Positions 1 through 64,000 of a DNA stretch of 64,000 bases are shown here, piece after piece; within the stretch, counting starts at the first letter, position 1; each line of letters begins with the position of its first letter. Position numbers and translations under genes: made by a program. Source of the stretch: Bolinopsis microptera (lineage: Eukaryota; Ctenophora; Tentaculata; Lobata; Bolinopsidae); assembly GCF_026151205.1 (NCBI RefSeq), contig NC_087072.1, forward strand, positions 5,380,084 to 5,444,083. Direction: 5' to 3'. Under the pieces are notes generated by a model, which saw only the letters and a list, made by a program, of their open reading frames with translations, was not told the DNA's origin and made no database searches.

Positions 1-28
1 ACCGTGCGTGCGTGCGTGCGTGCGTGCC
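1..28. repeat. (TGCG)n microsatellite at window edge
   Basis: The window opens inside a short run of the tetranucleotide TGCG (six to seven copies). It is a simple repeat and no gene is visible around it. Confidence 0.8.
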
Positions 29-302
29 CTCGCCCCCAGTCTAGTTATCGCCCACGTGTCTGCCTGCGCAAAGTTATTTTGCGCGATCATCTGAATTAAA
101 CAATTGTTGGCGCGCGGTGCTGAAATGTTCAAGTACATTGTTAATTTTACCATGTACGCATCCCGATAGGGACTAATTGATAGCATTGTATTATTATTTT
201 GAGTTAGTATTACTATTTTGCACAGATCCGTGTCTAGTCAGGTTGCATAAACAATAAACATATAGTTACATAGAAATATACACGATTTTCAAATTCAATA
301 TA

Positions 303-481
303 GAATTATATCAACTGGGCGGCGCTCGGCCTGTCACTCCGCCATATCTGCATGCTTATAAACAGCAAAGACTGGGGTCCCCAGGTGGTACTGGTATGGA
401 ATATGATAGAATACTTCATCCCGGATCGGGAAATTGAGCGGCCATCCACAAAAGAAAAGCGGCCGCATTTCTTGTTCACAT
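303..481 (+). CDS. Candidate internal exon, unknown product
   Basis: This stretch is open from an acceptor-like ATAG to a consensus-like donor (CAT|GTAAGT). The translation is compositionally protein-like and contains LRHICMLINSKDWGPQ and EYFIPDREIE. I could not join it in phase to the next candidate exon at 686, so it may belong to another transcript or be spurious. No family is recognised. Confidence 0.25.
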
Positions 482-685
482 GTAAGTTCTTCACAGCTAG
501 AAAATAGAATCTATCGTCCAATATAGCACAATTAATCGTCCCTACAAGTGGAAGACTGGAATTTCACTGAAATCTACGCTAAAGTGTTGTAAAAGTAAGT
601 CCAATCCGATTAAATTTTACATTTTAAACTTTAAGTCTAAATAAAACTATAAAACAAACAAAAAATTAACTGTCACACAATCCAG

Positions 686-1901
686 TGATTATCCGACTCT
701 GGCTATTTTCGGAGTGGAGAACGGGGAGATAAAGACCTCCAAAATACTTGGTCAGAAAGAACCTGATGCTAAGACTATGGTACAACTTCAAGGGACAAAC
801 GAGTTCAAAGCGCTGCCCGCTCTGGCAGCACTACTGGGACACGATTACAACGTCACAGCTAAAACATGGCCGGTATCGATACTGCTGTTCAGAATGGCAA
901 TGAGCTCCGAGATGCTGCACAAAACTGAGGAGCAAGCTGACTTTTATCTCAATCAGAAGTACCCCTCAAGGGTACAGGTAATAGCTGTTTTGTGTAGGTT
1001 AATCAATTAAATTGATTTATTATTTAATATCGATAATTGAGTCGATCCAACTTTGTAAATGCCCGATTTTCTGTGCTAATCTAGAAACGTATCAGCTTTC
1101 TTTCGTTGATAATGACCAACTTAGTCAAGTCCGCAAATTTGAACCGGTTCGCGGTCGATAGGTTCAATGTTTGTTTTAATGACCCTAGAAATAATGAGAT
1201 TTGAACAGATTATTTTTAAATATTTAACAAAGTATACTATACTGTACGTGTACTACTAGTTATTATTATTACTATTATCAGTACCATCAGCTAACGAAGA
1301 GGAGTCTGTCAGACAAGATCGTGAACTTTGAAAATATGGCAGGGAAGTTTGTCCGACAACTCAATCCTTGGACATTTGATCCCGATGACGAGGTTCCAAT
1401 ATTTCCAACTTTTTGTTGTTTTTCATCGAAAATCCCAGAATTTATTTGGCAAGTAAAAGAGTATGTTATGACATTTCAAATATATCTGCGAGCTGAAATT
1501 TTAGTATCAATCATGTACTTGATACTTCTAGATGTAACAACTGTAATAATGTTACATATCTATATATAACAACTGTTATAATGTTACACATATAGATGTA
1601 ACAACTGTACCAATGTAACACATCTAGATGTAACAACTGTAACACATTTTATTAGATCCTGTGTGCTAGTCCGGACGGAATATGTGATTACAGGATAGAA
1701 ACAAAGAACATTTCCTCTTGTTCCGGACTGGGACAGCCACTTCATCAAAATGATATCCAGGTATGTGCACATGCAGGTATGTGGGGTATGTACATTTTAA
1801 CTGCTGACCCAAACTTTACAAACTTCTCAGTAAAAAAATACTATTCCCCCGAAGTATTGTTGAGACAGGCCTGGCTGTGTGATGTCTTTATACCATACAA
1901 G
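686..1901 (+). CDS. Partial gene, possible YqaJ/lambda-exonuclease-like nuclease
   Basis: Three candidate exons (686-977, 1282-1452, 1656-1901) have AG/GT borders and join in phase 0. The third reads ASPDG, then eight residues after the Asp IETK, then a Gln-containing helix (HQNDIQ). That D...ExK arrangement is typical of the YqaJ/lambda exonuclease branch of PD-(D/E)XK nucleases, which animals carry in virus- or transposon-derived genes. The first exon (VENGEIKTSKILGQ...) is not recognised. Start and stop are not visible: the 3' side runs into the (TG)n intron, and the 5' side lacks a convincing ATG. The nuclease assignment rests on one short motif and could be wrong. Confidence 0.38.
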
Positions 1902-1959
1902 GTGTGGTTCCTTAGTTCACCCTTATTGATTGCTCTTATACTTGCTCTCTGTGTGGTTG

Positions 1960-3019
<1,060 letters not shown>

Positions 3020-3340
3020 TCTTACTATATATAAAGCGAGACGATATATATATATATATATATATATCTGTGCCATTTTACTGACACCACGGCATCAACT
3101 TTAACGCGACTTTCCGCAAAAACCGTAAAAGATATACAACTGAAACTTTTTTGACTGGGTCAAATGCTTTTATGCTTTTCAAATCAGCATGAAAAAATAA
3201 AAAAATTGGCCAAGGAATAAGAGTTTTAGAGCCCAAAATTTGGACCCCCAAGTGGTGTGAAAACGCGAATTAAATAGGTAATAATTATTTTAGTCTCTTG
3301 AGTCTTGACACCATTTTAGGGTTATACGGGTTCCTGCTAG
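3020..3340 (+). mobile_element. Non-autonomous Helitron-like element, copy 1
   Basis: A 321 bp unit begins TCTTACTATATATAAAGCG, contains an (AT)n tract, and ends GGTTCCTGCTAG. A second copy lies in inverted orientation at 44185-44497. Both copies start with TC, end with CTAG and sit between a host A and a host T, which are the hallmarks of Helitron insertion. There are no terminal inverted repeats or target duplications. I do not see the GC-rich 3' hairpin of classical Helitrons, so the variant is unsettled. No coding sequence is present. Confidence 0.72.
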
Positions 3341-3600
3341 TCATGCTAATGCATCCATCATGATAATGCATCCATCATGATAATGCATTCAACAATAATT
3401 GCTCACTATTTGATCTCTGGTCATGTAATGATAATCATGTGATTTTAAGTTCTGATAAGTTATTGTGAGCGGATGTTGAGCAGTTCTCATTCGCCTCACT
3501 GAGCACGCCCAAAAATCGGCTCTTTTTATTTAAGAAAATGAGAGGGAAGTCTGCTGTAATACTGTTGAGTAAGGCTTAACCACGCTGCTGTGGATTTATT
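3341..3600. other. 3' flank of the protease gene, with small direct repeats
   Basis: The motif GCATCCATCATGATAAT is repeated near 3350-3390. TTTATT at 3595-3600 is AATAAA on the minus strand, about 110 bp past the protease stop, and is a plausible poly(A) signal. Confidence 0.45.
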
Positions 3601-3707
3601 CAACAAGTAAAGCAATTCTAATAAAATATGCTAAAATGTAAAATTTTACAATATTATTTTGATGAAAGGTTTCCTAAGTTAGTTTAACCACAGTGAGGAG
3701 TTTTCTT

Positions 3708-4188
3708 TTAATCGCAGTTCCAGTGCTCGTGAACGCAGCTTCCATCTGGGCACTTCTTGAAACCCTCCTGGCATCCTGAAATACAGCCATGTTGAAATCA
3801 TGAAAAAACCGTACTGTTCATTTGCAATACTGATCCTTATCATGCACTTAATCAAATACATTCTACAAAACGTTCTAAGATTAGCAGAAAACAGTGCTTC
3901 TATTTGCACAAATAACGAATCGCAGCTAGAAAAAAGTTATAATATTACCTCCATCGTTATCATCATCTCCACCATCGTCCTTGTCACACTTTCCACAAGT
4001 CTTCCTGCAGAGTCGGGACATGAAGTTAACAAACTCCCCTCCGTCACAGTATCCCTTACCCTTCCACTCAGCGCACTTCAATCCCACGTCAACACATTCT
4101 GAAATGGTTTCTTTAGTCAGCTGAGTCTTTAGTGTAACTTCAGATGTGCCCAAACAGTTATCCTAACAAAGATAAAAACAGACGAATC

Positions 4189-4224
<36 letters not shown>

Positions 4225-6457
4225 CCTTCCCCATTCACCGAGATCCATGAATAAGGTTTGCTGCTGAGCAGGTACTTACCACACTGTTTGCAAGACTTCC
4301 TGCAGTTGTCAGTCATATACCTCCAGTTCTCAGTGCATTCGGACGGGTCTCTAGCAGCCCACTCTGCACATCTGGCATTCTTATCAACCGCCACACACGT
4401 GCCTCCTGAATTGAAATACTTCGTGTTATACACAGTACACAGTACACAGTACACAGTACACATGTACAGATATAATACCATGATATTATAATACAGGCTA
4501 ATAAAACCGGGCTAAGCGTTTATTAATGAGCTATGCTGCTCAAGGTCGACAGAGCGCAGCATATCACCATAACTATATATAGCACTGGCATGACGTTACA
4601 ATTGTTACGTATCAATAATATATCAGTCACGTGGTTAGTAAAACACTGTAACAGTCGTACCGTTATCATCACCACCGTCATCACCTCCCTCATCTTGTCC
4701 CGGATCAGTCTTACCAGTGGCGGACAAAGTGGGGATCAGTCCCTGCAAACAGATAACAAGGTTAGAGTGGCAGGAACAAGTGTGGGTCGTGATGAAAGAA
4801 GCCGAGATTTTCTCTTATAATAAAGGGGACTGCTAATTAATCTAGCTAACCTGGTTGGTGATACCACAAACGTTTCCTCGTCCAATCCTAAAGTATCCTT
4901 TCTCTCCGAAGCTGGCTCCCCATGAGTTCTTCATGATGAAGTAGTCGGGAGCGTATCCGACATTGGTTACAGCATGACCACCTCCACTGCAGCTCCTCTC
5001 ATTGTAGACTCCTCTGAGGAGAAGAAGATGGGTTAGTTCGTCATGGAGGTGGTTCAAGTTTGGGTGGTTATTTCTAACCGTTCATCAAAGAAGTGCAAGT
5101 GGGTAAAGTTTTTAAATGTAGCGTGTAGTTACTTTCAGTATCAACAGCTAATTGACTAAACATTTGCAACGATTTCTTTAATGGTTAACTTATAAAATAT
5201 AAATCCTACCCTCTGTATTTGAAGAAGTTCTTGGTGCAAGTGTAGGCAACAGACAGAGGACCGGAGCTCTCGAGTGCAGCAACCTGTCTGCTGTCTCCTT
5301 TAGCGTTGGTGTAACCACTGACTTTGAAGGCAATCAGACCGTTTTGTGAGCTGCTGAATCTGCAGGGTCCTTCCTTTCCTGGGGTGTGATAAGAAATAAT
5401 TTTGAGTAGGTACTAAGGTACTTTACACTTCATATATCCTCCCAAAACTCGTCTAACTCTATATAAAAGTAATAAACTCCGATTAAGTTTACATTTTGAC
5501 CTACCCTTGTATGGTACGTGTTTCATCTCAGCCAGTCTACCGGACTTCTTAGCGTAGTTGTAGACATAGTGCATCCATCCGCCTCCGCATCCCTTCTTCA
5601 TAGAACATTCCAGACCCTCCTGTTCGGAGAAAGACTTGAGGATACTGCCTTTGTTTTTGTAAGCTCCCTCCAGAGCTCCCATAGCAGAGAACACCCAGCA
5701 AGATCCACATCGTCCCTGACTCTTGATTTTGGTGACAGCCTGGTGTTTGCCACCGTTAGCAGTTCTCCAGTCTCGAGATCCGGAGGATGGTCCGGCGGTG
5801 AGGGGCACCATGTACTCTGGGACGTCGTCTCCGAGTTCTTGGGTGAAGTTAGCTCCAGTGTAACCGTACATCTCCTCTTCTGTCTGTAGAGATGCAAGGT
5901 TTGAATGTTGGTTTGGAATGTTGTCAGGTGTTTTGCTGTGCAATTTTAAGTATATTTCACATCTACCAACCCCTTACAGACCGAACCACATCATTTAACA
6001 TTTAACTAAAATCTGCGAACCTTACCATGTCAGAGAACTGGTTAAGACCCATCTGCCAGGACTCATCATGAGAGTTGTGCTCAGCAACAGTTTGGAGAGT
6101 TTTCCTGAAGAGACCCAGTCGAACCCTCTGTTCAGCTCTGTTGAGTTTCCTGCCTTGTTCTTGAGAATAGTCTGAGTACAGTTTCTGAGGTGGGTGTGTT
6201 GTGTTGTCAAAGTGATTGCTTAGACTGTGTCGGGAGTTTAGGAGACAAATTAGCTGTTATAATCTGTCAAGAAGTAAGTAATTGTGCTATTAAGTTAGCT
6301 TAATGGCCATTAGTCTGCTACAGAAAAGACATTTTCACAGTCAGTAAGTTACCTGTAAAGCGTGAGGGCTCATCAAAGCTGAGGTGATCCTCACATCAGT
6401 TCTGTCATAGCCATGAACTGTAGCAATAGCTACAAGTAGAGCAAGATACGCAAACAT
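3708..6457 (-). CDS. Papain-family (C1A) cathepsin with two C-terminal ShKT domains
   Basis: Nine exons join in phase (6353-6457, 6026-6184, 5505-5883, 5210-5378, 4851-5013, 4661-4742, 4280-4405, 3949-4098, 3708-3775) to give 466 residues. In order they encode a signal peptide ([16 protein letters not shown]), an I29/ERFNIN-type prodomain ([19 protein letters not shown]) and a peptidase domain. The catalytic Cys is in [11 protein letters not shown], His in [10 protein letters not shown] and Asn in [13 protein letters not shown]. An Asp/Gly-rich linker then leads to two six-cysteine ShKT modules, each one exon bounded by phase-1 introns, and a short Cys tail ([14 protein letters not shown]). 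The family consists of secreted or lysosomal cysteine proteases. ShKT appendages are common on secreted enzymes of cnidarians and nematodes and probably serve in binding or inhibition. The precise role is not known. Confidence 0.93.
4193..4220. repeat. Poly-C run in protease intron
   Basis: About 28 consecutive C residues lie between the two ShKT exons. This is a simple repeat, and its length is likely unreliable in assembly. Confidence 0.85.
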
Positions 6458-6481
6458 TTTGTCAAATAATGGATTTTCCCG

Positions 6482-6502
6482 GCCAATCTTGTGGTTTAAA
6501 TA
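6482..6502 (-). promoter_or_regulatory. Putative core promoter of the ShKT-cathepsin
   Basis: About 40 bp upstream of the protease ATG, the minus strand has TATTTAAA (6495-6502) preceded by no other gene signal. An inverted CCAAT lies between it and the ATG. Position and composition fit a TATA-type promoter, but the transcription start is not determined. Confidence 0.35.
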
Positions 6503-6894
6503 GCATAGATTATACGTTTGAACAGATGTTTGAAAATTGGATTAACTTCAGTAAATTAGTGCGAATCAGACAATCCAAGTTGTGACGATTGAAATAATTT
6601 CGTCAGGACTTTTGTCCCGGATTCTTGCATCTGCTACATTTCGCTAGAGATTAAACTATGATTAATTTAACACGGGGATTTTTTTAAACAATAGAATTAA
6701 GACGTGTCAAATAAGTAACGTTTTCCTCTGTTCTAGACAAATTTGATAATGAAATAAATCCGAATTTTTGTTGAAATCCAAAAATCTAGACATAGCTAGA
6801 ATTAAAACGTGATCCAGACTGATCTAAATATAAGTTTTTATAAATCATAGGACTAGGAAATTCCCAATAGTTTGAACAACTACTCTCATTTCAG

Positions 6895-7074
6895 GTTGGG
6901 TGTATGGGTCTGTGTGGACCGAGTTGTTTCCGGTGTTGGTCCTACATCTGTGGGGACTGTTGCAAACATCCCGGCTGCTACTCGCACGACTCTAAATGCT
7001 TGGAGGGTTACCTTACTCTGGAATGTATTACTGGTAAAGGTCTCATCTGGGGTGACAACTCGGACACCTGCTAG
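6895..7074 (+). CDS. Isolated 3' exon of a small cysteine-rich secreted-type protein
   Basis: A good acceptor (ctctcatttcag) opens a 59-codon frame that ends at a stop and is followed 50-60 bp later by AATAAA (7131). The peptide has twelve cysteines, mostly packed in a motif containing GCMGLCGPSCFRCW, CGDCCKHPGCYSHD and a later LECITG...DTC. The dense pairs (CC, CxxC) suggest a disulfide-stabilised extracellular domain. I cannot name the family. No 5' exon was found in the ~430 bp between this and the protease promoter, so the exon is orphaned here: a lost 5' part, a distant exon, or an internal start at the ATG at 6904. Confidence 0.55.
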   Translation, partial: VGCMGLCGPSCFRCWSYICGDCCKHPGCYSHDSKCLEGYLTLECITGKGLIWGDNSDTC

Positions 7075-8059
7075 TCTTATCTCTTGTTGACCTGTTTTTG
7101 AATGTTGGATTTGAACACGATGTATTTCGTTAATAAATTTCAATCTGCTTTTAGCTTGTTTAAGTTAAATTAAGTTGAGTGACTGAACAGAGGTGAATTT
7201 GAACCAAAATGCGAATTTGGTTCCGAACAGAAGCTTTTGCTCACCTTAACTATATTTATTTGCGAATGTTTTAAATATTTATCTGGAACCCTTTTAATAT
7301 AATGATTTATTATTCATAATTTCGATGCTACATCAAAAAGTTTAAAATATTCTTTATCAATGCAACAAATTCATGATAATCACAGCTACAAACATTTTAT
7401 TTTGTATTATTTTACGATGAGGAAATTTAAAATTGTTTTTGAGACTATCTTTGTTTAGGATTAACTACTTTATTTATTTTACTTTAGAATTCAAAAAAAT
7501 AATTTGATATTTATTAATCTTTGAACTGTAATGCTTATTTTCAAATTGATTTAATTGTTTATTCTATTTTTAGAGAATGTCGTTTGAATTAGCAATTTTC
7601 CGTGTGGCCGTTTTCCCCTCTTGTTAGTTTCAGATCTTCTCGATGTTAGCATTCTAAAAGTACAATTATCGTCAAAAATAGCGACCAGGTAATTAGTGCT
7701 CGATTATTGACACCCTTTTCCTCCCACTGCCAAGCTCCCAATGCGACACGTAGTTAAGTGTGTCCTTGTAGCGATGGTTTAAATGCGTGTGTACGTTCTC
7801 TGTAAGATGGAATGAGCTCTTATTACAAATATGTGATCATGATTAATAAAGGCCTTCGCTGTATGTTATCATCGTGCAGATTCAATGAGACTTACTGTCT
7901 GAACTCAAATGAAAACCAGACATACGTGAAATAACATAATTCGTGCAATTGGCGACAGTATCTGGTTCTGCCATAATTTAATGTGAGTGTCATCTGATTC
8001 CGCCGTGTTTTTCCATTAACATGTCCAGTCTCAATGTAGTTCTTTAGGCGCTGCTTGTC
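7075..8059. other. Intergenic, no gene seen
   Basis: AT-rich sequence with no supported exon beyond the poly(A) signal noted near 7131. Confidence 0.6.
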
Positions 8060-8152
8060 TTAAAGAGATTCTCGTTTAAGAGCGCTGGCTCCATTCTTGG
8101 CTGATTTGTAGCGGATGAAAGCATCCTTTTTTGAGTACGAGTTACGACCCAT
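8060..8152 (-). CDS. Candidate small basic terminal exon or peptide (30 aa)
   Basis: A short frame reads MGRNSYSKKDAFIRYKSAK and then a further 11 residues before TAA. Composition is coding-like (lysine/serine-rich, few rare residues), and an acceptor-like CCTCCAG lies just upstream on this strand. No partner exon was found and no family is recognised. It could equally be chance. Confidence 0.22.
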   Translation of the reverse strand: MGRNSYSKKDAFIRYKSAKNGASALKRESL

Positions 8153-8621
8153 GCCCCTCCTACTGACACTGGAGGCGATGCCTTTTCAGAAACTGCATCT
8201 TAATCTGATCGTACCATCCTAATTATGCTGTGCAGCAAGAGTCAGTTGACAGTTCTATGATAATATTGTGTACAAACTACACAATAAAAGTAATTATGGG
8301 CACAAATTGACAAATTTGTTATCACTAAAAGGGTCTACATTAGATGAAATTGGCACGCGCACTACGAATTTTCTTGTTATTGTTCGCGCGCACGTATATT
8401 TTATTTCGAGAATTGTACAAAAACGTATAAAAATGTGACGAGTACTCACGAATTTGCATTTGACTGGCTAAATCACAATAAGAACAAAAAAATATTCTAA
8501 TTATGCAATCATTCAAAGTGTTCGTTTCCACAGTAACAGCAAGCACTATGATTGAACTGCACGTGCAAAACTAAATTTTAATTTTGTAGCCTTTATTTCG
8601 TCGCATGTCTTAAATTCTGCC

Positions 8622-9691
8622 ATGGTGAACCCCGACAATCAAAGCAAAGCGATCGAAACTGCGATCTGCCAGAATTGTGTCACCTTCGTCGATGAAAAAC
8701 CTAAAGTCTACGTTCCCCCGATGGGATTGTCAAGTGAAGTAGATGACCCAGTGCACTCTACGTACAGTCGAGATTACCCAGGACACAAGCGGATATCTCC
8801 TCCGCTAGTGAGAAGACCACACGATGCGCTACCCATTTCTACAGACTACAAGAACACTTACATCACCACTTGTCAAGAGAGGTTCAAACCTTGGGACATG
8901 AAAACCATCCCTCGATACGAGAATAAGGCTCCACGCAGACATTACACTGCTCCAGAGGTTAATAAGTTATCACAATTGAACGAAATCTAAAATATTCAGT
9001 AGCTACTAATAAATCAGCACTTGCCGCAAAAACAACATACCAGGATTCGGGTAATAACCGACAGGTGATTATAAGGAATTTGACCACGAAAATGAAGCAT
9101 TCATTTCTATTCTAATCACCTCAATATAAATTTGTTATACTCTTTCAGATAACTATGCACAGTACGACAAGCTATAAAGATGACTTTGCCAAAATTGTAC
9201 CTCTACCGAACATTCAAAGGATGTCAAGGAATAAAAAGAAGCCATTCTACATGCCCCAAAATTTGGAGGCTATGGTAACTGGTACAACTTACAAGAAAGA
9301 TTTCGGTTCTTGGAAGGTACGCTAAACCAATTTTCTGCAAAGATCTTGCTAACTGTTACCATTTACAGGTTCTGACTTTGAGTAAACAAAGCTATCTATT
9401 TTATCTAAAACGTATCATTATGATATTGTTATCCAATCATTTCAGGTGAGTGTCCGAGAAATACCACCCTGGGCTAGACGAAAGCCAAGGACCACCCCTC
9501 CACCATTCCTATCGGTCACCACACAGAAGCGCGACTACTCCGTACCATTCGTCCAGCGAACCGACGTCGCCCAACCCTACCGACCTAAGGACGGCTTTAC
9601 TTTCACTGACAGTGAGCAGCCGATGAACATGACTACCATGTATAGCGCTATTCACGATAAGCTACAACCAACCAAAGATGTGTACGCTTAA
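8622..9691 (+). CDS. SAXO-like stabiliser of axonemal microtubules (FAM154/STOP family)
   Basis: Three exons (8622-8957, 9149-9316, 9446-9691) join in phase 0 to give 249 residues. The start has a strong context (gccATGg). The protein is rich in repeated Mn-like modules of the form (S/T)(T)xYxxDF/xF, e.g. STTSYKDDF, TGTTYKKDF and TQKRDYSVPF, with Pro/Arg/Lys linkers (RPKDGFTF). Such modules bind and stabilise axonemal or centriolar microtubules in SAXO/MAP6-related proteins. It is shorter than human SAXO1 and has only the dyad CQNC near the N-terminus instead of a long Cys cluster. It is convergent with NEK10, another ciliary gene. The family call is by motif only. Confidence 0.68.
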
Positions 9692-10132
9692 GAGCCTTCG
9701 ATTTTCTGGGGAAAATCATCTTTAGATTTTAGCTTTGAACTTTATCTTTAAACTTTTTATCAGAACGTATAATGTTTGATTATTTAAAACAAATGATACC
9801 CAGCAATTTTAAAATTATAATTTAATTGGAAACCGTTTTACATATTTCTGAATTAAAGTTGATCATTTTATACACTATATTACATTTAATAAACATACCA
9901 TAAATTTCTTATCTAATTGATTTTTGTTAGTTAAAAAGTATGAAAAATTTAGATTATTTAGTTTTAGAAGCAAATTGCTAAACTGAAAATTAATAAATAA
10001 GATGTTGAGTCGCTATCTCAGTTTTTCTTTCAGTCTTGACGTCCGGGCTATAATATGGCCGAAACTTTTTCACGTCACAGTCAATTCTCTAAATTCGGAT
10101 TCGATTCGCATCACGCTAAGCTTCTCGAATGT
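9692..10132. other. Intergenic between two convergent genes
   Basis: About 440 bp separate the SAXO-like stop and the NEK10 stop. The region is AT-rich, contains AATAAA-type signals near 9888, and shows no ORF. Confidence 0.6.
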
Positions 10133-13100
10133 TCATGTACCACTAAAGTCTCTGGTGAAATCGTTCATAGATTGAATTGGAGGGATCAGCGGTGTCCTGA
10201 AATAAGGAAACATTAGAGAAATAAAGATGATTCATCTCTATTACTTTTGAACGTCGATTATTCGAAATTAACATAATTTCAGTAAATATAAATAAAGATT
10301 TTTCCCGGTTTCTAAAATAGAAAACCACCTGGAGTTAGACCTAATGTACGCTTCTCACTCCATTATGCTGACTCCTTTAAGTGAAAATATCTGACGGCTG
10401 ACTATCATAACACTTAGTTAAACGTTAAAATAGAAATAAGAACATACCTGGATCCCTGAACCTCGTAGTAGCCGGCCTCAACCAGACAACTCTCAATCAG
10501 GCTCTGAAGGTGCTCATATGTTAACAAAACTTCTGATCCCTCTGGTCCCTCCACTGCCAGGCTTGCCAGAGAGTTGGATCCTGAGAGTTGGGAATCTATT
10601 TACTATTTCTAAATCATTATTATGATTATGTTAATAGTACTAGAAAAGGTTTGAAATTGTGAAGCAAGAAATCAGAAATCACCCCCAAATCTACACATAC
10701 CTTTGTAATCGTTCTGAGCTTGTAAGGGCTTGCTGGCACTGAAAGTCAAATCCACGATATCTTTAGAAGCCTCCATCAGCTTTTTGATCTCATTTTTTAG
10801 ATTTACAGAGCCTATATGACGAGTAAAGAGCGCTCGCTTGTATTTCTCAATAACACGCCGTTTAGGGTTTAGATTCATCGAGGGCGGCAACTGAAAAATA
10901 TATAAAAGGGTCAAACATTATCAGATGTAACAAGTTGGGTAATGGGTAATTGCAGCGAGAAACATTGTGTCCCAGATGTTTATGCTCATGTTTTTGTATC
11001 AGACTTGTAATTTCAGCCACATTGTACATATTAGACATGGTTAAAGTTAAACGTTCCAATATTTTTCAAGTCACAAGAAATCGGGTGCTTATTCAACTGA
11101 CAACAGCCAGCACTTCAGAAAGAATTAGCAATGAAGAAAGAAAATCACACTAACCTGAGTGATAAAGATAATCTTGTGCATCTGGTTTAGAATTTGAAGG
11201 ATAGGATCGTCTATCTGTCTGACTTTGCGTTGTGATATGGATATTGTCGCGGTACTGACATTCCTGGCTCCTGTACCACTCTGCCTCCTACATCTGTTAC
11301 TCAGTGCACTGAAACGTTTGCCCATTATTTTCGTTCGTTGTTTTGGATGAAAGAATTAATTTGTCCATACCATAGCACAATGGTATTCCTCATGTTTGAA
11401 TGGATTATAATTTCGTCTGACATTGCCTTGTTCTAGCAGCCACTGTGTGTTATACACTATGATTCGACGACAACGGTATAATTACCCGGATGGGTCTGAA
11501 ACACTGCACTGGAGTTTGTGGTAATCTTGAAATCCTTATTAAATCTCTCGCTGTCACTATAAGAGCCGTCTCACGGATTTCATTACCTATTTTAGTTCAG
11601 TAATGACAACGTTGAAATATTGAACATGGCAGCCCTTATAAGAAAAGCAGATGCTATTGATGAGTTTCCAAATATGGTGTTACATCTGTTTTCTTGAAAT
11701 CAAGGATGCAGTGTTAATTATTGCAACACGTTCATTTCAGACAAGTTAAGGACTAAGGAGTTGCAGAACAATTAACATGTCTGAAATCTTACTCTAGAGA
11801 CTGTCTGAAAACAGAATATTCTTTAGATAAAAAATACATCTGACCTTGTGCAGGTCATTTATAGCTGAATATTTACCAACAGTGTGGTTGATATTACTGT
11901 CTCCATTTCATATACTGTGTAATTTCTTGAACTCTTTAGTCAAATCTTTGAGTACTTTCTTAATCTCGCACGGTTTGTACGTCATAAATTCACGCAAGGG
12001 ATGCAATGCATATGGGTGGGTTAAACGACCAACGACCATTAGACAAAATAGTAATATTAGCAGGGAAAATTTAGAGCACGTGGTCCGTGGTCGTTAATGG
12101 TGTCCAAGAAAAATCTAGCCCTAGTACAAGTGTATAGTATAAGCTTTGAGACACCCATTCGTCTTTGTCGATTGAATCGCTTACATCTTTCCTAGATTCC
12201 TGTTTGGCGCGTAGTTTATTTCTGATGACCGATTGACAAATTACAATTAATTGGTACAATTAGCCCAATCAATGAATCAACGTCCAAATTAAAATGCCCA
12301 TTCTATGCACGTGACAACTGACAAGAAGAATCAAATTGCAAAGAAACAGGATTCATTAATTGGATCTGAGAGGGGGCTTGATCTTTCTAGAATATAACGT
12401 ACTGCACTTAAAGGGCTCAGTGTCACCCTCTTAAAACTACGTATTTATTGTGAATTATCATTACGTCCTTATTTCTAGCTTAACCTTAGTCTCAGTGCAT
12501 ATGCACTATTCAGTGTGCATGATTCCCATAATTAATCTGAATCTTTTGGCGCCAAATCTTACAATTACCTGACTACCCACATACAACGGCGAACACAGCA
12601 TAGCTCCAGCTTTTGCCGACGTAATTCTCCTACATTCACATATTATGTTACAAACAATGGGTCGTTTTTAGAGGAAAACTTTGAGCATGTGTGACAGATC
12701 AACAAGTGAACAATTATAGTGGTTAACTTCTCCTACAGGACCCTCATAATTATATAATTATACCAGTTCTACTCGCTTGAACTTACACAATGCATAGTTT
12801 CGAAGAGGCATGTTTGCGATAGTTGTTATAATTTGTTTTTGTTTTGTGACTTTGAGTCGGTATTACTACTGCTACATTTATCACAAAGAACTAATCAGTC
12901 AAATACAAAGTACGAGTATTTCAAACAATAACACGGGTTATAGTGGGTTAACTGCCCACGATTAACTGATCAGCGGTAAAAGGTGCACTGGCAGTCGCAA
13001 AGGCCCTAGTAGTATAGTCCCAGCTATTGTTCTAAACAAGTTACATACTGCATACATGTAGGTGCTACAAGATTAGTACCACTAATGACAATGTTACGCG

Positions 13101-16100
13101 TCCACTCCGTCATAATTATGTACTATACAGTATACAGTTCATGTAGGCAATATTTCCCCGTCCCTTTCGCTCTGTAGCTTCTCATACAATCTCTGCGTCT
13201 CAATATTATTTTCTATGCCTTCCTTTTGAGCTTCTGACGTGTTGACCTCCTATTTGATTGGATAGAAACGCAAGTGCTGATCCATATAGATATGATTTAA
13301 TTGTGTATTGATGTAAATTGATAACTTTACCAATAGAGTGAAAATAACTGAAGGCCGCACGGTTAGCTGTGGTTACCAGAGTTAATTTATGTGAGTTCAG
13401 ATATGCTGCCATGTACCAGTTTTAGTTTCTGTAAGAATAGTATGAGAAAAAATGTTCATAGGAAAGAAAAGTTAGCCTCCAACTTAAAGTGCCATTCAGA
13501 TTCTTTTGTAATTGCGAGCTTATACCCCCAGCTTTGCTGGGGGATATTCAGTTTACCCATCTAGTGTCACCATATCATAATCAATGGTCCGATCTGACGA
13601 CTTTCCTCCAAAATTCACGTGTATATTGTACAATTAAGAGACCAGTTCATACGTGACTACGAATTAAACCAATCATTTTGAAGCAGGTGACATGCTCCAT
13701 ACGGCCGGGTGATACAATGGCTTGTAGCAAAATAGTTGAATATTAGATATATCCGTATTGTTATCTTATTATTCGTACTATTGACATATTATTATGCGGA
13801 GAAGCGCCATTGTCCATGGATTTTAGACGATCATGTCATAATTTACCAGACTAGTAATAATACCTCTCTAGTCTCCGTATTAATATACCGTGCCTCTCTT
13901 TACTGGGCACCTCGATTTACCAGGCATTTTCTTTTACCCAAACTTTTAAGCTCGTTTCGATCTTTTAAAGTTTTTGTTATCTTTAACATTTCCTAACAAC
14001 ATTTACGTGTAAAATTGAAAAACGTTCAAATATTTTAATTTATGGAATCGAACTGGTAAGCAAACAGCTTAATTTTGATTTTTTTTTATTGTTTTTAATT
14101 GTTCACTAATCACTAAAGAATCTGTCGTTCAGATTTCAACGAGAAATGATTACACATTTGAGGATCCTTCTGTCTCTGTTACTTTGCTATCCGCCAATCG
14201 TTACAACTCAATCAAGTTCCACACCAACTGTGATAGAAACAGAAGCCGCAGAAGAAACCCATCTAACAGCTGGATCAAAACGTAATCTTGATACAGATCC
14301 TAAAACTGATCCTACGATTGATCATAAGACTGATCTTGCAACTAGTAATCCTAAGTCTCGTTCTGAAACAACCGCAACATCTTCGCCAAGCAGTTCTAGT
14401 AGTATTACTCCTCCTCCAATATTTACTGAAGTGCCATGGGATGATATTAAAGGTAATTAGCATTTACAGGAGGGTTGGCACATCGAATATGTATAATCTA
14501 AGAGGAGCGAAGTTTTAAAACAGTATTTTCCCATGACCTAAATTGTCACTATACCGTGACTTGATTATATGAACGAAATTTCAGATGACACGATTTGTAA
14601 GTTCGTTCAGCATTATGGTTACATCAAAATTCAATGCACAGCTGTGGACGTAGCAACCAACAAAACGAAGACATTCTTCAAGTGCCCAAATTCTGACGAT
14701 TACTATGCGGAGGTAAAAAGAGAGTGTGACGAACAGCAATTTACTACAGCTTGTCCCAAAGATCCTAGGTTTTATCAGGTAAGAGGGGTTACCTTACGAG
14801 ACATATTTATGGTCGACATAATTCCGGTGACCTAAATGATTTGGGAACAAAAATATGGGAATTTTTACCAAAAACCGCCACATTTCGTACATTTATAACT
14901 TACTATATTGATAAATTGATAGTAAATCGATAAAGTCATAATTAAGGAAAATACGTGAAAAATTATTTGGGGAAAATAATGATGGTGACCCAAATTTTGA
15001 TAGTCCGAAAATATGGTATTTTTTTCGAAAACCACCGACTTTCGTACCATTTGAATATGTGTCGCACGGTATTTAGGAAAAAAGTTAGAGTTAGATTTAG
15101 GGCTCAATAAGGTAACAATTCGCGGGGCAAGACGACGGGGACCGTACAACATTTAAAAAAATATTATCATTTTAGGTCCTATAAAATATTATTTCAATTT
15201 TCAGGGCTGTGGGTTTGTGAAGTTAAATTGCAAAAACAAAGGAACAGGCGAGGAGGGGTTTGCCGCCATTGAGGAGATGCATTACCATCACAACTTCCTG
15301 TGTGCCCATGCGATATGTTCTTATAATAAAGGGATATTAGGAACAAATGATATCTGTAACAAAGAATGTGTGAACATTCCGAACTCTGTCTCTGAAGATA
15401 TTTGTGCAGCACAAAAAGCGAATTCATACACCTGCAAATATCCAGCCATGGGCAATATCATCGACTCTCAACAAATGTGTGATGATATCTGTAACTGTCA
15501 TGCGTGTGATGATGAGGCTATATGCAATGGTTTCACTTATGGATACTTTTGCTATGCATATAATAGTAAAACAAGTCGTAGCACCGTTCATCATCCCAAT
15601 GAACGTAATTCTCCCATAATGAGAATATGGACTTATGTTGCAGCATTTGAAATTTGTGACGGAATTCAACATTGTGAAGATGGTGAAGATGAAAGTGGCT
15701 GCGATAAGGGACCGCTCTGTGACGCACAATCAAATAGTATTGTTAGACCAATAACTAATCGTACAAGATGTGCTCCGGTGCGAGGAAACACGGAAACCCT
15801 GTATTGTGACGATTATTCTGATCAACTGAACTGCATTGATTCCACTATAGCAAATCTAACTTGCTTGAGAGGCGGCGACCTTGTTTCTGTTGCTGATAGA
15901 ATGATATGTCACAACATTTCTGGTGTCCAACTTTGTGATGACGGTTTTGAAAACATGTGTGTGAAAATTGATATCACTTGTGATGTACACAAACACCAAC
16001 TTTGCGATGAAGAAGAAGATTGTGTAAATGGAGCAGATGAGTTGCATGTCACTTGTCAAAAAATGAGCAAGTTTATGTGTGAGCGTGTTTTCGGATTGGA

Positions 16101-19100
16101 GAACAGACTGTTACATATACCTCTGAGCTGGATAAACGACGGATACAAGGATTGTGATAATGGCGAAGACGAAGATAAATACCCAATATGCGGCCTCACT
16201 CCAGCCACGAAAAGATTGAAGACTGAAGATGAAGAATGTGAAGAAGTCTTCCTCTGCGGGTTTCCGCCCTCTGATCATATTGAATTTGAAGATCTCTGTG
16301 ATAATAGAAATACTTGCAGTAATGAAAACGAACTCTGTCGCACAGCTCTGTCTTCTTCAAATATCTCCCAGAAGCTTAGCAATAGCGAAAGTAAACTGGT
16401 TGTCTCGTACTGCCTTAAAGGTCTGGAAAGTCTTGCTTATGTGGCCGGAAATTGTTCAGAGATGGAATTTACATATCAGAACTATGAAATCCTTGGCAGG
16501 ACCGAACTGATCTTGAATGTTCCAGAAACTGTGTTTGAGTGCAACTATGTATATGGTGAGATGTATGTCTATCTTGCCTGCATTGGTCAGTGTGCAGATT
16601 CCTTCTGTCCCCTCAAAAATCTTCTTAGAAACGACTCCTGTCCCGGGCAGTACCCCTCAAGGATTTACACCCTCGCGGGTAACGACTCTCTCTCCTTCCT
16701 TCTGCCGTATGGTAACAACAATTACCACAACAATATTTTTCCTTGCGAAAATGGTAGATGTATTCCTTACGAAAAAGTTTGTAATCTGGCTGACGATTGT
16801 GGGGATTCTTCAGATGAATCAAACTGTACTAACCATTTTGAGTGCAAAATAAACATGGAGTATATTCCCCAATCTAGTATTTGCGATGGAAAACCAGATT
16901 GCCTCGACTTGTCTGATGAGTGTAATGACAGATGCCATGTAAGGATCATAGAGAACGTGGCCCTTGAGGGTTTAGCCTGGATTTTAGGCTCATTGGCGAC
17001 ACTTTTTAACTCAGTCGCTTTCCTTCGCGGTATGTATAATTTAAGAAGTGTCACTCCAGGGACAAATCTTTTCAAGATGAAAATTCTCATCCTTCTCATA
17101 GCGTCGGGTGATTTGTTACTTGGAGTATATCTCCTAGCGATATCTATCTATCATCGTGTATACCACCATAGTTATTGTTCTAAACGATTTGAATGGTTAA
17201 CCAGCACATCGTGTGCTGTTATGGGAATTGTTAGTACCATGGGGTCTCTATTATCTCTCTTTTCGATGACAGTACTCAGTGTTACTCGATCATTAAAAAT
17301 GACGAATTTGTCCGTCGTAGATTTAAGATCTTTCAAATCAAGCATTCAGATACTTTTGATTGGAATTACAATTGTGATCTCGTCGTGTTTGATGACAGCT
17401 GCGCCATTGTTTAAACCTTTTGAGGACTTTTTTGTCAATGGAATCTACTATCCTGGCAGCTCATTATTTGTTGGATCGGTTACAAAATCTAAACATTTAG
17501 AAATTTTCGGGGGATATTATGGAAGACTGAAAAACAAAGATCTCTCGTGGAAAAACATTGACAAATTGGTGGTGAGTATGTTTAGTGAAGAGTATGGAGG
17601 AATTACCAGGAACCAGGTTCATTTCTACGGAAACGCAGGAGTATGCCTCTTCAAATACTTTGTAACACCAGATGATCCGCAACGGATTTATGTGTGGTTT
17701 ATTCTTATTCTGAACATCATGTGTTTTACATTGATCACCATATCTTACATCATCATTCATATCATTTCAACTCAGTCCACTGGTCAGGTACGCAACAACA
17801 ATACATCAAGTAGAAACACTAAACTCCAAAGGAAGATTGCACTCATCATCGGGACAAACTTCTGTTGCTGGATTCCATTCATTGTCATGTGTCTCCTCCA
17901 CTATTTGGAAATGACGGATGCTAGTCCTTATTATTCAATCTTCTCGATCGTTATCCTTCCCATAAACTCTGTCATAAACCCACTGCTATACGACGATACA
18001 ATCAGTGGACTGGTCTCCAAGATGCACACGGCTTTAACCGGACAATTACGATCTATCTTCCCGTTTTCAGAAGTCACTGCTGTACAAGAGGCAAGCGCAA
18101 TTCAAGAATCTTCCCATGTGATCAGGAGCTCAAGAAGGGCAAGAGTTCATGATCAAATTCCTCTTCAAGAAATGTCAGTTCTCGACAAACAGGTTATAAA
18201 AACTGGCGAGCAGACTGAGGAAGCACTCTGAATTTATCCTATTTGAACATCTTAGGAGGAAGTCATGACAAAAACAAGGAGCAGTCAAATGAGTGATTGA
18301 GTGATAGTATATTTGAGCCGTGCTGTCAGTACACCTCGACCAATTAAAATTCTGTATAATTTTCTTATATTTGTGATCATTCAATTTGAAAATCTATTAA
18401 GATATATTTTTTAAATTATCAGAATTTATATTGGCCTTATAATTGGTTTCTTGTGCCTCCGTGCAAGCTAGTCAAATCGCAAAAATACAGCAAAGAAAGA
18501 GTTTCCTCAGTACTCCAGCTTGCAGGGGTACAACTAGTTCCAGGTGTACTGAGCCTTAGCGTAAGCAAGTTTAACAGCTTATTTAGACGAAACATTTCCT
18601 ATGCTTTATGCAAAATAGTCCTTTAAAGTTCATGGATACAATAATTATTAGATCTGTGTGCTGATTCGTACCATTGTTATATTGGAAGTGAATATATTAC
18701 AAAATCACCTTTAGTTCATGTTTGGTTCAGCCTATATTTAGCAGTGTAAACGTAGCTTATTTAATGCTATTTACACAGGTTCACGTTGTTACAAGATACC
18801 CATCCCTCGTTTCATACAAAGTTGATGCAAAATGAGTAGTGAGTATTTAATAGGTGCCGGCGCGAACAATCTGTCAGCAGAAGAGTTAGCGATGTTAATG
18901 TCTAGGACACTTTCAGGTGCAGATGTATTTTCAAAGCCATTACTTTTGCATATATTAATGGGATAATATGATACGTCATACGTGCACTGTGATTCGTCAC
19001 ATCTCTCAGAGGAAGTGCCCCATCAAGTGAACGAGTGAAGAGGTACTGTACATCATTATGCTACAGAGAGTCAATTTAAGACAGTGTTAAGGTACAAAAG

Positions 19101-19999
19101 TGAGGGAATGAGAACGAACTGGCGGTTGAATACTCGCAGACGCCCGGAGCATTGCTTTAAAGTTTAGGCTAACTATTAATTATGCAGTACTTTTCGAATT
19201 TAACCACATAAGACTCACCTATCAGCGCAGTTTCCAGAGTGGATGTGACTTGGTCTAGCACGGTTGGAGGCAACAGAGGGAGCAGAAGGAACTTGTCTGC
19301 CGGAAACACAGGTGCATCGCCGCCTGCCAGTTCCACTCCGGAATTTGGATCGGTGGGAGGGTCGGTTAGGGGAACTGTCTGTGTCATCAACCGAACTCTC
19401 CTCCCCGGTAGAGGACACGCCCATCGAGGATCTGAGAATAAGGAAATCACTTTCAGGATTATCTTTACCAGTAATTTCATATTGATAAATAATCCACAGG
19501 TTTTCATTATATTCAATGAAGGATCATCGCTTTTTTGCCATCCTTTCCTCCTTACTATCGAAAATGTTCGGAATAACAAGGGAACGGCGCAGTGAAAATG
19601 ATGGGCAATTACCCGGAACACTTGAGACATGAGTCATCTTGTTCTTGAGATGAGTGGTTGGTAGCGAGGAACAGTCGCTGGTAATTCTGTAGGTTCCTAT
19701 TGCTCTCGTGGTAGTGCCTGGAAATTAATTAGTCATAGATCAATGAAACATAAAATAACTCCAATCAATTTTTGAAATATTTGTGAAACGTGGTAAGAGA
19801 TCAGAGATCAAAGGCATCTGTTCATTTTAATAAAATATAAGGTACAAACTTCTGGACACGTTTCTTCTCCCTCTGCAGTTTCCTCTGAAGAGTTGCTTCT
19901 CTAGTCCGCACCTCGTCCATGTGCAACATGATGATCTCTGCTATACTGGACCCTACCCCCACTATGTCGGGTCTCAGGTCTGTGTCTGGGGTCATGCAT
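10133..19999 (-). CDS. NEK10: NEK10 module 3: kinase C-lobe end, coiled coil and C-terminal block
   Basis: Exons: 19850-19999 ([13 protein letters not shown], then a basic coiled coil [16 protein letters not shown]), 19622-19717 ([13 protein letters not shown]), 19219-19431, 11155-11308 (or from 11270), 10701-10890, 10448-10580, 10133-10196. The last four give [40 protein letters not shown] and [14 protein letters not shown], which match the conserved tail of NEK10. Without the upstream context these four exons look like a separate small gene starting at 11325, which I reject. Exon 19219-19431 is open in two frames: one keeps phase with its neighbours through acceptor 11308, while the other looks more like NEK10 and fits acceptor 11270. 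Confidence 0.85.
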
Positions 20000-22900
20000 C
20001 TGCAGGGTGGGTTGAGGGTTCAACTGGGTGTATTTTGGAGAGAGGATGGACAGTGGACACCATGTCCAGAATACAGAAAAATAAGATATTGTTTGAGTTA
20101 ACTTTAGTGTTTAGTTGAGTTAACTTACTGTTGAACCGTGGAGATGATCTTAGAAGAAAAGTATTCTACTGGTAAGGGGGCGTATATCGACTCAACTATC
20201 TGAGGAAGAGGCGTATTAAATATAATAATAATAATATAGAGTTGCACTAAACAAATTCGATAACAAGGTAAATAAACTTTAAAATGGTTAGTGAAGCGAT
20301 CGTATTACTAATTACATGATTCTATTAATGCCAATTTACCACCCAATAAGAAATAAATCACATAAAACAAATGAATAAGTAAAATGTTAAGAAGTGGACT
20401 AACATTTTTAGCAAGAGCGAGGGTTGACATTCCGTCCCGGTAGAAGGGGTGAGTAAGTGTGCACATCTGATACAGCAGACACCCTATAGCCCACACATCT
20501 GCCTTGTTGCTGTACGGCTCGTTCTTCACTAGTTCCGGGCAGCTGTAGAGGATTGTTCCCACTACTGACTGCATTAGTCCCTGCTTCTGACGGGACAAAC
20601 CAAAGTCCGCTGAGATGTAGGTTCATTATCAAGGGGGTTTTGATGCAGATTACAGGTAACAGAAACTTTGAAGCTTGAAAAAATCGTTAAAATAGCGCCT
20701 GATGATGTATAAAGAGCGCGATTTTCATTATTTATTTTCTATTGTCATAAGGTAAGCGAATCCTGATGACAAAGTAAGCTTTTCAAAGTGAACATGAGTT
20801 GTTTGAATGTGTACTCACTGAGAGTGACCTTGTCGTAGTCTCCCAACATGATGTTGTTAGGAGTGAGATCTCTGTGTACAATTCCTTTATCACAGTGCAG
20901 GTATCTCAATGCTAACACCATCTGAAGAAAAGATAAACACTTGGTCAGGTAGGCTGTAAGTTGTTTTTAGCATCATACTTTTGTGGACCTAACATGCTGT
21001 TTTTTTTTAAACAGAACTATCGTTTACATTCTATAAGTTGATTTAAACATTATTTTAAGTAAACACAAACCTGAACAAATATTTTCCAGATTCTCTCCTC
21101 GCTGAAAGACAGGCCCTTTTCACGGAGCGAAGAGAAATGTTCGCTGAGAGGAGCTCCGTCTATATGCTGCATCACTATGTACAACCTGCTCTGTTCCTTG
21201 AACGTTTTGTAGTACCTGGTAGTGATAACAGTGGTCACGTGACTGAACGTTTTGTAGTACCTGGTAGTGATTACATTGGTCACGTGACTGAACGTTTTGT
21301 AGTGCCTGGTAGTGATTACATTGGTCACGTGACTGAACGTTTTGTAGTACCTGGTAGTGATAACAGTGGTCACGTGACTGAATATTTTGTAGTACCTGTT
21401 AGTGATAACAGTGGTCACGTGACTGAATGTTTTGTAGTACCTGGTAGTGATAACAGTGGTCACGTGACTGAACGTTTTGTAGTACCTGGTAGTGATAACA
21501 GTGGTCACGTGACTGAACGTTTTGTAGTACCTGGTAGTGATAACAGTGGTCACGTGACTGAATGTTTTGTAGTACCTGGTAGTGATAACAGTGGTCACGT
21601 GACTGAACGTTTTGTAGTACCTGGTAGTGATAACAGTGGTCACGTGACTGAACGTTTTGTAGTACCTGGTAGTGATAACAGTGGTCACGTGACTGAATGT
21701 TTTGTAGTACCTGGTAGTGATAACATTGGTCACGTGACTGAACGTTTAGTAGTACCTGGTAGTGATAACAGTGGTCACGTGACTGAATATTTTGTAGTAC
21801 CTGTTAGTGATAACAGTGGTCACGTGACTGAATATTTTGTAGTACCTGTTAGTGATAACAGTGGTTACGTGACTGAATGTTTAGTAGTACCTGGTAGTGA
21901 TAACATTGGTCACGTGACTGAATGTTTTGTAGTACCTGGTAGTGATAACATTGGTTACGTGACTGAACGTTTAGTAGTACCTGGTAGTGATAACAGTGGT
22001 CACGTGACTGAATATTTTGTAGTACCTGTTAGTTATAACAGTGGTCACGTGACTGAATATTTTGTAGTACCTGTTAGTGATAACAGTGGTCACGTGACTG
22101 AATATTTTGTAGTACCTGGTAGTGATAACAGTGGTCACGTGACTGAATGTTTTGTAGTACCTGGTAGTGATAACATTGGTCACGTGACTGAATGTTTTGT
22201 AGTACCTGGTAGTGATAACATTGGTTACGTGACTGAACGTTTAGTAGTACCTGGTAGTGATAACAGTGGTTACGTGACTGAATGTTTAGTAGTACCTGGT
22301 AGTGATAACATTGGTCACGTGACTGAATGTTTTGTAGTACCTGGTAGTGATAACATTGGTTACGTGACTGAACGTTTAGTAGTACCTGGTAGTGATAACA
22401 GTGGTCACGTGACTGAATATTTTGTAGTACCTGTTAGTTATAACAGTGGTCACGTGACTGAATATTTTGTAGTACCTGTTAGTGATAACAGTGGTTACGT
22501 GACTGAACGTTTTGTAGTACCTGGTAGTGATAACATTGGTCACGTGACTGAACGTTTAGTAGTACATGGTAGTGATAACAGTGGTCACGTGACTGAATAT
22601 TTTGTAGTACCTGGTACTGATAACAGTGGTCACGTGACTGAACGTTTTGTAGTACCTGGTAGTGATAACAGTGGTCACGTGACTGAATGTTTTGTAGTAC
22701 CTGGTAGTGATAACATTGGTCACGTGACTGAACGTTTAGTAGTACCTGGTAGTGATAACAGTGGTCACGTGACTGAATATTTTGTAGTACCTGTTAGTGA
22801 TAACAGTGGTCACGTGACTGAATGTTTTGTAGTACCTGGTAGTGATAACAGTGGTCACGTGACTGAACGTTTTGTAGTACCTGGTAGTGATAACAGTGGT

Positions 22901-25900
22901 CACGTGACTGAATATTTTGTAGTACCTGGTAGTGATAACAGTGGTCACGTGACTGAATGTTTTGTAGTACCTGGTAGTGATAACAGTGGTCACGTGACTG
23001 AATGTTTTGTAGTACCTGGTAGTGATAACAGTGGTTACGTGACTGAATGTTTTGTAGTACCTGGTAGTGATAACAGTGGTCACGTGACTGAATGTTTAGT
23101 AGTACCTGGTAGTGATAACATTGGTCACGTGACTGAATGTTTAGTAGTACCTGGTAGTGATAACAGTGGTCACGTGACTGAATGTTTTGTAGTACCTGGT
23201 AGTGATAACAGTGGTCACGTGACTGAATGTTTTGTAGTACCTGGTAGTGATAACAGTGGTCACGTGACTGAACGTTTTGTAGTGCCTGGTAGTGATAACA
23301 GTGGTCACGTGACTGAATGTTTTGTAGTGCCTGGTAGTGATAACATTGGTCACGTGACTGAATGTTTTGTAGTACCTGGTAGTGATAACAGTGGTCACGT
23401 GACTGAAATAGGGTTTGTTGTAGAATGTAGAGCTATAGTCTCTGATGACAACACAGATCTCTTGTTAAGACCTAAGATGAATTTATCTTGAAACTTTGTA
23501 TCTCCAACTCGCCAAGCTCTGATAGTCATATTTGTATGGTTTCCACATAACTTTCACGATGGTAGGGGGGGTACCAATGGCATAAAATGGAGACAAATGG
23601 CATAAAAATCGTCAAATGGCATAGAAATTTCATGGCATAAATGGAAATTTAGCTTGGCCAATTCTCCATTTATGCCAATTTATGCCATTAATTTAGGTCT
23701 TCATATTTGACCTTTAGGATGACTTTAGATTCGCAAATACTATTAGTACTTGAATAAGAGACATGTTTCATGCTTTATAACGCTTGGAATGATCGTTAAA
23801 GTCAAAGATTCATATGACAAATAACTAAATAAAGAAAATAGAAATGTATTATATCAAATATATACCAAACATTTCACTATTCAAGAATAGCAAATTGTGA
23901 GATGTTCAAAATGTACAGAATACAAACATTGACAACACAACGATTTTGAATGTCATCAAGGAACAATGCATCTGATGTATTTGTCTTCGACGAGTAGCCA
24001 TACATTAGGAGATCCATTGATTAGGCTATGTTCCTGGCAGTAGTACTTCATCGGGCATGACTTATAAGAAATAAATCTAACCACTCCTGTTGCAAAGTTC
24101 TGCTGAGATTTGAAGACTTTAAGAGTTTCTGTACTGCCAGCTTTCAAAATTGTTGAACATCCGCATTCAGGTTGATTGTATATGCGAACATCAGAAGACA
24201 CTCCAAACGCGTCCCCCTTGAATCTTGAAAGACGAGATTTTGTTGATAAAGTGCTTCTTCCTCCATTGAGCGTGGCCGTGAGTGTCTCAAAAGACCGGAA
24301 GGATAGTGTTCCATATTTATCTGTTGATATCGTTTCTCCATCATCACAATCATCAACTACAGGTTCTACCTCATAAGCTAAGTCGTCCTCATCCTCGAGG
24401 CATCCAGATTCATCATCTACAGCTTCCCAAGAAAGTTCTTGGCCATGGACGATTGGCTTCCCACTCCGTTCTTCAGGATCTGCGACTGCGGCGAACACAG
24501 GGAAATTGTTTCTTTTCCCTTCTCGAATGCAGTCCCTCGATGCCCTGTCCAGCGTTTTTGCCAACTTGCCTAGGCTTATCATACCACCAGTCCATTTCAC
24601 TCGTTCTGCTTTCTGGCCTGTAGATTTAACCTTTTTGAGGTGAACTGTAGGATGCAAAACTGTACTTCCACGTGCATGTGCAATAGCAGATGTGTCTTCA
24701 TGTAATGATAAAGCACTGTACACATTCTTTCTCTCCATTCCATGGGCCATAGTTATCGCATCCATATTTCTTGAGCGACCAGATGAAAAAGAAACCCGAA
24801 TAAATGCAAACAGCTGCTCATTCTGATCACTTCCAAGGTAATAAGTGACGATTTCAGCATTAGGGAATTGCTTCTTCAGCAGAGTTAAATACAAAACAAG
24901 ACCGTCACAAGTACATATAAGATCAAGGTACGTCTGATTCGTTATGCTGACAGCTGAGTAAGTATTCTCTTTCCAAGTAACGAAAAATGTTTTTTCTCAA
25001 ACAGTTCCATTTTTATTATACTTTATAGTTTAGAGTCTAATTTGGCATGATATCAGATCATGTGATATTACATGGCCCCATGGAGAGCATTGCCAGAGCA
25101 ATTGGCCAGAGAGCTCCATAGAAGTAAGGGGCCTACTCTAGCCAACAGCTCTAATACATTTCCTTCCTCAACTTCATTTTCTTCATCTAACTGCTGCTGC
25201 TGCTCAGCAACTACTTGACAGCTGGCACAGTGACAATTGTCTGCGTAGTGTATCTGTTAGCCTCAATTTTGCCTCAAGGAGGGAAGGTAGCCTCAATCCA
25301 ACCTCACATAAGTTTCGATAAAGTCTCAATTTAACCTTCAGGCTACAATTACAAGTTTTATAGTGGGTCTATAACATGTTTCCGTACATTAAAGTTAAAA
25401 CTTAAAATGCGGTCGAATCATTTATTAGCCTCATTTTGGCCTCCTACAAGAAGACTCTGCGATTTCTGAAATGTTGAGCTTGAAGAGGATGAATAAATTT
25501 TTATTGTTGACACATTAGATAGTCACAATACCGAATATGCTCGAAAATATATACAAAAGTATACTTGTTAGCCTCATTTCACCCTCTCACAAGGTGGTTA
25601 GCCTCAATTTCACCTCGAAAATTTGAAGCTATAATCCGACGGAATTTCATGTGCAACATAGATATCAAGTAACTTGTGAGTTGTTAACCTGTTTCCGTAC
25701 ATTAAAGTTAAAATGCGGTCGAATTATTTATTAGCCTCATTTTGGCCTCCTACAAGTAGACTCGGCGATTTCTGAAATGTTGAGTTTGAAGAGGATGAAT
25801 CAATCTTTATTGTTGACGTATTAGATAGTCACAATACCGAACCAACTCGAAAATATACACAAAAGTATACTTGTTAGCCTCATTTCACCCTCTCAAAAGG

Positions 25901-28900
25901 TGGTTAGCCTCATTTTCAACTCGAATATTTGAAGCTTAAATACCGATTGAATATAATCCCAAGGAATTTCATGTGCAACATGGATATCAAGTAACGTGTG
26001 AGCTGTTAACCTGTTTCCGTACATTAAAGTTAAAATGCGGTCGAATTATTTATTAGCCTCATTTTGGCCTCCTACAAGTAGACTCGGCGATTTCTGAAAT
26101 GTTGAGTTTGAAGAGGATGAATCAATCTTTATTGTTGACATATTAGATAGTCACAATACCGAACCAACTCGAAAATATACACAAAAGTATACTTGTTGGC
26201 CTCATTTCACCCTCTCAAAAGGTGGTTAGCCTCATTTTCACCTCGAATATTTAAAGCTTAGATCTCGATCAAGTATAATCACCATGGATTATACTTGCAA
26301 CTTGGATATCATGGACGTAACATGAGAAAGTTCTTTTTTGAAAGTGGTGAGGCTAATTTGTTAGCCTCAATTGTCCCTCGCAGTTAAATCACTCCTACTG
26401 AGTCTAGTGAGTGAGCTAGGAGGTCGCTGAACATCTCATTTTAAAGCCGTATCGATTTTCTATACGCATACCAAAAATCAAATGCGTAACTAAAACAGAA
26501 ATGAAATTACAGAAGTTTTAAATTTTTTGTCAAAAAACGAACTTTTAGGAGTGTTTCTAATGACCAGGGTCAGTACAACAAATAGAGATAAAGGTGGACA
26601 GTACTAGTGGGGTGCAGACTATTCGTTATTAAATTCTCAGTTCAAAGTTTTAAAATTTCATATTTCGAATGGCATAAAATGGAGACAAATGGCATAAAAA
26701 TCGTCAAATGGCATAGAAATTTCATGGCATAAATGGAAATTTTGCTTGGCCAATTCTCCATTATGCCATTTATGCCATTGGTACCCCCCCCCCCCCCCCC
26801 CCCCCCCCCCCCGATGGTAGTGGTAGTGGTAGGAGTACTGCTGCCTGTTTATTACTGTATTCGAGCATATACATTGTATGTGATCTCAATATGTATGTGA
26901 TCATCATTCATAATGCATGTTGAGATTGTTATTCATTGTGGAAAGTAACTGTTATGTTGATAAGAATACGATATTAAAATGTCATTCAAAAGATTTCTAT
27001 GATTTCTACTGATCTACGGAACTATTTGTTTTCTGTGCTTCCTTATCGGAACATTAGGACACCTAAGCTTCCTCTACTTCAAACGAAGGAAAATATCTGT
27101 GTTATCTACATGATGATAACAGCTGATGGTATTTTAATAAGCATTGCAGTGCTTCCTTCAGGAATTTTGCTATAATCTAAAAGAAAAATGGCCATTTGTT
27201 ATGATTGCTAAGATTAAAAGAATTACAACGTCGTATCATTGGATTCCTGAACAGGAGAATGATGTAATATAATGGAAACAGCCGTGAGATTTTCTCTTGC
27301 GTCCTGGACAAGACTGGACAAGACTGGACAAGTTCAAACAAGTCAGTAACTGGTAACCCAAACACCGGGGTTTCAAATAAAATCCAGTTTTTCTTTCTTG
27401 TTCTTATGTTGAGTATTGGGATATGCCATTTAACTTACTGCTTATCTTTATGTTAAAAGCACATTTTCTAGGGAATTCATCCATGACATAATGTTCACAC
27501 ATTAATTCAAGTTATATCATCGAAATGGTGATTATGTCATACCAACAGAGGTAACATGTAGGTTCGACATGAACCTAAGGAGCAATGGATTATAAGCACT
27601 CCTCGCTAATTATTCAATCACTTTTTGAAAATATGAACCGGCCTTAAGTAAAAGTAGTAATATTTTGTTATTAGTGCGATTTATCCATGACGTAATGTTC
27701 ACAATGTGATGGTTATGTCACACTAGTAAGTCCTGTAAAATGAACATGTGCTTGTACGGTAATACGCCTGAAACTCCTAACCTACTCATTACTCAAGGTA
27801 TTATACCTGATATTCAAAATCTCTTCTGCTCCTGTTTCGAAATGATCTAAGGGTTGTTAGTCATTCTTCTTTGCGTCAGAACTTTCACTTTCTACTTTCA
27901 CTTTCTACTATTTGCTTTATCATGTTTTCCGGAAGGAAAATACGCCATTCAAACGGCAGACGATTTTGATTCCTTTCAATTCTTGCAGACAGAGAATATT
28001 TCGTTACAGCAATGTTTTTGGCTTTATAGAATTTGGCAGTTTATATTAATCACTAGTTTGACGAGCGATGATTTTGTCTCTGCTTGTGATTTGTCACATT
28101 TTAGAATAGCTTGGATTATAGTTTTGATATAGGAAATTGGCCTTCACTAAACAGTGCAAACTCGAGTCAGAGGCAACATGTAGAATGTAGGTGCAGTAAT
28201 ATTTTTTAAATAGTGCGATTCTTCATTTTGCACCTGCCCAAAACGTTTTATGTGCGTTAAATTTTAAGACAAAAAACACTGCAACTAAGCTGAACAATTC
28301 GCCAAATTTTAAGCCTTCAAGTTCTCTTGGACTATCCAACAGCGTAGTATATAAGGTTATTATCTGTCAATGAGATTCCTGATAATTCAAGATGTATAAA
28401 TTTATAGAATTAACCTCATTGTACATAGAAAGTTTTAAAGTTATATGGGCAGGATGACTGGGGCTAGTTGATGTGTATCGTGTATATAACCTAAAGTGAC
28501 TAAAGCGACTCAATTCCAAATTTCAATCTATTGAGGGATTGTGATCAACTTGATGTCATATTTACAGTGAATATTTTTATTAACAGTACAACTACGTGCA
28601 GACTGTAGAGGTTACAAAAAACCACTTTTATATTTACTTCTTCTGTTCGATTTAACTACACAGTGAGCGATGCCATTTGGTCAGCGATACACCTCATATA
28701 ATAACGGACAATAGGGCGTGAAATGTGAATTATAGTTTCTACTTGTTTTAAGAATAAGTGATCTTAGCAAGGTATTCGACACAAAAATAGCGAATTTCTC
28801 GCAACCAACTAGTCAAATATAATCGCTTTAGGTCACGACTATTCACAGCCTAACATCGTGCTTCACGACTTTCTTGATGAAATATAAACTCTTATATACT

Positions 28901-31900
28901 TATCCTGATAAGAATTCTGGCAAGTGCTCCAACCTAGCTACCATCCTACAGTCTAATATTTGTTAAATTACGTAGTCCTGATAAAAATGTGATAAAATTC
29001 CATTTTCTTTGTACTGTCACAAAATAATGTTCGTTTCTATTCGTAGTCCTTGGAATGGACACTGATAGAATCACCACCAAAGCTAAAGTAGAGTACCGGA
29101 TCAAGAAAATCGAAATAGAAGGTCTGTTTCTTATATAATAGATAATTATTGAATATCTATAATATCAAATATCGATTGAATTTTTTAAGAAATCAGTAAC
29201 TTACTCAGCCAACTACAACTCAGGAAAGTGAATTTGTTGTTTTCAGGTAAGGAAGTTATAGACACTATCATTATAACGTACGATGATGATAGTATATGGT
29301 CTTACGGTTTAGGAGGGAGAAAATCCCACCAGAAGACAATAATCTTCTCAGGAACTGAATACTTGGTAGGTGTACTGTTGTACTTGTAAGATTAGGAATA
29401 AGTGTCGATTAAAAAACTAATTAAAATTTAAACTTCTAATTCTTAGTCTTACTTTTTAAATTTATAAACTGACGGTATCACCGAATCGTTTTGTCTTGTC
29501 AGGTACGAGTGACCCACGAAACACTGGTAAACAGAAGATGGGCAGGAGCGGCACTGGAGCTGGAGACAAACCGAGGCAGAGTGTTCTCCTTTGAGCCCGT
29601 ATGTTCGAGTACACCCAAACACAAGCGCACCACTATAACAGCTGAACCTGGGATGGAGATACTATCTTTACAGATACGGTCAGGTGCTCTGGTGGGGTAT
29701 GAGCAGCAGCCGTGTAGAGAGGAGAGTGTAGCTGTTGAAGAGTGGTATAGTGTGCTTTATCAGGGAACCAAGGAAGATGGGGTGGAGGTGAAGGAGTTCT
29801 CAGAGAAGCAGGAGGCGGTGAGGTGGTGGCAGGGGATCAGGGACAAGTGTAGACAGAAATCAGGGCGTGGAGCCTTGTTTCTTGATACCAAGAGGAACAC
29901 GATACTGAATAAGACAGGATCTGAGGTTATAGGGGTCACGAAATCCTCTCCGAACCTCCACGTGGTGTGGCCTGGTTGGCACTAACGGGTGGTGTGCTCT
30001 CTTGTTGAGTACAAAGGTTGGGCCTTGCCAACTCAAAGTTCCCATAGGAATCAGGAAGTCAACACTAACAGCTACCAAGCACCAGGAAATTTCTCTTTCA
30101 GATATCAGGTTACAAGATAGTACACACACAAATGACGATACATTAGACACAGATACCTAGCTCTAAGAGCTACTAAATCACCAGGAAATTCTCTTTCAGC
30201 TTTCAGGTCCCATCTAAGTCACCCACCACAGAGCTAGGGATTCCAATTCGCTCATCCTGACTACAAGGACACACTGATAATGAGTAGTCCTGGCACTTCT
30301 CCCTCCAGTAACCACTTTTCAGGTCTTTTCAGTTAAGACAGCTAATGCGTAAGGGCTGACACACGCTAGACACAGGCTCGTGATAAGACAGAATTAGGGA
30401 TTTAAACTCTGACTACGAGGACACACTGATAGCGAGAATTCCTGGCACTTCTTCCTCCAGTAACCACTTTTCAGGGGACCGGGTTAGCTTTGCCACACTC
30501 TTCATTGAAGTGTGACTGGACGCTCTACAATCATCTAGTAGCAGCAGAGTTTGACTGACACCCTTACTGGTTCTATTCAGTTTCTACAGCGGAAGATCTC
30601 AACACTCGAAAACAGTTCATCTCGGACATCCTGCAGAGCTGCTTTTTCACAGCTCAGCCTGCCCCATTACACGGGGAACCCTTAGATCTACAGTACCCTG
30701 GTGGCGAGCATAGCTCACTAAAGCATAGTGGACCTCTTTAGTTCTGAGACGCAAAGCTATCCGGATCAGGAATAAACATCAATGCAATGCTTAGGGGATG
30801 CAAATAGAACATACAATGTTTATCGAATGCATTACTCAATCTTTTGATTCATTTTTTTAGCTCGACGTTACATGGTAACATTTCAGGACTGACATTCCTC
30901 CTTCAGGTTAATTGAGGAAATCATACCCGCTATTTGCGTTATACATGGCAAGTATCTGGACTTATGATAACTTAGGATCTCCATCAATCATAAATTCCTC
31001 TCAGATTCCCAGGCTGCATTTATAGCGCTTAACAGCACCAGTTTTAACTCCAGGTTCGTTCTGAACATCTCAGACCAACTCACTAGGTATTCACATCGAG
31101 TAGGACTTCGTTCCAGGACATTAAGGAGTATACGGTAAAGAACTAGCGGAAGAATTCGCAAGGGACGATCAATCCAACAACATCCCCATAGGACCAGAAC
31201 CCTTCCTCCCAAATAGGCCACACTCAGTGACAAAGGAACATTCCACTTATGATGTTCCTCCACAAATTAAATACAGGAACTTTTATTTTTCTGGAACTCA
31301 CATCAGATGGCTAACATGGTCCCTTTCAGAATAGGTCACAGCCCACTAGTTTATTTTCAGAACGTGGCAAACAACGTCAACTTCAAGACGCAAGATTGCG
31401 AACACTTTTCAGGAGAAGCAGCAACATCCCAGCACCTCCTCTACAAGTGCATCCAGATCATGACGTTCAGAATGAGGATAATTGGTAAACTCTACCTTAA
31501 CAACAGTAAACTACATCATATCTTCAAATTTGTGGAACAGTCGACAAGACTGGATAGGGAAAACCCTTTTGGGTAACCTCCTTGGATTCTTCACCAGGAA
31601 CTTTCGCTAAATCCCATACTAGGAACTCAACCTAGGCCCATCTCCGCATAGAGACATATCTCCCAGGCTTTGACCTTGCTCGGAAGTCCCTTGTCTACCC
31701 GCAGAAGTACTACAACGGAAGTGGGTTTGCTCTGAGACAGGTAGTGACAGCTTCAAGACTCCAGGGGTCTGTTGCATTGATATTTATTATTTTATGATTT
31801 CGTATATACTTTGGGAGTCCTGGCGTGCAGCTAGCAGGAGTTGCATTCTGTGGGCACGGTGAGAAGGCCTCCATCTTAACGTAAGAGGCCAGAAACCGTT

Positions 31901-34900
31901 GACCAGAACAGAGAGAGAGAGACAGGATCTGAGAAAATCACAGCATATCTGATGTCTGAGGCTGAGAGGAAGGGAATGTACGTGACTATGAAGGAGAATG
32001 CTACTAAGCTATCCGTATCACTATCAGGTATGTTCTCTGGTATTTATAAAGCTCTCAGCACTAGAGGACAAGCGATCAGAATGCTCATTTTAATATCACT
32101 GCTCCTGTGCGGAAGCATTGTGGACTTGGAGATCTTGAGTTTGACCGGCCAGCTTTTATCCGTCATCTCTGACAACACTACTGCTGACAACCAGAGCTTC
32201 TACGGGAATGTTCTCTGTCAAACTGTGCTGGAGTGCAGTACCAGGTTTGAGCACATCAGGGCAATGCTTATAGGCTTCGTTTTTATGGTTCTACTGGAGC
32301 AGATCATGGTCCTTGGGAAGTATTATTTAGAAAATCTAAGCTTGCAAGGCATAACGGGTAATTTGAGGACCCAGTCTTTGGAGAAAGCGCTGTCCCTGCA
32401 CAAGGGATATCACGACTCACACACCACCGCTGAGGTTGCCTCTGTAATGGGAAGAGCAGATTCCATGACCTATTTAGTTACATTCACTATCCCTTCTGCA
32501 GTGTCACAAACATTTGGTATACTTGCTTCTGGATTCTATTTAGTGAAAGCTGATATTATGATCGGGACAACGGTTATTATATTGACAGTGCTTTATAATA
32601 TTGTATATCTTATGCCAGCCAGGAGAAAATCTATGAGAATAATGCGGGCTCAAGATAAACTGAGCTGTGGAGCAGAAGAGCACAAAGATGAGGCTCTGTC
32701 CATGATGTCTACCGTAAAAAACTTCTCCCATGAAGCACTCCATGTTGAAGAGCAGCGAGTAGCAGAAAAATGCTCGGCTTCTAATGATCTGACTATTGTG
32801 CTTTACAGAATTCTGGATACATTATTTATGCAGAGCTTCAAATATTTCCTTCTAGCATTCTTGATGGCTTACGAATTAACAGCATCGGAATCCGTATTCG
32901 GACCAGGAGAATTCATGACATTTTACTTAGTGTTTAGTAAATTCCAGGAGCAGTTCAGTTGGTTTGACTATCAAATAAAAGATATTCAGAAAGGCTTGAC
33001 TGCAGTGGAGAGCTATGTGGAGTTCATGTCGACACCATGCGAGGTAGTCTCCGGAAGCGAGACAGTAGCTTCTCTGGAGGAGGACATACAGTTTGAGGAT
33101 GTTCACTTTGGGTATCCCGCCAGGATAGGGGAGAAAGTCTTATCGGGATTAGACCTTAAAATACAACGCAAGAAGATGACCGCTCTCGTAGGAGACTCTG
33201 GTGCTGGAAAGTCGACAATAGCCAAGCTTCTGATGAGACTCTACGACCCCCAGCAAGGTAGGATCACAATCGGTGGCAAGGACATCAGAGACTACGATTT
33301 AACAGGGTTACATGGAAAGATGACCATCGTAAGTCAGGACCCCACTCTTATGAACTCCACTATAGTGGAGAATATTTCTTACGGAGCAGCATCCCCAGAT
33401 GAGATCACCATGACGCGAGTTAAAAAGGCTGCTGAATTGGCTAACTGTGACTTTATCAACAAGTTCCGCAGCGGGTTAGACACGTTTGCGGGTTCGCAGG
33501 GTTTACAGCTTTCGGGAGGACAAAAGCAAAGGGTAGCGATAGCCAGGGCGGCAATGAGAGATCCCGAGATTCTGATATTGGACGAGGCGACCTCTGCTCT
33601 GGACGCTCAAAACGAGAAGGAAGTCCAGGAGGCACTGGATAAGCTGATGAAGGGCAAGACAACCATAGTGATAGCTCACAGACTGAGTACTATAAGACAG
33701 GCAGATGAGATTATCTGTCTGAAGGACGGGGAGGTTAAGGAGAGAGGGACACACGATGAGCTGATGGGGTTGGGAGAGTACTATGCTAACCTGGTCTCCA
33801 AACAACTGGTCGAGGATAATTGCAAGAAAATGGAGGAAAACGCTTGATCTGGAAATGAAGTGAAGCGTCTTCTTCAGCAAGTATCTCAGGAATTAGTCAG
33901 GCAAGAGAGCCAGTCTAAAAATAATCAACTTACGAATGAGAAAGACTTATTCAGTGAGAAATGTTCACAAGTTGGAGATAACGGGCCTTTGTTTGGAGAT
34001 GCTGAGATAGATGAGAATAACTTTGGCCCATCCAAGGAATGACCTATTCAAGAGTAGCGCCAATATCTTTTTATGTCAGAGATTATTTACGTCAGATTAA
34101 AGTGCTGTTTTTTCGGTTTTAAAAAACTTAGTTTTATTTCATCGAGAAAGTATTGCCAAGAACTCAAAACCAGACAGATATTAACACTGGCATCAAACGA
34201 TCGATCCTTTAGTAGCCGGGATGATTTCTTTTTGATTTTTTGTCAAAAACGGTACTTGAATAATATGAATATGTTATGCATTTGTGTGTAAGTAGAATGT
34301 AAGTAGAAGAATAACAGAGATATTTGAGAAACAATTTGATTCAATTGTATCGTATTCCATTCTATTCTATTATGTTAATTACAATAATATTTTGTATATT
34401 ATTCTATTTTGTTTTCAAAAAAATGCTATTCTATTCTAATTCATCTGAAATAAAATTAACTTCGTATGTTGAGATTACCTAACAATGTTTGGATGTCGGA
34501 GCTGCTCCTTTATAATATTAGATTCGTTCAGTATGTCTCCAATACATCTCGTCCTCTCTTTTGTTGTCGCGCCAAACCCCGGATGTTGAAGTGAAATCTA
34601 AAAATATTAAAACGTATGTATTAGTATAGTGACTACTGTTTAGTTGACGCTTTTATTGTTACAATCTCAGGTTCATCGACAATATCTTTAAAGAAAATAT
34701 TACAAATAATCGATGGCGCAGTTATTAACACAATTATTTGCTCACCTCTTTCATTGCCAGAGTGGTGGCTTCATCATGGGAACCAGATGTCTTTTTTACC
34801 TGGTGAGGAATTGTATTTTAATAGGTTTAATTCAAACAATTTGAACAGGTATTCAAACAATTCAAACAATTTTTAATGTCAGAGACGCTTTGAACTGATG

Positions 34901-37900
34901 GTTTTGTCCTGGCAGATAAAAGTGCATTATGGAGTAAAATATAGCAATAAACATGATAATAAAATAGAAAAAGTACCTTGTAGACAGTTCCAAAAGCTCC
35001 AGATCCAAGGTGCTCCAAGACAGCATAAGATCCAACGTAGAACATTGGGGCTCTGTGTTGGTTAGTGTTGTGTATCCGACACTTTATCTTGTTCCTTACC
35101 TCCTCCTGGGAGGGGCGCTCAGGTTTAGGTGACAGTGACAGTGACAGTTACGGTGACGGTGACAGTGACAGTGACAGCGACAGTGACAGTGACAGTGACA
35201 GTGACAGTGACAGTGACAGTGACAGTGACAGTGACAGTGACAGTGACAGTGACAGTGACAGTGACAGTGACAGTGACAGTGACAGTGACAGTGACAGTGA
35301 CAGTGACAGGTTTCTACAACATTGGGGCTCTTTGTTGGTTGTTGATGTGTAACTGTATACTTTTTCATGTTCCTTACATCATCCTTCAAAAAAAAGTCAG
35401 CTAAAAGTTGAAAGTTACTGACAAAACCAGCAATATGCTGACTTACTGTGATATTAATATATAATCTGCATATTATTTGTTGTGTGGTGGAATGTAGAGT
35501 AAGACGGAAGCAACAGATAATACACCATACATTCTCCACACCACACTCCGTATCCAACAGAAAATCGTGTGATGCAACAAAATGTTTATCTGATTTCATT
35601 TGGCCGTCTCATGTTACACACATTGTACCAGATTTGCAATAAATCGTGCTATTTTGTTGAGAATGTTCAGTTTGCTCTTACTGCTTCTCCTACCCCTGGC
35701 CACCCCTCAAAACATCCTCATAATCCTCCTGGACGATGTGGACGACCTTGCTCCGACCCGGGAAAAAGGCTTTCCCAACATAACGGCCCACTTCACTAAG
35801 AACGGTGTGATGTACAACAACGCGTTTGTAACGACCCCAATCTGTTGTCCATCACGAGGTAGCATCTACACAGGCACCTACCAACACAACCACCGGACAC
35901 TGGATAATACCGTCACTAACGGGTGTGACGGTCCCAACTGGGACAAGAACATTGCTCCGAACAGTCTGGGGAAGAGGCTCCAGGACCTGGGGTACAGGAC
36001 GGGCATGTACGGGAAATACAGTAACAACTACAGAGGAGACAAGGTTCCTGTGGGCTGGGATGACTGGTTGGGACTGGTTGGGAACAGTCAGTATTACAAC
36101 TACACTCTAAACAGGAACGGAGTGAATGAGGAACACGGGCTCGACTACAAGAAGGATTATCTGCCAAGTCTCATACTTGATGCAGGAATTGAGTTTATGC
36201 AGGACGACAAGTCTAAGAAACCGTGGTGCGCGTTTCTGAGTTTCCCAACAGCACACGAGTCGTTTGATGCTGCTCCACAGCATCAGAAACTGTTTAAAGC
36301 GAGCAAACCTCCGAACCTTAACTATCCTTCTTTTAACAAGACCGGTGATCCAGGTAAGTCATTTGTGCTATATATTTATATCAATCTCGTCCTGTTACTG
36401 AAATAGCAATCTGACGGATCAATTTTATGTTTCCAAAGCCCCTCTCCACTGTTTCTGTAGAATCAGATAAAGAAATTCTAATTTCATACCAGATCAGTAT
36501 ATTGTTCTCCTCTAAATAGTAAATAACTAATATTGGTTCAGGTAAACACTGGTACACAAGCAGCAGACCAGCCCTCAACAACGTGTCAGCTAAGTACAAC
36601 GAGCAAGGCTGGATTCGCAGACTACAGTCTCTCCAGTCAATAGACGAGGGTTTCGTGAGGATCCTCAAGAAAATCGATCCTCAAAACACCACCATCATCT
36701 TCACTTCAGATAATGGTTTCTACTTTGGTGAGTGGGGCATGATCCTGGACAAGAGGCAGCCATACGAGGTGACTGTCAGGGTTCCCATGTACGCTTCCGG
36801 TCCTCTCTTCCCCAAAGGAAGCACTCAGGATACAGTGGTGCTCAACATTGATGTAGCTCCCACTGCTATTGACGTGGCTAAAAAGTCTGGAGCGGGAAAA
36901 CCTAAACCTGGTGTCAGTGACGAGAACTATGGACTCCAATTTGACGGAACGTCTATGTTATCGCTTCTTGAAGCACCCAAAGCTCGCAACTCTTTCCTGA
37001 TTGAGTACCACGGGATGGGGAATGGCATTGACAGCAATGACAGCTGTGCGCACATTAACATGAGATGCTGGTACAAGGACAACAAGGTCTGGTACACAGA
37101 ACCAAAGTTTGATATCCCCGACGGGGAGAAGTTCTGTTTCTGCGTTGACAGCAGGAACAACACCTTCACGTGCGAGAGACGGGTTAACAACAACAATCCG
37201 GGCATTTTCACCAACTTCCTCTACTGTTCCTTCTCGTCAGGGTTTAACGAGTACTACAATCTACACAAGGATCCCTTTCAGATGAAGAACATGTGGGGAA
37301 CACTTGGGGAGGATCAGAAGTGGGAGTTTAAACGTAGGATCGGTAGGATTAGGGAGTGCAGAGGGTTTGAGGAATGCAATCAGCTGGACAACTCTGGGTT
37401 TGATTCTGACAAACCGTTCAGGGACAATTTTCGATAGGTTTCATGAAGGCGATTTGCCAGAAACAATCTAATGTTCATAATTTGTTTGTTTTGTAATTTT
37501 AATTAAAGGGTATTTTGTAAATTATTATTATTGTAACTGACCTCTGAGTTGTTTATGTAGTGTATCATGTGTTTATAAGCGTCTATGTCTGTGATGTAAT
37601 GGCCAACGTCGATAAACATCTCAAACAACTCCGTGGGGAAGAGCCTGAAATTAAAAACTATATGATAAACCCTTATATAAAAACACAAAACTCTACAACA
37701 GACCCTATCATAAACATCAGCGAAATGTTTATCTCTGGCTTATCCGAAGTTTATCTGTCCATTTTCCAATATGTTAGACAATGAATCGTTTAGACTTAGA
37801 ATAGGTCTTTTTGCATGCAAAAGGCCTCGTACACAGTCAAGAAATGCACTTATACATATCAACACGTTTATACCTAACAAAATTTACACATTTAAGTCTC

Positions 37901-40900
37901 CATACACCCCACACATCAACTACAATTATCATAATCATATGTTTCTCTTCTATTCTCTCATCATGACTTACTTTCTCCCAATTCTTCTCTCCACGGTTAG
38001 GTCCATGAACACCGTATTCCCCCTAGATTCTAATATTCATTCCTCTCTACTCCTTGACAGCCCACGTTATCTTATACCATTTCTTGCTTGCTCCCACATC
38101 AAACTTTTCTTTGTAATTATCTCCTCATGGTTTATAAGAAATGTTCTTCTCCCTGGTAAGATGAATAGAGTCAAGTATTCCAGCCGCCTCAGGCGTCTAG
38201 TCTCTTTATTCATTCTTTGGGTTTTCTCTCTTAACTTTCTTTTGATAACTCTTGTTAATCCTTCTATGCTTAATCCAGGTCCCAACTCCCTATCTGTACT
38301 CTACCAAAATGTCCAAGGTCTCATTCCTTTCAGTAACCTAAGCTCCTCCCATCCCCTTCTTGATGGTAATAAGATTTCCGAACTTCAATCCTTTGCTAAC
38401 ATAGAGCAGCCTGACATAATTGCCCTAAATGAGACTTGGCTCAAAAAATCTATTTCTAGCAACGAAATCTTTCCTTCTTCTCAATATGAAATCTTCCGCA
38501 ATGACCGCACGAGAAAGACTCATCCTCAAGATCCTAATAACCCTAAAAAGTTTAGGGAAAATGGAGGTGGTGTTCTTTTGGCTGTTCGGTCTGATCTCGA
38601 CGCCACTACAACCCGACTACCAGTTAGCCTAGGTGCAGAAATGCTTGCCGTTAAAATTTCTTTTCCTAACAAAGAGAGTATTGTAATCTGTACTTGTTAT
38701 AGAGTAGGAACTCTTGGGTTACCTAATCATGATGTCATAGTTAGTTATATTCGCAAGCTAGTTTCCAAAAAGAATCCCCCTAAAATCTATGTTATTGGTG
38801 ATTTTAATCTCCCCCATACAGACTGGCTATCTTCATCCAGTACCGTACCTATTGAGCAATCCTTCATAGATTCTTTCAGTGATCTTTCTCTCTCCCAGTT
38901 GATCACATCACCCACCCATAAAAGTGGTAATACATTAGACATTCTTCTCAGTAATTATGATAACACAATCGATAACTTGAATGTCTGTGATCCTCATTCC
39001 GTGTGCAAATCTGATCATTTTCCTGTCACTTTTTCAATTAAAAGCTCCTTTTCCCGTAAGAAAACTCCTAAACGTAAAATCTATAATTTTAAGAAAGCAA
39101 ACTGGGACATGATTAATCGTGAATTATGCTCGATTAATTGGCAAGTCCTAGAATGCCTAGATCCTGATTCGTCTTGGAAGTTAGTTAAAGACTGCATTAT
39201 GAATTTAGTTGATATACATATTCCTAAAGTAATTATTAAATCAGAGTTCCAACCCCCGTGGTTCGATAGTGAACTTTTTTCTTCATGCCGTAAAAAAGAT
39301 AGACTCAGAGCTAAATTTAAAATGTCTGGTTCTATTTCTGATGAGTTAAAGTTTGTTACTAGCCGTAAAGATTTTAAGAGGCTCTCATCAGCCAAAATAA
39401 GAGATAATCTTTTTAATAGTGATGATCCAGCGCTTATAACTAAGAAGTTTTGGTCACATGTTAAGTATAAATCTAACTCCTGCCGTATTCCTAATTGTGT
39501 TAGTTATTCTGGACAGCTTCGGTTCAATCCCAAAGATCAAGCTGAACTTTTCAATTCTTTCTTTTATAACCAGTTTTCGGATCCTTCACTTTATGACACT
39601 GACATCTCCTATGTCAATGATGTTGATTTTGATATTGACTTCGATCATCGGGATGTTCGTAAGCTTCTTTCAAATATTAATTCAAATAAAGCCCAGGGAC
39701 CAGATGGCATACACGGTAAAATTCTAAAAAATTGTTCCGTAGGTTTAGCTTACCCTCTAACATGCATTTTTCGTGGATCCTACAACAGCGGCTACATTCC
39801 ACAAGAATGGAAACTTGCAAATGTTGTCCCAATATTTAAGAAAGGTAAGAAAAGTGAGGTTGAAAACTATAGACCAATATCCCTTACTTGTTTAGTCATG
39901 AAAGTTTTTGAGCGCATTGTTAAACGTAAACTGCTTTCTTTGACAAGTACCCTTCTTGATCCCAGGCAGCATGGTTTTCTAGAGCACAAGTCATGCACAA
40001 CCAATATGGTTGATTTTTGTGATAGCCTGGCATTGTCTCTTAACGAAAACATTATCAATCATGTTGTGTATTTTGATTTTGCTAAGGCATTTGATTCTGT
40101 AAATCATGATATCCTTCTTCATAAGCTAAAGACCTTATATAACATTGATGGTACACTTCTCAAATTTCTTACCAATTACCTTCAAGGCCGTTACCAAAGA
40201 GTGGTTATTGGTAATGAGATGTCATCTACCCTCTCAGTTAATTCTGGTGTCCCCCAGGGCTCTATCCTTGGTCCCTTACTTTTTGTATTGTTTATCAATG
40301 ATATTCCTCTTGGCCTTTCGGATAATACTGATATTGTTTTGTATGCCGATGATACAAAAATCTGGCGTAAAATACATTCATCTTCTGATAATACCAATTT
40401 ACAAATGGATATAGACTATCTCTCTGACTGGGCACTTAGAAACAAAATGCGATTCCATCCAGCAAAATGTAAAGTGCTTATTGTTTCAGGAAAACCATCT
40501 TTATCTCCTCCATTCGCATATAATCTTGATGGCTCTCCTCTTGTGTATGTAGAGTTAGAAAAAGATCTTGGAGTCGATGTTACTCCTAAGCTCAGTTGGA
40601 ATAGTCAGTGCGACAGAATTTATACTAAGGCCTGCCAACAACTTGGTATGGTCAGAAGAGATGGCCATATTGTCATTGATCAGAAACGTCGCCGGGCGCT
40701 TTACCTCTCCCTGGTTCGTAGCCAATTCGAAAATTGTTCCATAATCTGGCGCCCTTGTAATAAATCACTTAGTGATAAATTAGAAAGTCTCCAAAAGAGA
40801 GCTATTAAATGGATTCTGTCTGAAGAGGGCCGCAGTTATCCACCTGAGCAATATGTCAAAAAGTGCAAGCTTGTCGACATTCTCCCTTTGTCTCAAAAGT

Positions 40901-43900
40901 TTGACTTGAATGATCTTATTTTTTTCCACAAAGTTCTTAACAATTTAATTCCTGTATCGCTACCTCACTATCTCTCTTTATATCAGGGCACTTCTCGACT
41001 AAGACGTTGCCACCTCGACAGTCTGTCTATTGTGTCATCAATTTTACCTAAGTTAAGTCAGAATTCACACACCACATTTACCTCAAATAGCCCACTGGCA
41101 AAATCATTTTTCTACAGAACCCATATACTGTGGAATGGACTCCCTTTACAGGTAAGACAGATTGTGTCTACTAGTCTTTTCAAAGCTGAGGTCACTAAGC
41201 ATCTATGGAAATGTTTATTGGATAGTGAAACAACAGTCTAGCCTAGTCTCTTTGCTCCCCATATTATTATTATTTTTGTTTTATTAATTTTTTTATCTAC
41301 CTTCCTATACTTTCAACATCATATCACACTTCGCCCGCACACCTCACACATTAATGACCATATCAGACCTGTATCTAATGTATCTGGAATTTGACGTATT
41401 GAAATACCAATTTTGACTATATATCCACAGTTATTCACCATGGATTTGTTTGTTATTAAATAGTTTTTCATAAATTTTTGGATTTAGATTAATTCGATGT
41501 AATGGGTCCAAGTTACTGCGGACATAGTTCACTATGTGTTTACCGTGTTTGGGTGCCCATCATATTTTACAGATGGGGGCGATATTTTGAACGATTCTAT
41601 TTTATATTCATCTATTGCTGTACTCTGTAAAATTTGAAAAGTATTTAATAAAAAAAATCTCTAAATCTACACATAAACAAAAATAATTTCTCCTTTATCT
41701 AACCTCTTGAATAGCTGCCTGTTCCTCTCCATGGAGAAGAGGAACCTAAGTGCTCTAAGTGCACTCTTCTGCAACATTTCCAACAACAAACTCTCCTCCA
41801 ACTCGTCAGTATCCACATTTGGGAGAATCAATTTACCAAGTATGTAGACTCCGTTAGCGTGCACGATGTTCTGCGCGTTCGTGTCGTTTAGAGATAGCTG
41901 GGTCAGAGCCGCGCAGCATGCTGAAAATGAGGAAACGTTTGTTGGAAATAAAGGTTAACGATAAAATTACTAATCCTTCGCGACTTAAACTGATATATTT
42001 TGAAAGAATTTCGTTGAAAGATTGAAAGAATAAAGCCGAAGAGTTGAAAGATCTTGTGATTCGTAATTTTGTATTAAGGGGTCGTTCACATATTACGTAA
42101 TCAGCCGAAGGGGGGAGGGGGTTCCCAAATGATTACAGTTGATTACGGTGGGGGGATTTTACCCTCCTGAATAATAACAATTTGACAATATTTTAATTCA
42201 AATTCCACTCAATTTCACTCTGATAGGGATAAAATTTAGGCATGGAACGTAGAGAAAAGTGTTCTCCAGGGAAACAAAGTCGAAAGGGGGGGGGGGGGGG
42301 GTCAGGCCATGATTACGTAATTTTGCTGTCAGTAGGGGGGGGGGGGTTGATTACGCAGGGGGAGGGGGTAAAAATTGCTAAAATATTGATTACATAATAT
42401 GTGAACGACCCCTTATGACGTCACATGATGTGATGACGTCACGTGATGTTATGAAGTCGCGTGATGTTATGAAGTCGCGTGATGTTATGACGTCACGTGA
42501 TGTTATGTATGGACTGCCGTATATACTTGGGGACTATGAAGCATGATAACATTTGGTATTACACGCAATTGTCTTAAAATACCTTGTTGGTGGATTGAAC
42601 ATTTCATTTTCCTATAATTAGTGATTTGTCAGATGAATTTGCTTTAGTTTTTAAGTTTTCTGACAACTTGAAAGCTTAAAAATATATCATGCCTCACACA
42701 AACCGTTTTTAACGTCCTACGTACACTAAAAACCCGGTTCACCGTACAGTTTGCGGGAAGACAAAATAGTAAATTGGGGTTTTACTGTACGTGGTTTCAA
42801 GAAAAACGAAATCGTCAGGAACCTGTTCAGAGCGTGACGTCATGGTCGATATTGCCAAATCCTTATTAGAGGCCATTCTATTTCTACTGCGTGGGGTTGA
42901 CTATTAAGTTTCAATAAAGGAGGTGGTTGGCAGAACCTCCTGTATTTAATTGTTATTGTTAGAATAGTATTCTACCTAATTCACAAACTTTATTATGTCA
43001 TTTTATTTAAATATCACTATGATTTTAGCTAATGATAATCTACAAGCACTTACCTGAGGACCCCAGGCTATAATGTTCATACACATATAATAAAGATTCC
43101 GCCGAATAAAGAATGATGAATGAATGAGTGCGACCCAGTAAAAAAGCACCTGCTCAAATTGCCTTTTAAATTCGATCATTAAATCGATTCAATGATTTCT
43201 CTCCTAACAGCAGAATAGGCATTAGTGCCATAATATATTTGATTTTGTTGCCATCACAAATATACATATACTAATTATACAGTAACAAGTACCTTACTCG
43301 GGATTATTATGACCGGGATAAAGTGGTGGGTTTAGGGTAATTTCGCCATATTTTTCCCGAACCACATTTTCACCGGTCGTTAATAAACCCGCCTACTCAG
43401 CTTTTAGGGTTCCCAAGGGGTATGGGTGCTCATATTTTAATCGTTGTCTTATATTCACTAAAGAAGACTATTGGGACACTTGTTGTTGTAGGTTTTTCGA
43501 CTTCATTTGGCTAAAATTGCAAAAAATTCACCTTTTTGCCCAATTCTTGTCATATCTCTCGTACCGAAGATCTTTACGGTAACCTTAACGAGCAGGATTT
43601 GAACTTGATTAGACTTTCATGCTCAACCATCAGAGAAATGTACAGTCTGAACCTCAAGCACAAAGACAGCCTTCGTGATGAAGATGGAAAGTAGTCCTTC
43701 AGCCAGCTCTCTTCTGCTTTTCTCGTTCTTTCTTTCCTTCTCCTTCTGCTTTGGATCTGTGACGGATGCTATGAGCGACTCTTGGGACTTTCCGTCCCTA
43801 CATGGGCTTCCGGCCGTGCGTCCATGTAGGAACTGTGGGGCCTACATTTTGAGAATCATTTAATTTTCGATTGGAACTTAACCGAATTAAGACCTAGTGT

Positions 43901-46900
43901 GTGTGTTTGAGCGATTTGTACAACATTTCTGTAATGTTTCAAATTATATTCAAATGTTCTAAAAAAATGTTCTATATCCTTATTGTTAAATTTGATTTAA
44001 ATAGGCAAATTTTTAATTTCTTAGGTATTGACTATCTCTACATAATGAAATAGGACTCAAAGTAAAAGTAACAGTTAAATTAAAACTTGAATTAATTAAA
44101 ACTGATGAAAGAGATGATCCATATCAAGATAACGAAGATGATTACAACTTATTGGAAGAATAAACAGCTCTCCCTTTATCTTAACTAGCAGGAACCCGTA
44201 TAACCCTAAAATGGTGTCAAGACTCAAGAGACTAAAATAATTATTACCTATTTAATTCGCGTTTTTGACACCACTTGGGGGTCCAAATTTTGGGCTCTAA
44301 AACTCTTATTCCTTGGCCAATTTTTTATTTTTTCATGCTGATTTGAAAAGCATAAAAGCATTTGACCCAGTCAAAAAAGTTTCAGTTGTATATCTTTTAC
44401 GGTTTTTGCGGAAAGTCGCGTTAAAGTTGATGCCGTGGTGTCAGTAAAATGGCACAGATATATATATATATATCGTCTCGCTTTATATATAGTAAGATAT
44501 CGATCTGGTCGTTACGCTTCAAATGTTAAAAATTATTTTCCATCTAGTTTGATTAACCACGAGTCATTATTTCTGTCTACTTTCAACAATTATTGATAAT
44601 TCTACTTGTTTCACAAGTTTTAGCAATGCGAAAATTTCTAAACTTGCTTATCTCTAATAAGGAAATTTACATCTGAGACAAAATTTTTGAATCTAAAATT
44701 GAAAGGTTGGACACCGGTAAAATGGCGACCGGGAAAATGTGGTGGGTTTTGAGCAATTTCGCCATATTTTTCCCGAACCATATTTTAACCGGTCGTTAAT
44801 AAACCCGTCGTAATAATCCCGAGTAAGGTAGTATATTTCGTGAACTCTCGCTCAATTAAAGGTCTATGTAGCAAATTATTTGCAGCTGACAAACCTGGTA
44901 ATGAACACACCTGGCTCAGATTTGTAATCTTTGACAATAAAAAGCGCGAGTGTAATTTTTCTTTGCCAATTATACATAGTGTACATGACTACATGTGGTA
45001 AGCCAGTTTCTGTGCAATTCGAAATTGCATCGATTAATATTTTATTTTTGTTATTTTTTATTTAGGGGTCGTTCACATATTACGTAATCAGCGGAGGGGG
45101 AGGGGGTTTAGTTCCCAAGTTTAGTTCCCAAATGATTACGGTGGGGGGAGGGGGGATTTGGTTGTTGGTTACGTAATCAACATTTTATTTTTACCCTCTA
45201 GAATAATAACAATTTGACAATATTTTAATTCAAATTCCACTCAATTTCACTCTGATAGTGATAAAATTTAGGAATGGATCGGGTATCCGGCTGCTAAAGT
45301 AAGTAGTTGGGAAGGTGCTTGGCCGGGTATCAAAACAATGATTACGGCTCATGATGATCAGGGTAGCATGGAACGTGAGAAAAGTGTTTTCCAGGGAAAA
45401 AAGTCAAAGGGGGGGGGGGGGGGGGGGGGGGGGGGTGGTCAGGCCATGATTACGTAATTTTGCTGTCAGGAGGGGGGTGGGTCTTGATTACGGTTGATTA
45501 CGGAGGGGGGAGGGGGTAGAAATTGCTAAAATATTGATTACGTAATATGTGAACGACTCCTAACAATAAAACTTACCAGTTTGTAATTTGATGGACTCGT
45601 ATCTGCTGACAGTGTTTTTAGAGACAGGAGATATGGTGCCATTCTCCTCGATGTTATCCGTGCTGTATGTACCGTTACTTCTCGCACTTCCTCGCTTTCT
45701 GCTGTGCTGGTCTCTGCATCAATGTTGGCATTGTTATAAAATATGTGAGTTTAGCGACAAGACCATGTCACAATTAAGGTGCTGTACCTTAACCCAATTA
45801 AGTGTATCCTTAGTCCATGTGATTGTGATTCACTGACAGACACGAGTAATTACTAATTGGTTAATGGTTAGTCCATCTTCAATTAAAAATGCCGACACTA
45901 TTAACAGACTGCTTGCCCAATTAATGTAGCAATACTACAGATACAACAGGCAACAGTAATCGGATCTTGTCACAACTGCTCCTGTTCACGTTCGATTTCC
46001 CAAGATCCTAATCACATGATCCAATCACGTGACTGAGTGACCTGATCACGTGACTGACCTGTAGCCTGATCACGTGGGGCGATTCTCACAGTTAACAGGC
46101 CATCAGACCCCTCACCTCCTCATCATATAAATACCCTGATGACTTCGTCACCATATCGTCACTTACTTCGTCACAATCTGATTACAACAACAACTCTAAC
46201 AACACAATGTCTCACGGATTACTCATCACAGCTGCTCAGGAAGCTGATGTTCCAACCAGTCCTTATCTCACTACACCAGATAGCCCTGGTCAAAGTAGCA
46301 AGTTCGACTGCGTCTTCTCTCAAGACGGTCTCCTGACCTCCACTCCTCCTGCTACTTGGAGCAAGGTCCTCTCTCCTGTAAACTACTCTTCTGATGACAG
46401 CGCTTACTTTGGGTCTCCTCCCCCTACCCCCGGAGACAATAACACTTTCACTGACGTCCCTTCAATTAATCTCGCTTACCATCCTACTGCTCAGTTTAAA
46501 CCAGATGATTTACCTAACACCACTTACCAACCTTCATATCCTAACTCAGCAAATCCAACAACTTTCCCGATCCTACCAAATGACCTGATGGATTTCTACC
46601 CTGCTAACTACCAAGTGGACCCCAAGTACCCGCTGAACCAGCCATATACTCATCAGTCCGAAACTCCTTACACCCACCCTGCTTATCTGGAGAATCTACA
46701 GAACAAGATCATGAGGAGGAAAGGCTCAGCTCGCTGTGACAAGGAGAAGTCCACTCTGAACTACCTGAAGACACTGGCTAGAGAGGAGCAATACGAGGAG
46801 ATGTTCGTTATTATCTCCAACTTCCAATTCTCTGAGAGAAATCACTCCTGGTTACAGACCCTGTGGTTGAGAGGTCACTACGCTAGAGAAACTCAGAGAC

Positions 46901-49900
46901 TTGGTCGACCACTGAACCCAGCCGACAGGCTCAGACTCCGCAGACTCCAACCCTTCCCCCAAACCATTTCTCAACCTGACGATTACGAAAGTCAGAAGTT
47001 TGCTAAAGACTTCCTCAAAGTGTTCTACGGTATCAACGAGTATCCTTCTCCCGGCCAGAAGATGATGTTGTCCACACGGTGCCGGATGACCTATCACCAG
47101 GTTAACAGCTGGTTCAAGAACAGGAGAGCTAGAGACAGGGAGGCACCCGAACTGGTCAAGGTGTCCCCTCAGCAGTTAGATGAGACGCTGGATATTCTCA
47201 TGGACATAATCAAGTCCGATGAAGAAGTGATAGAAGTGATAGAAGTTTGAGGACGGTATAAGGGATTGTTTTCTGAATTGTCTCAATTTTATGAGACTTT
47301 GGTATATTAAGAAATATAATTGTTTAATATTTCTATTTGATGATTATTTTGATTTACCAAAATACCAGCCTTTACTTTCTTTATGAAATACAACAATATT
47401 GGAACTAACTGTATAAGAGTAATAAGGAGAGGAATGCCGCCCAACTCTCGAATGTCGTTGCTACTATCGTTATCACAACTCAACCTCTCCACTATAGACA
47501 CCTGATAACGAAATAAACGTTTTATCGAAGGCAACTTCCTAGATTTTCCGACATCAAATTTGGCTATTTCTGTAACTTGTAGTAGTGCCATTACATAGGT
47601 AAAAGGAAATTGCCAAGACTCCTTAAAAACGTTAGAAGAGGCATATCTGTGAATTATCAAGCTGTTCTGTCAGACTATTTAATAACTACTCTCTGTTCTA
47701 AAACTTCACTAAGATATGTGACATATTACTCACAATGTTGAACTGCAAAACCAGATCGTCCTCGTGCAAAACGCTGAAAATACATGTTAGGTAGATCTTA
47801 TGTCTGATACATGACTTTCCTTCTCGGTATACCGATGACGGAAATCGGTCAGGATTTTACACTTTCAGAAGATTGTCAGAACAAATCACCAGAAGTCTTT
47901 ACCAGTTTAAGGTGAATTTCTTAGCGATAACTTCCCCGACTGTCACAAATAAACTTATTTATTTGCTTAGCATTGATCATCTTACCTTAGGCAAAGAGGA
48001 ATCCCGTCAAAAACCTTCACGTGTTCCTTCACATGATCTAGAGAACACAGCTGTCTCAACAGTTCTGAAGATAGCCTGCGGATTTAAAGTGTCAGATTGA
48101 AGTTATACATCCTTTGGTGGTGCCGACCCCAATTGAAATTCGATCCAGTTTAATTGGCGCACGCTGTGGCTGTCATGTCACGTCTAGAAATACATGCATG
48201 CTTCTTTCTCTATCTCGCGTGGGATGAGCACTAGATTCGCGCGTTGTGCTAGTTCGTGTGCGCAACAAATCAATTACTGATATTAAGGCGCGTTCCGTAT
48301 TTCTAGCAAAACTTGCGCCACTTGTCCCGTAGTTGACAGTCTCTTGGTGGCCGAGGTGTATTATCTGATCAATCAATATTGAAATATAAGGCAGCTCAAC
48401 AGTGTTTGAAGCTGGTGCCTAATTTGCAAATTTGAAATTGCACTCGAACTTTCGAAGAATAGATTGCACATTTAGGCAAAAATGTACACTACAGCCAATC
48501 ACAGAAGGTGCGATGTAATCAAACCACTGTAAACTTTATATTACCGTCAATGAGACAGAATGTTCAAACGTACTCTTGCCGTGTACATTACACTTACTGT
48601 TTAGTAGTAGGATTAGAATAATCCTGTACGATATGAAGCAGTGTCTCTACACAGTTAAGTTCACCTATCACAACTCTTGCTTGTTCGCTGAAGAAGCAAT
48701 GGAATTAATAGAAATACCACTTCAAAATGAGATGACATTGAAGAGAATTCCTGTTAAAAACAGTAACAACATCTCTCTCTAACAAGCAGCTGCCTAACAA
48801 TATGTGAACATGCCCGAACCTGCGAGCGAGGTCAATGAGAGCGTACAGAGCACAGTTCAGGACTGAGAGATCTCGAGCACAGAGCAGGAGTACGAGACTG
48901 CGGGGAACATCACACGCTGTCAGCCACAGTCTCTGACTTGGTTCTACTGACAACTTCTGGAATATGTCTGAAAATTATCTGTTTTAGGGTTCTGATATTT
49001 TAAAAAAATTAAAGTTAAAAGTTTTGGAACGTTCGCGAAAAGTCTAGAATCTCTTGTGATCTGCCAAAATGTGTCTTCGGTAAATACCGTTGAATTCAAA
49101 TTGGCACGAACACAGTTAAATAGACAGTAATCTAGTAATTTAATGAATATAAAGAACAGCTCTATAATCCTAGAATTTGTCTCACTTGTCATGACTTTAA
49201 GGACTTCAATACCCATTACTTTGTCCTCAAAGTTAAGGTAATCTCGTGTCACGGTTTGCAGGATCTGTAAATAAAGTACTTTGTAAGTAACTTGTAAAAA
49301 TATATTAATAAAGAAGCCAGGAGGACTGAGTTACCTGAATCATCGAGACAAAAGATAGCACAGTTCGTAGGACACGCTGTTTAGTTGTAGAACGTTTTTT
49401 AGGACACGCCCTAAATATAAAACGGTATTTCTGGATCACCACAACGTAATAACCTCTCTGAAACTCATCACCAGAAGGAACAGTATTTAAACACTATGAC
49501 GCCACATGTACATAATGTCGTCACGATCGCCCCCTCACAAACATTACATCACATCTCAATATCACGTGACACACCACCTCTCTAACTCTCCATTACTTAT
49601 TTGATACATTGTGTAATGGGTCACGTGTCCCGTGTAGAGATTGCGCTGATGATAGTGTAGATTCGCAAGCAGCTCTACAACACACTGATTACATGTTACT
49701 GGCACCGTGTGATTTGTAACGTGTGCACTGTGGCCCCACTGTGGGTGGTGATCTGCCTCACAAGCAGGCATATTATTAATTATTACACTTTTAAAGCAGT
49801 TCACGGGCTGAATTTTTAACTTATTTTTCATTTTGTCTGCCAATCAGAGTTATAATAATAGCGCCGCGTACGTGAATCACACTTGCAGTTAAGTCAGTGC

Positions 49901-51855
49901 ATGTAGAAATGTTAGTTATTGTTGGTTGGTGGAGACTCAACAAGGCACGCTAGTGTCGGGATTGGATGCTTGATCACTTGATGTTAGACAAAATAAGATA
50001 ATAAGATTACAGCTCAACATTTACATGAACATTTCATATTGTACATTCTTAATGATAACCACCATGAGAAAAATCTTAACCGGGGAAAATAAGTTTTGTT
50101 AAAATACATTTCAGGTATTATTGCTATAAAATACAAAAGTCAGGTGACAAATCGGTGCTATTGTGTAGCATTAATCGCACTGTAAATTTCATTTAAAGGA
50201 TACAGATTATGGAACATTATACGTAGAAAAGAACAAGTGGTCAGGTAGCTAACTGCTAAATAACTTAATGTAACTTGTAATTGTGCCCGAATTTTAACTG
50301 TTAACCAGAGAAACCCCAGCAATTTTAGAAATAATTAAAGAGAGCGTCATAATTATCGGGAACTTAACTGTCGCAAATTTCAAGATCAAACCCGAACAAA
50401 GTTCACAACCTACGCGTGAGTCCCCAACCCCCGAAAGATTGACACAAAAACCTGATAATTTCGGGACTTCAATCTTGCTAAGATGCGTTACTAATGTAGA
50501 TGATTTAATGTAATGTAATTTAGATAATTCTTTAGACATTTTGGGACATTTTAGGCTCTATTAATGTAATTACTGTAAGAATGTAATATAGAACTGTCCT
50601 CATTACAGTAGCTATAAACTACACCTGGGACAACAGGAGAAGGCAAAGAAAATGAGATTATGTATCAACAAATATGCTTCGAATCGAAATTACGGAAATC
50701 AGAAAAATCAGTGCTCGATGGAATTTGGATTAACGAATAAATTAATAAATTTCTTCGAGTATGAAAGAAGATAGGTATATTATTATAACCATGATACCAA
50801 AAATCGACCAATCCTTTTAATCTAATCAATGAGGACACGAAATAAAAATTAAAATACACATTATCCCATTTTCGGTCATTCTTACCTTAGAAAGAATCTT
50901 CACTCCTCCAAGATGGAACAGTTCTCGCTGAAAGATACAATGATCAATGATGACTGTAATATTTCAAAAGAGGTATTCCGATATTCTGTTCTCGGGATTG
51001 CAATAATTAATACTTTAAAAGAGGGATTGTGATATTAATACTGAGAATTATATTATGGTCAACCCAGGTTGAACACTGCAATATATTATGTGCATTATTG
51101 TGTGCATTATTATGTGCATTATTGTGTGCATTATGCAACTCAAAAAGATATATTACTTTGAAATACTCGCTCTTTAAAAACCTGATATGTAGCATCCCTG
51201 ATGAATATTTTTATCCATATCAGAATTCTGAGGAAGTACTGGGACTGATAGTACTCTGAATTTGTTCCAGTTATTTCTAGCCTATGCTTTACCAATCCTT
51301 CAAACACCTGTATTGTTTTGCGTCAGTATTTTGTTGGTTAAGAAGAAAAAACCTTCAAATGTTACAAATTATGACACAGCCATTTACAAATATGGTCAAT
51401 TTTCAAAGTATTCTTTCTAAAAGTTGGTATACAAGTTATCGTTTTTTACCTCAGCCAAGTCTTCATAAAGTACATGGGTGGATAGGTTTCTTTCATTAAC
51501 ACACTTTCTAGAGAGATTCTCAAGTAGCAGAGATTCAGGGGAATTTAAAGACCACTTCACTTCCTTTAGTACACTCCCAAGTTGCCTGAGCTCTTCCCTG
51601 AAGAGTGAAGTTGAGTGTCATGATTTCCATGGGGTTTGTTGTTATTTTACAATTCATTTACAATTTACAACTATTACGAAAGCTTCAATTAAAATATACC
51701 TTAGCATAATACACTTCTGATAAAAATTTTATGCTTTAATGATTTTTACTTATGCACAAGTAAAAATCATAATAAGTAAATCCTTATGGTTGATAAATAC
51801 TACGGTACCTTTCAAGTGGTTGATCATCGACCTCCCCATTCTGACCAGCCAACAT
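10133..51855 (-). CDS. NEK10: NEK10 (NIMA-related kinase 10), complete 27-exon gene
   Basis: I assembled 27 exons with AG/GT borders, every junction in phase, from ATG (51855) to TGA (10133): 1,040 residues, compared with about 1,170 in human NEK10. The order is armadillo-like repeats, protein kinase domain, coiled coil, then a conserved C-terminal block. It matches vertebrate NEK10 along its length (e.g. [29 protein letters not shown] P-loop, QRKVRQI, ITQLPP). NEK10 is the atypical NEK with a central kinase domain; in vertebrates it acts in motile ciliogenesis and DNA-damage checkpoint signalling. The gene spans 41.7 kb because its introns carry five antisense genes and many repeats. The doubtful point is the frame of exon 19219-19431. 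Modules are detailed in the next three entries. Confidence 0.94.
11309..14145. other. NEK10 intron / upstream of GPCR, no gene seen
   Basis: About 2.8 kb without a supported exon. The only structure noted is a short hairpin, ATACCCCCAGCtttGCTGGGGGATAT, at about 13522-13548. Confidence 0.55.
14146..18231 (+). CDS. LDLa-repeat GPCR, LGR/RXFP-like rhodopsin family
   Basis: Three exons (14146-14452, 14585-14778, 15205-18231) join in phase to give 1,175 residues. A signal peptide ([18 protein letters not shown]) and Ser/Thr-rich stem precede a Cys-rich ectodomain with several LDL-receptor class A modules. One is canonical ([13 protein letters not shown]...DSSDESNC, about residues 681-708); others are degenerate but keep CDGxxDCxDxSDEC-like calcium motifs. 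Seven membrane segments follow from about residue 749. TM7 reads [14 protein letters not shown], the form seen in glycoprotein-hormone/relaxin receptors and mollusc GRL101. The DRY site is degenerate (LSVTRS). A large extracellular ligand is likely but unidentified. The gene lies in a NEK10 intron on the opposite strand. I see no leucine-rich repeats, unlike RXFP1. Confidence 0.9.
18232..19218. other. GPCR 3' flank and NEK10 intron
   Basis: No firm gene. A short open frame from ATG 18832 ([20 protein letters not shown]) ends at a stop near 18966 and contains a donor-like site. It looks coding-like but has no partner exon, so I do not call it. Confidence 0.4.
20129..35105 (-). CDS. NEK10: NEK10 module 2: protein kinase domain exons
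   Basis: Exons: 34977-35105, 34746-34799, 34479-34597, 21071-21215, 20819-20921, 20404-20609, 20129-20199. Kinase motifs in order are the Gly loop [14 protein letters not shown]-anchoring Lys in LAMKE, helix-C Glu in [20 protein letters not shown] across the 13 kb intron, catalytic loop [17 protein letters not shown] in place of APE, and [13 protein letters not shown]. All catalytic residues (K, E, HRD-D, N, DFG-D) are present, so an active Ser/Thr kinase is expected. HRDLTPNN is the NEK10-type variant of the usual HRDLKPxN. The intron between 34479 and 21215 is the largest and carries the minisatellite, a transposon, the lectin and the ABC gene. Confidence 0.95.
21200..23406. repeat. 45-bp minisatellite, about 49 copies, derived from the NEK10 splice acceptor
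   Basis: A 45-bp unit is repeated head-to-tail about 49 times with small variants. On the NEK10 strand each unit carries CACTACCAG|GTACTACAAAAC, i.e. the same intron end and exon start as kinase exon 21071-21215, which abuts the array. Because 45 is divisible by three, the array yields a 784-residue plus-strand ORF and shorter minus-strand ORFs; these are by-products. Many units have TAA in the exon frame (YY-stop), so the array cannot be read through as one exon. Most units also contain the palindrome TCACGTGA. Confidence 0.96.
23956..24996 (-). CDS. Transposase-like ORF of the 3.2-kb element (5' incomplete)
   Basis: The frame is open from about 24996 to the stop at 23956 (about 346 codons) and lacks a clear ATG near its start, so 5' exons or a frameshift are likely. 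The N-terminal part reads [19 protein letters not shown] followed by [11 protein letters not shown]; the D..E..F...R pattern recalls the C-terminal catalytic region of P-element/THAP9 or KDZ transposases. A long acidic stretch follows ([12 protein letters not shown]) and a Cys-containing C-terminus. Its position inside the terminal repeats supports a transposase or accessory protein, but the family is not established. Confidence 0.5.
   Translation of the reverse strand, partial: EKTFFVTWKENTYSAVSITNQTYLDLICTCDGLVLYLTLLKKQFPNAEIVTYYLGSDQNEQLFAFIRVSFSSGRSRNMDAITMAHGMERKNVYSALSLHEDTSAIAHARGSTVLHPTVHLKKVKSTGQKAERVKWTGGMISLGKLAKTLDRASRDCIREGKRNNFPVFAAVADPEERSGKPIVHGQELSWEAVDDESGCLEDEDDLAYEVEPVVDDCDDGETISTDKYGTLSFRSFETLTATLNGGRSTLSTKSRLSRFKGDAFGVSSDVRIYNQPECGCSTILKAGSTETLKVFKSQQNFATGVVRFISYKSCPMKYYCQEHSLINGSPNVWLLVEDKYIRCIVP
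25255..26380. repeat. GCCTCA-rich block with three ~315-320 bp tandem units
   Basis: Units begin near 25377, 25691 and 26013 with TGTTTCCGTACATTAAAG and each carries several TTAGCCTCATTT motifs. The block lies upstream of the transposase-like ORF within the 3.2-kb element and could be a regulatory or protein-binding array. A related AGCCTCAATT motif occurs in the unrelated transposon at 58.3 kb. Confidence 0.8.
26821..29054. other. NEK10 intron, no gene seen
   Basis: AT-rich. Two related stretches (about 27475-27540 and 27685-27725) share TCCATGAC(A/G)TAATGTTCACA. The open frame at 27854-28132 has no ATG and no splice context. Confidence 0.5.
29055..29985 (+). CDS. Jacalin-like lectin domain protein
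   Basis: Three exons (29055-29121, 29247-29365, 29503-29985) join in phase to give 222 residues from ATG. The sequence follows the jacalin beta-prism order: [10 protein letters not shown]...[13 protein letters not shown]...[10 protein letters not shown]...[10 protein letters not shown]...[14 protein letters not shown], then [20 protein letters not shown]. Jacalin domains bind mannose or galactose glycans. There is no signal peptide at this start, so it is cytosolic, or a 5' exon is missing: an acceptor-like TATTCGTAG lies 9 bp upstream of the ATG. The C-terminal ~80 residues are not recognised. The gene sits in the largest NEK10 intron, antisense to it. Confidence 0.62.
29986..31951. other. 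Intergenic within NEK10 intron; old repeat debris
   Basis: Contains two ~70 bp direct repeats (about 30257-30324 and 30409-30475, sharing GGACACACTGATA and CCAGTAACCACTTTTCAGG) and a retroelement-like remnant at 31307-31576. No host gene is recognised. Confidence 0.5.
31307..31576 (+). pseudogene. Possible retrotransposon 3'-end remnant
   Basis: An 89-residue frame contains [18 protein letters not shown], which resembles the CxxCG...HLLxxC motif found near the C-terminus of many non-LTR retrotransposon ORFs. No reverse transcriptase is readable upstream, so if real it is a decayed fragment. Confidence 0.3.
31952..33847 (+). CDS. ABCB-type (TAP-like) half ABC transporter, intronless
   Basis: One uninterrupted 631-residue frame. 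A multi-pass membrane domain occupies about residues 30-340 ([37 protein letters not shown]). The nucleotide-binding domain has Walker [10 protein letters not shown] (about 413), signature [14 protein letters not shown] (about 519), Walker [13 protein letters not shown] (about 540) and the H-loop IAHRLSTI (about 574). Half-transporters of this type dimerise to export peptides, lipids or other substrates; the substrate is unknown. It lies antisense inside a NEK10 intron, and the lack of introns suggests a retrogene. The same frame stays open for 64 codons after the TGA, up to 34042. Confidence 0.93.
   Translation: MSEAERKGMYVTMKENATKLSVSLSGMFSGIYKALSTRGQAIRMLILISLLLCGSIVDLEILSLTGQLLSVISDNTTADNQSFYGNVLCQTVLECSTRFEHIRAMLIGFVFMVLLEQIMVLGKYYLENLSLQGITGNLRTQSLEKALSLHKGYHDSHTTAEVASVMGRADSMTYLVTFTIPSAVSQTFGILASGFYLVKADIMIGTTVIILTVLYNIVYLMPARRKSMRIMRAQDKLSCGAEEHKDEALSMMSTVKNFSHEALHVEEQRVAEKCSASNDLTIVLYRILDTLFMQSFKYFLLAFLMAYELTASESVFGPGEFMTFYLVFSKFQEQFSWFDYQIKDIQKGLTAVESYVEFMSTPCEVVSGSETVASLEEDIQFEDVHFGYPARIGEKVLSGLDLKIQRKKMTALVGDSGAGKSTIAKLLMRLYDPQQGRITIGGKDIRDYDLTGLHGKMTIVSQDPTLMNSTIVENISYGAASPDEITMTRVKKAAELANCDFINKFRSGLDTFAGSQGLQLSGGQKQRVAIARAAMRDPEILILDEATSALDAQNEKEVQEALDKLMKGKTTIVIAHRLSTIRQADEIICLKDGEVKERGTHDELMGLGEYYANLVSKQLVEDNCKKMEENA
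33848..34042 (+). other. In-frame continuation beyond the ABC transporter stop
   Basis: After TGA (33845-33847) the same frame reads on for 64 sense codons ([18 protein letters not shown]...NNFGPSKE) before TGA. The composition is coding-like: hydrophilic and Gln/Glu-rich. It could be a former C-terminus cut off by a nonsense change, or a stop-readthrough extension. The stop is followed by T, not the strong CTA context. Confidence 0.45.
35129..35309. repeat. (GACAGT)n hexanucleotide repeat
   Basis: About 28 copies of GACAGT lie directly beside NEK10 exon 34977-35105, on its acceptor side. Translated runs (SDSD, CHCH, TVTV) are artefacts. Confidence 0.95.
35310..35393 (-). pseudogene. Duplicate of the 5' part of NEK10 exon 34977-35105
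   Basis: On the minus strand this 84-bp stretch resembles the first ~72 bp of the neighbouring NEK10 exon (both contain GTAAGGAACA and AGAGCCCCAATGTT) and is preceded by a pyrimidine-rich acceptor (ttttttttgaag). The hexanucleotide array lies between the two copies. It is a partial exon duplication that could act as a decoy or alternative acceptor. There is no donor at its 3' side. Confidence 0.65.
35663..37437 (+). CDS. Sulfatase, N-acetylglucosamine-6-sulfatase (GNS)-like
   Basis: Two exons (35663-36353, 36542-37437) join in phase to give 528 residues. A signal peptide ([16 protein letters not shown]) leads directly to [12 protein letters not shown], the metal-binding N-terminal strand of sulfatases. 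The active-site signature is [13 protein letters not shown], where the Cys before PSR is converted to formylglycine. Further hallmarks are [28 protein letters not shown] and [16 protein letters not shown]-type enzymes remove 6-O-sulfate from GlcNAc in heparan and keratan sulfate, in lysosomes or extracellularly. The stop is only ~105 bp from NEK10 exon 37542-37644 on the other strand, so the 3' UTR may overlap it. Confidence 0.92.
37542..51855 (-). CDS. NEK10: NEK10 module 1: start codon and armadillo-repeat exons
   Basis: Exons: 51809-51855 ([19 protein letters not shown]), 51450-51597, 51182-51244, 50886-50927, 49186-49264, 48820-48967, 48598-48687, 47986-48075, 47734-47773, 47410-47501, 45577-45713, 41704-41920, 37542-37644. 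They encode helical repeats containing [87 protein letters not shown] and [14 protein letters not shown]. Each aligns collinearly with the N-terminal half of vertebrate NEK10, including small exons of 40-63 nt that would be invisible to ORF calling. Introns here hold the SIX gene, the LINE and the MITEs. The N-terminus before the first repeat is shorter than in human. Confidence 0.92.
37690..41655 (+). mobile_element. Nearly full-length non-LTR retrotransposon (LINE)
   Basis: It comprises one long endonuclease/RT ORF, a ~400 bp 3' UTR and a 3' end at about 41655 with TTTAATAAAAAAAA. It lies in a NEK10 intron, opposite in strand, close upstream of the acceptor of exon 37542-37644. The 5' boundary is approximate and no target-site duplication was found. 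Confidence 0.85.
37771..41241 (+). CDS. LINE ORF2-like protein: APE endonuclease and reverse transcriptase
   Basis: An uninterrupted frame of 1,156 residues. The endonuclease domain has NVQGL (about 180), IALNETWL (about 214), [10 protein letters not shown] (about 343) and SDHFPV (about 414). The RT domain has [35 protein letters not shown] and catalytic [10 protein letters not shown] (about 856). The layout is CR1/Jockey-like. The N-terminal ~150 residues are hydrophobic and unusual, so the true start may be a later ATG. With all motifs intact the copy may be recent, though no ORF1 was seen. Confidence 0.92.
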   Translation: MLDNESFRLRIGLFACKRPRTQSRNALIHINTFIPNKIYTFKSPYTPHINYNYHNHMFLFYSLIMTYFLPILLSTVRSMNTVFPLDSNIHSSLLLDSPRYLIPFLACSHIKLFFVIISSWFIRNVLLPGKMNRVKYSSRLRRLVSLFILWVFSLNFLLITLVNPSMLNPGPNSLSVLYQNVQGLIPFSNLSSSHPLLDGNKISELQSFANIEQPDIIALNETWLKKSISSNEIFPSSQYEIFRNDRTRKTHPQDPNNPKKFRENGGGVLLAVRSDLDATTTRLPVSLGAEMLAVKISFPNKESIVICTCYRVGTLGLPNHDVIVSYIRKLVSKKNPPKIYVIGDFNLPHTDWLSSSSTVPIEQSFIDSFSDLSLSQLITSPTHKSGNTLDILLSNYDNTIDNLNVCDPHSVCKSDHFPVTFSIKSSFSRKKTPKRKIYNFKKANWDMINRELCSINWQVLECLDPDSSWKLVKDCIMNLVDIHIPKVIIKSEFQPPWFDSELFSSCRKKDRLRAKFKMSGSISDELKFVTSRKDFKRLSSAKIRDNLFNSDDPALITKKFWSHVKYKSNSCRIPNCVSYSGQLRFNPKDQAELFNSFFYNQFSDPSLYDTDISYVNDVDFDIDFDHRDVRKLLSNINSNKAQGPDGIHGKILKNCSVGLAYPLTCIFRGSYNSGYIPQEWKLANVVPIFKKGKKSEVENYRPISLTCLVMKVFERIVKRKLLSLTSTLLDPRQHGFLEHKSCTTNMVDFCDSLALSLNENIINHVVYFDFAKAFDSVNHDILLHKLKTLYNIDGTLLKFLTNYLQGRYQRVVIGNEMSSTLSVNSGVPQGSILGPLLFVLFINDIPLGLSDNTDIVLYADDTKIWRKIHSSSDNTNLQMDIDYLSDWALRNKMRFHPAKCKVLIVSGKPSLSPPFAYNLDGSPLVYVELEKDLGVDVTPKLSWNSQCDRIYTKACQQLGMVRRDGHIVIDQKRRRALYLSLVRSQFENCSIIWRPCNKSLSDKLESLQKRAIKWILSEEGRSYPPEQYVKKCKLVDILPLSQKFDLNDLIFFHKVLNNLIPVSLPHYLSLYQGTSRLRRCHLDSLSIVSSILPKLSQNSHTTFTSNSPLAKSFFYRTHILWNGLPLQVRQIVSTSLFKAEVTKHLWKCLLDSETTV
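42077..42413. mobile_element. MITE family A, copy 1
   Basis: 337 bp with near-perfect terminal inverted repeats (AGGGGTCGTTCACATATTAC at left). The interior has G-runs and several ATTACGTAAT motifs. A second copy lies at 45065-45560. The target duplication is probably TA but is ambiguous between copies. No coding capacity. Confidence 0.8.
42414..42508. repeat. Short tandem repeat with CRE-like TGACGTCA motifs
   Basis: About five ~20-bp units of the form GTGATGTTATGACGTCAC adjoin MITE copy 1. Three units contain the perfect CREB/ATF palindrome TGACGTCA. Confidence 0.7.
43290..44830. mobile_element. 1.5-kb TIR element with nested Helitron-like insertion
   Basis: Ends are inverted (CCTTACTCGGGATTATTA at left; its complement at right) and flanked by TA. 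A ~100-bp subterminal block containing TTTCGCCATATTTTTCCCG appears at both ends in direct orientation. The interior holds a short acidic coding-like tail ending at 44163 ([19 protein letters not shown]) and the inverted Helitron-like copy. It is probably a non-autonomous or decayed DNA transposon. Confidence 0.68.
44185..44497 (-). mobile_element. Non-autonomous Helitron-like element, copy 2
   Basis: An inverted, ~313-bp copy of the element at 3020-3340, again with TC at the start, CTAG at the end and an A/T target. It is inserted within the TIR element at 43290-44830, so it is younger than that element. Confidence 0.75.
45065..45560. mobile_element. MITE family A, copy 2
   Basis: A longer relative of 42077-42413 with the same inverted ends (GGGGTCGTTCACATATTACG) and an extra ~95-bp interior segment. 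Its right end is about 14 bp inside the intron from the splice donor of NEK10 exon 45577-45713. Confidence 0.8.
46013..46077. promoter_or_regulatory. Three E-box (CACGTG) repeats upstream of the SIX gene
   Basis: TGATCACGTG-type motifs occur three times within 65 bp, 130-190 bp before the SIX start codon. CACGTG is bound by bHLH factors such as USF, MYC or MITF. The function is inferred from position. Confidence 0.4.
46125..46133 (+). promoter_or_regulatory. TATA box of the SIX gene
   Basis: ATATAAATA lies 74 bp before the ATG at 46207, which suits a transcription start 25-30 bp downstream and a short 5' UTR. Confidence 0.5.
46207..47250 (+). CDS. SIX-family homeobox transcription factor, intronless and divergent
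   Basis: A single-exon frame of 347 residues. After a Pro/Ser/Thr-rich N-terminus (about 1-170), the SIX domain is partly recognisable ([40 protein letters not shown]) and runs into a homeodomain ending [17 protein letters not shown]. The Lys-50-type recognition helix (WFKNRRxRDR) and the YPSPGQK turn are SIX features. The QVSN of typical SIX proteins is QVNS here, and the SIX domain lacks its first third, so subtype (SIX1/2, 3/6 or 4/5) cannot be assigned. The expected role is nuclear DNA binding in sensory or muscle development. It is antisense within a NEK10 intron. Confidence 0.85.
   Translation: MSHGLLITAAQEADVPTSPYLTTPDSPGQSSKFDCVFSQDGLLTSTPPATWSKVLSPVNYSSDDSAYFGSPPPTPGDNNTFTDVPSINLAYHPTAQFKPDDLPNTTYQPSYPNSANPTTFPILPNDLMDFYPANYQVDPKYPLNQPYTHQSETPYTHPAYLENLQNKIMRRKGSARCDKEKSTLNYLKTLAREEQYEEMFVIISNFQFSERNHSWLQTLWLRGHYARETQRLGRPLNPADRLRLRRLQPFPQTISQPDDYESQKFAKDFLKVFYGINEYPSPGQKMMLSTRCRMTYHQVNSWFKNRRARDREAPELVKVSPQQLDETLDILMDIIKSDEEVIEVIEV
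49265..50885. other. NEK10 intron, no gene seen
   Basis: Human NEK10 has no extra sequence between the flanking exons, and none of the open frames here (e.g. 49562-49843) has splice or family support. Confidence 0.55.
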
Positions 51856-52286
51856 GAACTAAAATACAGAATTAAAAGCATTAAATTACTTTGTAATCAT
51901 GCCAGAAGAAGAAGAGTGAGCATTACTAATTTAAGAAGTATTAAATTGTACCTATAACTATGAGCACACTCATGAGGTCAAACAGCAAAAATACCATAAC
52001 TTTCGAATTTTGAATATTAGAATTATACTGTTAAATAAAAAACATGCATCATCATGTTATTGGATCTGTGGCTTAACTCATTGGAAACTATATATATACA
52101 TTATACAGTATACATACTATGGTTAATGGTTATATACTATAAGGTGGGCCGTTAATAAATATAATAAAAACTAAGTCATATCGTCTGATATTTCTGAAAA
52201 CAATTGTCGTATAAAATGCATTGATATGGATAATAATAAATAACGACTTCAATTTGAATAAAAACGTCTGGAAAATAAATTAATAA
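51856..52286. other. NEK10 5' region / TUBE1 3' flank
   Basis: About 430 bp lie between the epsilon-tubulin stop and the NEK10 ATG, both on the minus strand. The NEK10 promoter or 5' UTR should lie here, or within or beyond TUBE1. An acceptor-like TATTTTAG lies 3 bp before the NEK10 ATG, so a noncoding 5' exon is likely. Confidence 0.45.
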
Positions 52287-53657
52287 CTAAATTATTTTAG
52301 GTCTAGCAACATGAAGCGGCTGAGCGCTCTCCATCTCACTGTAAAAAGCAATCTGATCATTGAGACTTTCATGGGCACATTTAACTTGATCAATGTCCAT
52401 GCCATCAACATTAAGATAGTGGTGTAAATGAGCTTTTCGTGAGAACAGTTTGTAGAATCTACTTCTCAGGTCCTCAAATGTGTACTTTATAGACGTGTTG
52501 TTTGCCAGAGAAAGAATGGAATACATTTGTTTGATTGGTGGCACAGAACATAGCCCAGTCTTCCAACCATCTTTGTTCCAGTAGATAAACTTGGTGCAAT
52601 CAGATAACCTGTCAACATTTCTCCTGACATCTGAGACTTGCAAATTTCCTCTAACAAGAAGAGCACAAGACAGAAAAGTTCCTTTTCGAAGATCAACACG
52701 GCAGAGCTGATTATGGTTGGAAAAAACATCAGTGAACATAGCATCAAGATGTCTTGGTTGTGAAATTTTTGGGGAATACAGGGGAGCAATTGCAGGAACC
52801 AAATAGTTTGCTTTTGGAAAAGGAACAAGGTTCATACATATCTCATTGATGTCAACATTCATGCTACCATCAAATCTAGCAGATGCTGTGATATCAAGTA
52901 TCACTTTAGCAACAAATGAATTCATTCTATTAAAAGCCTTTTCTTTAGTCTCTGTAACGGTATGTTTGATGTTATCTACTTTGGCTGAACCTAACTGCTG
53001 ACATATTGCAGAAAGGGATTGGTTTTCCACGGGCATAACACAATTCCCGTGTTCAGATATCTGTTTCATTGCAAGAGTAGTGTTGTATGGAGAGGTGATG
53101 ACATCATCATCAGCTGACGGATACACTGGTATCACAAATCTAAACACGTCAGGGAAGTTTTCTGCGATTAGTGAAAGAGTTCTTGTACCAAGACCTGAAC
53201 CAGTACCTCCACCCATACTGTGCAATATGAAAATAGATTGTAAACAGTCGCATAATTCACACTCTTTTCTTATCGCATCTACTATCTGCTCCTGATAATG
53301 GCTGCCATAAAAGTGGAATCCTGTTGCCCAATTATTACCTGCACCACTGACGTCTTTTATCAATTCAGTTGAGTTAAAAAGTTCCCCTACATCTGATTGA
53401 ATAAGCCTATTAAGAACTCCTTCTTCCATATCAATTAAAACAGCTCGAGCTTTCAAGCTTTGAATCTGGGTTGGTGGGTTACTTACTGCCAAGTTTCGTC
53501 TGGATTTCGAGTCTACATTCCGAAAGAAGCTGGCAACAGATTCAGAAAAGTAGCCTGAATCGTCATGAAAAGCATGTTCTTTTAAAGCAGAAGACCAAAA
53601 CTGAGATCCTATCTGATTACCACACTGACCAACTTGTACTATGATTGACTGAGTCAT
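52287..53657 (-). CDS. TUBE1: Epsilon-tubulin, intronless
   Basis: A 456-residue uninterrupted frame matches epsilon-tubulin throughout: MTQSIIVQVGQCGNQIGSQF, NVDSKSRR, LKARAVLIDMEEGV, the tubulin GTP signature GGGTGSGLG, YPSADDDVITSPYN, NEICMNLVPFP, RGNLQVSD and GWKTGLCSVPP. The open frame extends 20 codons upstream, but I start at MTQS because family members begin there. Epsilon-tubulin is required with delta-tubulin for centriolar triplet microtubules and stable centrioles or basal bodies. Unlike neighbouring NEK10, the gene has no introns, suggesting intron loss or retroposition, yet no defect is visible. Confidence 0.96.
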   Translation of the reverse strand: MTQSIIVQVGQCGNQIGSQFWSSALKEHAFHDDSGYFSESVASFFRNVDSKSRRNLAVSNPPTQIQSLKARAVLIDMEEGVLNRLIQSDVGELFNSTELIKDVSGAGNNWATGFHFYGSHYQEQIVDAIRKECELCDCLQSIFILHSMGGGTGSGLGTRTLSLIAENFPDVFRFVIPVYPSADDDVITSPYNTTLAMKQISEHGNCVMPVENQSLSAICQQLGSAKVDNIKHTVTETKEKAFNRMNSFVAKVILDITASARFDGSMNVDINEICMNLVPFPKANYLVPAIAPLYSPKISQPRHLDAMFTDVFSNHNQLCRVDLRKGTFLSCALLVRGNLQVSDVRRNVDRLSDCTKFIYWNKDGWKTGLCSVPPIKQMYSILSLANNTSIKYTFEDLRSRFYKLFSRKAHLHHYLNVDGMDIDQVKCAHESLNDQIAFYSEMESAQPLHVARPKII

Positions 53658-54500
53658 CGGTGCACCTAAATGTGTTTTATGAATTATTTCTATAATCACT
53701 ACTGGCAACTGAAACAAAGATGCCTGTTAAGGATGAAGTGATCAAATCATTGTATGTTGTTTATAGAGTGTATGGCCTGGCCGAATATTGTCCATATGTT
53801 AACCCTCCAGTGGCCGTATATATATTCATTACATTGGCCATATGATGGTCGTATATTGACCATATGATGGCCATTGTACCCTGATTTAATAGTAGGGAGA
53901 AATGTAAATAGTAAAATAAATCGATTAAAGCATGATTACTAATTTTAATTTATTTAACTACTCAATAGTGCCAAGTCGCCGATCAAGTACATTCCTGAAT
54001 AATGGAATAATTTTAATGTCCTGTAAAATTGTTGCTAAAATTTTGGCTATATTAGAGGGCCTTACGGGTATTTTCTGCTCAATACCCTAGGGATTGCTCT
54101 AACCAGAGCCCTCTCGCTTGCAGACATATGGTTAGGTGAACCCTAGGGACCTCAGCTCAGATAGCCTTCGCTAGACGTATTTGTGACCGTGTACTGTAAT
54201 TGATTAAAGATTAAAAGCGGTTATTAGACTGATTTTTTTATGTAAATAGTATTCGAATTATATGCATAAAAATTTTAAACTAATTACAACAGTGCTACAA
54301 ATCTATTACATTTATTGAAAATTATGTAGTGTAATTTAAAAATTATATTTTAAGCGGGAATATCCTGTCCAAACCCAGGATGCACGGCATAAAGAATTTG
54401 TTTTAATTTTAATGAACCAAGAAATTTGTTCAACGAAGCAAGAAATTCAATTTTAGCACATTTTTACAGATAAAAGAAAATTATTATTCAAGCAATATAC
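53658..54500. other. Intergenic, upstream of TUBE1; no gene seen
   Basis: Contains a small imperfect palindromic repeat at about 53833-53874 (GGCCATATGATGGTC and its near-inverse). TUBE1 promoter elements were not identified. Confidence 0.5.
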
Positions 54501-55880
54501 ACATAATATAACAATTACCCTATATAAAAATTCAATATAAATTCAATAGAAAACTAAATAAAATTTATAAACACCCTTTAAGTAGTATAAGTAAGCCAGT
54601 TTAAAGAACTGGCTCCAAATTTATATCTAATTCTGCTATTTTTACTGCACTACTACTTTTCAACCCTCTCTCTCCTCTAAGAGCTATGACTGTTGTTCTC
54701 AATAGGTCAAATCTTACTCTCTTCCTAATAAATGTCATTGCCTCACTATATCGTTGGCCTGATTTCCTAGATAGTTTATCCGCTAATTTCTTGAAGAACT
54801 GATTAGCTTCCCTTCCCATACCCCCAGTGGTTGATAGGACTATCGGTGTAAACGTCCCATGTTCCACTTCTACAATCCTTTTATTGTATAAATTCTTTTT
54901 CTGTCTCTCGTGGCTATTGTACATAGTGGTTGGAGATCCAAGAGCCTTATTGGAAGGAGCTTGAGCATGAAATACTCTTACATCTAAAAATGCCCTTTCC
55001 AATGGGTTCCATACACTTTTAGCACTAACATCTAATCTAGCTCCATCTGCTTTGTTGGCCCCTGCAGGAAGTTCTCTCCCGTTGACAGGAATGAGGAGAG
55101 GATCAGTGGTAACATCTTTACAGCCAGCAGTTTCTAATAGCTCTGCTAACACATCCCTCAATGAGTTGTGGCGAAGAGATACATATCCACCCCTTTTGCA
55201 TACTAATGAGTGGTTTATTGAGTTGTCACTTCCACATACACATTTTCTTGCAGCATCTTTTATCCCAAAGTTGTACCTTAGGGCTAGGGCATCATTGAAT
55301 TCTTGCTTGTTGAGACAGAATCCGAATGATTTGAGCGGGAGTGACGAAAGCCAGGAACTTGCCCCTTTCTCTGATGTAAGATCTAATTGCAATTTTTGGG
55401 TTTCATTCAGGTCCTTTGTAACCTCTTCTTTTCTCTCCTTGAAAAACTCTACCCTTGATTTTCAGATTTCAGTCTTGATCTCTACTAGTTTTTCCTGATC
55501 ATCAAAAAAATCTTGGTGCTGGTTGTATATTGCTTCTGTAAGATCTAATGTTACTTTGCAGGAGTACTCGTACTCTAGGTCAGACATCAAACTCAGATCG
55601 TATATACCAAGACCCCCTTCTTTGACTGGTAATGCAAAGAGTTTTCTACTGGTTTGGTCGGTTCCAAACGACCTGTCCAATATTGCTGGTATAAAGGATT
55701 CTTGAATTTTGTATTCTAGTCTCCTGAGGTGTTGACTGATACCAGGTGTTGTTCGACATACATAATTCCATCTTTTAGATAACCCAGGCCATAGTTGAAC
55801 TCAGAATAAGCTGCCTGAGGTTCCCTCTTAGCAATATCTGCCAGATCTTCGATATCATTAATCCATTCATCAACAGATAA
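54500..55880 (-). mobile_element. 5'-truncated, frameshifted retrotransposon fragment
   Basis: Read on the minus strand from about 55860: IAKREPQAAYSEFNYGL (RT C-terminal side), then FALPVKEGGLGIYDLS, then the C-terminal domain at 54601-55392. The pieces lie in different frames and stops intervene, so the copy is dead. The upstream reverse transcriptase is missing. Confidence 0.75.
54601..55392 (-). pseudogene. C-terminal domain of a non-LTR-type retroelement polyprotein
   Basis: A 263-residue open frame has a zinc-knuckle-like CVCGSDNSINHSLVCKRGG followed by RHNSLRD, DGARLDVSAKSVW and ERAFLDVRVF. This domain order is common at the end of retroelement ORFs in marine invertebrates and may be a PD-(D/E)XK-type endonuclease, which I infer only from the D..D pattern. 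It is part of the truncated element and lacks an RT in frame. Confidence 0.65.
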
Positions 55881-57137
55881 TTTTACAGATAAAAGATGTA
55901 AAACAATTCATAAAATATAATGCCCATTTGGTGTATGACTTTTTGTCCTTGACTGCTAGTTTGTAGTTTGGTTTTGGAAGGACAGACTGGGCAAGGAATG
56001 GGCGTGCCTGGAAGCTTTTGCACACACCGAAACGCTAGTTCAGTTAAGTTGTTTGTATGAAAAGCATCAATAACAATAACCCTCGTCAACTCAGCAGCAG
56101 TTTTCGTCCGTGTGATGTGTTGTCCTTCTCTTTTCTGTGTCCCCAATCGTTTTGTTTTGTAAATATTAAAAAACAACATATAGTAGTGTTTTAAGCAAAT
56201 ATTTCAATCATCAAACGTAACTTAATAGTTAATAATAACAATTAACATAACACAAATACTAAACATTCAACTTTTAAACGTGTATTATATTATATATTAT
56301 GTATTATGTATTAAAACTTTTGCATCCTAATATGCAATTTATTCAATAATATGATGCAAAAATCTTTAAACAATTTATATGTTTGTGCTTGCAGCTGATA
56401 TAAAGCTTGGGGTGGTGCTTTAAAAACGGTATTTCGGGTACTAGTAAAGCTTTTACAGGCAACTGGTTCCTTTTGCCAGCCGTTTTTAGTCCAGTACTGT
56501 TTTATTTCTGGTCTCAGAACATGCGCAACAAAAATGTTGTTATGCCAATATAACGTGGAATTATTTGTATCACGTCGTAACCCTCTGTCATTGCACAAAG
56601 TGGTTTTGTGGTGATATCAAGGCCACGAATGACGAAGCCGTGCACTCGTGCGCGGCAGGTCTACAACTTGAAACAACACATTTTGGACAATCGATTTATG
56701 AAATTTAAACAAAATTTAGAAAACAAGTCAGTTGATGTTTAAGTTGAGGAAATATTTTTTGAATAACGTTCACTTCTGCTTTAGAATTTTTACTTAAATT
56801 TTGAATTGCGCTGATAAAAATTTATGATTGAGACGAATTTTCGAGTAGTTCACTAGTATATACTATATAATACAGTGAAAAGCGTATTTTACATTTCATT
56901 AGCATCTTGTCACATTTCACGTCGACGGGATTAAACGCGCGCGCGCGTAACGTCTTATCTTATTGATAAATATCTCAGCGAATAAACACACATCGACTTT
57001 GACAATTGACAGACAATTAAACGATCGTGAGTTATGACGGACTTAACTGTATGGGTCAACTACTGAAACTGTATTGTTGTGTATACTATCTTAATCATTA
57101 TTGATTATACTGGACATGAAATGACGAAGTATCTTAA
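55881..57137. other. No gene identified
   Basis: Two minus-strand open frames (55883-56179, containing RVIVIDAFHTNNLTELAFRC; and 56311-56598) look partly protein-like but start without ATG, do not splice together convincingly and match nothing I recognise. CG repeats (GCGCGCGCG) lie at 56938-56947. Confidence 0.35.
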
Positions 57138-57865
57138 AGGGGCATACCCCAAATCTGTCCAGACCTAATGACTTTATTTGGCTTTGCAGATAAAAAATCA
57201 CATTTTCTCCCATAACTTCAAAGGGAAGCATTTTAGGGTGTTTTGTTGTTCATAACTCATATATAAATGTGCTAGTTGCGGTTATTTTGCACCCTTCAAA
57301 AAGTCACTAGCACATTCCTATCAAAATTTTACAAAAATCAGTAAATATTAAAACCGAAAAATGTGCCTAAATTTGTTGTTTGGCTTTGAGGTCCAATAGA
57401 TCAGAAGGTGAATGAGTAAAAACATTTTTGAGGGCATCAAAAACTGCGCCAGAATTCAGAAAACAATTTGATGTCAAGCATCAAATAATCCGATCTTCCC
57501 GGACTGACTTTTTGTTAAAATAAGCCTGAAAAGGAGAATTTTAGCTTTTTGACTTTAAAAATTCATAACACACCAGCCTTTTTAGATACGATATCAAGAT
57601 TTTACACACACCTTGACATAGATGTGAATAAACGGCGAGCAAAATTTCAACCCGATACCGCAGGAAATAATTAACTTATAGCGTGTCAACCACAAAATAA
57701 TTTTTTCCGAAAATTGCACTCTTAACCAGGAAATGCTCGATTACAAAAATTGGAATCCTCAAAATAATTTTTTTGGTGTGGAAACGGTGCGCTAGAAGGT
57801 CACTGAACTACCTATGAGGTCATTTGGTCTGGACGGCACAAACCACTGTTTTGGGGTATGCCCCC
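57138..57865. mobile_element. 728-bp MITE with TTAA target duplication
   Basis: Inverted ends (AGGGGCATACCCCAAA and TTTGGGGTATGCCCCC) are flanked by TTAA on both sides (57134-57137, 57866-57869). TTAA duplication is characteristic of piggyBac and Kolobok elements. No ORF is present. Stretches at 62690-62900 resemble its interior, suggesting a wider family. Confidence 0.72.
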
Positions 57866-57869
57866 TTAA

Positions 57870-58284
57870 GCAGCACTTTATACCTCCACTTAGAACTTGA
57901 TTAGTCACGAACAATAGAATCATTATAAATCAATACAATAAAACATCTTGATCAATAAATGCTTAGCAGCACCAGACAGCGGCCGTGTACCTTTTTCGAC
58001 TCCACGGAGTCCCTGATGGGCTTTTGTTTACTTTTGTTAATAATTTGACCAACCTTTCTTTCTCGAAACACATATCCTATTGTACTTCATTTTAGTATTA
58101 AGATAATTTAAAGCAAATGTGAATATATTTACTACGAAATAGAATTATATCAAATTGTCCATGACATTGACTAACCGTATTGATGGTTTTGGATTTTGTA
58201 TGTTGTATTTTAATATGAAGCGTTACTCTTCCCCCTCGGCAAGACAGTTTAGTTTGTATCACATGGTGACCCCCACTGTCGCTT
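57870..58284. other. Flank of the large transposon, no gene seen
   Basis: No supported exon. The last bases (CCCCCACTGTCGCTT) are the left arm of a palindrome split by the insertion. Confidence 0.5.
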
Positions 58285-58883
58285 AGGTTGGTTCAAAAAA
58301 ACTAAAATGTCTCAAATTTTGCTGAGTATAAGCTCAAACTTTGATCCCATGGCTAAAACACCCCCAAAAAAATTTTTTTGGTCCAACTCGTCTGGGATGG
58401 GGCTGCACATGCCACGCCCTTATTTTGTGAGGTGCTTATACAGGTAAAATGTTTAAAATCGCCGTTTTTAACCTTTAAACATTGAGATAGGTTCCCGAAA
58501 GTGAGGAAGTCGTATATAAACGTGCTAAAAAGGATAACTTTAGTCAAGGTCTCATGTCTCCACAACCTTGTCTTCAGCATGTCTCTGCGCCTCGGAGGCA
58601 AAGGCGCGGTCGCGTCTCAACCAATCATCGTAGAGACTCAAGTGGACTTTCAAATTGGGGTAACAAGTGCGCATTAGTGGGGGTAGAGACACTCACTTTT
58701 GCTCTAAGAGCTCTGTTTCAGTTGCTTTCAGGCACAGTAAAATTCACAGTATTGGATACAATCATACATTTTAGCAATAAACATTTCAATCAATCTTATC
58801 CTCAAATATTAGTATAGTTAGCTAATTGAGTAGTAGTGTGAGAATCAGGTCGTTAATTGGTGGCAGTAAAGAATGCATAAATT

Positions 58884-58974
58884 TTTATTCTTAACGAGCC
58901 TCAATTATAATTAATGAGCCTCAATTTTTCTTCTTAACGAGCCTCAATTATAATTAATGAGCCTCAATTTTTCT
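58884..58974. repeat. Two tandem ~50-bp units with AGCCTCAATT motifs, 5' of transposase
   Basis: The unit (CTTAACGAGCCTCAATTATA ... AATGAGCCTCAATTTTTCTT) occurs twice, giving four AGCCTCAATT motifs 100-190 bp before the transposase ATG. It may be a transposase- or host-factor-binding site. Confidence 0.75.
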
Positions 58975-59073
58975 GGGATTTTTCTTCTTAACGAGGAATC
59001 AATAGGTTAGTATAAATAACCTCAAGATGCACTTGGAATCATCTATTGTTGTTTATTGTTATCGAATACAACT

Positions 59074-61821
59074 ATGTCAACCTCAAATTCAAAGAGAAAG
59101 CTTGGTAGACGTGAGGTACCGTTCCTTGGATCTCTTCTCGAAAAGTTACCCTACACTCGACTTCCTACGAAGCGTACTGTTATGAGGAGGCTCATGTTCA
59201 TAACCGAGACAGACTCTGCATCTCTATTATCTATTAATGATGCTATTACCATGGTAAGAGGGGAAATCAAGGATGTTTGGAGCTATGCTGGCTATGAGGA
59301 TATTCTTAAAGATGACAGCAATATTAACAAGAGTATCAAGGTAAGAGCTTCTTTAATCTTATAGATATGATTCTGGTTGTTTTTGTTTCTGTGCAGTGTG
59401 CACCCTATCGTGTTTTAAGGAAGTCTAGTACTACATTCTCTTCTGCGGTTAACACTTATAACTCATTGATAATTTCTTTAAAACATCGTCTCTTTCAGCA
59501 AGTTCGCAAAGAATACCAAGATGTTAACAAAATCCCGACAGATAGAAGAACAACTGAAGCGTATACGAGGAAGGCGACAACTCTTGTTACTAGTTTGAAT
59601 CAGCTCCTCGACATTTCTAAGAAATCTCTTCAACAATCTAACCTAATAACTGCAGAGGACAGAGACTTCCTTGTCAATCACTGGGATAAAACTATCAGCA
59701 CTGTTAAGGATGTGGGTACCTCTCGAATGATACAAAAGAAACTTGATGTAGCAGAAAGGGCTACGGTTAGAGCAGAAAAGTTCCAAGTGTATGCAGAAAA
59801 ACAGAGACCCTTGCAGAATACTTCTGGAGCATTGGACCTTTCCATAGATCTTTCGTCACAAGATGAAGCAAACTCATCCCTTGAATACACCCCATCTCGG
59901 CCGAAGAAGAAGAAGACAGGCACATCTCTTTACTTGGACGTGGACATTCTCAGCAAGATAGGACCAGCAGCTGATAGGCTAAATTTGACGTCCAACCAAG
60001 TTATTGGGATAACGGCAGCCCTAGTTAACAACTCTGGTGGGGATGTTGATGATATAACGCTATCCAAGTCCTCTGCTATAAGGAGACGAGAAGCAGCTAG
60101 AGAAAAGGCGAGCAAAGTTATCAAAGAAAACTTCTCCTGCAACAATGGTTGTCAAATCAATTTTGATGGAAAGCTGCTGAAAGATTTACCAGGACATCTT
60201 ATTGGTAAAGTAAATCGTCTGGCAGTGACTCTATTTCAGGAATCTGGTACCGACCTTCTGAGTATCGCCAAGACGGAGGATTCCACTGGAGAGGGAGAAG
60301 CACGAGCTATCCACGAAATCTTGGAGCAGTGGGAAGTAACGGATAACGTCATTGCAATGGGATTCGACACGACCAGCGCTAACACAGGAATAAACAAAGG
60401 AGCGTGTAAAATCCTCCAGGAAACGCTTAAAAGACAGCTCATATGGATGGCGTGCCGTCACCATGTTCTGGAGCTGGTTATAGGAGCTGCATTTAAGGAA
60501 CTGTTTGGGGCTACATCTGGACCAGAAGTTCCTCTATTTAAGAAGTTCCAGGAAATATGGCCGACTCTAGATCTCTCCAATCTCATCCTACCAGACATCC
60601 CCAGTTACCTTGAATCGAGGAAAGAAAATCTCATTACCTTTATAAATCAGAGACTAGAGGGGGAGAAGCTTCCTCGGAGTGACTACAAGGAGCTACTGGA
60701 ACTTTCCAAGGTAATGTACAAACTACCTAACAATTTTGATCGCAATTTTGGGTTCATTGTGCACGTTTTAGTATGTACTTCTGTTTTATTTTATACAGTA
60801 TACACAACTATAAATCTATTGTAATTTTTAACTCAAAAACCTTTATTCCTGCAGATATTCCTTGGCGAATCTGTTAGTAGAAAAAAAGGGTACGAATATA
60901 AGATCCAGACTCCTGGTGCCTTCCATCACGCAAGATGGATGTCCAAAGCTATCTATGTCCTAAAAATGTGCTTGTTGCAGAACCAGCTAACCAACATTCA
61001 CCACACTAAACGGAAGAAGCTAACGAAATTGGGGATATTCATTGTTTTCGTGTACGTTAAACCTTGGTTTAGAGCTCACTCCGTTACCTCTGCTGCTTCA
61101 AATGATCTTGAACTGTTCAGGTTTGTTACTGTAATAGAATTTCTTAAGATAAATAGTTCGTTTCAAACTACTGAATTATAGCAGCTAAGATTTTAACAGA
61201 TGAAGATTGTTACTTTAATTTTCAATCTTCATAGTTCATAGTTAAACAGAATATCTTGAATTTTTGATAATAATTGATGAAATTACCAGGAATCTGACCA
61301 TCTACAAGAAGATTGACAAGAAGGTAGCAGATAGCTGCAACAAAGTATTTCAGAGACACACCTGGTATTTAACCGAAGAGAACATCTCCTTCTCCCTCTT
61401 TAATGAGAATCTGCCTATCTCAGTACGAGAGAAGCTGGCTGCAGCGATAGTGAAGACGACAAAAAAAGAAGGAAGACTTGAAGTGAGGAAACCAGAGCTG
61501 CCTGAAGTAAAAGATTCCTCGACTCTAGCTGACTTCGCTGGACCTCGTTCTAGATTGCTTTTTGACCTTGTAGGAGTCAGCACACAGTTTCTAGAGAAAG
61601 ACGATTGGCACCTGACATCGGAGTACAAGCAACTGAAGTCCTCTCTAAGAAACCTCGCAGCTACTAATGACTCGGCAGAGAGGGCTATATCTTTAATGAC
61701 TACCTATAATACAAGAATCGCTAGAAAAGAAAGCTGTTTCCAAGATCTTCTACAGGTGGTTCGGTGGCATCAAAAGCAATTTTCATTCCAGTCAAAGGAA
61801 AAATTAAGGGATTTTAAATAA
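59074..61821 (+). CDS. Transposase, hAT-like RNase H-fold DDE type, four exons
   Basis: Exons 59074-59340, 59499-60710, 60855-61120 and 61290-61821 join in phase to give 758 residues. Conserved blocks suggest the catalytic triad: MGFDTTSANTG (first Asp), WMACRHHVLELV (CxxH as in hAT transposases) and TNDSAERAISL (likely Glu, like the SER of the hAT C-terminus). PGAFHHARWMSKAIY is another conserved block. I know this protein type from many invertebrate genomes as an unnamed family. It lies between matching TIRs, so it is almost certainly the element's own transposase. The N-terminus lacks a BED or THAP finger. No frameshift or stop was found. Confidence 0.82.
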
Positions 61822-62382
61822 TTTAGTTTGTTAACAATCGAATTTGAATGTAGCTTTAGTATTTAATATGATTTTGATTCTATAAATCTATGATATCCTC
61901 GATTTTTTGCTTCAAACTCTGTTATTTTACTGTGCCTGAAAGCAACTGAAACAGAGCTCTTAGAGCAAAAGTAAGTGTCTCTACCCCCACTAATGCGCAC
62001 TTGTTACCCCAATTTGAAAGTCCACTTGAGTCTCTACGATAATTGGTTGAGACGCGACCGCGCCTTTGCCTCCGAGGCGCAGAGACATGCTGAAGACAAG
62101 GTTGTGGAGACATGAGACCTTGACTAAAGTTATCCTTTTTAGCACGTTTATATACGACTTCCTCACTTTCGGGAACCTATCTCAATGTTTAAAGGTTAAA
62201 AACGGCGATTTTAAACATTTTACCTGTATAAGCACCTCACAAAATAAGGGCGTGGCATGTGCAGCCCCATCCCAGACGAGTTGGACCAAAAAAAATTTTT
62301 TGGGGGTGTTTTAGCCATGGGATCAAAGTTTGAGCTTATACTCAGCAAAATTTGAGACATTTTAGTTTTTTTGAACCAACCT

Positions 62383-62412
62383 ACTGTCGCTTCACTATAG
62401 TGAAGCGACAGT
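62383..62412. repeat. 30-bp perfect palindrome at transposon target site
   Basis: ACTGTCGCTTCACTA is followed immediately by its complement. Before the insertion it extended to about 44 bp (GACCCCCACTGTCGC...), one arm of which is now at 58268-58284. It could be the end of another MITE. Confidence 0.85.
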
Positions 62413-63713
62413 GGGGGTCAGGATATAGAATATATCCTGAAAGTTTCAGGGTGATTGCTCAAAAAATGTAGGAGAAGATAGATTTTTAGACTCGATTTTC
62501 AGAATTTGCGATTGAAAATCGCTCAGGCAATACAATTACACATAAGCGCTGACCTTAGACCAGCGGTAATTTCGGCTAGGAACAATATTTTTCCATGGGA
62601 CCAAAAGCAGCTGGTAGATATCATTCCCTTCTACCAGAAACAACTATAAAGTCAATTTCGAGAGAATTTTGATGAAGACCCCCCCCCTTGGCCCCCTTAA
62701 GGCATATGTTCCTTCGTAAGTTATATGTAAATGTGCCAATTGCGGTTCTTTTGCACTCTATCCGAAGACTCTATCACGATCCTATCAAAAGTTAGTAAAA
62801 TGGGCTCAGCGCCACGCCCAAAATGGTTTTTGGCGAATTTCTCGAAAAGTAAGGATTTTAGGCCATGTGTTGATCAATAACTCCTATATAAACATGCATA
62901 TGCGGCTTCGTTTAAGCCTATTCTGAAGTCTCTAAGACCTTCAGAAGCAAAGGGTCAGTTACGTTATTTGGTCAATATGGGCGTGGCCCTCCTGGGTTTT
63001 CCCCACGGTAAAAAAAATGTCTCCAACCGAAAATCGTTTATTCATACCTTTGGGAAGGTCTGTGCAAAGTTTAGTGAGTATCTGAAGATTTGCAGGCAGC
63101 TGTCCTTAAACGACTGGACTGCTAGCTTTCTTTATTTTTGTAAGTCGCGTCGGCTGACATCTTGGGTTGTACTGGATGTAACAAGTTTATTATCGGATGT
63201 CTACTTATATTTATTATGATATCATTATTCATTGTAATGGCAATAAAATTTAAATTTTGTTTTACTTAAATTTTGTTTTACTTATATTAATTGTTAATCA
63301 ATTCATAACCTACCCAAAATGCGCGCTGAGTTGGACTCATTGACAGTCTTGTATTTGATGGTCTAATGTTCGAAACAAATATTGTAAGAGTATCACTCGT
63401 TAAATTATGTTAAGTTGTTTAGTAGTTGTCGTTATGGCACCCATTTTATTTAAATTGAGGCTATATTATATGAATCTTTAATGTATTCCTACTTGTTTAA
63501 GACAAATTTTAGGTTGCCCAACGTGAGAAGCTATTATACCATATGCCTGGTCATCGGTCTAGCTCTCTTTGTTGGAAAGCTAGGGTCTGGACCTATGTCC
63601 ATTGTCCTATACCATACTGATTTGTTTTTTTGCAACAACCCTTAAATTTTTCTAATGTCCTGATTTTAGAGAATATCATAAAATTGGAAGTTTAAAGATT
63701 CATTAATTGCAAG
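62413..63713. other. Repeat-derived flank, no gene seen
   Basis: Sections at 62700-62900 resemble the interior of the TTAA MITE (e.g. TTGCGGTT(A/C)TTTTGCAC and CCTATCAAAA). The frame at 62968-63219 has no support. Confidence 0.45.
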
Positions 63714-63901
63714 ATGTCAATGCTGTATGACGAAGATGATAATTTTTGCAATCAGTACAATGATGTGGACGAATCAGCTGAAATCATTAACAAGCCAGAT
63801 CAGATAGTTTGGTCAAACACTTGGGATCTGGAAGGAGAGTTCAAAGTACATATCAGATCAGATTATCCCACTGTAAAAACACAGAACTATAGTGCAAAAG
63901 G
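63714..63901 (+). CDS. First coding exon of a gene leaving the window
   Basis: ATG opens a 62-codon acidic frame (MSMLYDEDDNFCNQYNDVDE ... VWSNTWDLEGEFKVHI) that reaches a donor (AAAG|GGTAAAG region, GT at 63902) just before a stop. Composition and the donor support a real exon, but no family is recognised and the remaining exons lie outside. Confidence 0.45.
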
Positions 63902-64000
63902 GTAAAGGAAATAGAATTTCAGATTTTGAGATCACAAAAGTGATGGTCTTGAGTAGATGTAAAATCAGTTAATAATTTTTTGATTTATATTTTGAAATAT

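Follow-up and report, generated by a model that had tools for sequence, protein, structure and literature searches.

A 45-bp minisatellite spanning the 3′ splice site of a NEK10 exon in the ctenophore Bolinopsis microptera

An intron of the NEK10 gene of Bolinopsis microptera ends in a long tandem array of copies of its own 3′ splice site, which raises the question of how the spliceosome would find the true acceptor and whether the array has any function. In the window, i.e. the whole stretch of 64,000 nucleotides that was analysed, the 27 coding exons of NEK10 encoding the database protein P0001 lie on the minus strand (10136..51855). To fix the junctions, P0001 was mapped to the window with GT-AG borders and the reading frame as constraints. 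The upstream exon (34479..34597, minus strand; ISLQHPGF...HPNIVR) ends in phase 2 at the donor TAG|GTAATC, and is followed by intron 16 of 26 (21216..34478, 13,263 nt), the 3′ end of which is the array, and by a downstream exon of 145 nt (21071..21215; YYKTFKEQ...KIFVQ). The mapping supports an earlier note on this DNA in its assignment of the gene to NEK10 and of the HPNIVR/YYKTF junction to phase 2.

Tandem Repeats Finder (TRF) placed the array at 21199-23407 with a period of 45, 49.1 copies, 95% matches and a score of 3886. Cutting back from the exon in 45-bp steps yielded 49 units (23403..21199, minus strand), which confirms the approximately 49 copies described earlier. The unit, GTCACGTGACCACTGTTATCACTACCAG|GTACTACAAAACGTTCA, combines a 28-nt stretch from the end of the intron with the 17 nt that open the exon, as the earlier note had supposed when it derived the repeat from the gene's own acceptor; the last unit runs into the exon and supplies its first 17 bases, starting at 21215. 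Each unit matches the last one at 41-45 of the 45 positions, whereas the 45 bp preceding unit 1 match it at 13 positions only. The array is not a product of chance: in the surrounding 264 kb there are 49 arrays with a period of at least 10 and at least 2.8 copies, and the runner-up among them scores 792. Outside this filter lie a 322-bp repeat of 2.1 copies (score 1201) and a (TG)n repeat (score 933). The exact junction string CACTACCAGGTACTAC occurs in 36 units, so that the claim of the same junction in every repeat fails for 13 of the 49. The motif CAG|GTACTAC is found in 45/49 units, AG is kept in 48/49, and AG|GT is intact in 45/49. Turnover within the array is visible as four-unit blocks that recur exactly at shifts of 9 and 22 units (units 22-25 are identical to 31-34, and 14-17 to 36-39). 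At the 5′ edge the tetranucleotide TTCA (23404..23407, minus strand) is identical to exon bases 14-17 (21199-21202), so that the first duplication has a microhomology of 4 bp at its two ends.

Acceptor strength fails to mark the true NEK10 site. The last acceptor copy (21216..21243, minus strand; ...CACTACCAG), which gives the annotated protein, scores 6.3 bits and is equalled or surpassed by 34 of the 96 other AGs within the array; the best-scoring AG of the region 23650-21170 belongs to an acceptor-like site at the array's 5′ boundary (TACAACAAACCCTATTTCAG, 23403..23422, minus strand, 7.6 bits). Since the true acceptor is not set apart by score, the selector must be something outside the acceptor, the likeliest being exon definition, in which the acceptor would be paired with the exon's own donor. 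Protein models and conservation point to use of the last copy. In P0001, HPNIVR is joined directly to YYKTF, as expected if the last copy alone is used, and the homologue P0002 has the HPNIVR-YYK junction likewise without an insert, in agreement with the earlier note. That note further proposed that earlier copies would add 15-codon units, many with an in-frame TAA. Such a stop is present in 10 of the 49 units (6, 7, 15, 19, 23, 25, 26, 32, 34 and 37), and the frame is open from units 38-48, so the addition of intact units would apply to 11 of the 48 earlier copies, which meet no stop and predict in-frame insertions of 15-165 residues.

The junction-spanning array in NEK10 is not a one-off, as others recur in the same genome. 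In 18 kinesin gene regions of B. microptera, seven exon borders judged by eye lie inside tandem arrays, with about 50 donor copies in one extreme case and about 110 acceptor copies in another. The kinesin junctions are predictions from a matrix and open frames; a strict automatic test placed 5 of 129 junctions in arrays, versus seven by eye, and for two of the arrays a Mnemiopsis protein continues straight over the borders. Not counted as spanning are exon edges close to an array whose repeat unit does not include the junction (L034 at 2015 and 2345, L042 at 7113 and 7227) and an L034 donor that merely abuts its array. Arrays span borders roughly as often as they would if placed at random (5/32 observed, 4.1 expected). 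In NEK10, 1 of 52 junctions lies in an array, whereas a near copy (at least 35 of 40) lies within 3 kb of 17 out of 150 random positions across the gene; the NEK10 borders are thus not favoured by arrays and may even be avoided. A survey of PF00069 kinases was left out because its matches are mostly in single long open frames. By eye, three further repeats in the vicinity of the window (100 bp, 33 bp and 36 bp) have no evident exon border. The NEK10 exon at 35105 has one old upstream copy of its first half (58/71 columns) and no array.

We consider it probable, at roughly three chances in four, that the NEK10 array is a junction-spanning minisatellite of the kind termed ‘mirage’, spliced at its last copy by way of exon definition and devoid of a dedicated function. 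A 45-bp segment over the 3′ splice site, with TTCA at either side, would have been duplicated in tandem, probably by slippage or microhomology-mediated repair, and would have grown to 49 copies through repeat turnover, including duplications of internal blocks. Being intronic, the array would leave with the intron when the spliceosome joins position 34479 to the last copy, which may be chosen because its acceptor is paired with the donor at the other end of the 145-nt exon, signals in the exon body contributing to the choice. A dedicated function would be unnecessary, since arrays of this sort form in Bolinopsis introns and are tolerated where they meet an exon.

The closest known systems are the amphioxus mirages of Adh3, the globin genes BflGb6 and BflGb9, and troponin C, to which similar imperfect repeats in PGBD5 may be added; regular mRNA is reported despite the copies (PMC3087553, PMC3902484). 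Similar to NEK10, these are minisatellite-like tandem duplications of an exon-intron border with AG/GT signals in many units, and in BflGb6 the repeat likewise comprises the 3′ end of an intron and the 5′ part of an exon. Three of the features by which mirages are recognised are found in NEK10: the unit contains a genuine border, AG/GT is retained and there is internal turnover. Unlike NEK10, the amphioxus examples belong to another phylum, the BflGb6 haplotypes have 6 and 3 copies instead of 49, and the units measure 150-160 bp in BflGb6 and 10-72 bp in Adh3 as compared to 45 bp; length instability and mRNA were examined there, whereas the NEK10 array is known from one assembly. Human IFI6 (6-16, G1P3) also carries an exon-border minisatellite holding repeated splice sites, but according to PMC4526556 it is the donor that is repeated, with downstream units used, whereas NEK10 repeats the acceptor. 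In AGGT tandem-duplication intron gain, described among others for 24-bp repeats in fission yeast, AG|GT copies can similarly define introns of n units, although such duplications create a new intron in an exon and the NEK10 array enlarges an existing one (PMC4974935). Recursive (ratchet) splicing likewise depends on an exon whose first bases restore a 5′ splice site once joined (PMC6224609), but the site that would be restored in NEK10 is a weak candidate.

Junction-spanning minisatellites are thus a known kind of structure, and what seems new is their apparent frequency in a ctenophore. The literature on exon-border minisatellites that we found concerns mainly amphioxus (PMC3087553, PMC3902484), and none of the papers listed in our searches deals with splice-site minisatellites in ctenophores. 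With a large array in NEK10 and seven more recognised by eye in kinesin regions, they would seem to be something that the B. microptera genome produces commonly. A bolder reading, which we hold to be less likely than not, is that in ctenophore genes such minisatellites sit at several percent of all exon borders, a single donor or acceptor being present in as many as about 110 copies, and that splicing still takes place at the copy next to the exon body. Ctenophores are held to be the sister lineage to other animals. If RNA bears this reading out, the loci are natural experiments showing strict exon definition, perhaps aided by AG|GT re-splicing, and introns are still growing, sliding and being gained from them. 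At each locus a single true splice site faces many copies that are almost its equals, and such loci could tell apart use of the site nearest the exon body, use of the site nearest across the intron, and re-spliced errors. When exon definition came to dominate in animals is a matter of debate; PMC6142364 assigns a shift in this direction to bilaterian ancestors.

Among other explanations, a self-clearing ratchet is unlikely. Because GTA follows most acceptor copies, splicing to an early copy would rebuild a 5′ splice site, TAG|GTACTA, and errors could be re-spliced forward until the last copy is reached; any AG|GT could also splice to another, with n × 45 nt removed in frame. The AG|GTA form that the earlier note pointed out is indeed present, with AG|GT in 45/49 units and CAG|GTACTA scoring 5.9 bits as a donor before joining, but the donor rebuilt after joining to 34479 reaches 4.0 bits, less than 21 of the 26 NEK10 donors. 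Re-splicing at donor-rebuilding exon starts is known in human cells (PMC6224609), and AGGT minisatellites are able to act as introns in fission yeast (PMC4974935). Two of the three kinesin acceptor arrays have AG|GTA and the remaining one has AG|GAG|GTA; however, of the 83 acceptors surveyed (these arrays counted in), 24 have GT as their first exon bases and 14 have GTA, and with so high a baseline the three of four acceptor arrays that start with GTA are only a hint. A preference of acceptor arrays for AG|GT was dropped on this ground. Moreover, a ratchet leaves the donor arrays unexplained, and the true exon, having the same start, would risk the same re-splicing. Quite improbable, too, is the use of several copies as functional alternative acceptors, giving NEK10 forms that are truncated or carry 15-165 additional residues after HPNIVR, with copy number tuning output. 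The 45-bp unit preserves the frame, units 38-48 are open, and the human IFI6 minisatellite provides splice donors that are used (PMC4526556). Against this, in-frame stops occur in 10/49 units, the insertion point lies between the conserved kinase-domain motifs HPNIVR and YYKTF, and the sole B. microptera NEK10 cluster among the 120 matches listed of 1654 is represented by a sequence that lacks an insert.

It is very improbable that the array acts at the DNA level, as a putative enhancer or protein sponge in which the splice junction is a passenger. The palindrome GTCACGTGAC, which we take to be an E-box-type sequence, is present in 42/49 units and nowhere else in the window, and its CpG is unchanged in 49/49 units, whereas the unit's second CpG is altered in many; as the units are of common ancestry, an unchanged CpG is weak evidence, and the kinesin array units are unrelated to that of NEK10. 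Least of all do we expect an assembly artefact or a wrong copy number. Arrays of near-identical units are prone to misassembly, and a draft assembly gave an aberrant version of one amphioxus mirage (PMC3087553), but the NEK10 array lies on a contig of 26.2 Mb, its units carry ordered variants with block structure, and a 265-bp stretch over the exon occurs a single time in the genome. The count of 49 copies may nevertheless be inexact. A role as chromatin-loop anchor was dropped, since the CTEP1/CTEP2 motif of ctenophore anchors is GC-rich with two CpGs according to PMC12221973 and the 45-bp unit is not GC-rich. A role for RNA structure was set aside as well: the sequence made up of the final four units and the exon folds with a z score of −2.9, none of 100 shuffles being as low, but a stable fold is expected from the repeated palindrome.

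Mapping of P0001, the Nek10-like database protein of the lobate ctenophore Bolinopsis microptera (1064 residues), onto the window yielded 27 exons on the minus strand, from 51855 to 10136, with a single frame-keeping GT-AG solution for each of the 26 introns; by this mapping the gene carrying the array is identified as NEK10. Intron 16 (13,263 nt, minus strand, donor after 34479, next exon start at 21215) has the array as its 3' end. The array consists of 49 units, each 45 bp long, which span 23403 to 21199 on the minus strand and finish with the exon's first 17 bases. The unit reads GTCACGTGACCACTGTTATCACTACCAG|GTACTACAAAACGTTCA, intron end followed by exon start, and only 13 positions of the 45 bp preceding unit 1 match it. 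The earlier note thus described a real structure, a repeat of the NEK10 acceptor plus exon start, and described it well. It also placed the same junction string in every unit, which is too strict for the exact CACTACCAGGTACTAC (36 of 49 units), while CAG|GTACTAC occurs in 45 and the AG in 48. Its expectation that earlier acceptors would add 15-codon units, many with TAA, holds in part: ten units, up to unit 37, contain a TAA when read in the exon frame. From unit 38 to unit 48 no stop would be met, and an acceptor used there would lengthen the protein by 15-165 residues. On the plus strand, opposite NEK10, a stop-free frame of 810 codons (21059-23491) runs through the whole array, probably a mere consequence of the 45-bp period.

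Both array edges carry TTCA (CCCTATTTCA|GTCACG and AACGTTCA|AGGAAC), the words being placed 29-32 nt upstream of the exon and at exon bases 14-17, as expected if the unit arose by duplication between two TTCA words. Units 22-25 are identical to units 31-34, and 14-17 to 36-39, a pattern commonly left by slippage or unequal exchange. Variation between units is greatest at the CpG of positions 40-41 (relative to the exon copy, C is changed in 11 of 49 units and G in 31); the CpG within CACGTG is unchanged in all 49. Outside the array, TCACGTGA is found five times in the window, against 0.8 expected from base composition. CACGTGA is also present in other short tandem repeats, at 42413-42507 and 46024-46076 and on contig C1 at 5562441-5562587 and 5581017-5581161.

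P0001 and P0002, an unnamed homologue with 80% identity across the region searched, both join HPNIVR directly to YYK without an insert, P0002 reading HPNIVR-YYKAFKED. The acceptor itself does not distinguish this last copy, since it is matched or beaten by others. With a matrix built from the gene's other 25 acceptors it scores 6.3 bits, ninth lowest among the 26 of NEK10. Among the 45 CAG|GTACTA sites of the array ten outscore it (6.9 bits) and 24 others equal it; 34 of the 96 other AGs within the array reach its score or exceed it, and the top-scoring AG of the scored stretch is at the array's 5' edge (TATTTCAG, 7.6 bits). What sets the last copy apart is what follows, the exon body with its own donor 145 nt away, which points to exon definition as the probable basis of its presumed use.

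The ratchet form seen in the earlier note suggests a possible safeguard, in which a splice to an early copy is re-spliced to a later one. This would be seamless and in frame, which makes it attractive; AG|GT is present in 45 of the 49 units, and of the four acceptor arrays found here and in the kinesin genes described below three read AG|GTA and one AG|GAG|GTA. However, GT starts are common anyway: among 83 surveyed acceptors, these arrays included, 24 start with GT and 14 with GTA. As a donor, the unspliced CAG|GTACTA has a score of 5.9 bits, but TAG|GTACTA, rebuilt by joining to 34479, is weak (4.0 bits, lower than 21 of the 26 NEK10 donors). Nor can such putative re-splicing account for donor arrays.

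Such arrays apparently recur in the B. microptera genome. In NEK10, one of 52 junctions lies within an array; of 150 random gene-span positions taken as a control, 17 have a near copy (at least 35 of 40 bases) within 3 kb. For kinesins, 18 regions (71,218 bp) were fetched, covering 81 of 109 motor-family matches and leaving out 28. Of the 162 match edges tested, twelve are repeated within 1500 bp with 30 or more of 36 bases identical, and in seven of these, read by eye, the junction lies inside the repeat unit. Region L042 has two: a donor, CTTG|GTAAGT, in a 33-bp unit (52 copies by TRF, 50 exact CTTGGTAAGT), and an acceptor, TTACTTGTAG|GTA, in a 26-bp unit (112 copies by TRF, 111 exact TTACTTGTAGGTA). 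The L045 acceptor, AATCCCAG|GTATTC, has a 49-bp unit; 6.7 copies are present before the fetched sequence ends (7 exact). The L040 acceptor, TTTTCAG|GAGGTAAC, has a 21-bp unit with 24 copies by TRF, and 33 exact ones in the whole locus, which has another array of this unit upstream; all exact counts include the true copy. The remaining three are donors, in L041 (53 bp x 2), L040 (38 bp x 2) and L031 (21 bp x 4.7, degenerate). Of the other edges, the L034 donor abuts its array and four are only near arrays. At the two L042 borders a protein of Mnemiopsis leidyi, P0122, continues without repeat units (QNCYD-VHELLLK and TSLSELG-NVMMALQ); in the donor array, the true donor is equalled or outscored by 49 of the 133 other GTs. 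The kinesin introns of L034 and L042 are rich in unrelated minisatellites (units of 13, 21, 41, 26, 33, 30 and 18 bp), several of which adjoin exon borders but exclude them.

A stricter automatic test required that, of 24 bases centred on a predicted junction, 22 or more recur within 400 bp. Of 129 predicted kinesin junctions 5 passed it, 2 among the 57 acceptors and 3 among the 72 donors; the pass rate was 18.4% for 1500 positions inside introns and 0.3% for 1500 inside exons. The L042 acceptor and L031 donor, with few exon bases repeated, fail this test. The introns between motor exons contain 32 arrays; five of them extend into an exon by over 2 nt, and random placement along array-free intron predicts 4.1; L045, with no upstream exon matched, and L031, where TRF's best row begins inside the intron, are outside the five. 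These counts, which are small and come from predicted junctions in one gene family, show neither border-seeking by arrays nor removal of border arrays. The simplest view is that introns acquire short tandem duplications along their length and that those with a splice site are tolerated. Around NEK10 such arrays are sparse, and the NEK10 array has a higher score than any of the 48 others of its class within 264 kb.

The NEK10 array is real and of a known kind. By its sequence it has the structure of the amphioxus mirages, minisatellite-like tandem duplications of exon-intron borders that are reported to have regular mRNA and length instability; that of BflGb6 comprises acceptor and exon start (PMC3087553, PMC3902484). 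A minisatellite in human IFI6 provides donors in use (PMC4526556) and AGGT repeats are able to function as introns in fission yeast (PMC4974935). Among the papers that the literature searches listed, no report of splice-site arrays in ctenophores was found.

Elsewhere in NEK10, the exon starting at 35105 has its first half copied once upstream, at 35315-35385 (minus strand); this older copy is identical in 58 of 71 columns, and a (TCACTG)n hexanucleotide array lies between the two at 35129-35309. Long plus-strand frames in the introns look, by eye, like an ABC transporter (31880-33847), a sulfatase (35594-37437), a LINE-type reverse transcriptase (37714-41241) and a homeodomain protein (46096-47250). 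Directly upstream of the gene, a single-exon frame at 52287-53726 (minus strand) looks by eye like a divergent tubulin. At the other end of the window, a 477-bp (TG)n tract occupies 1950-2426.
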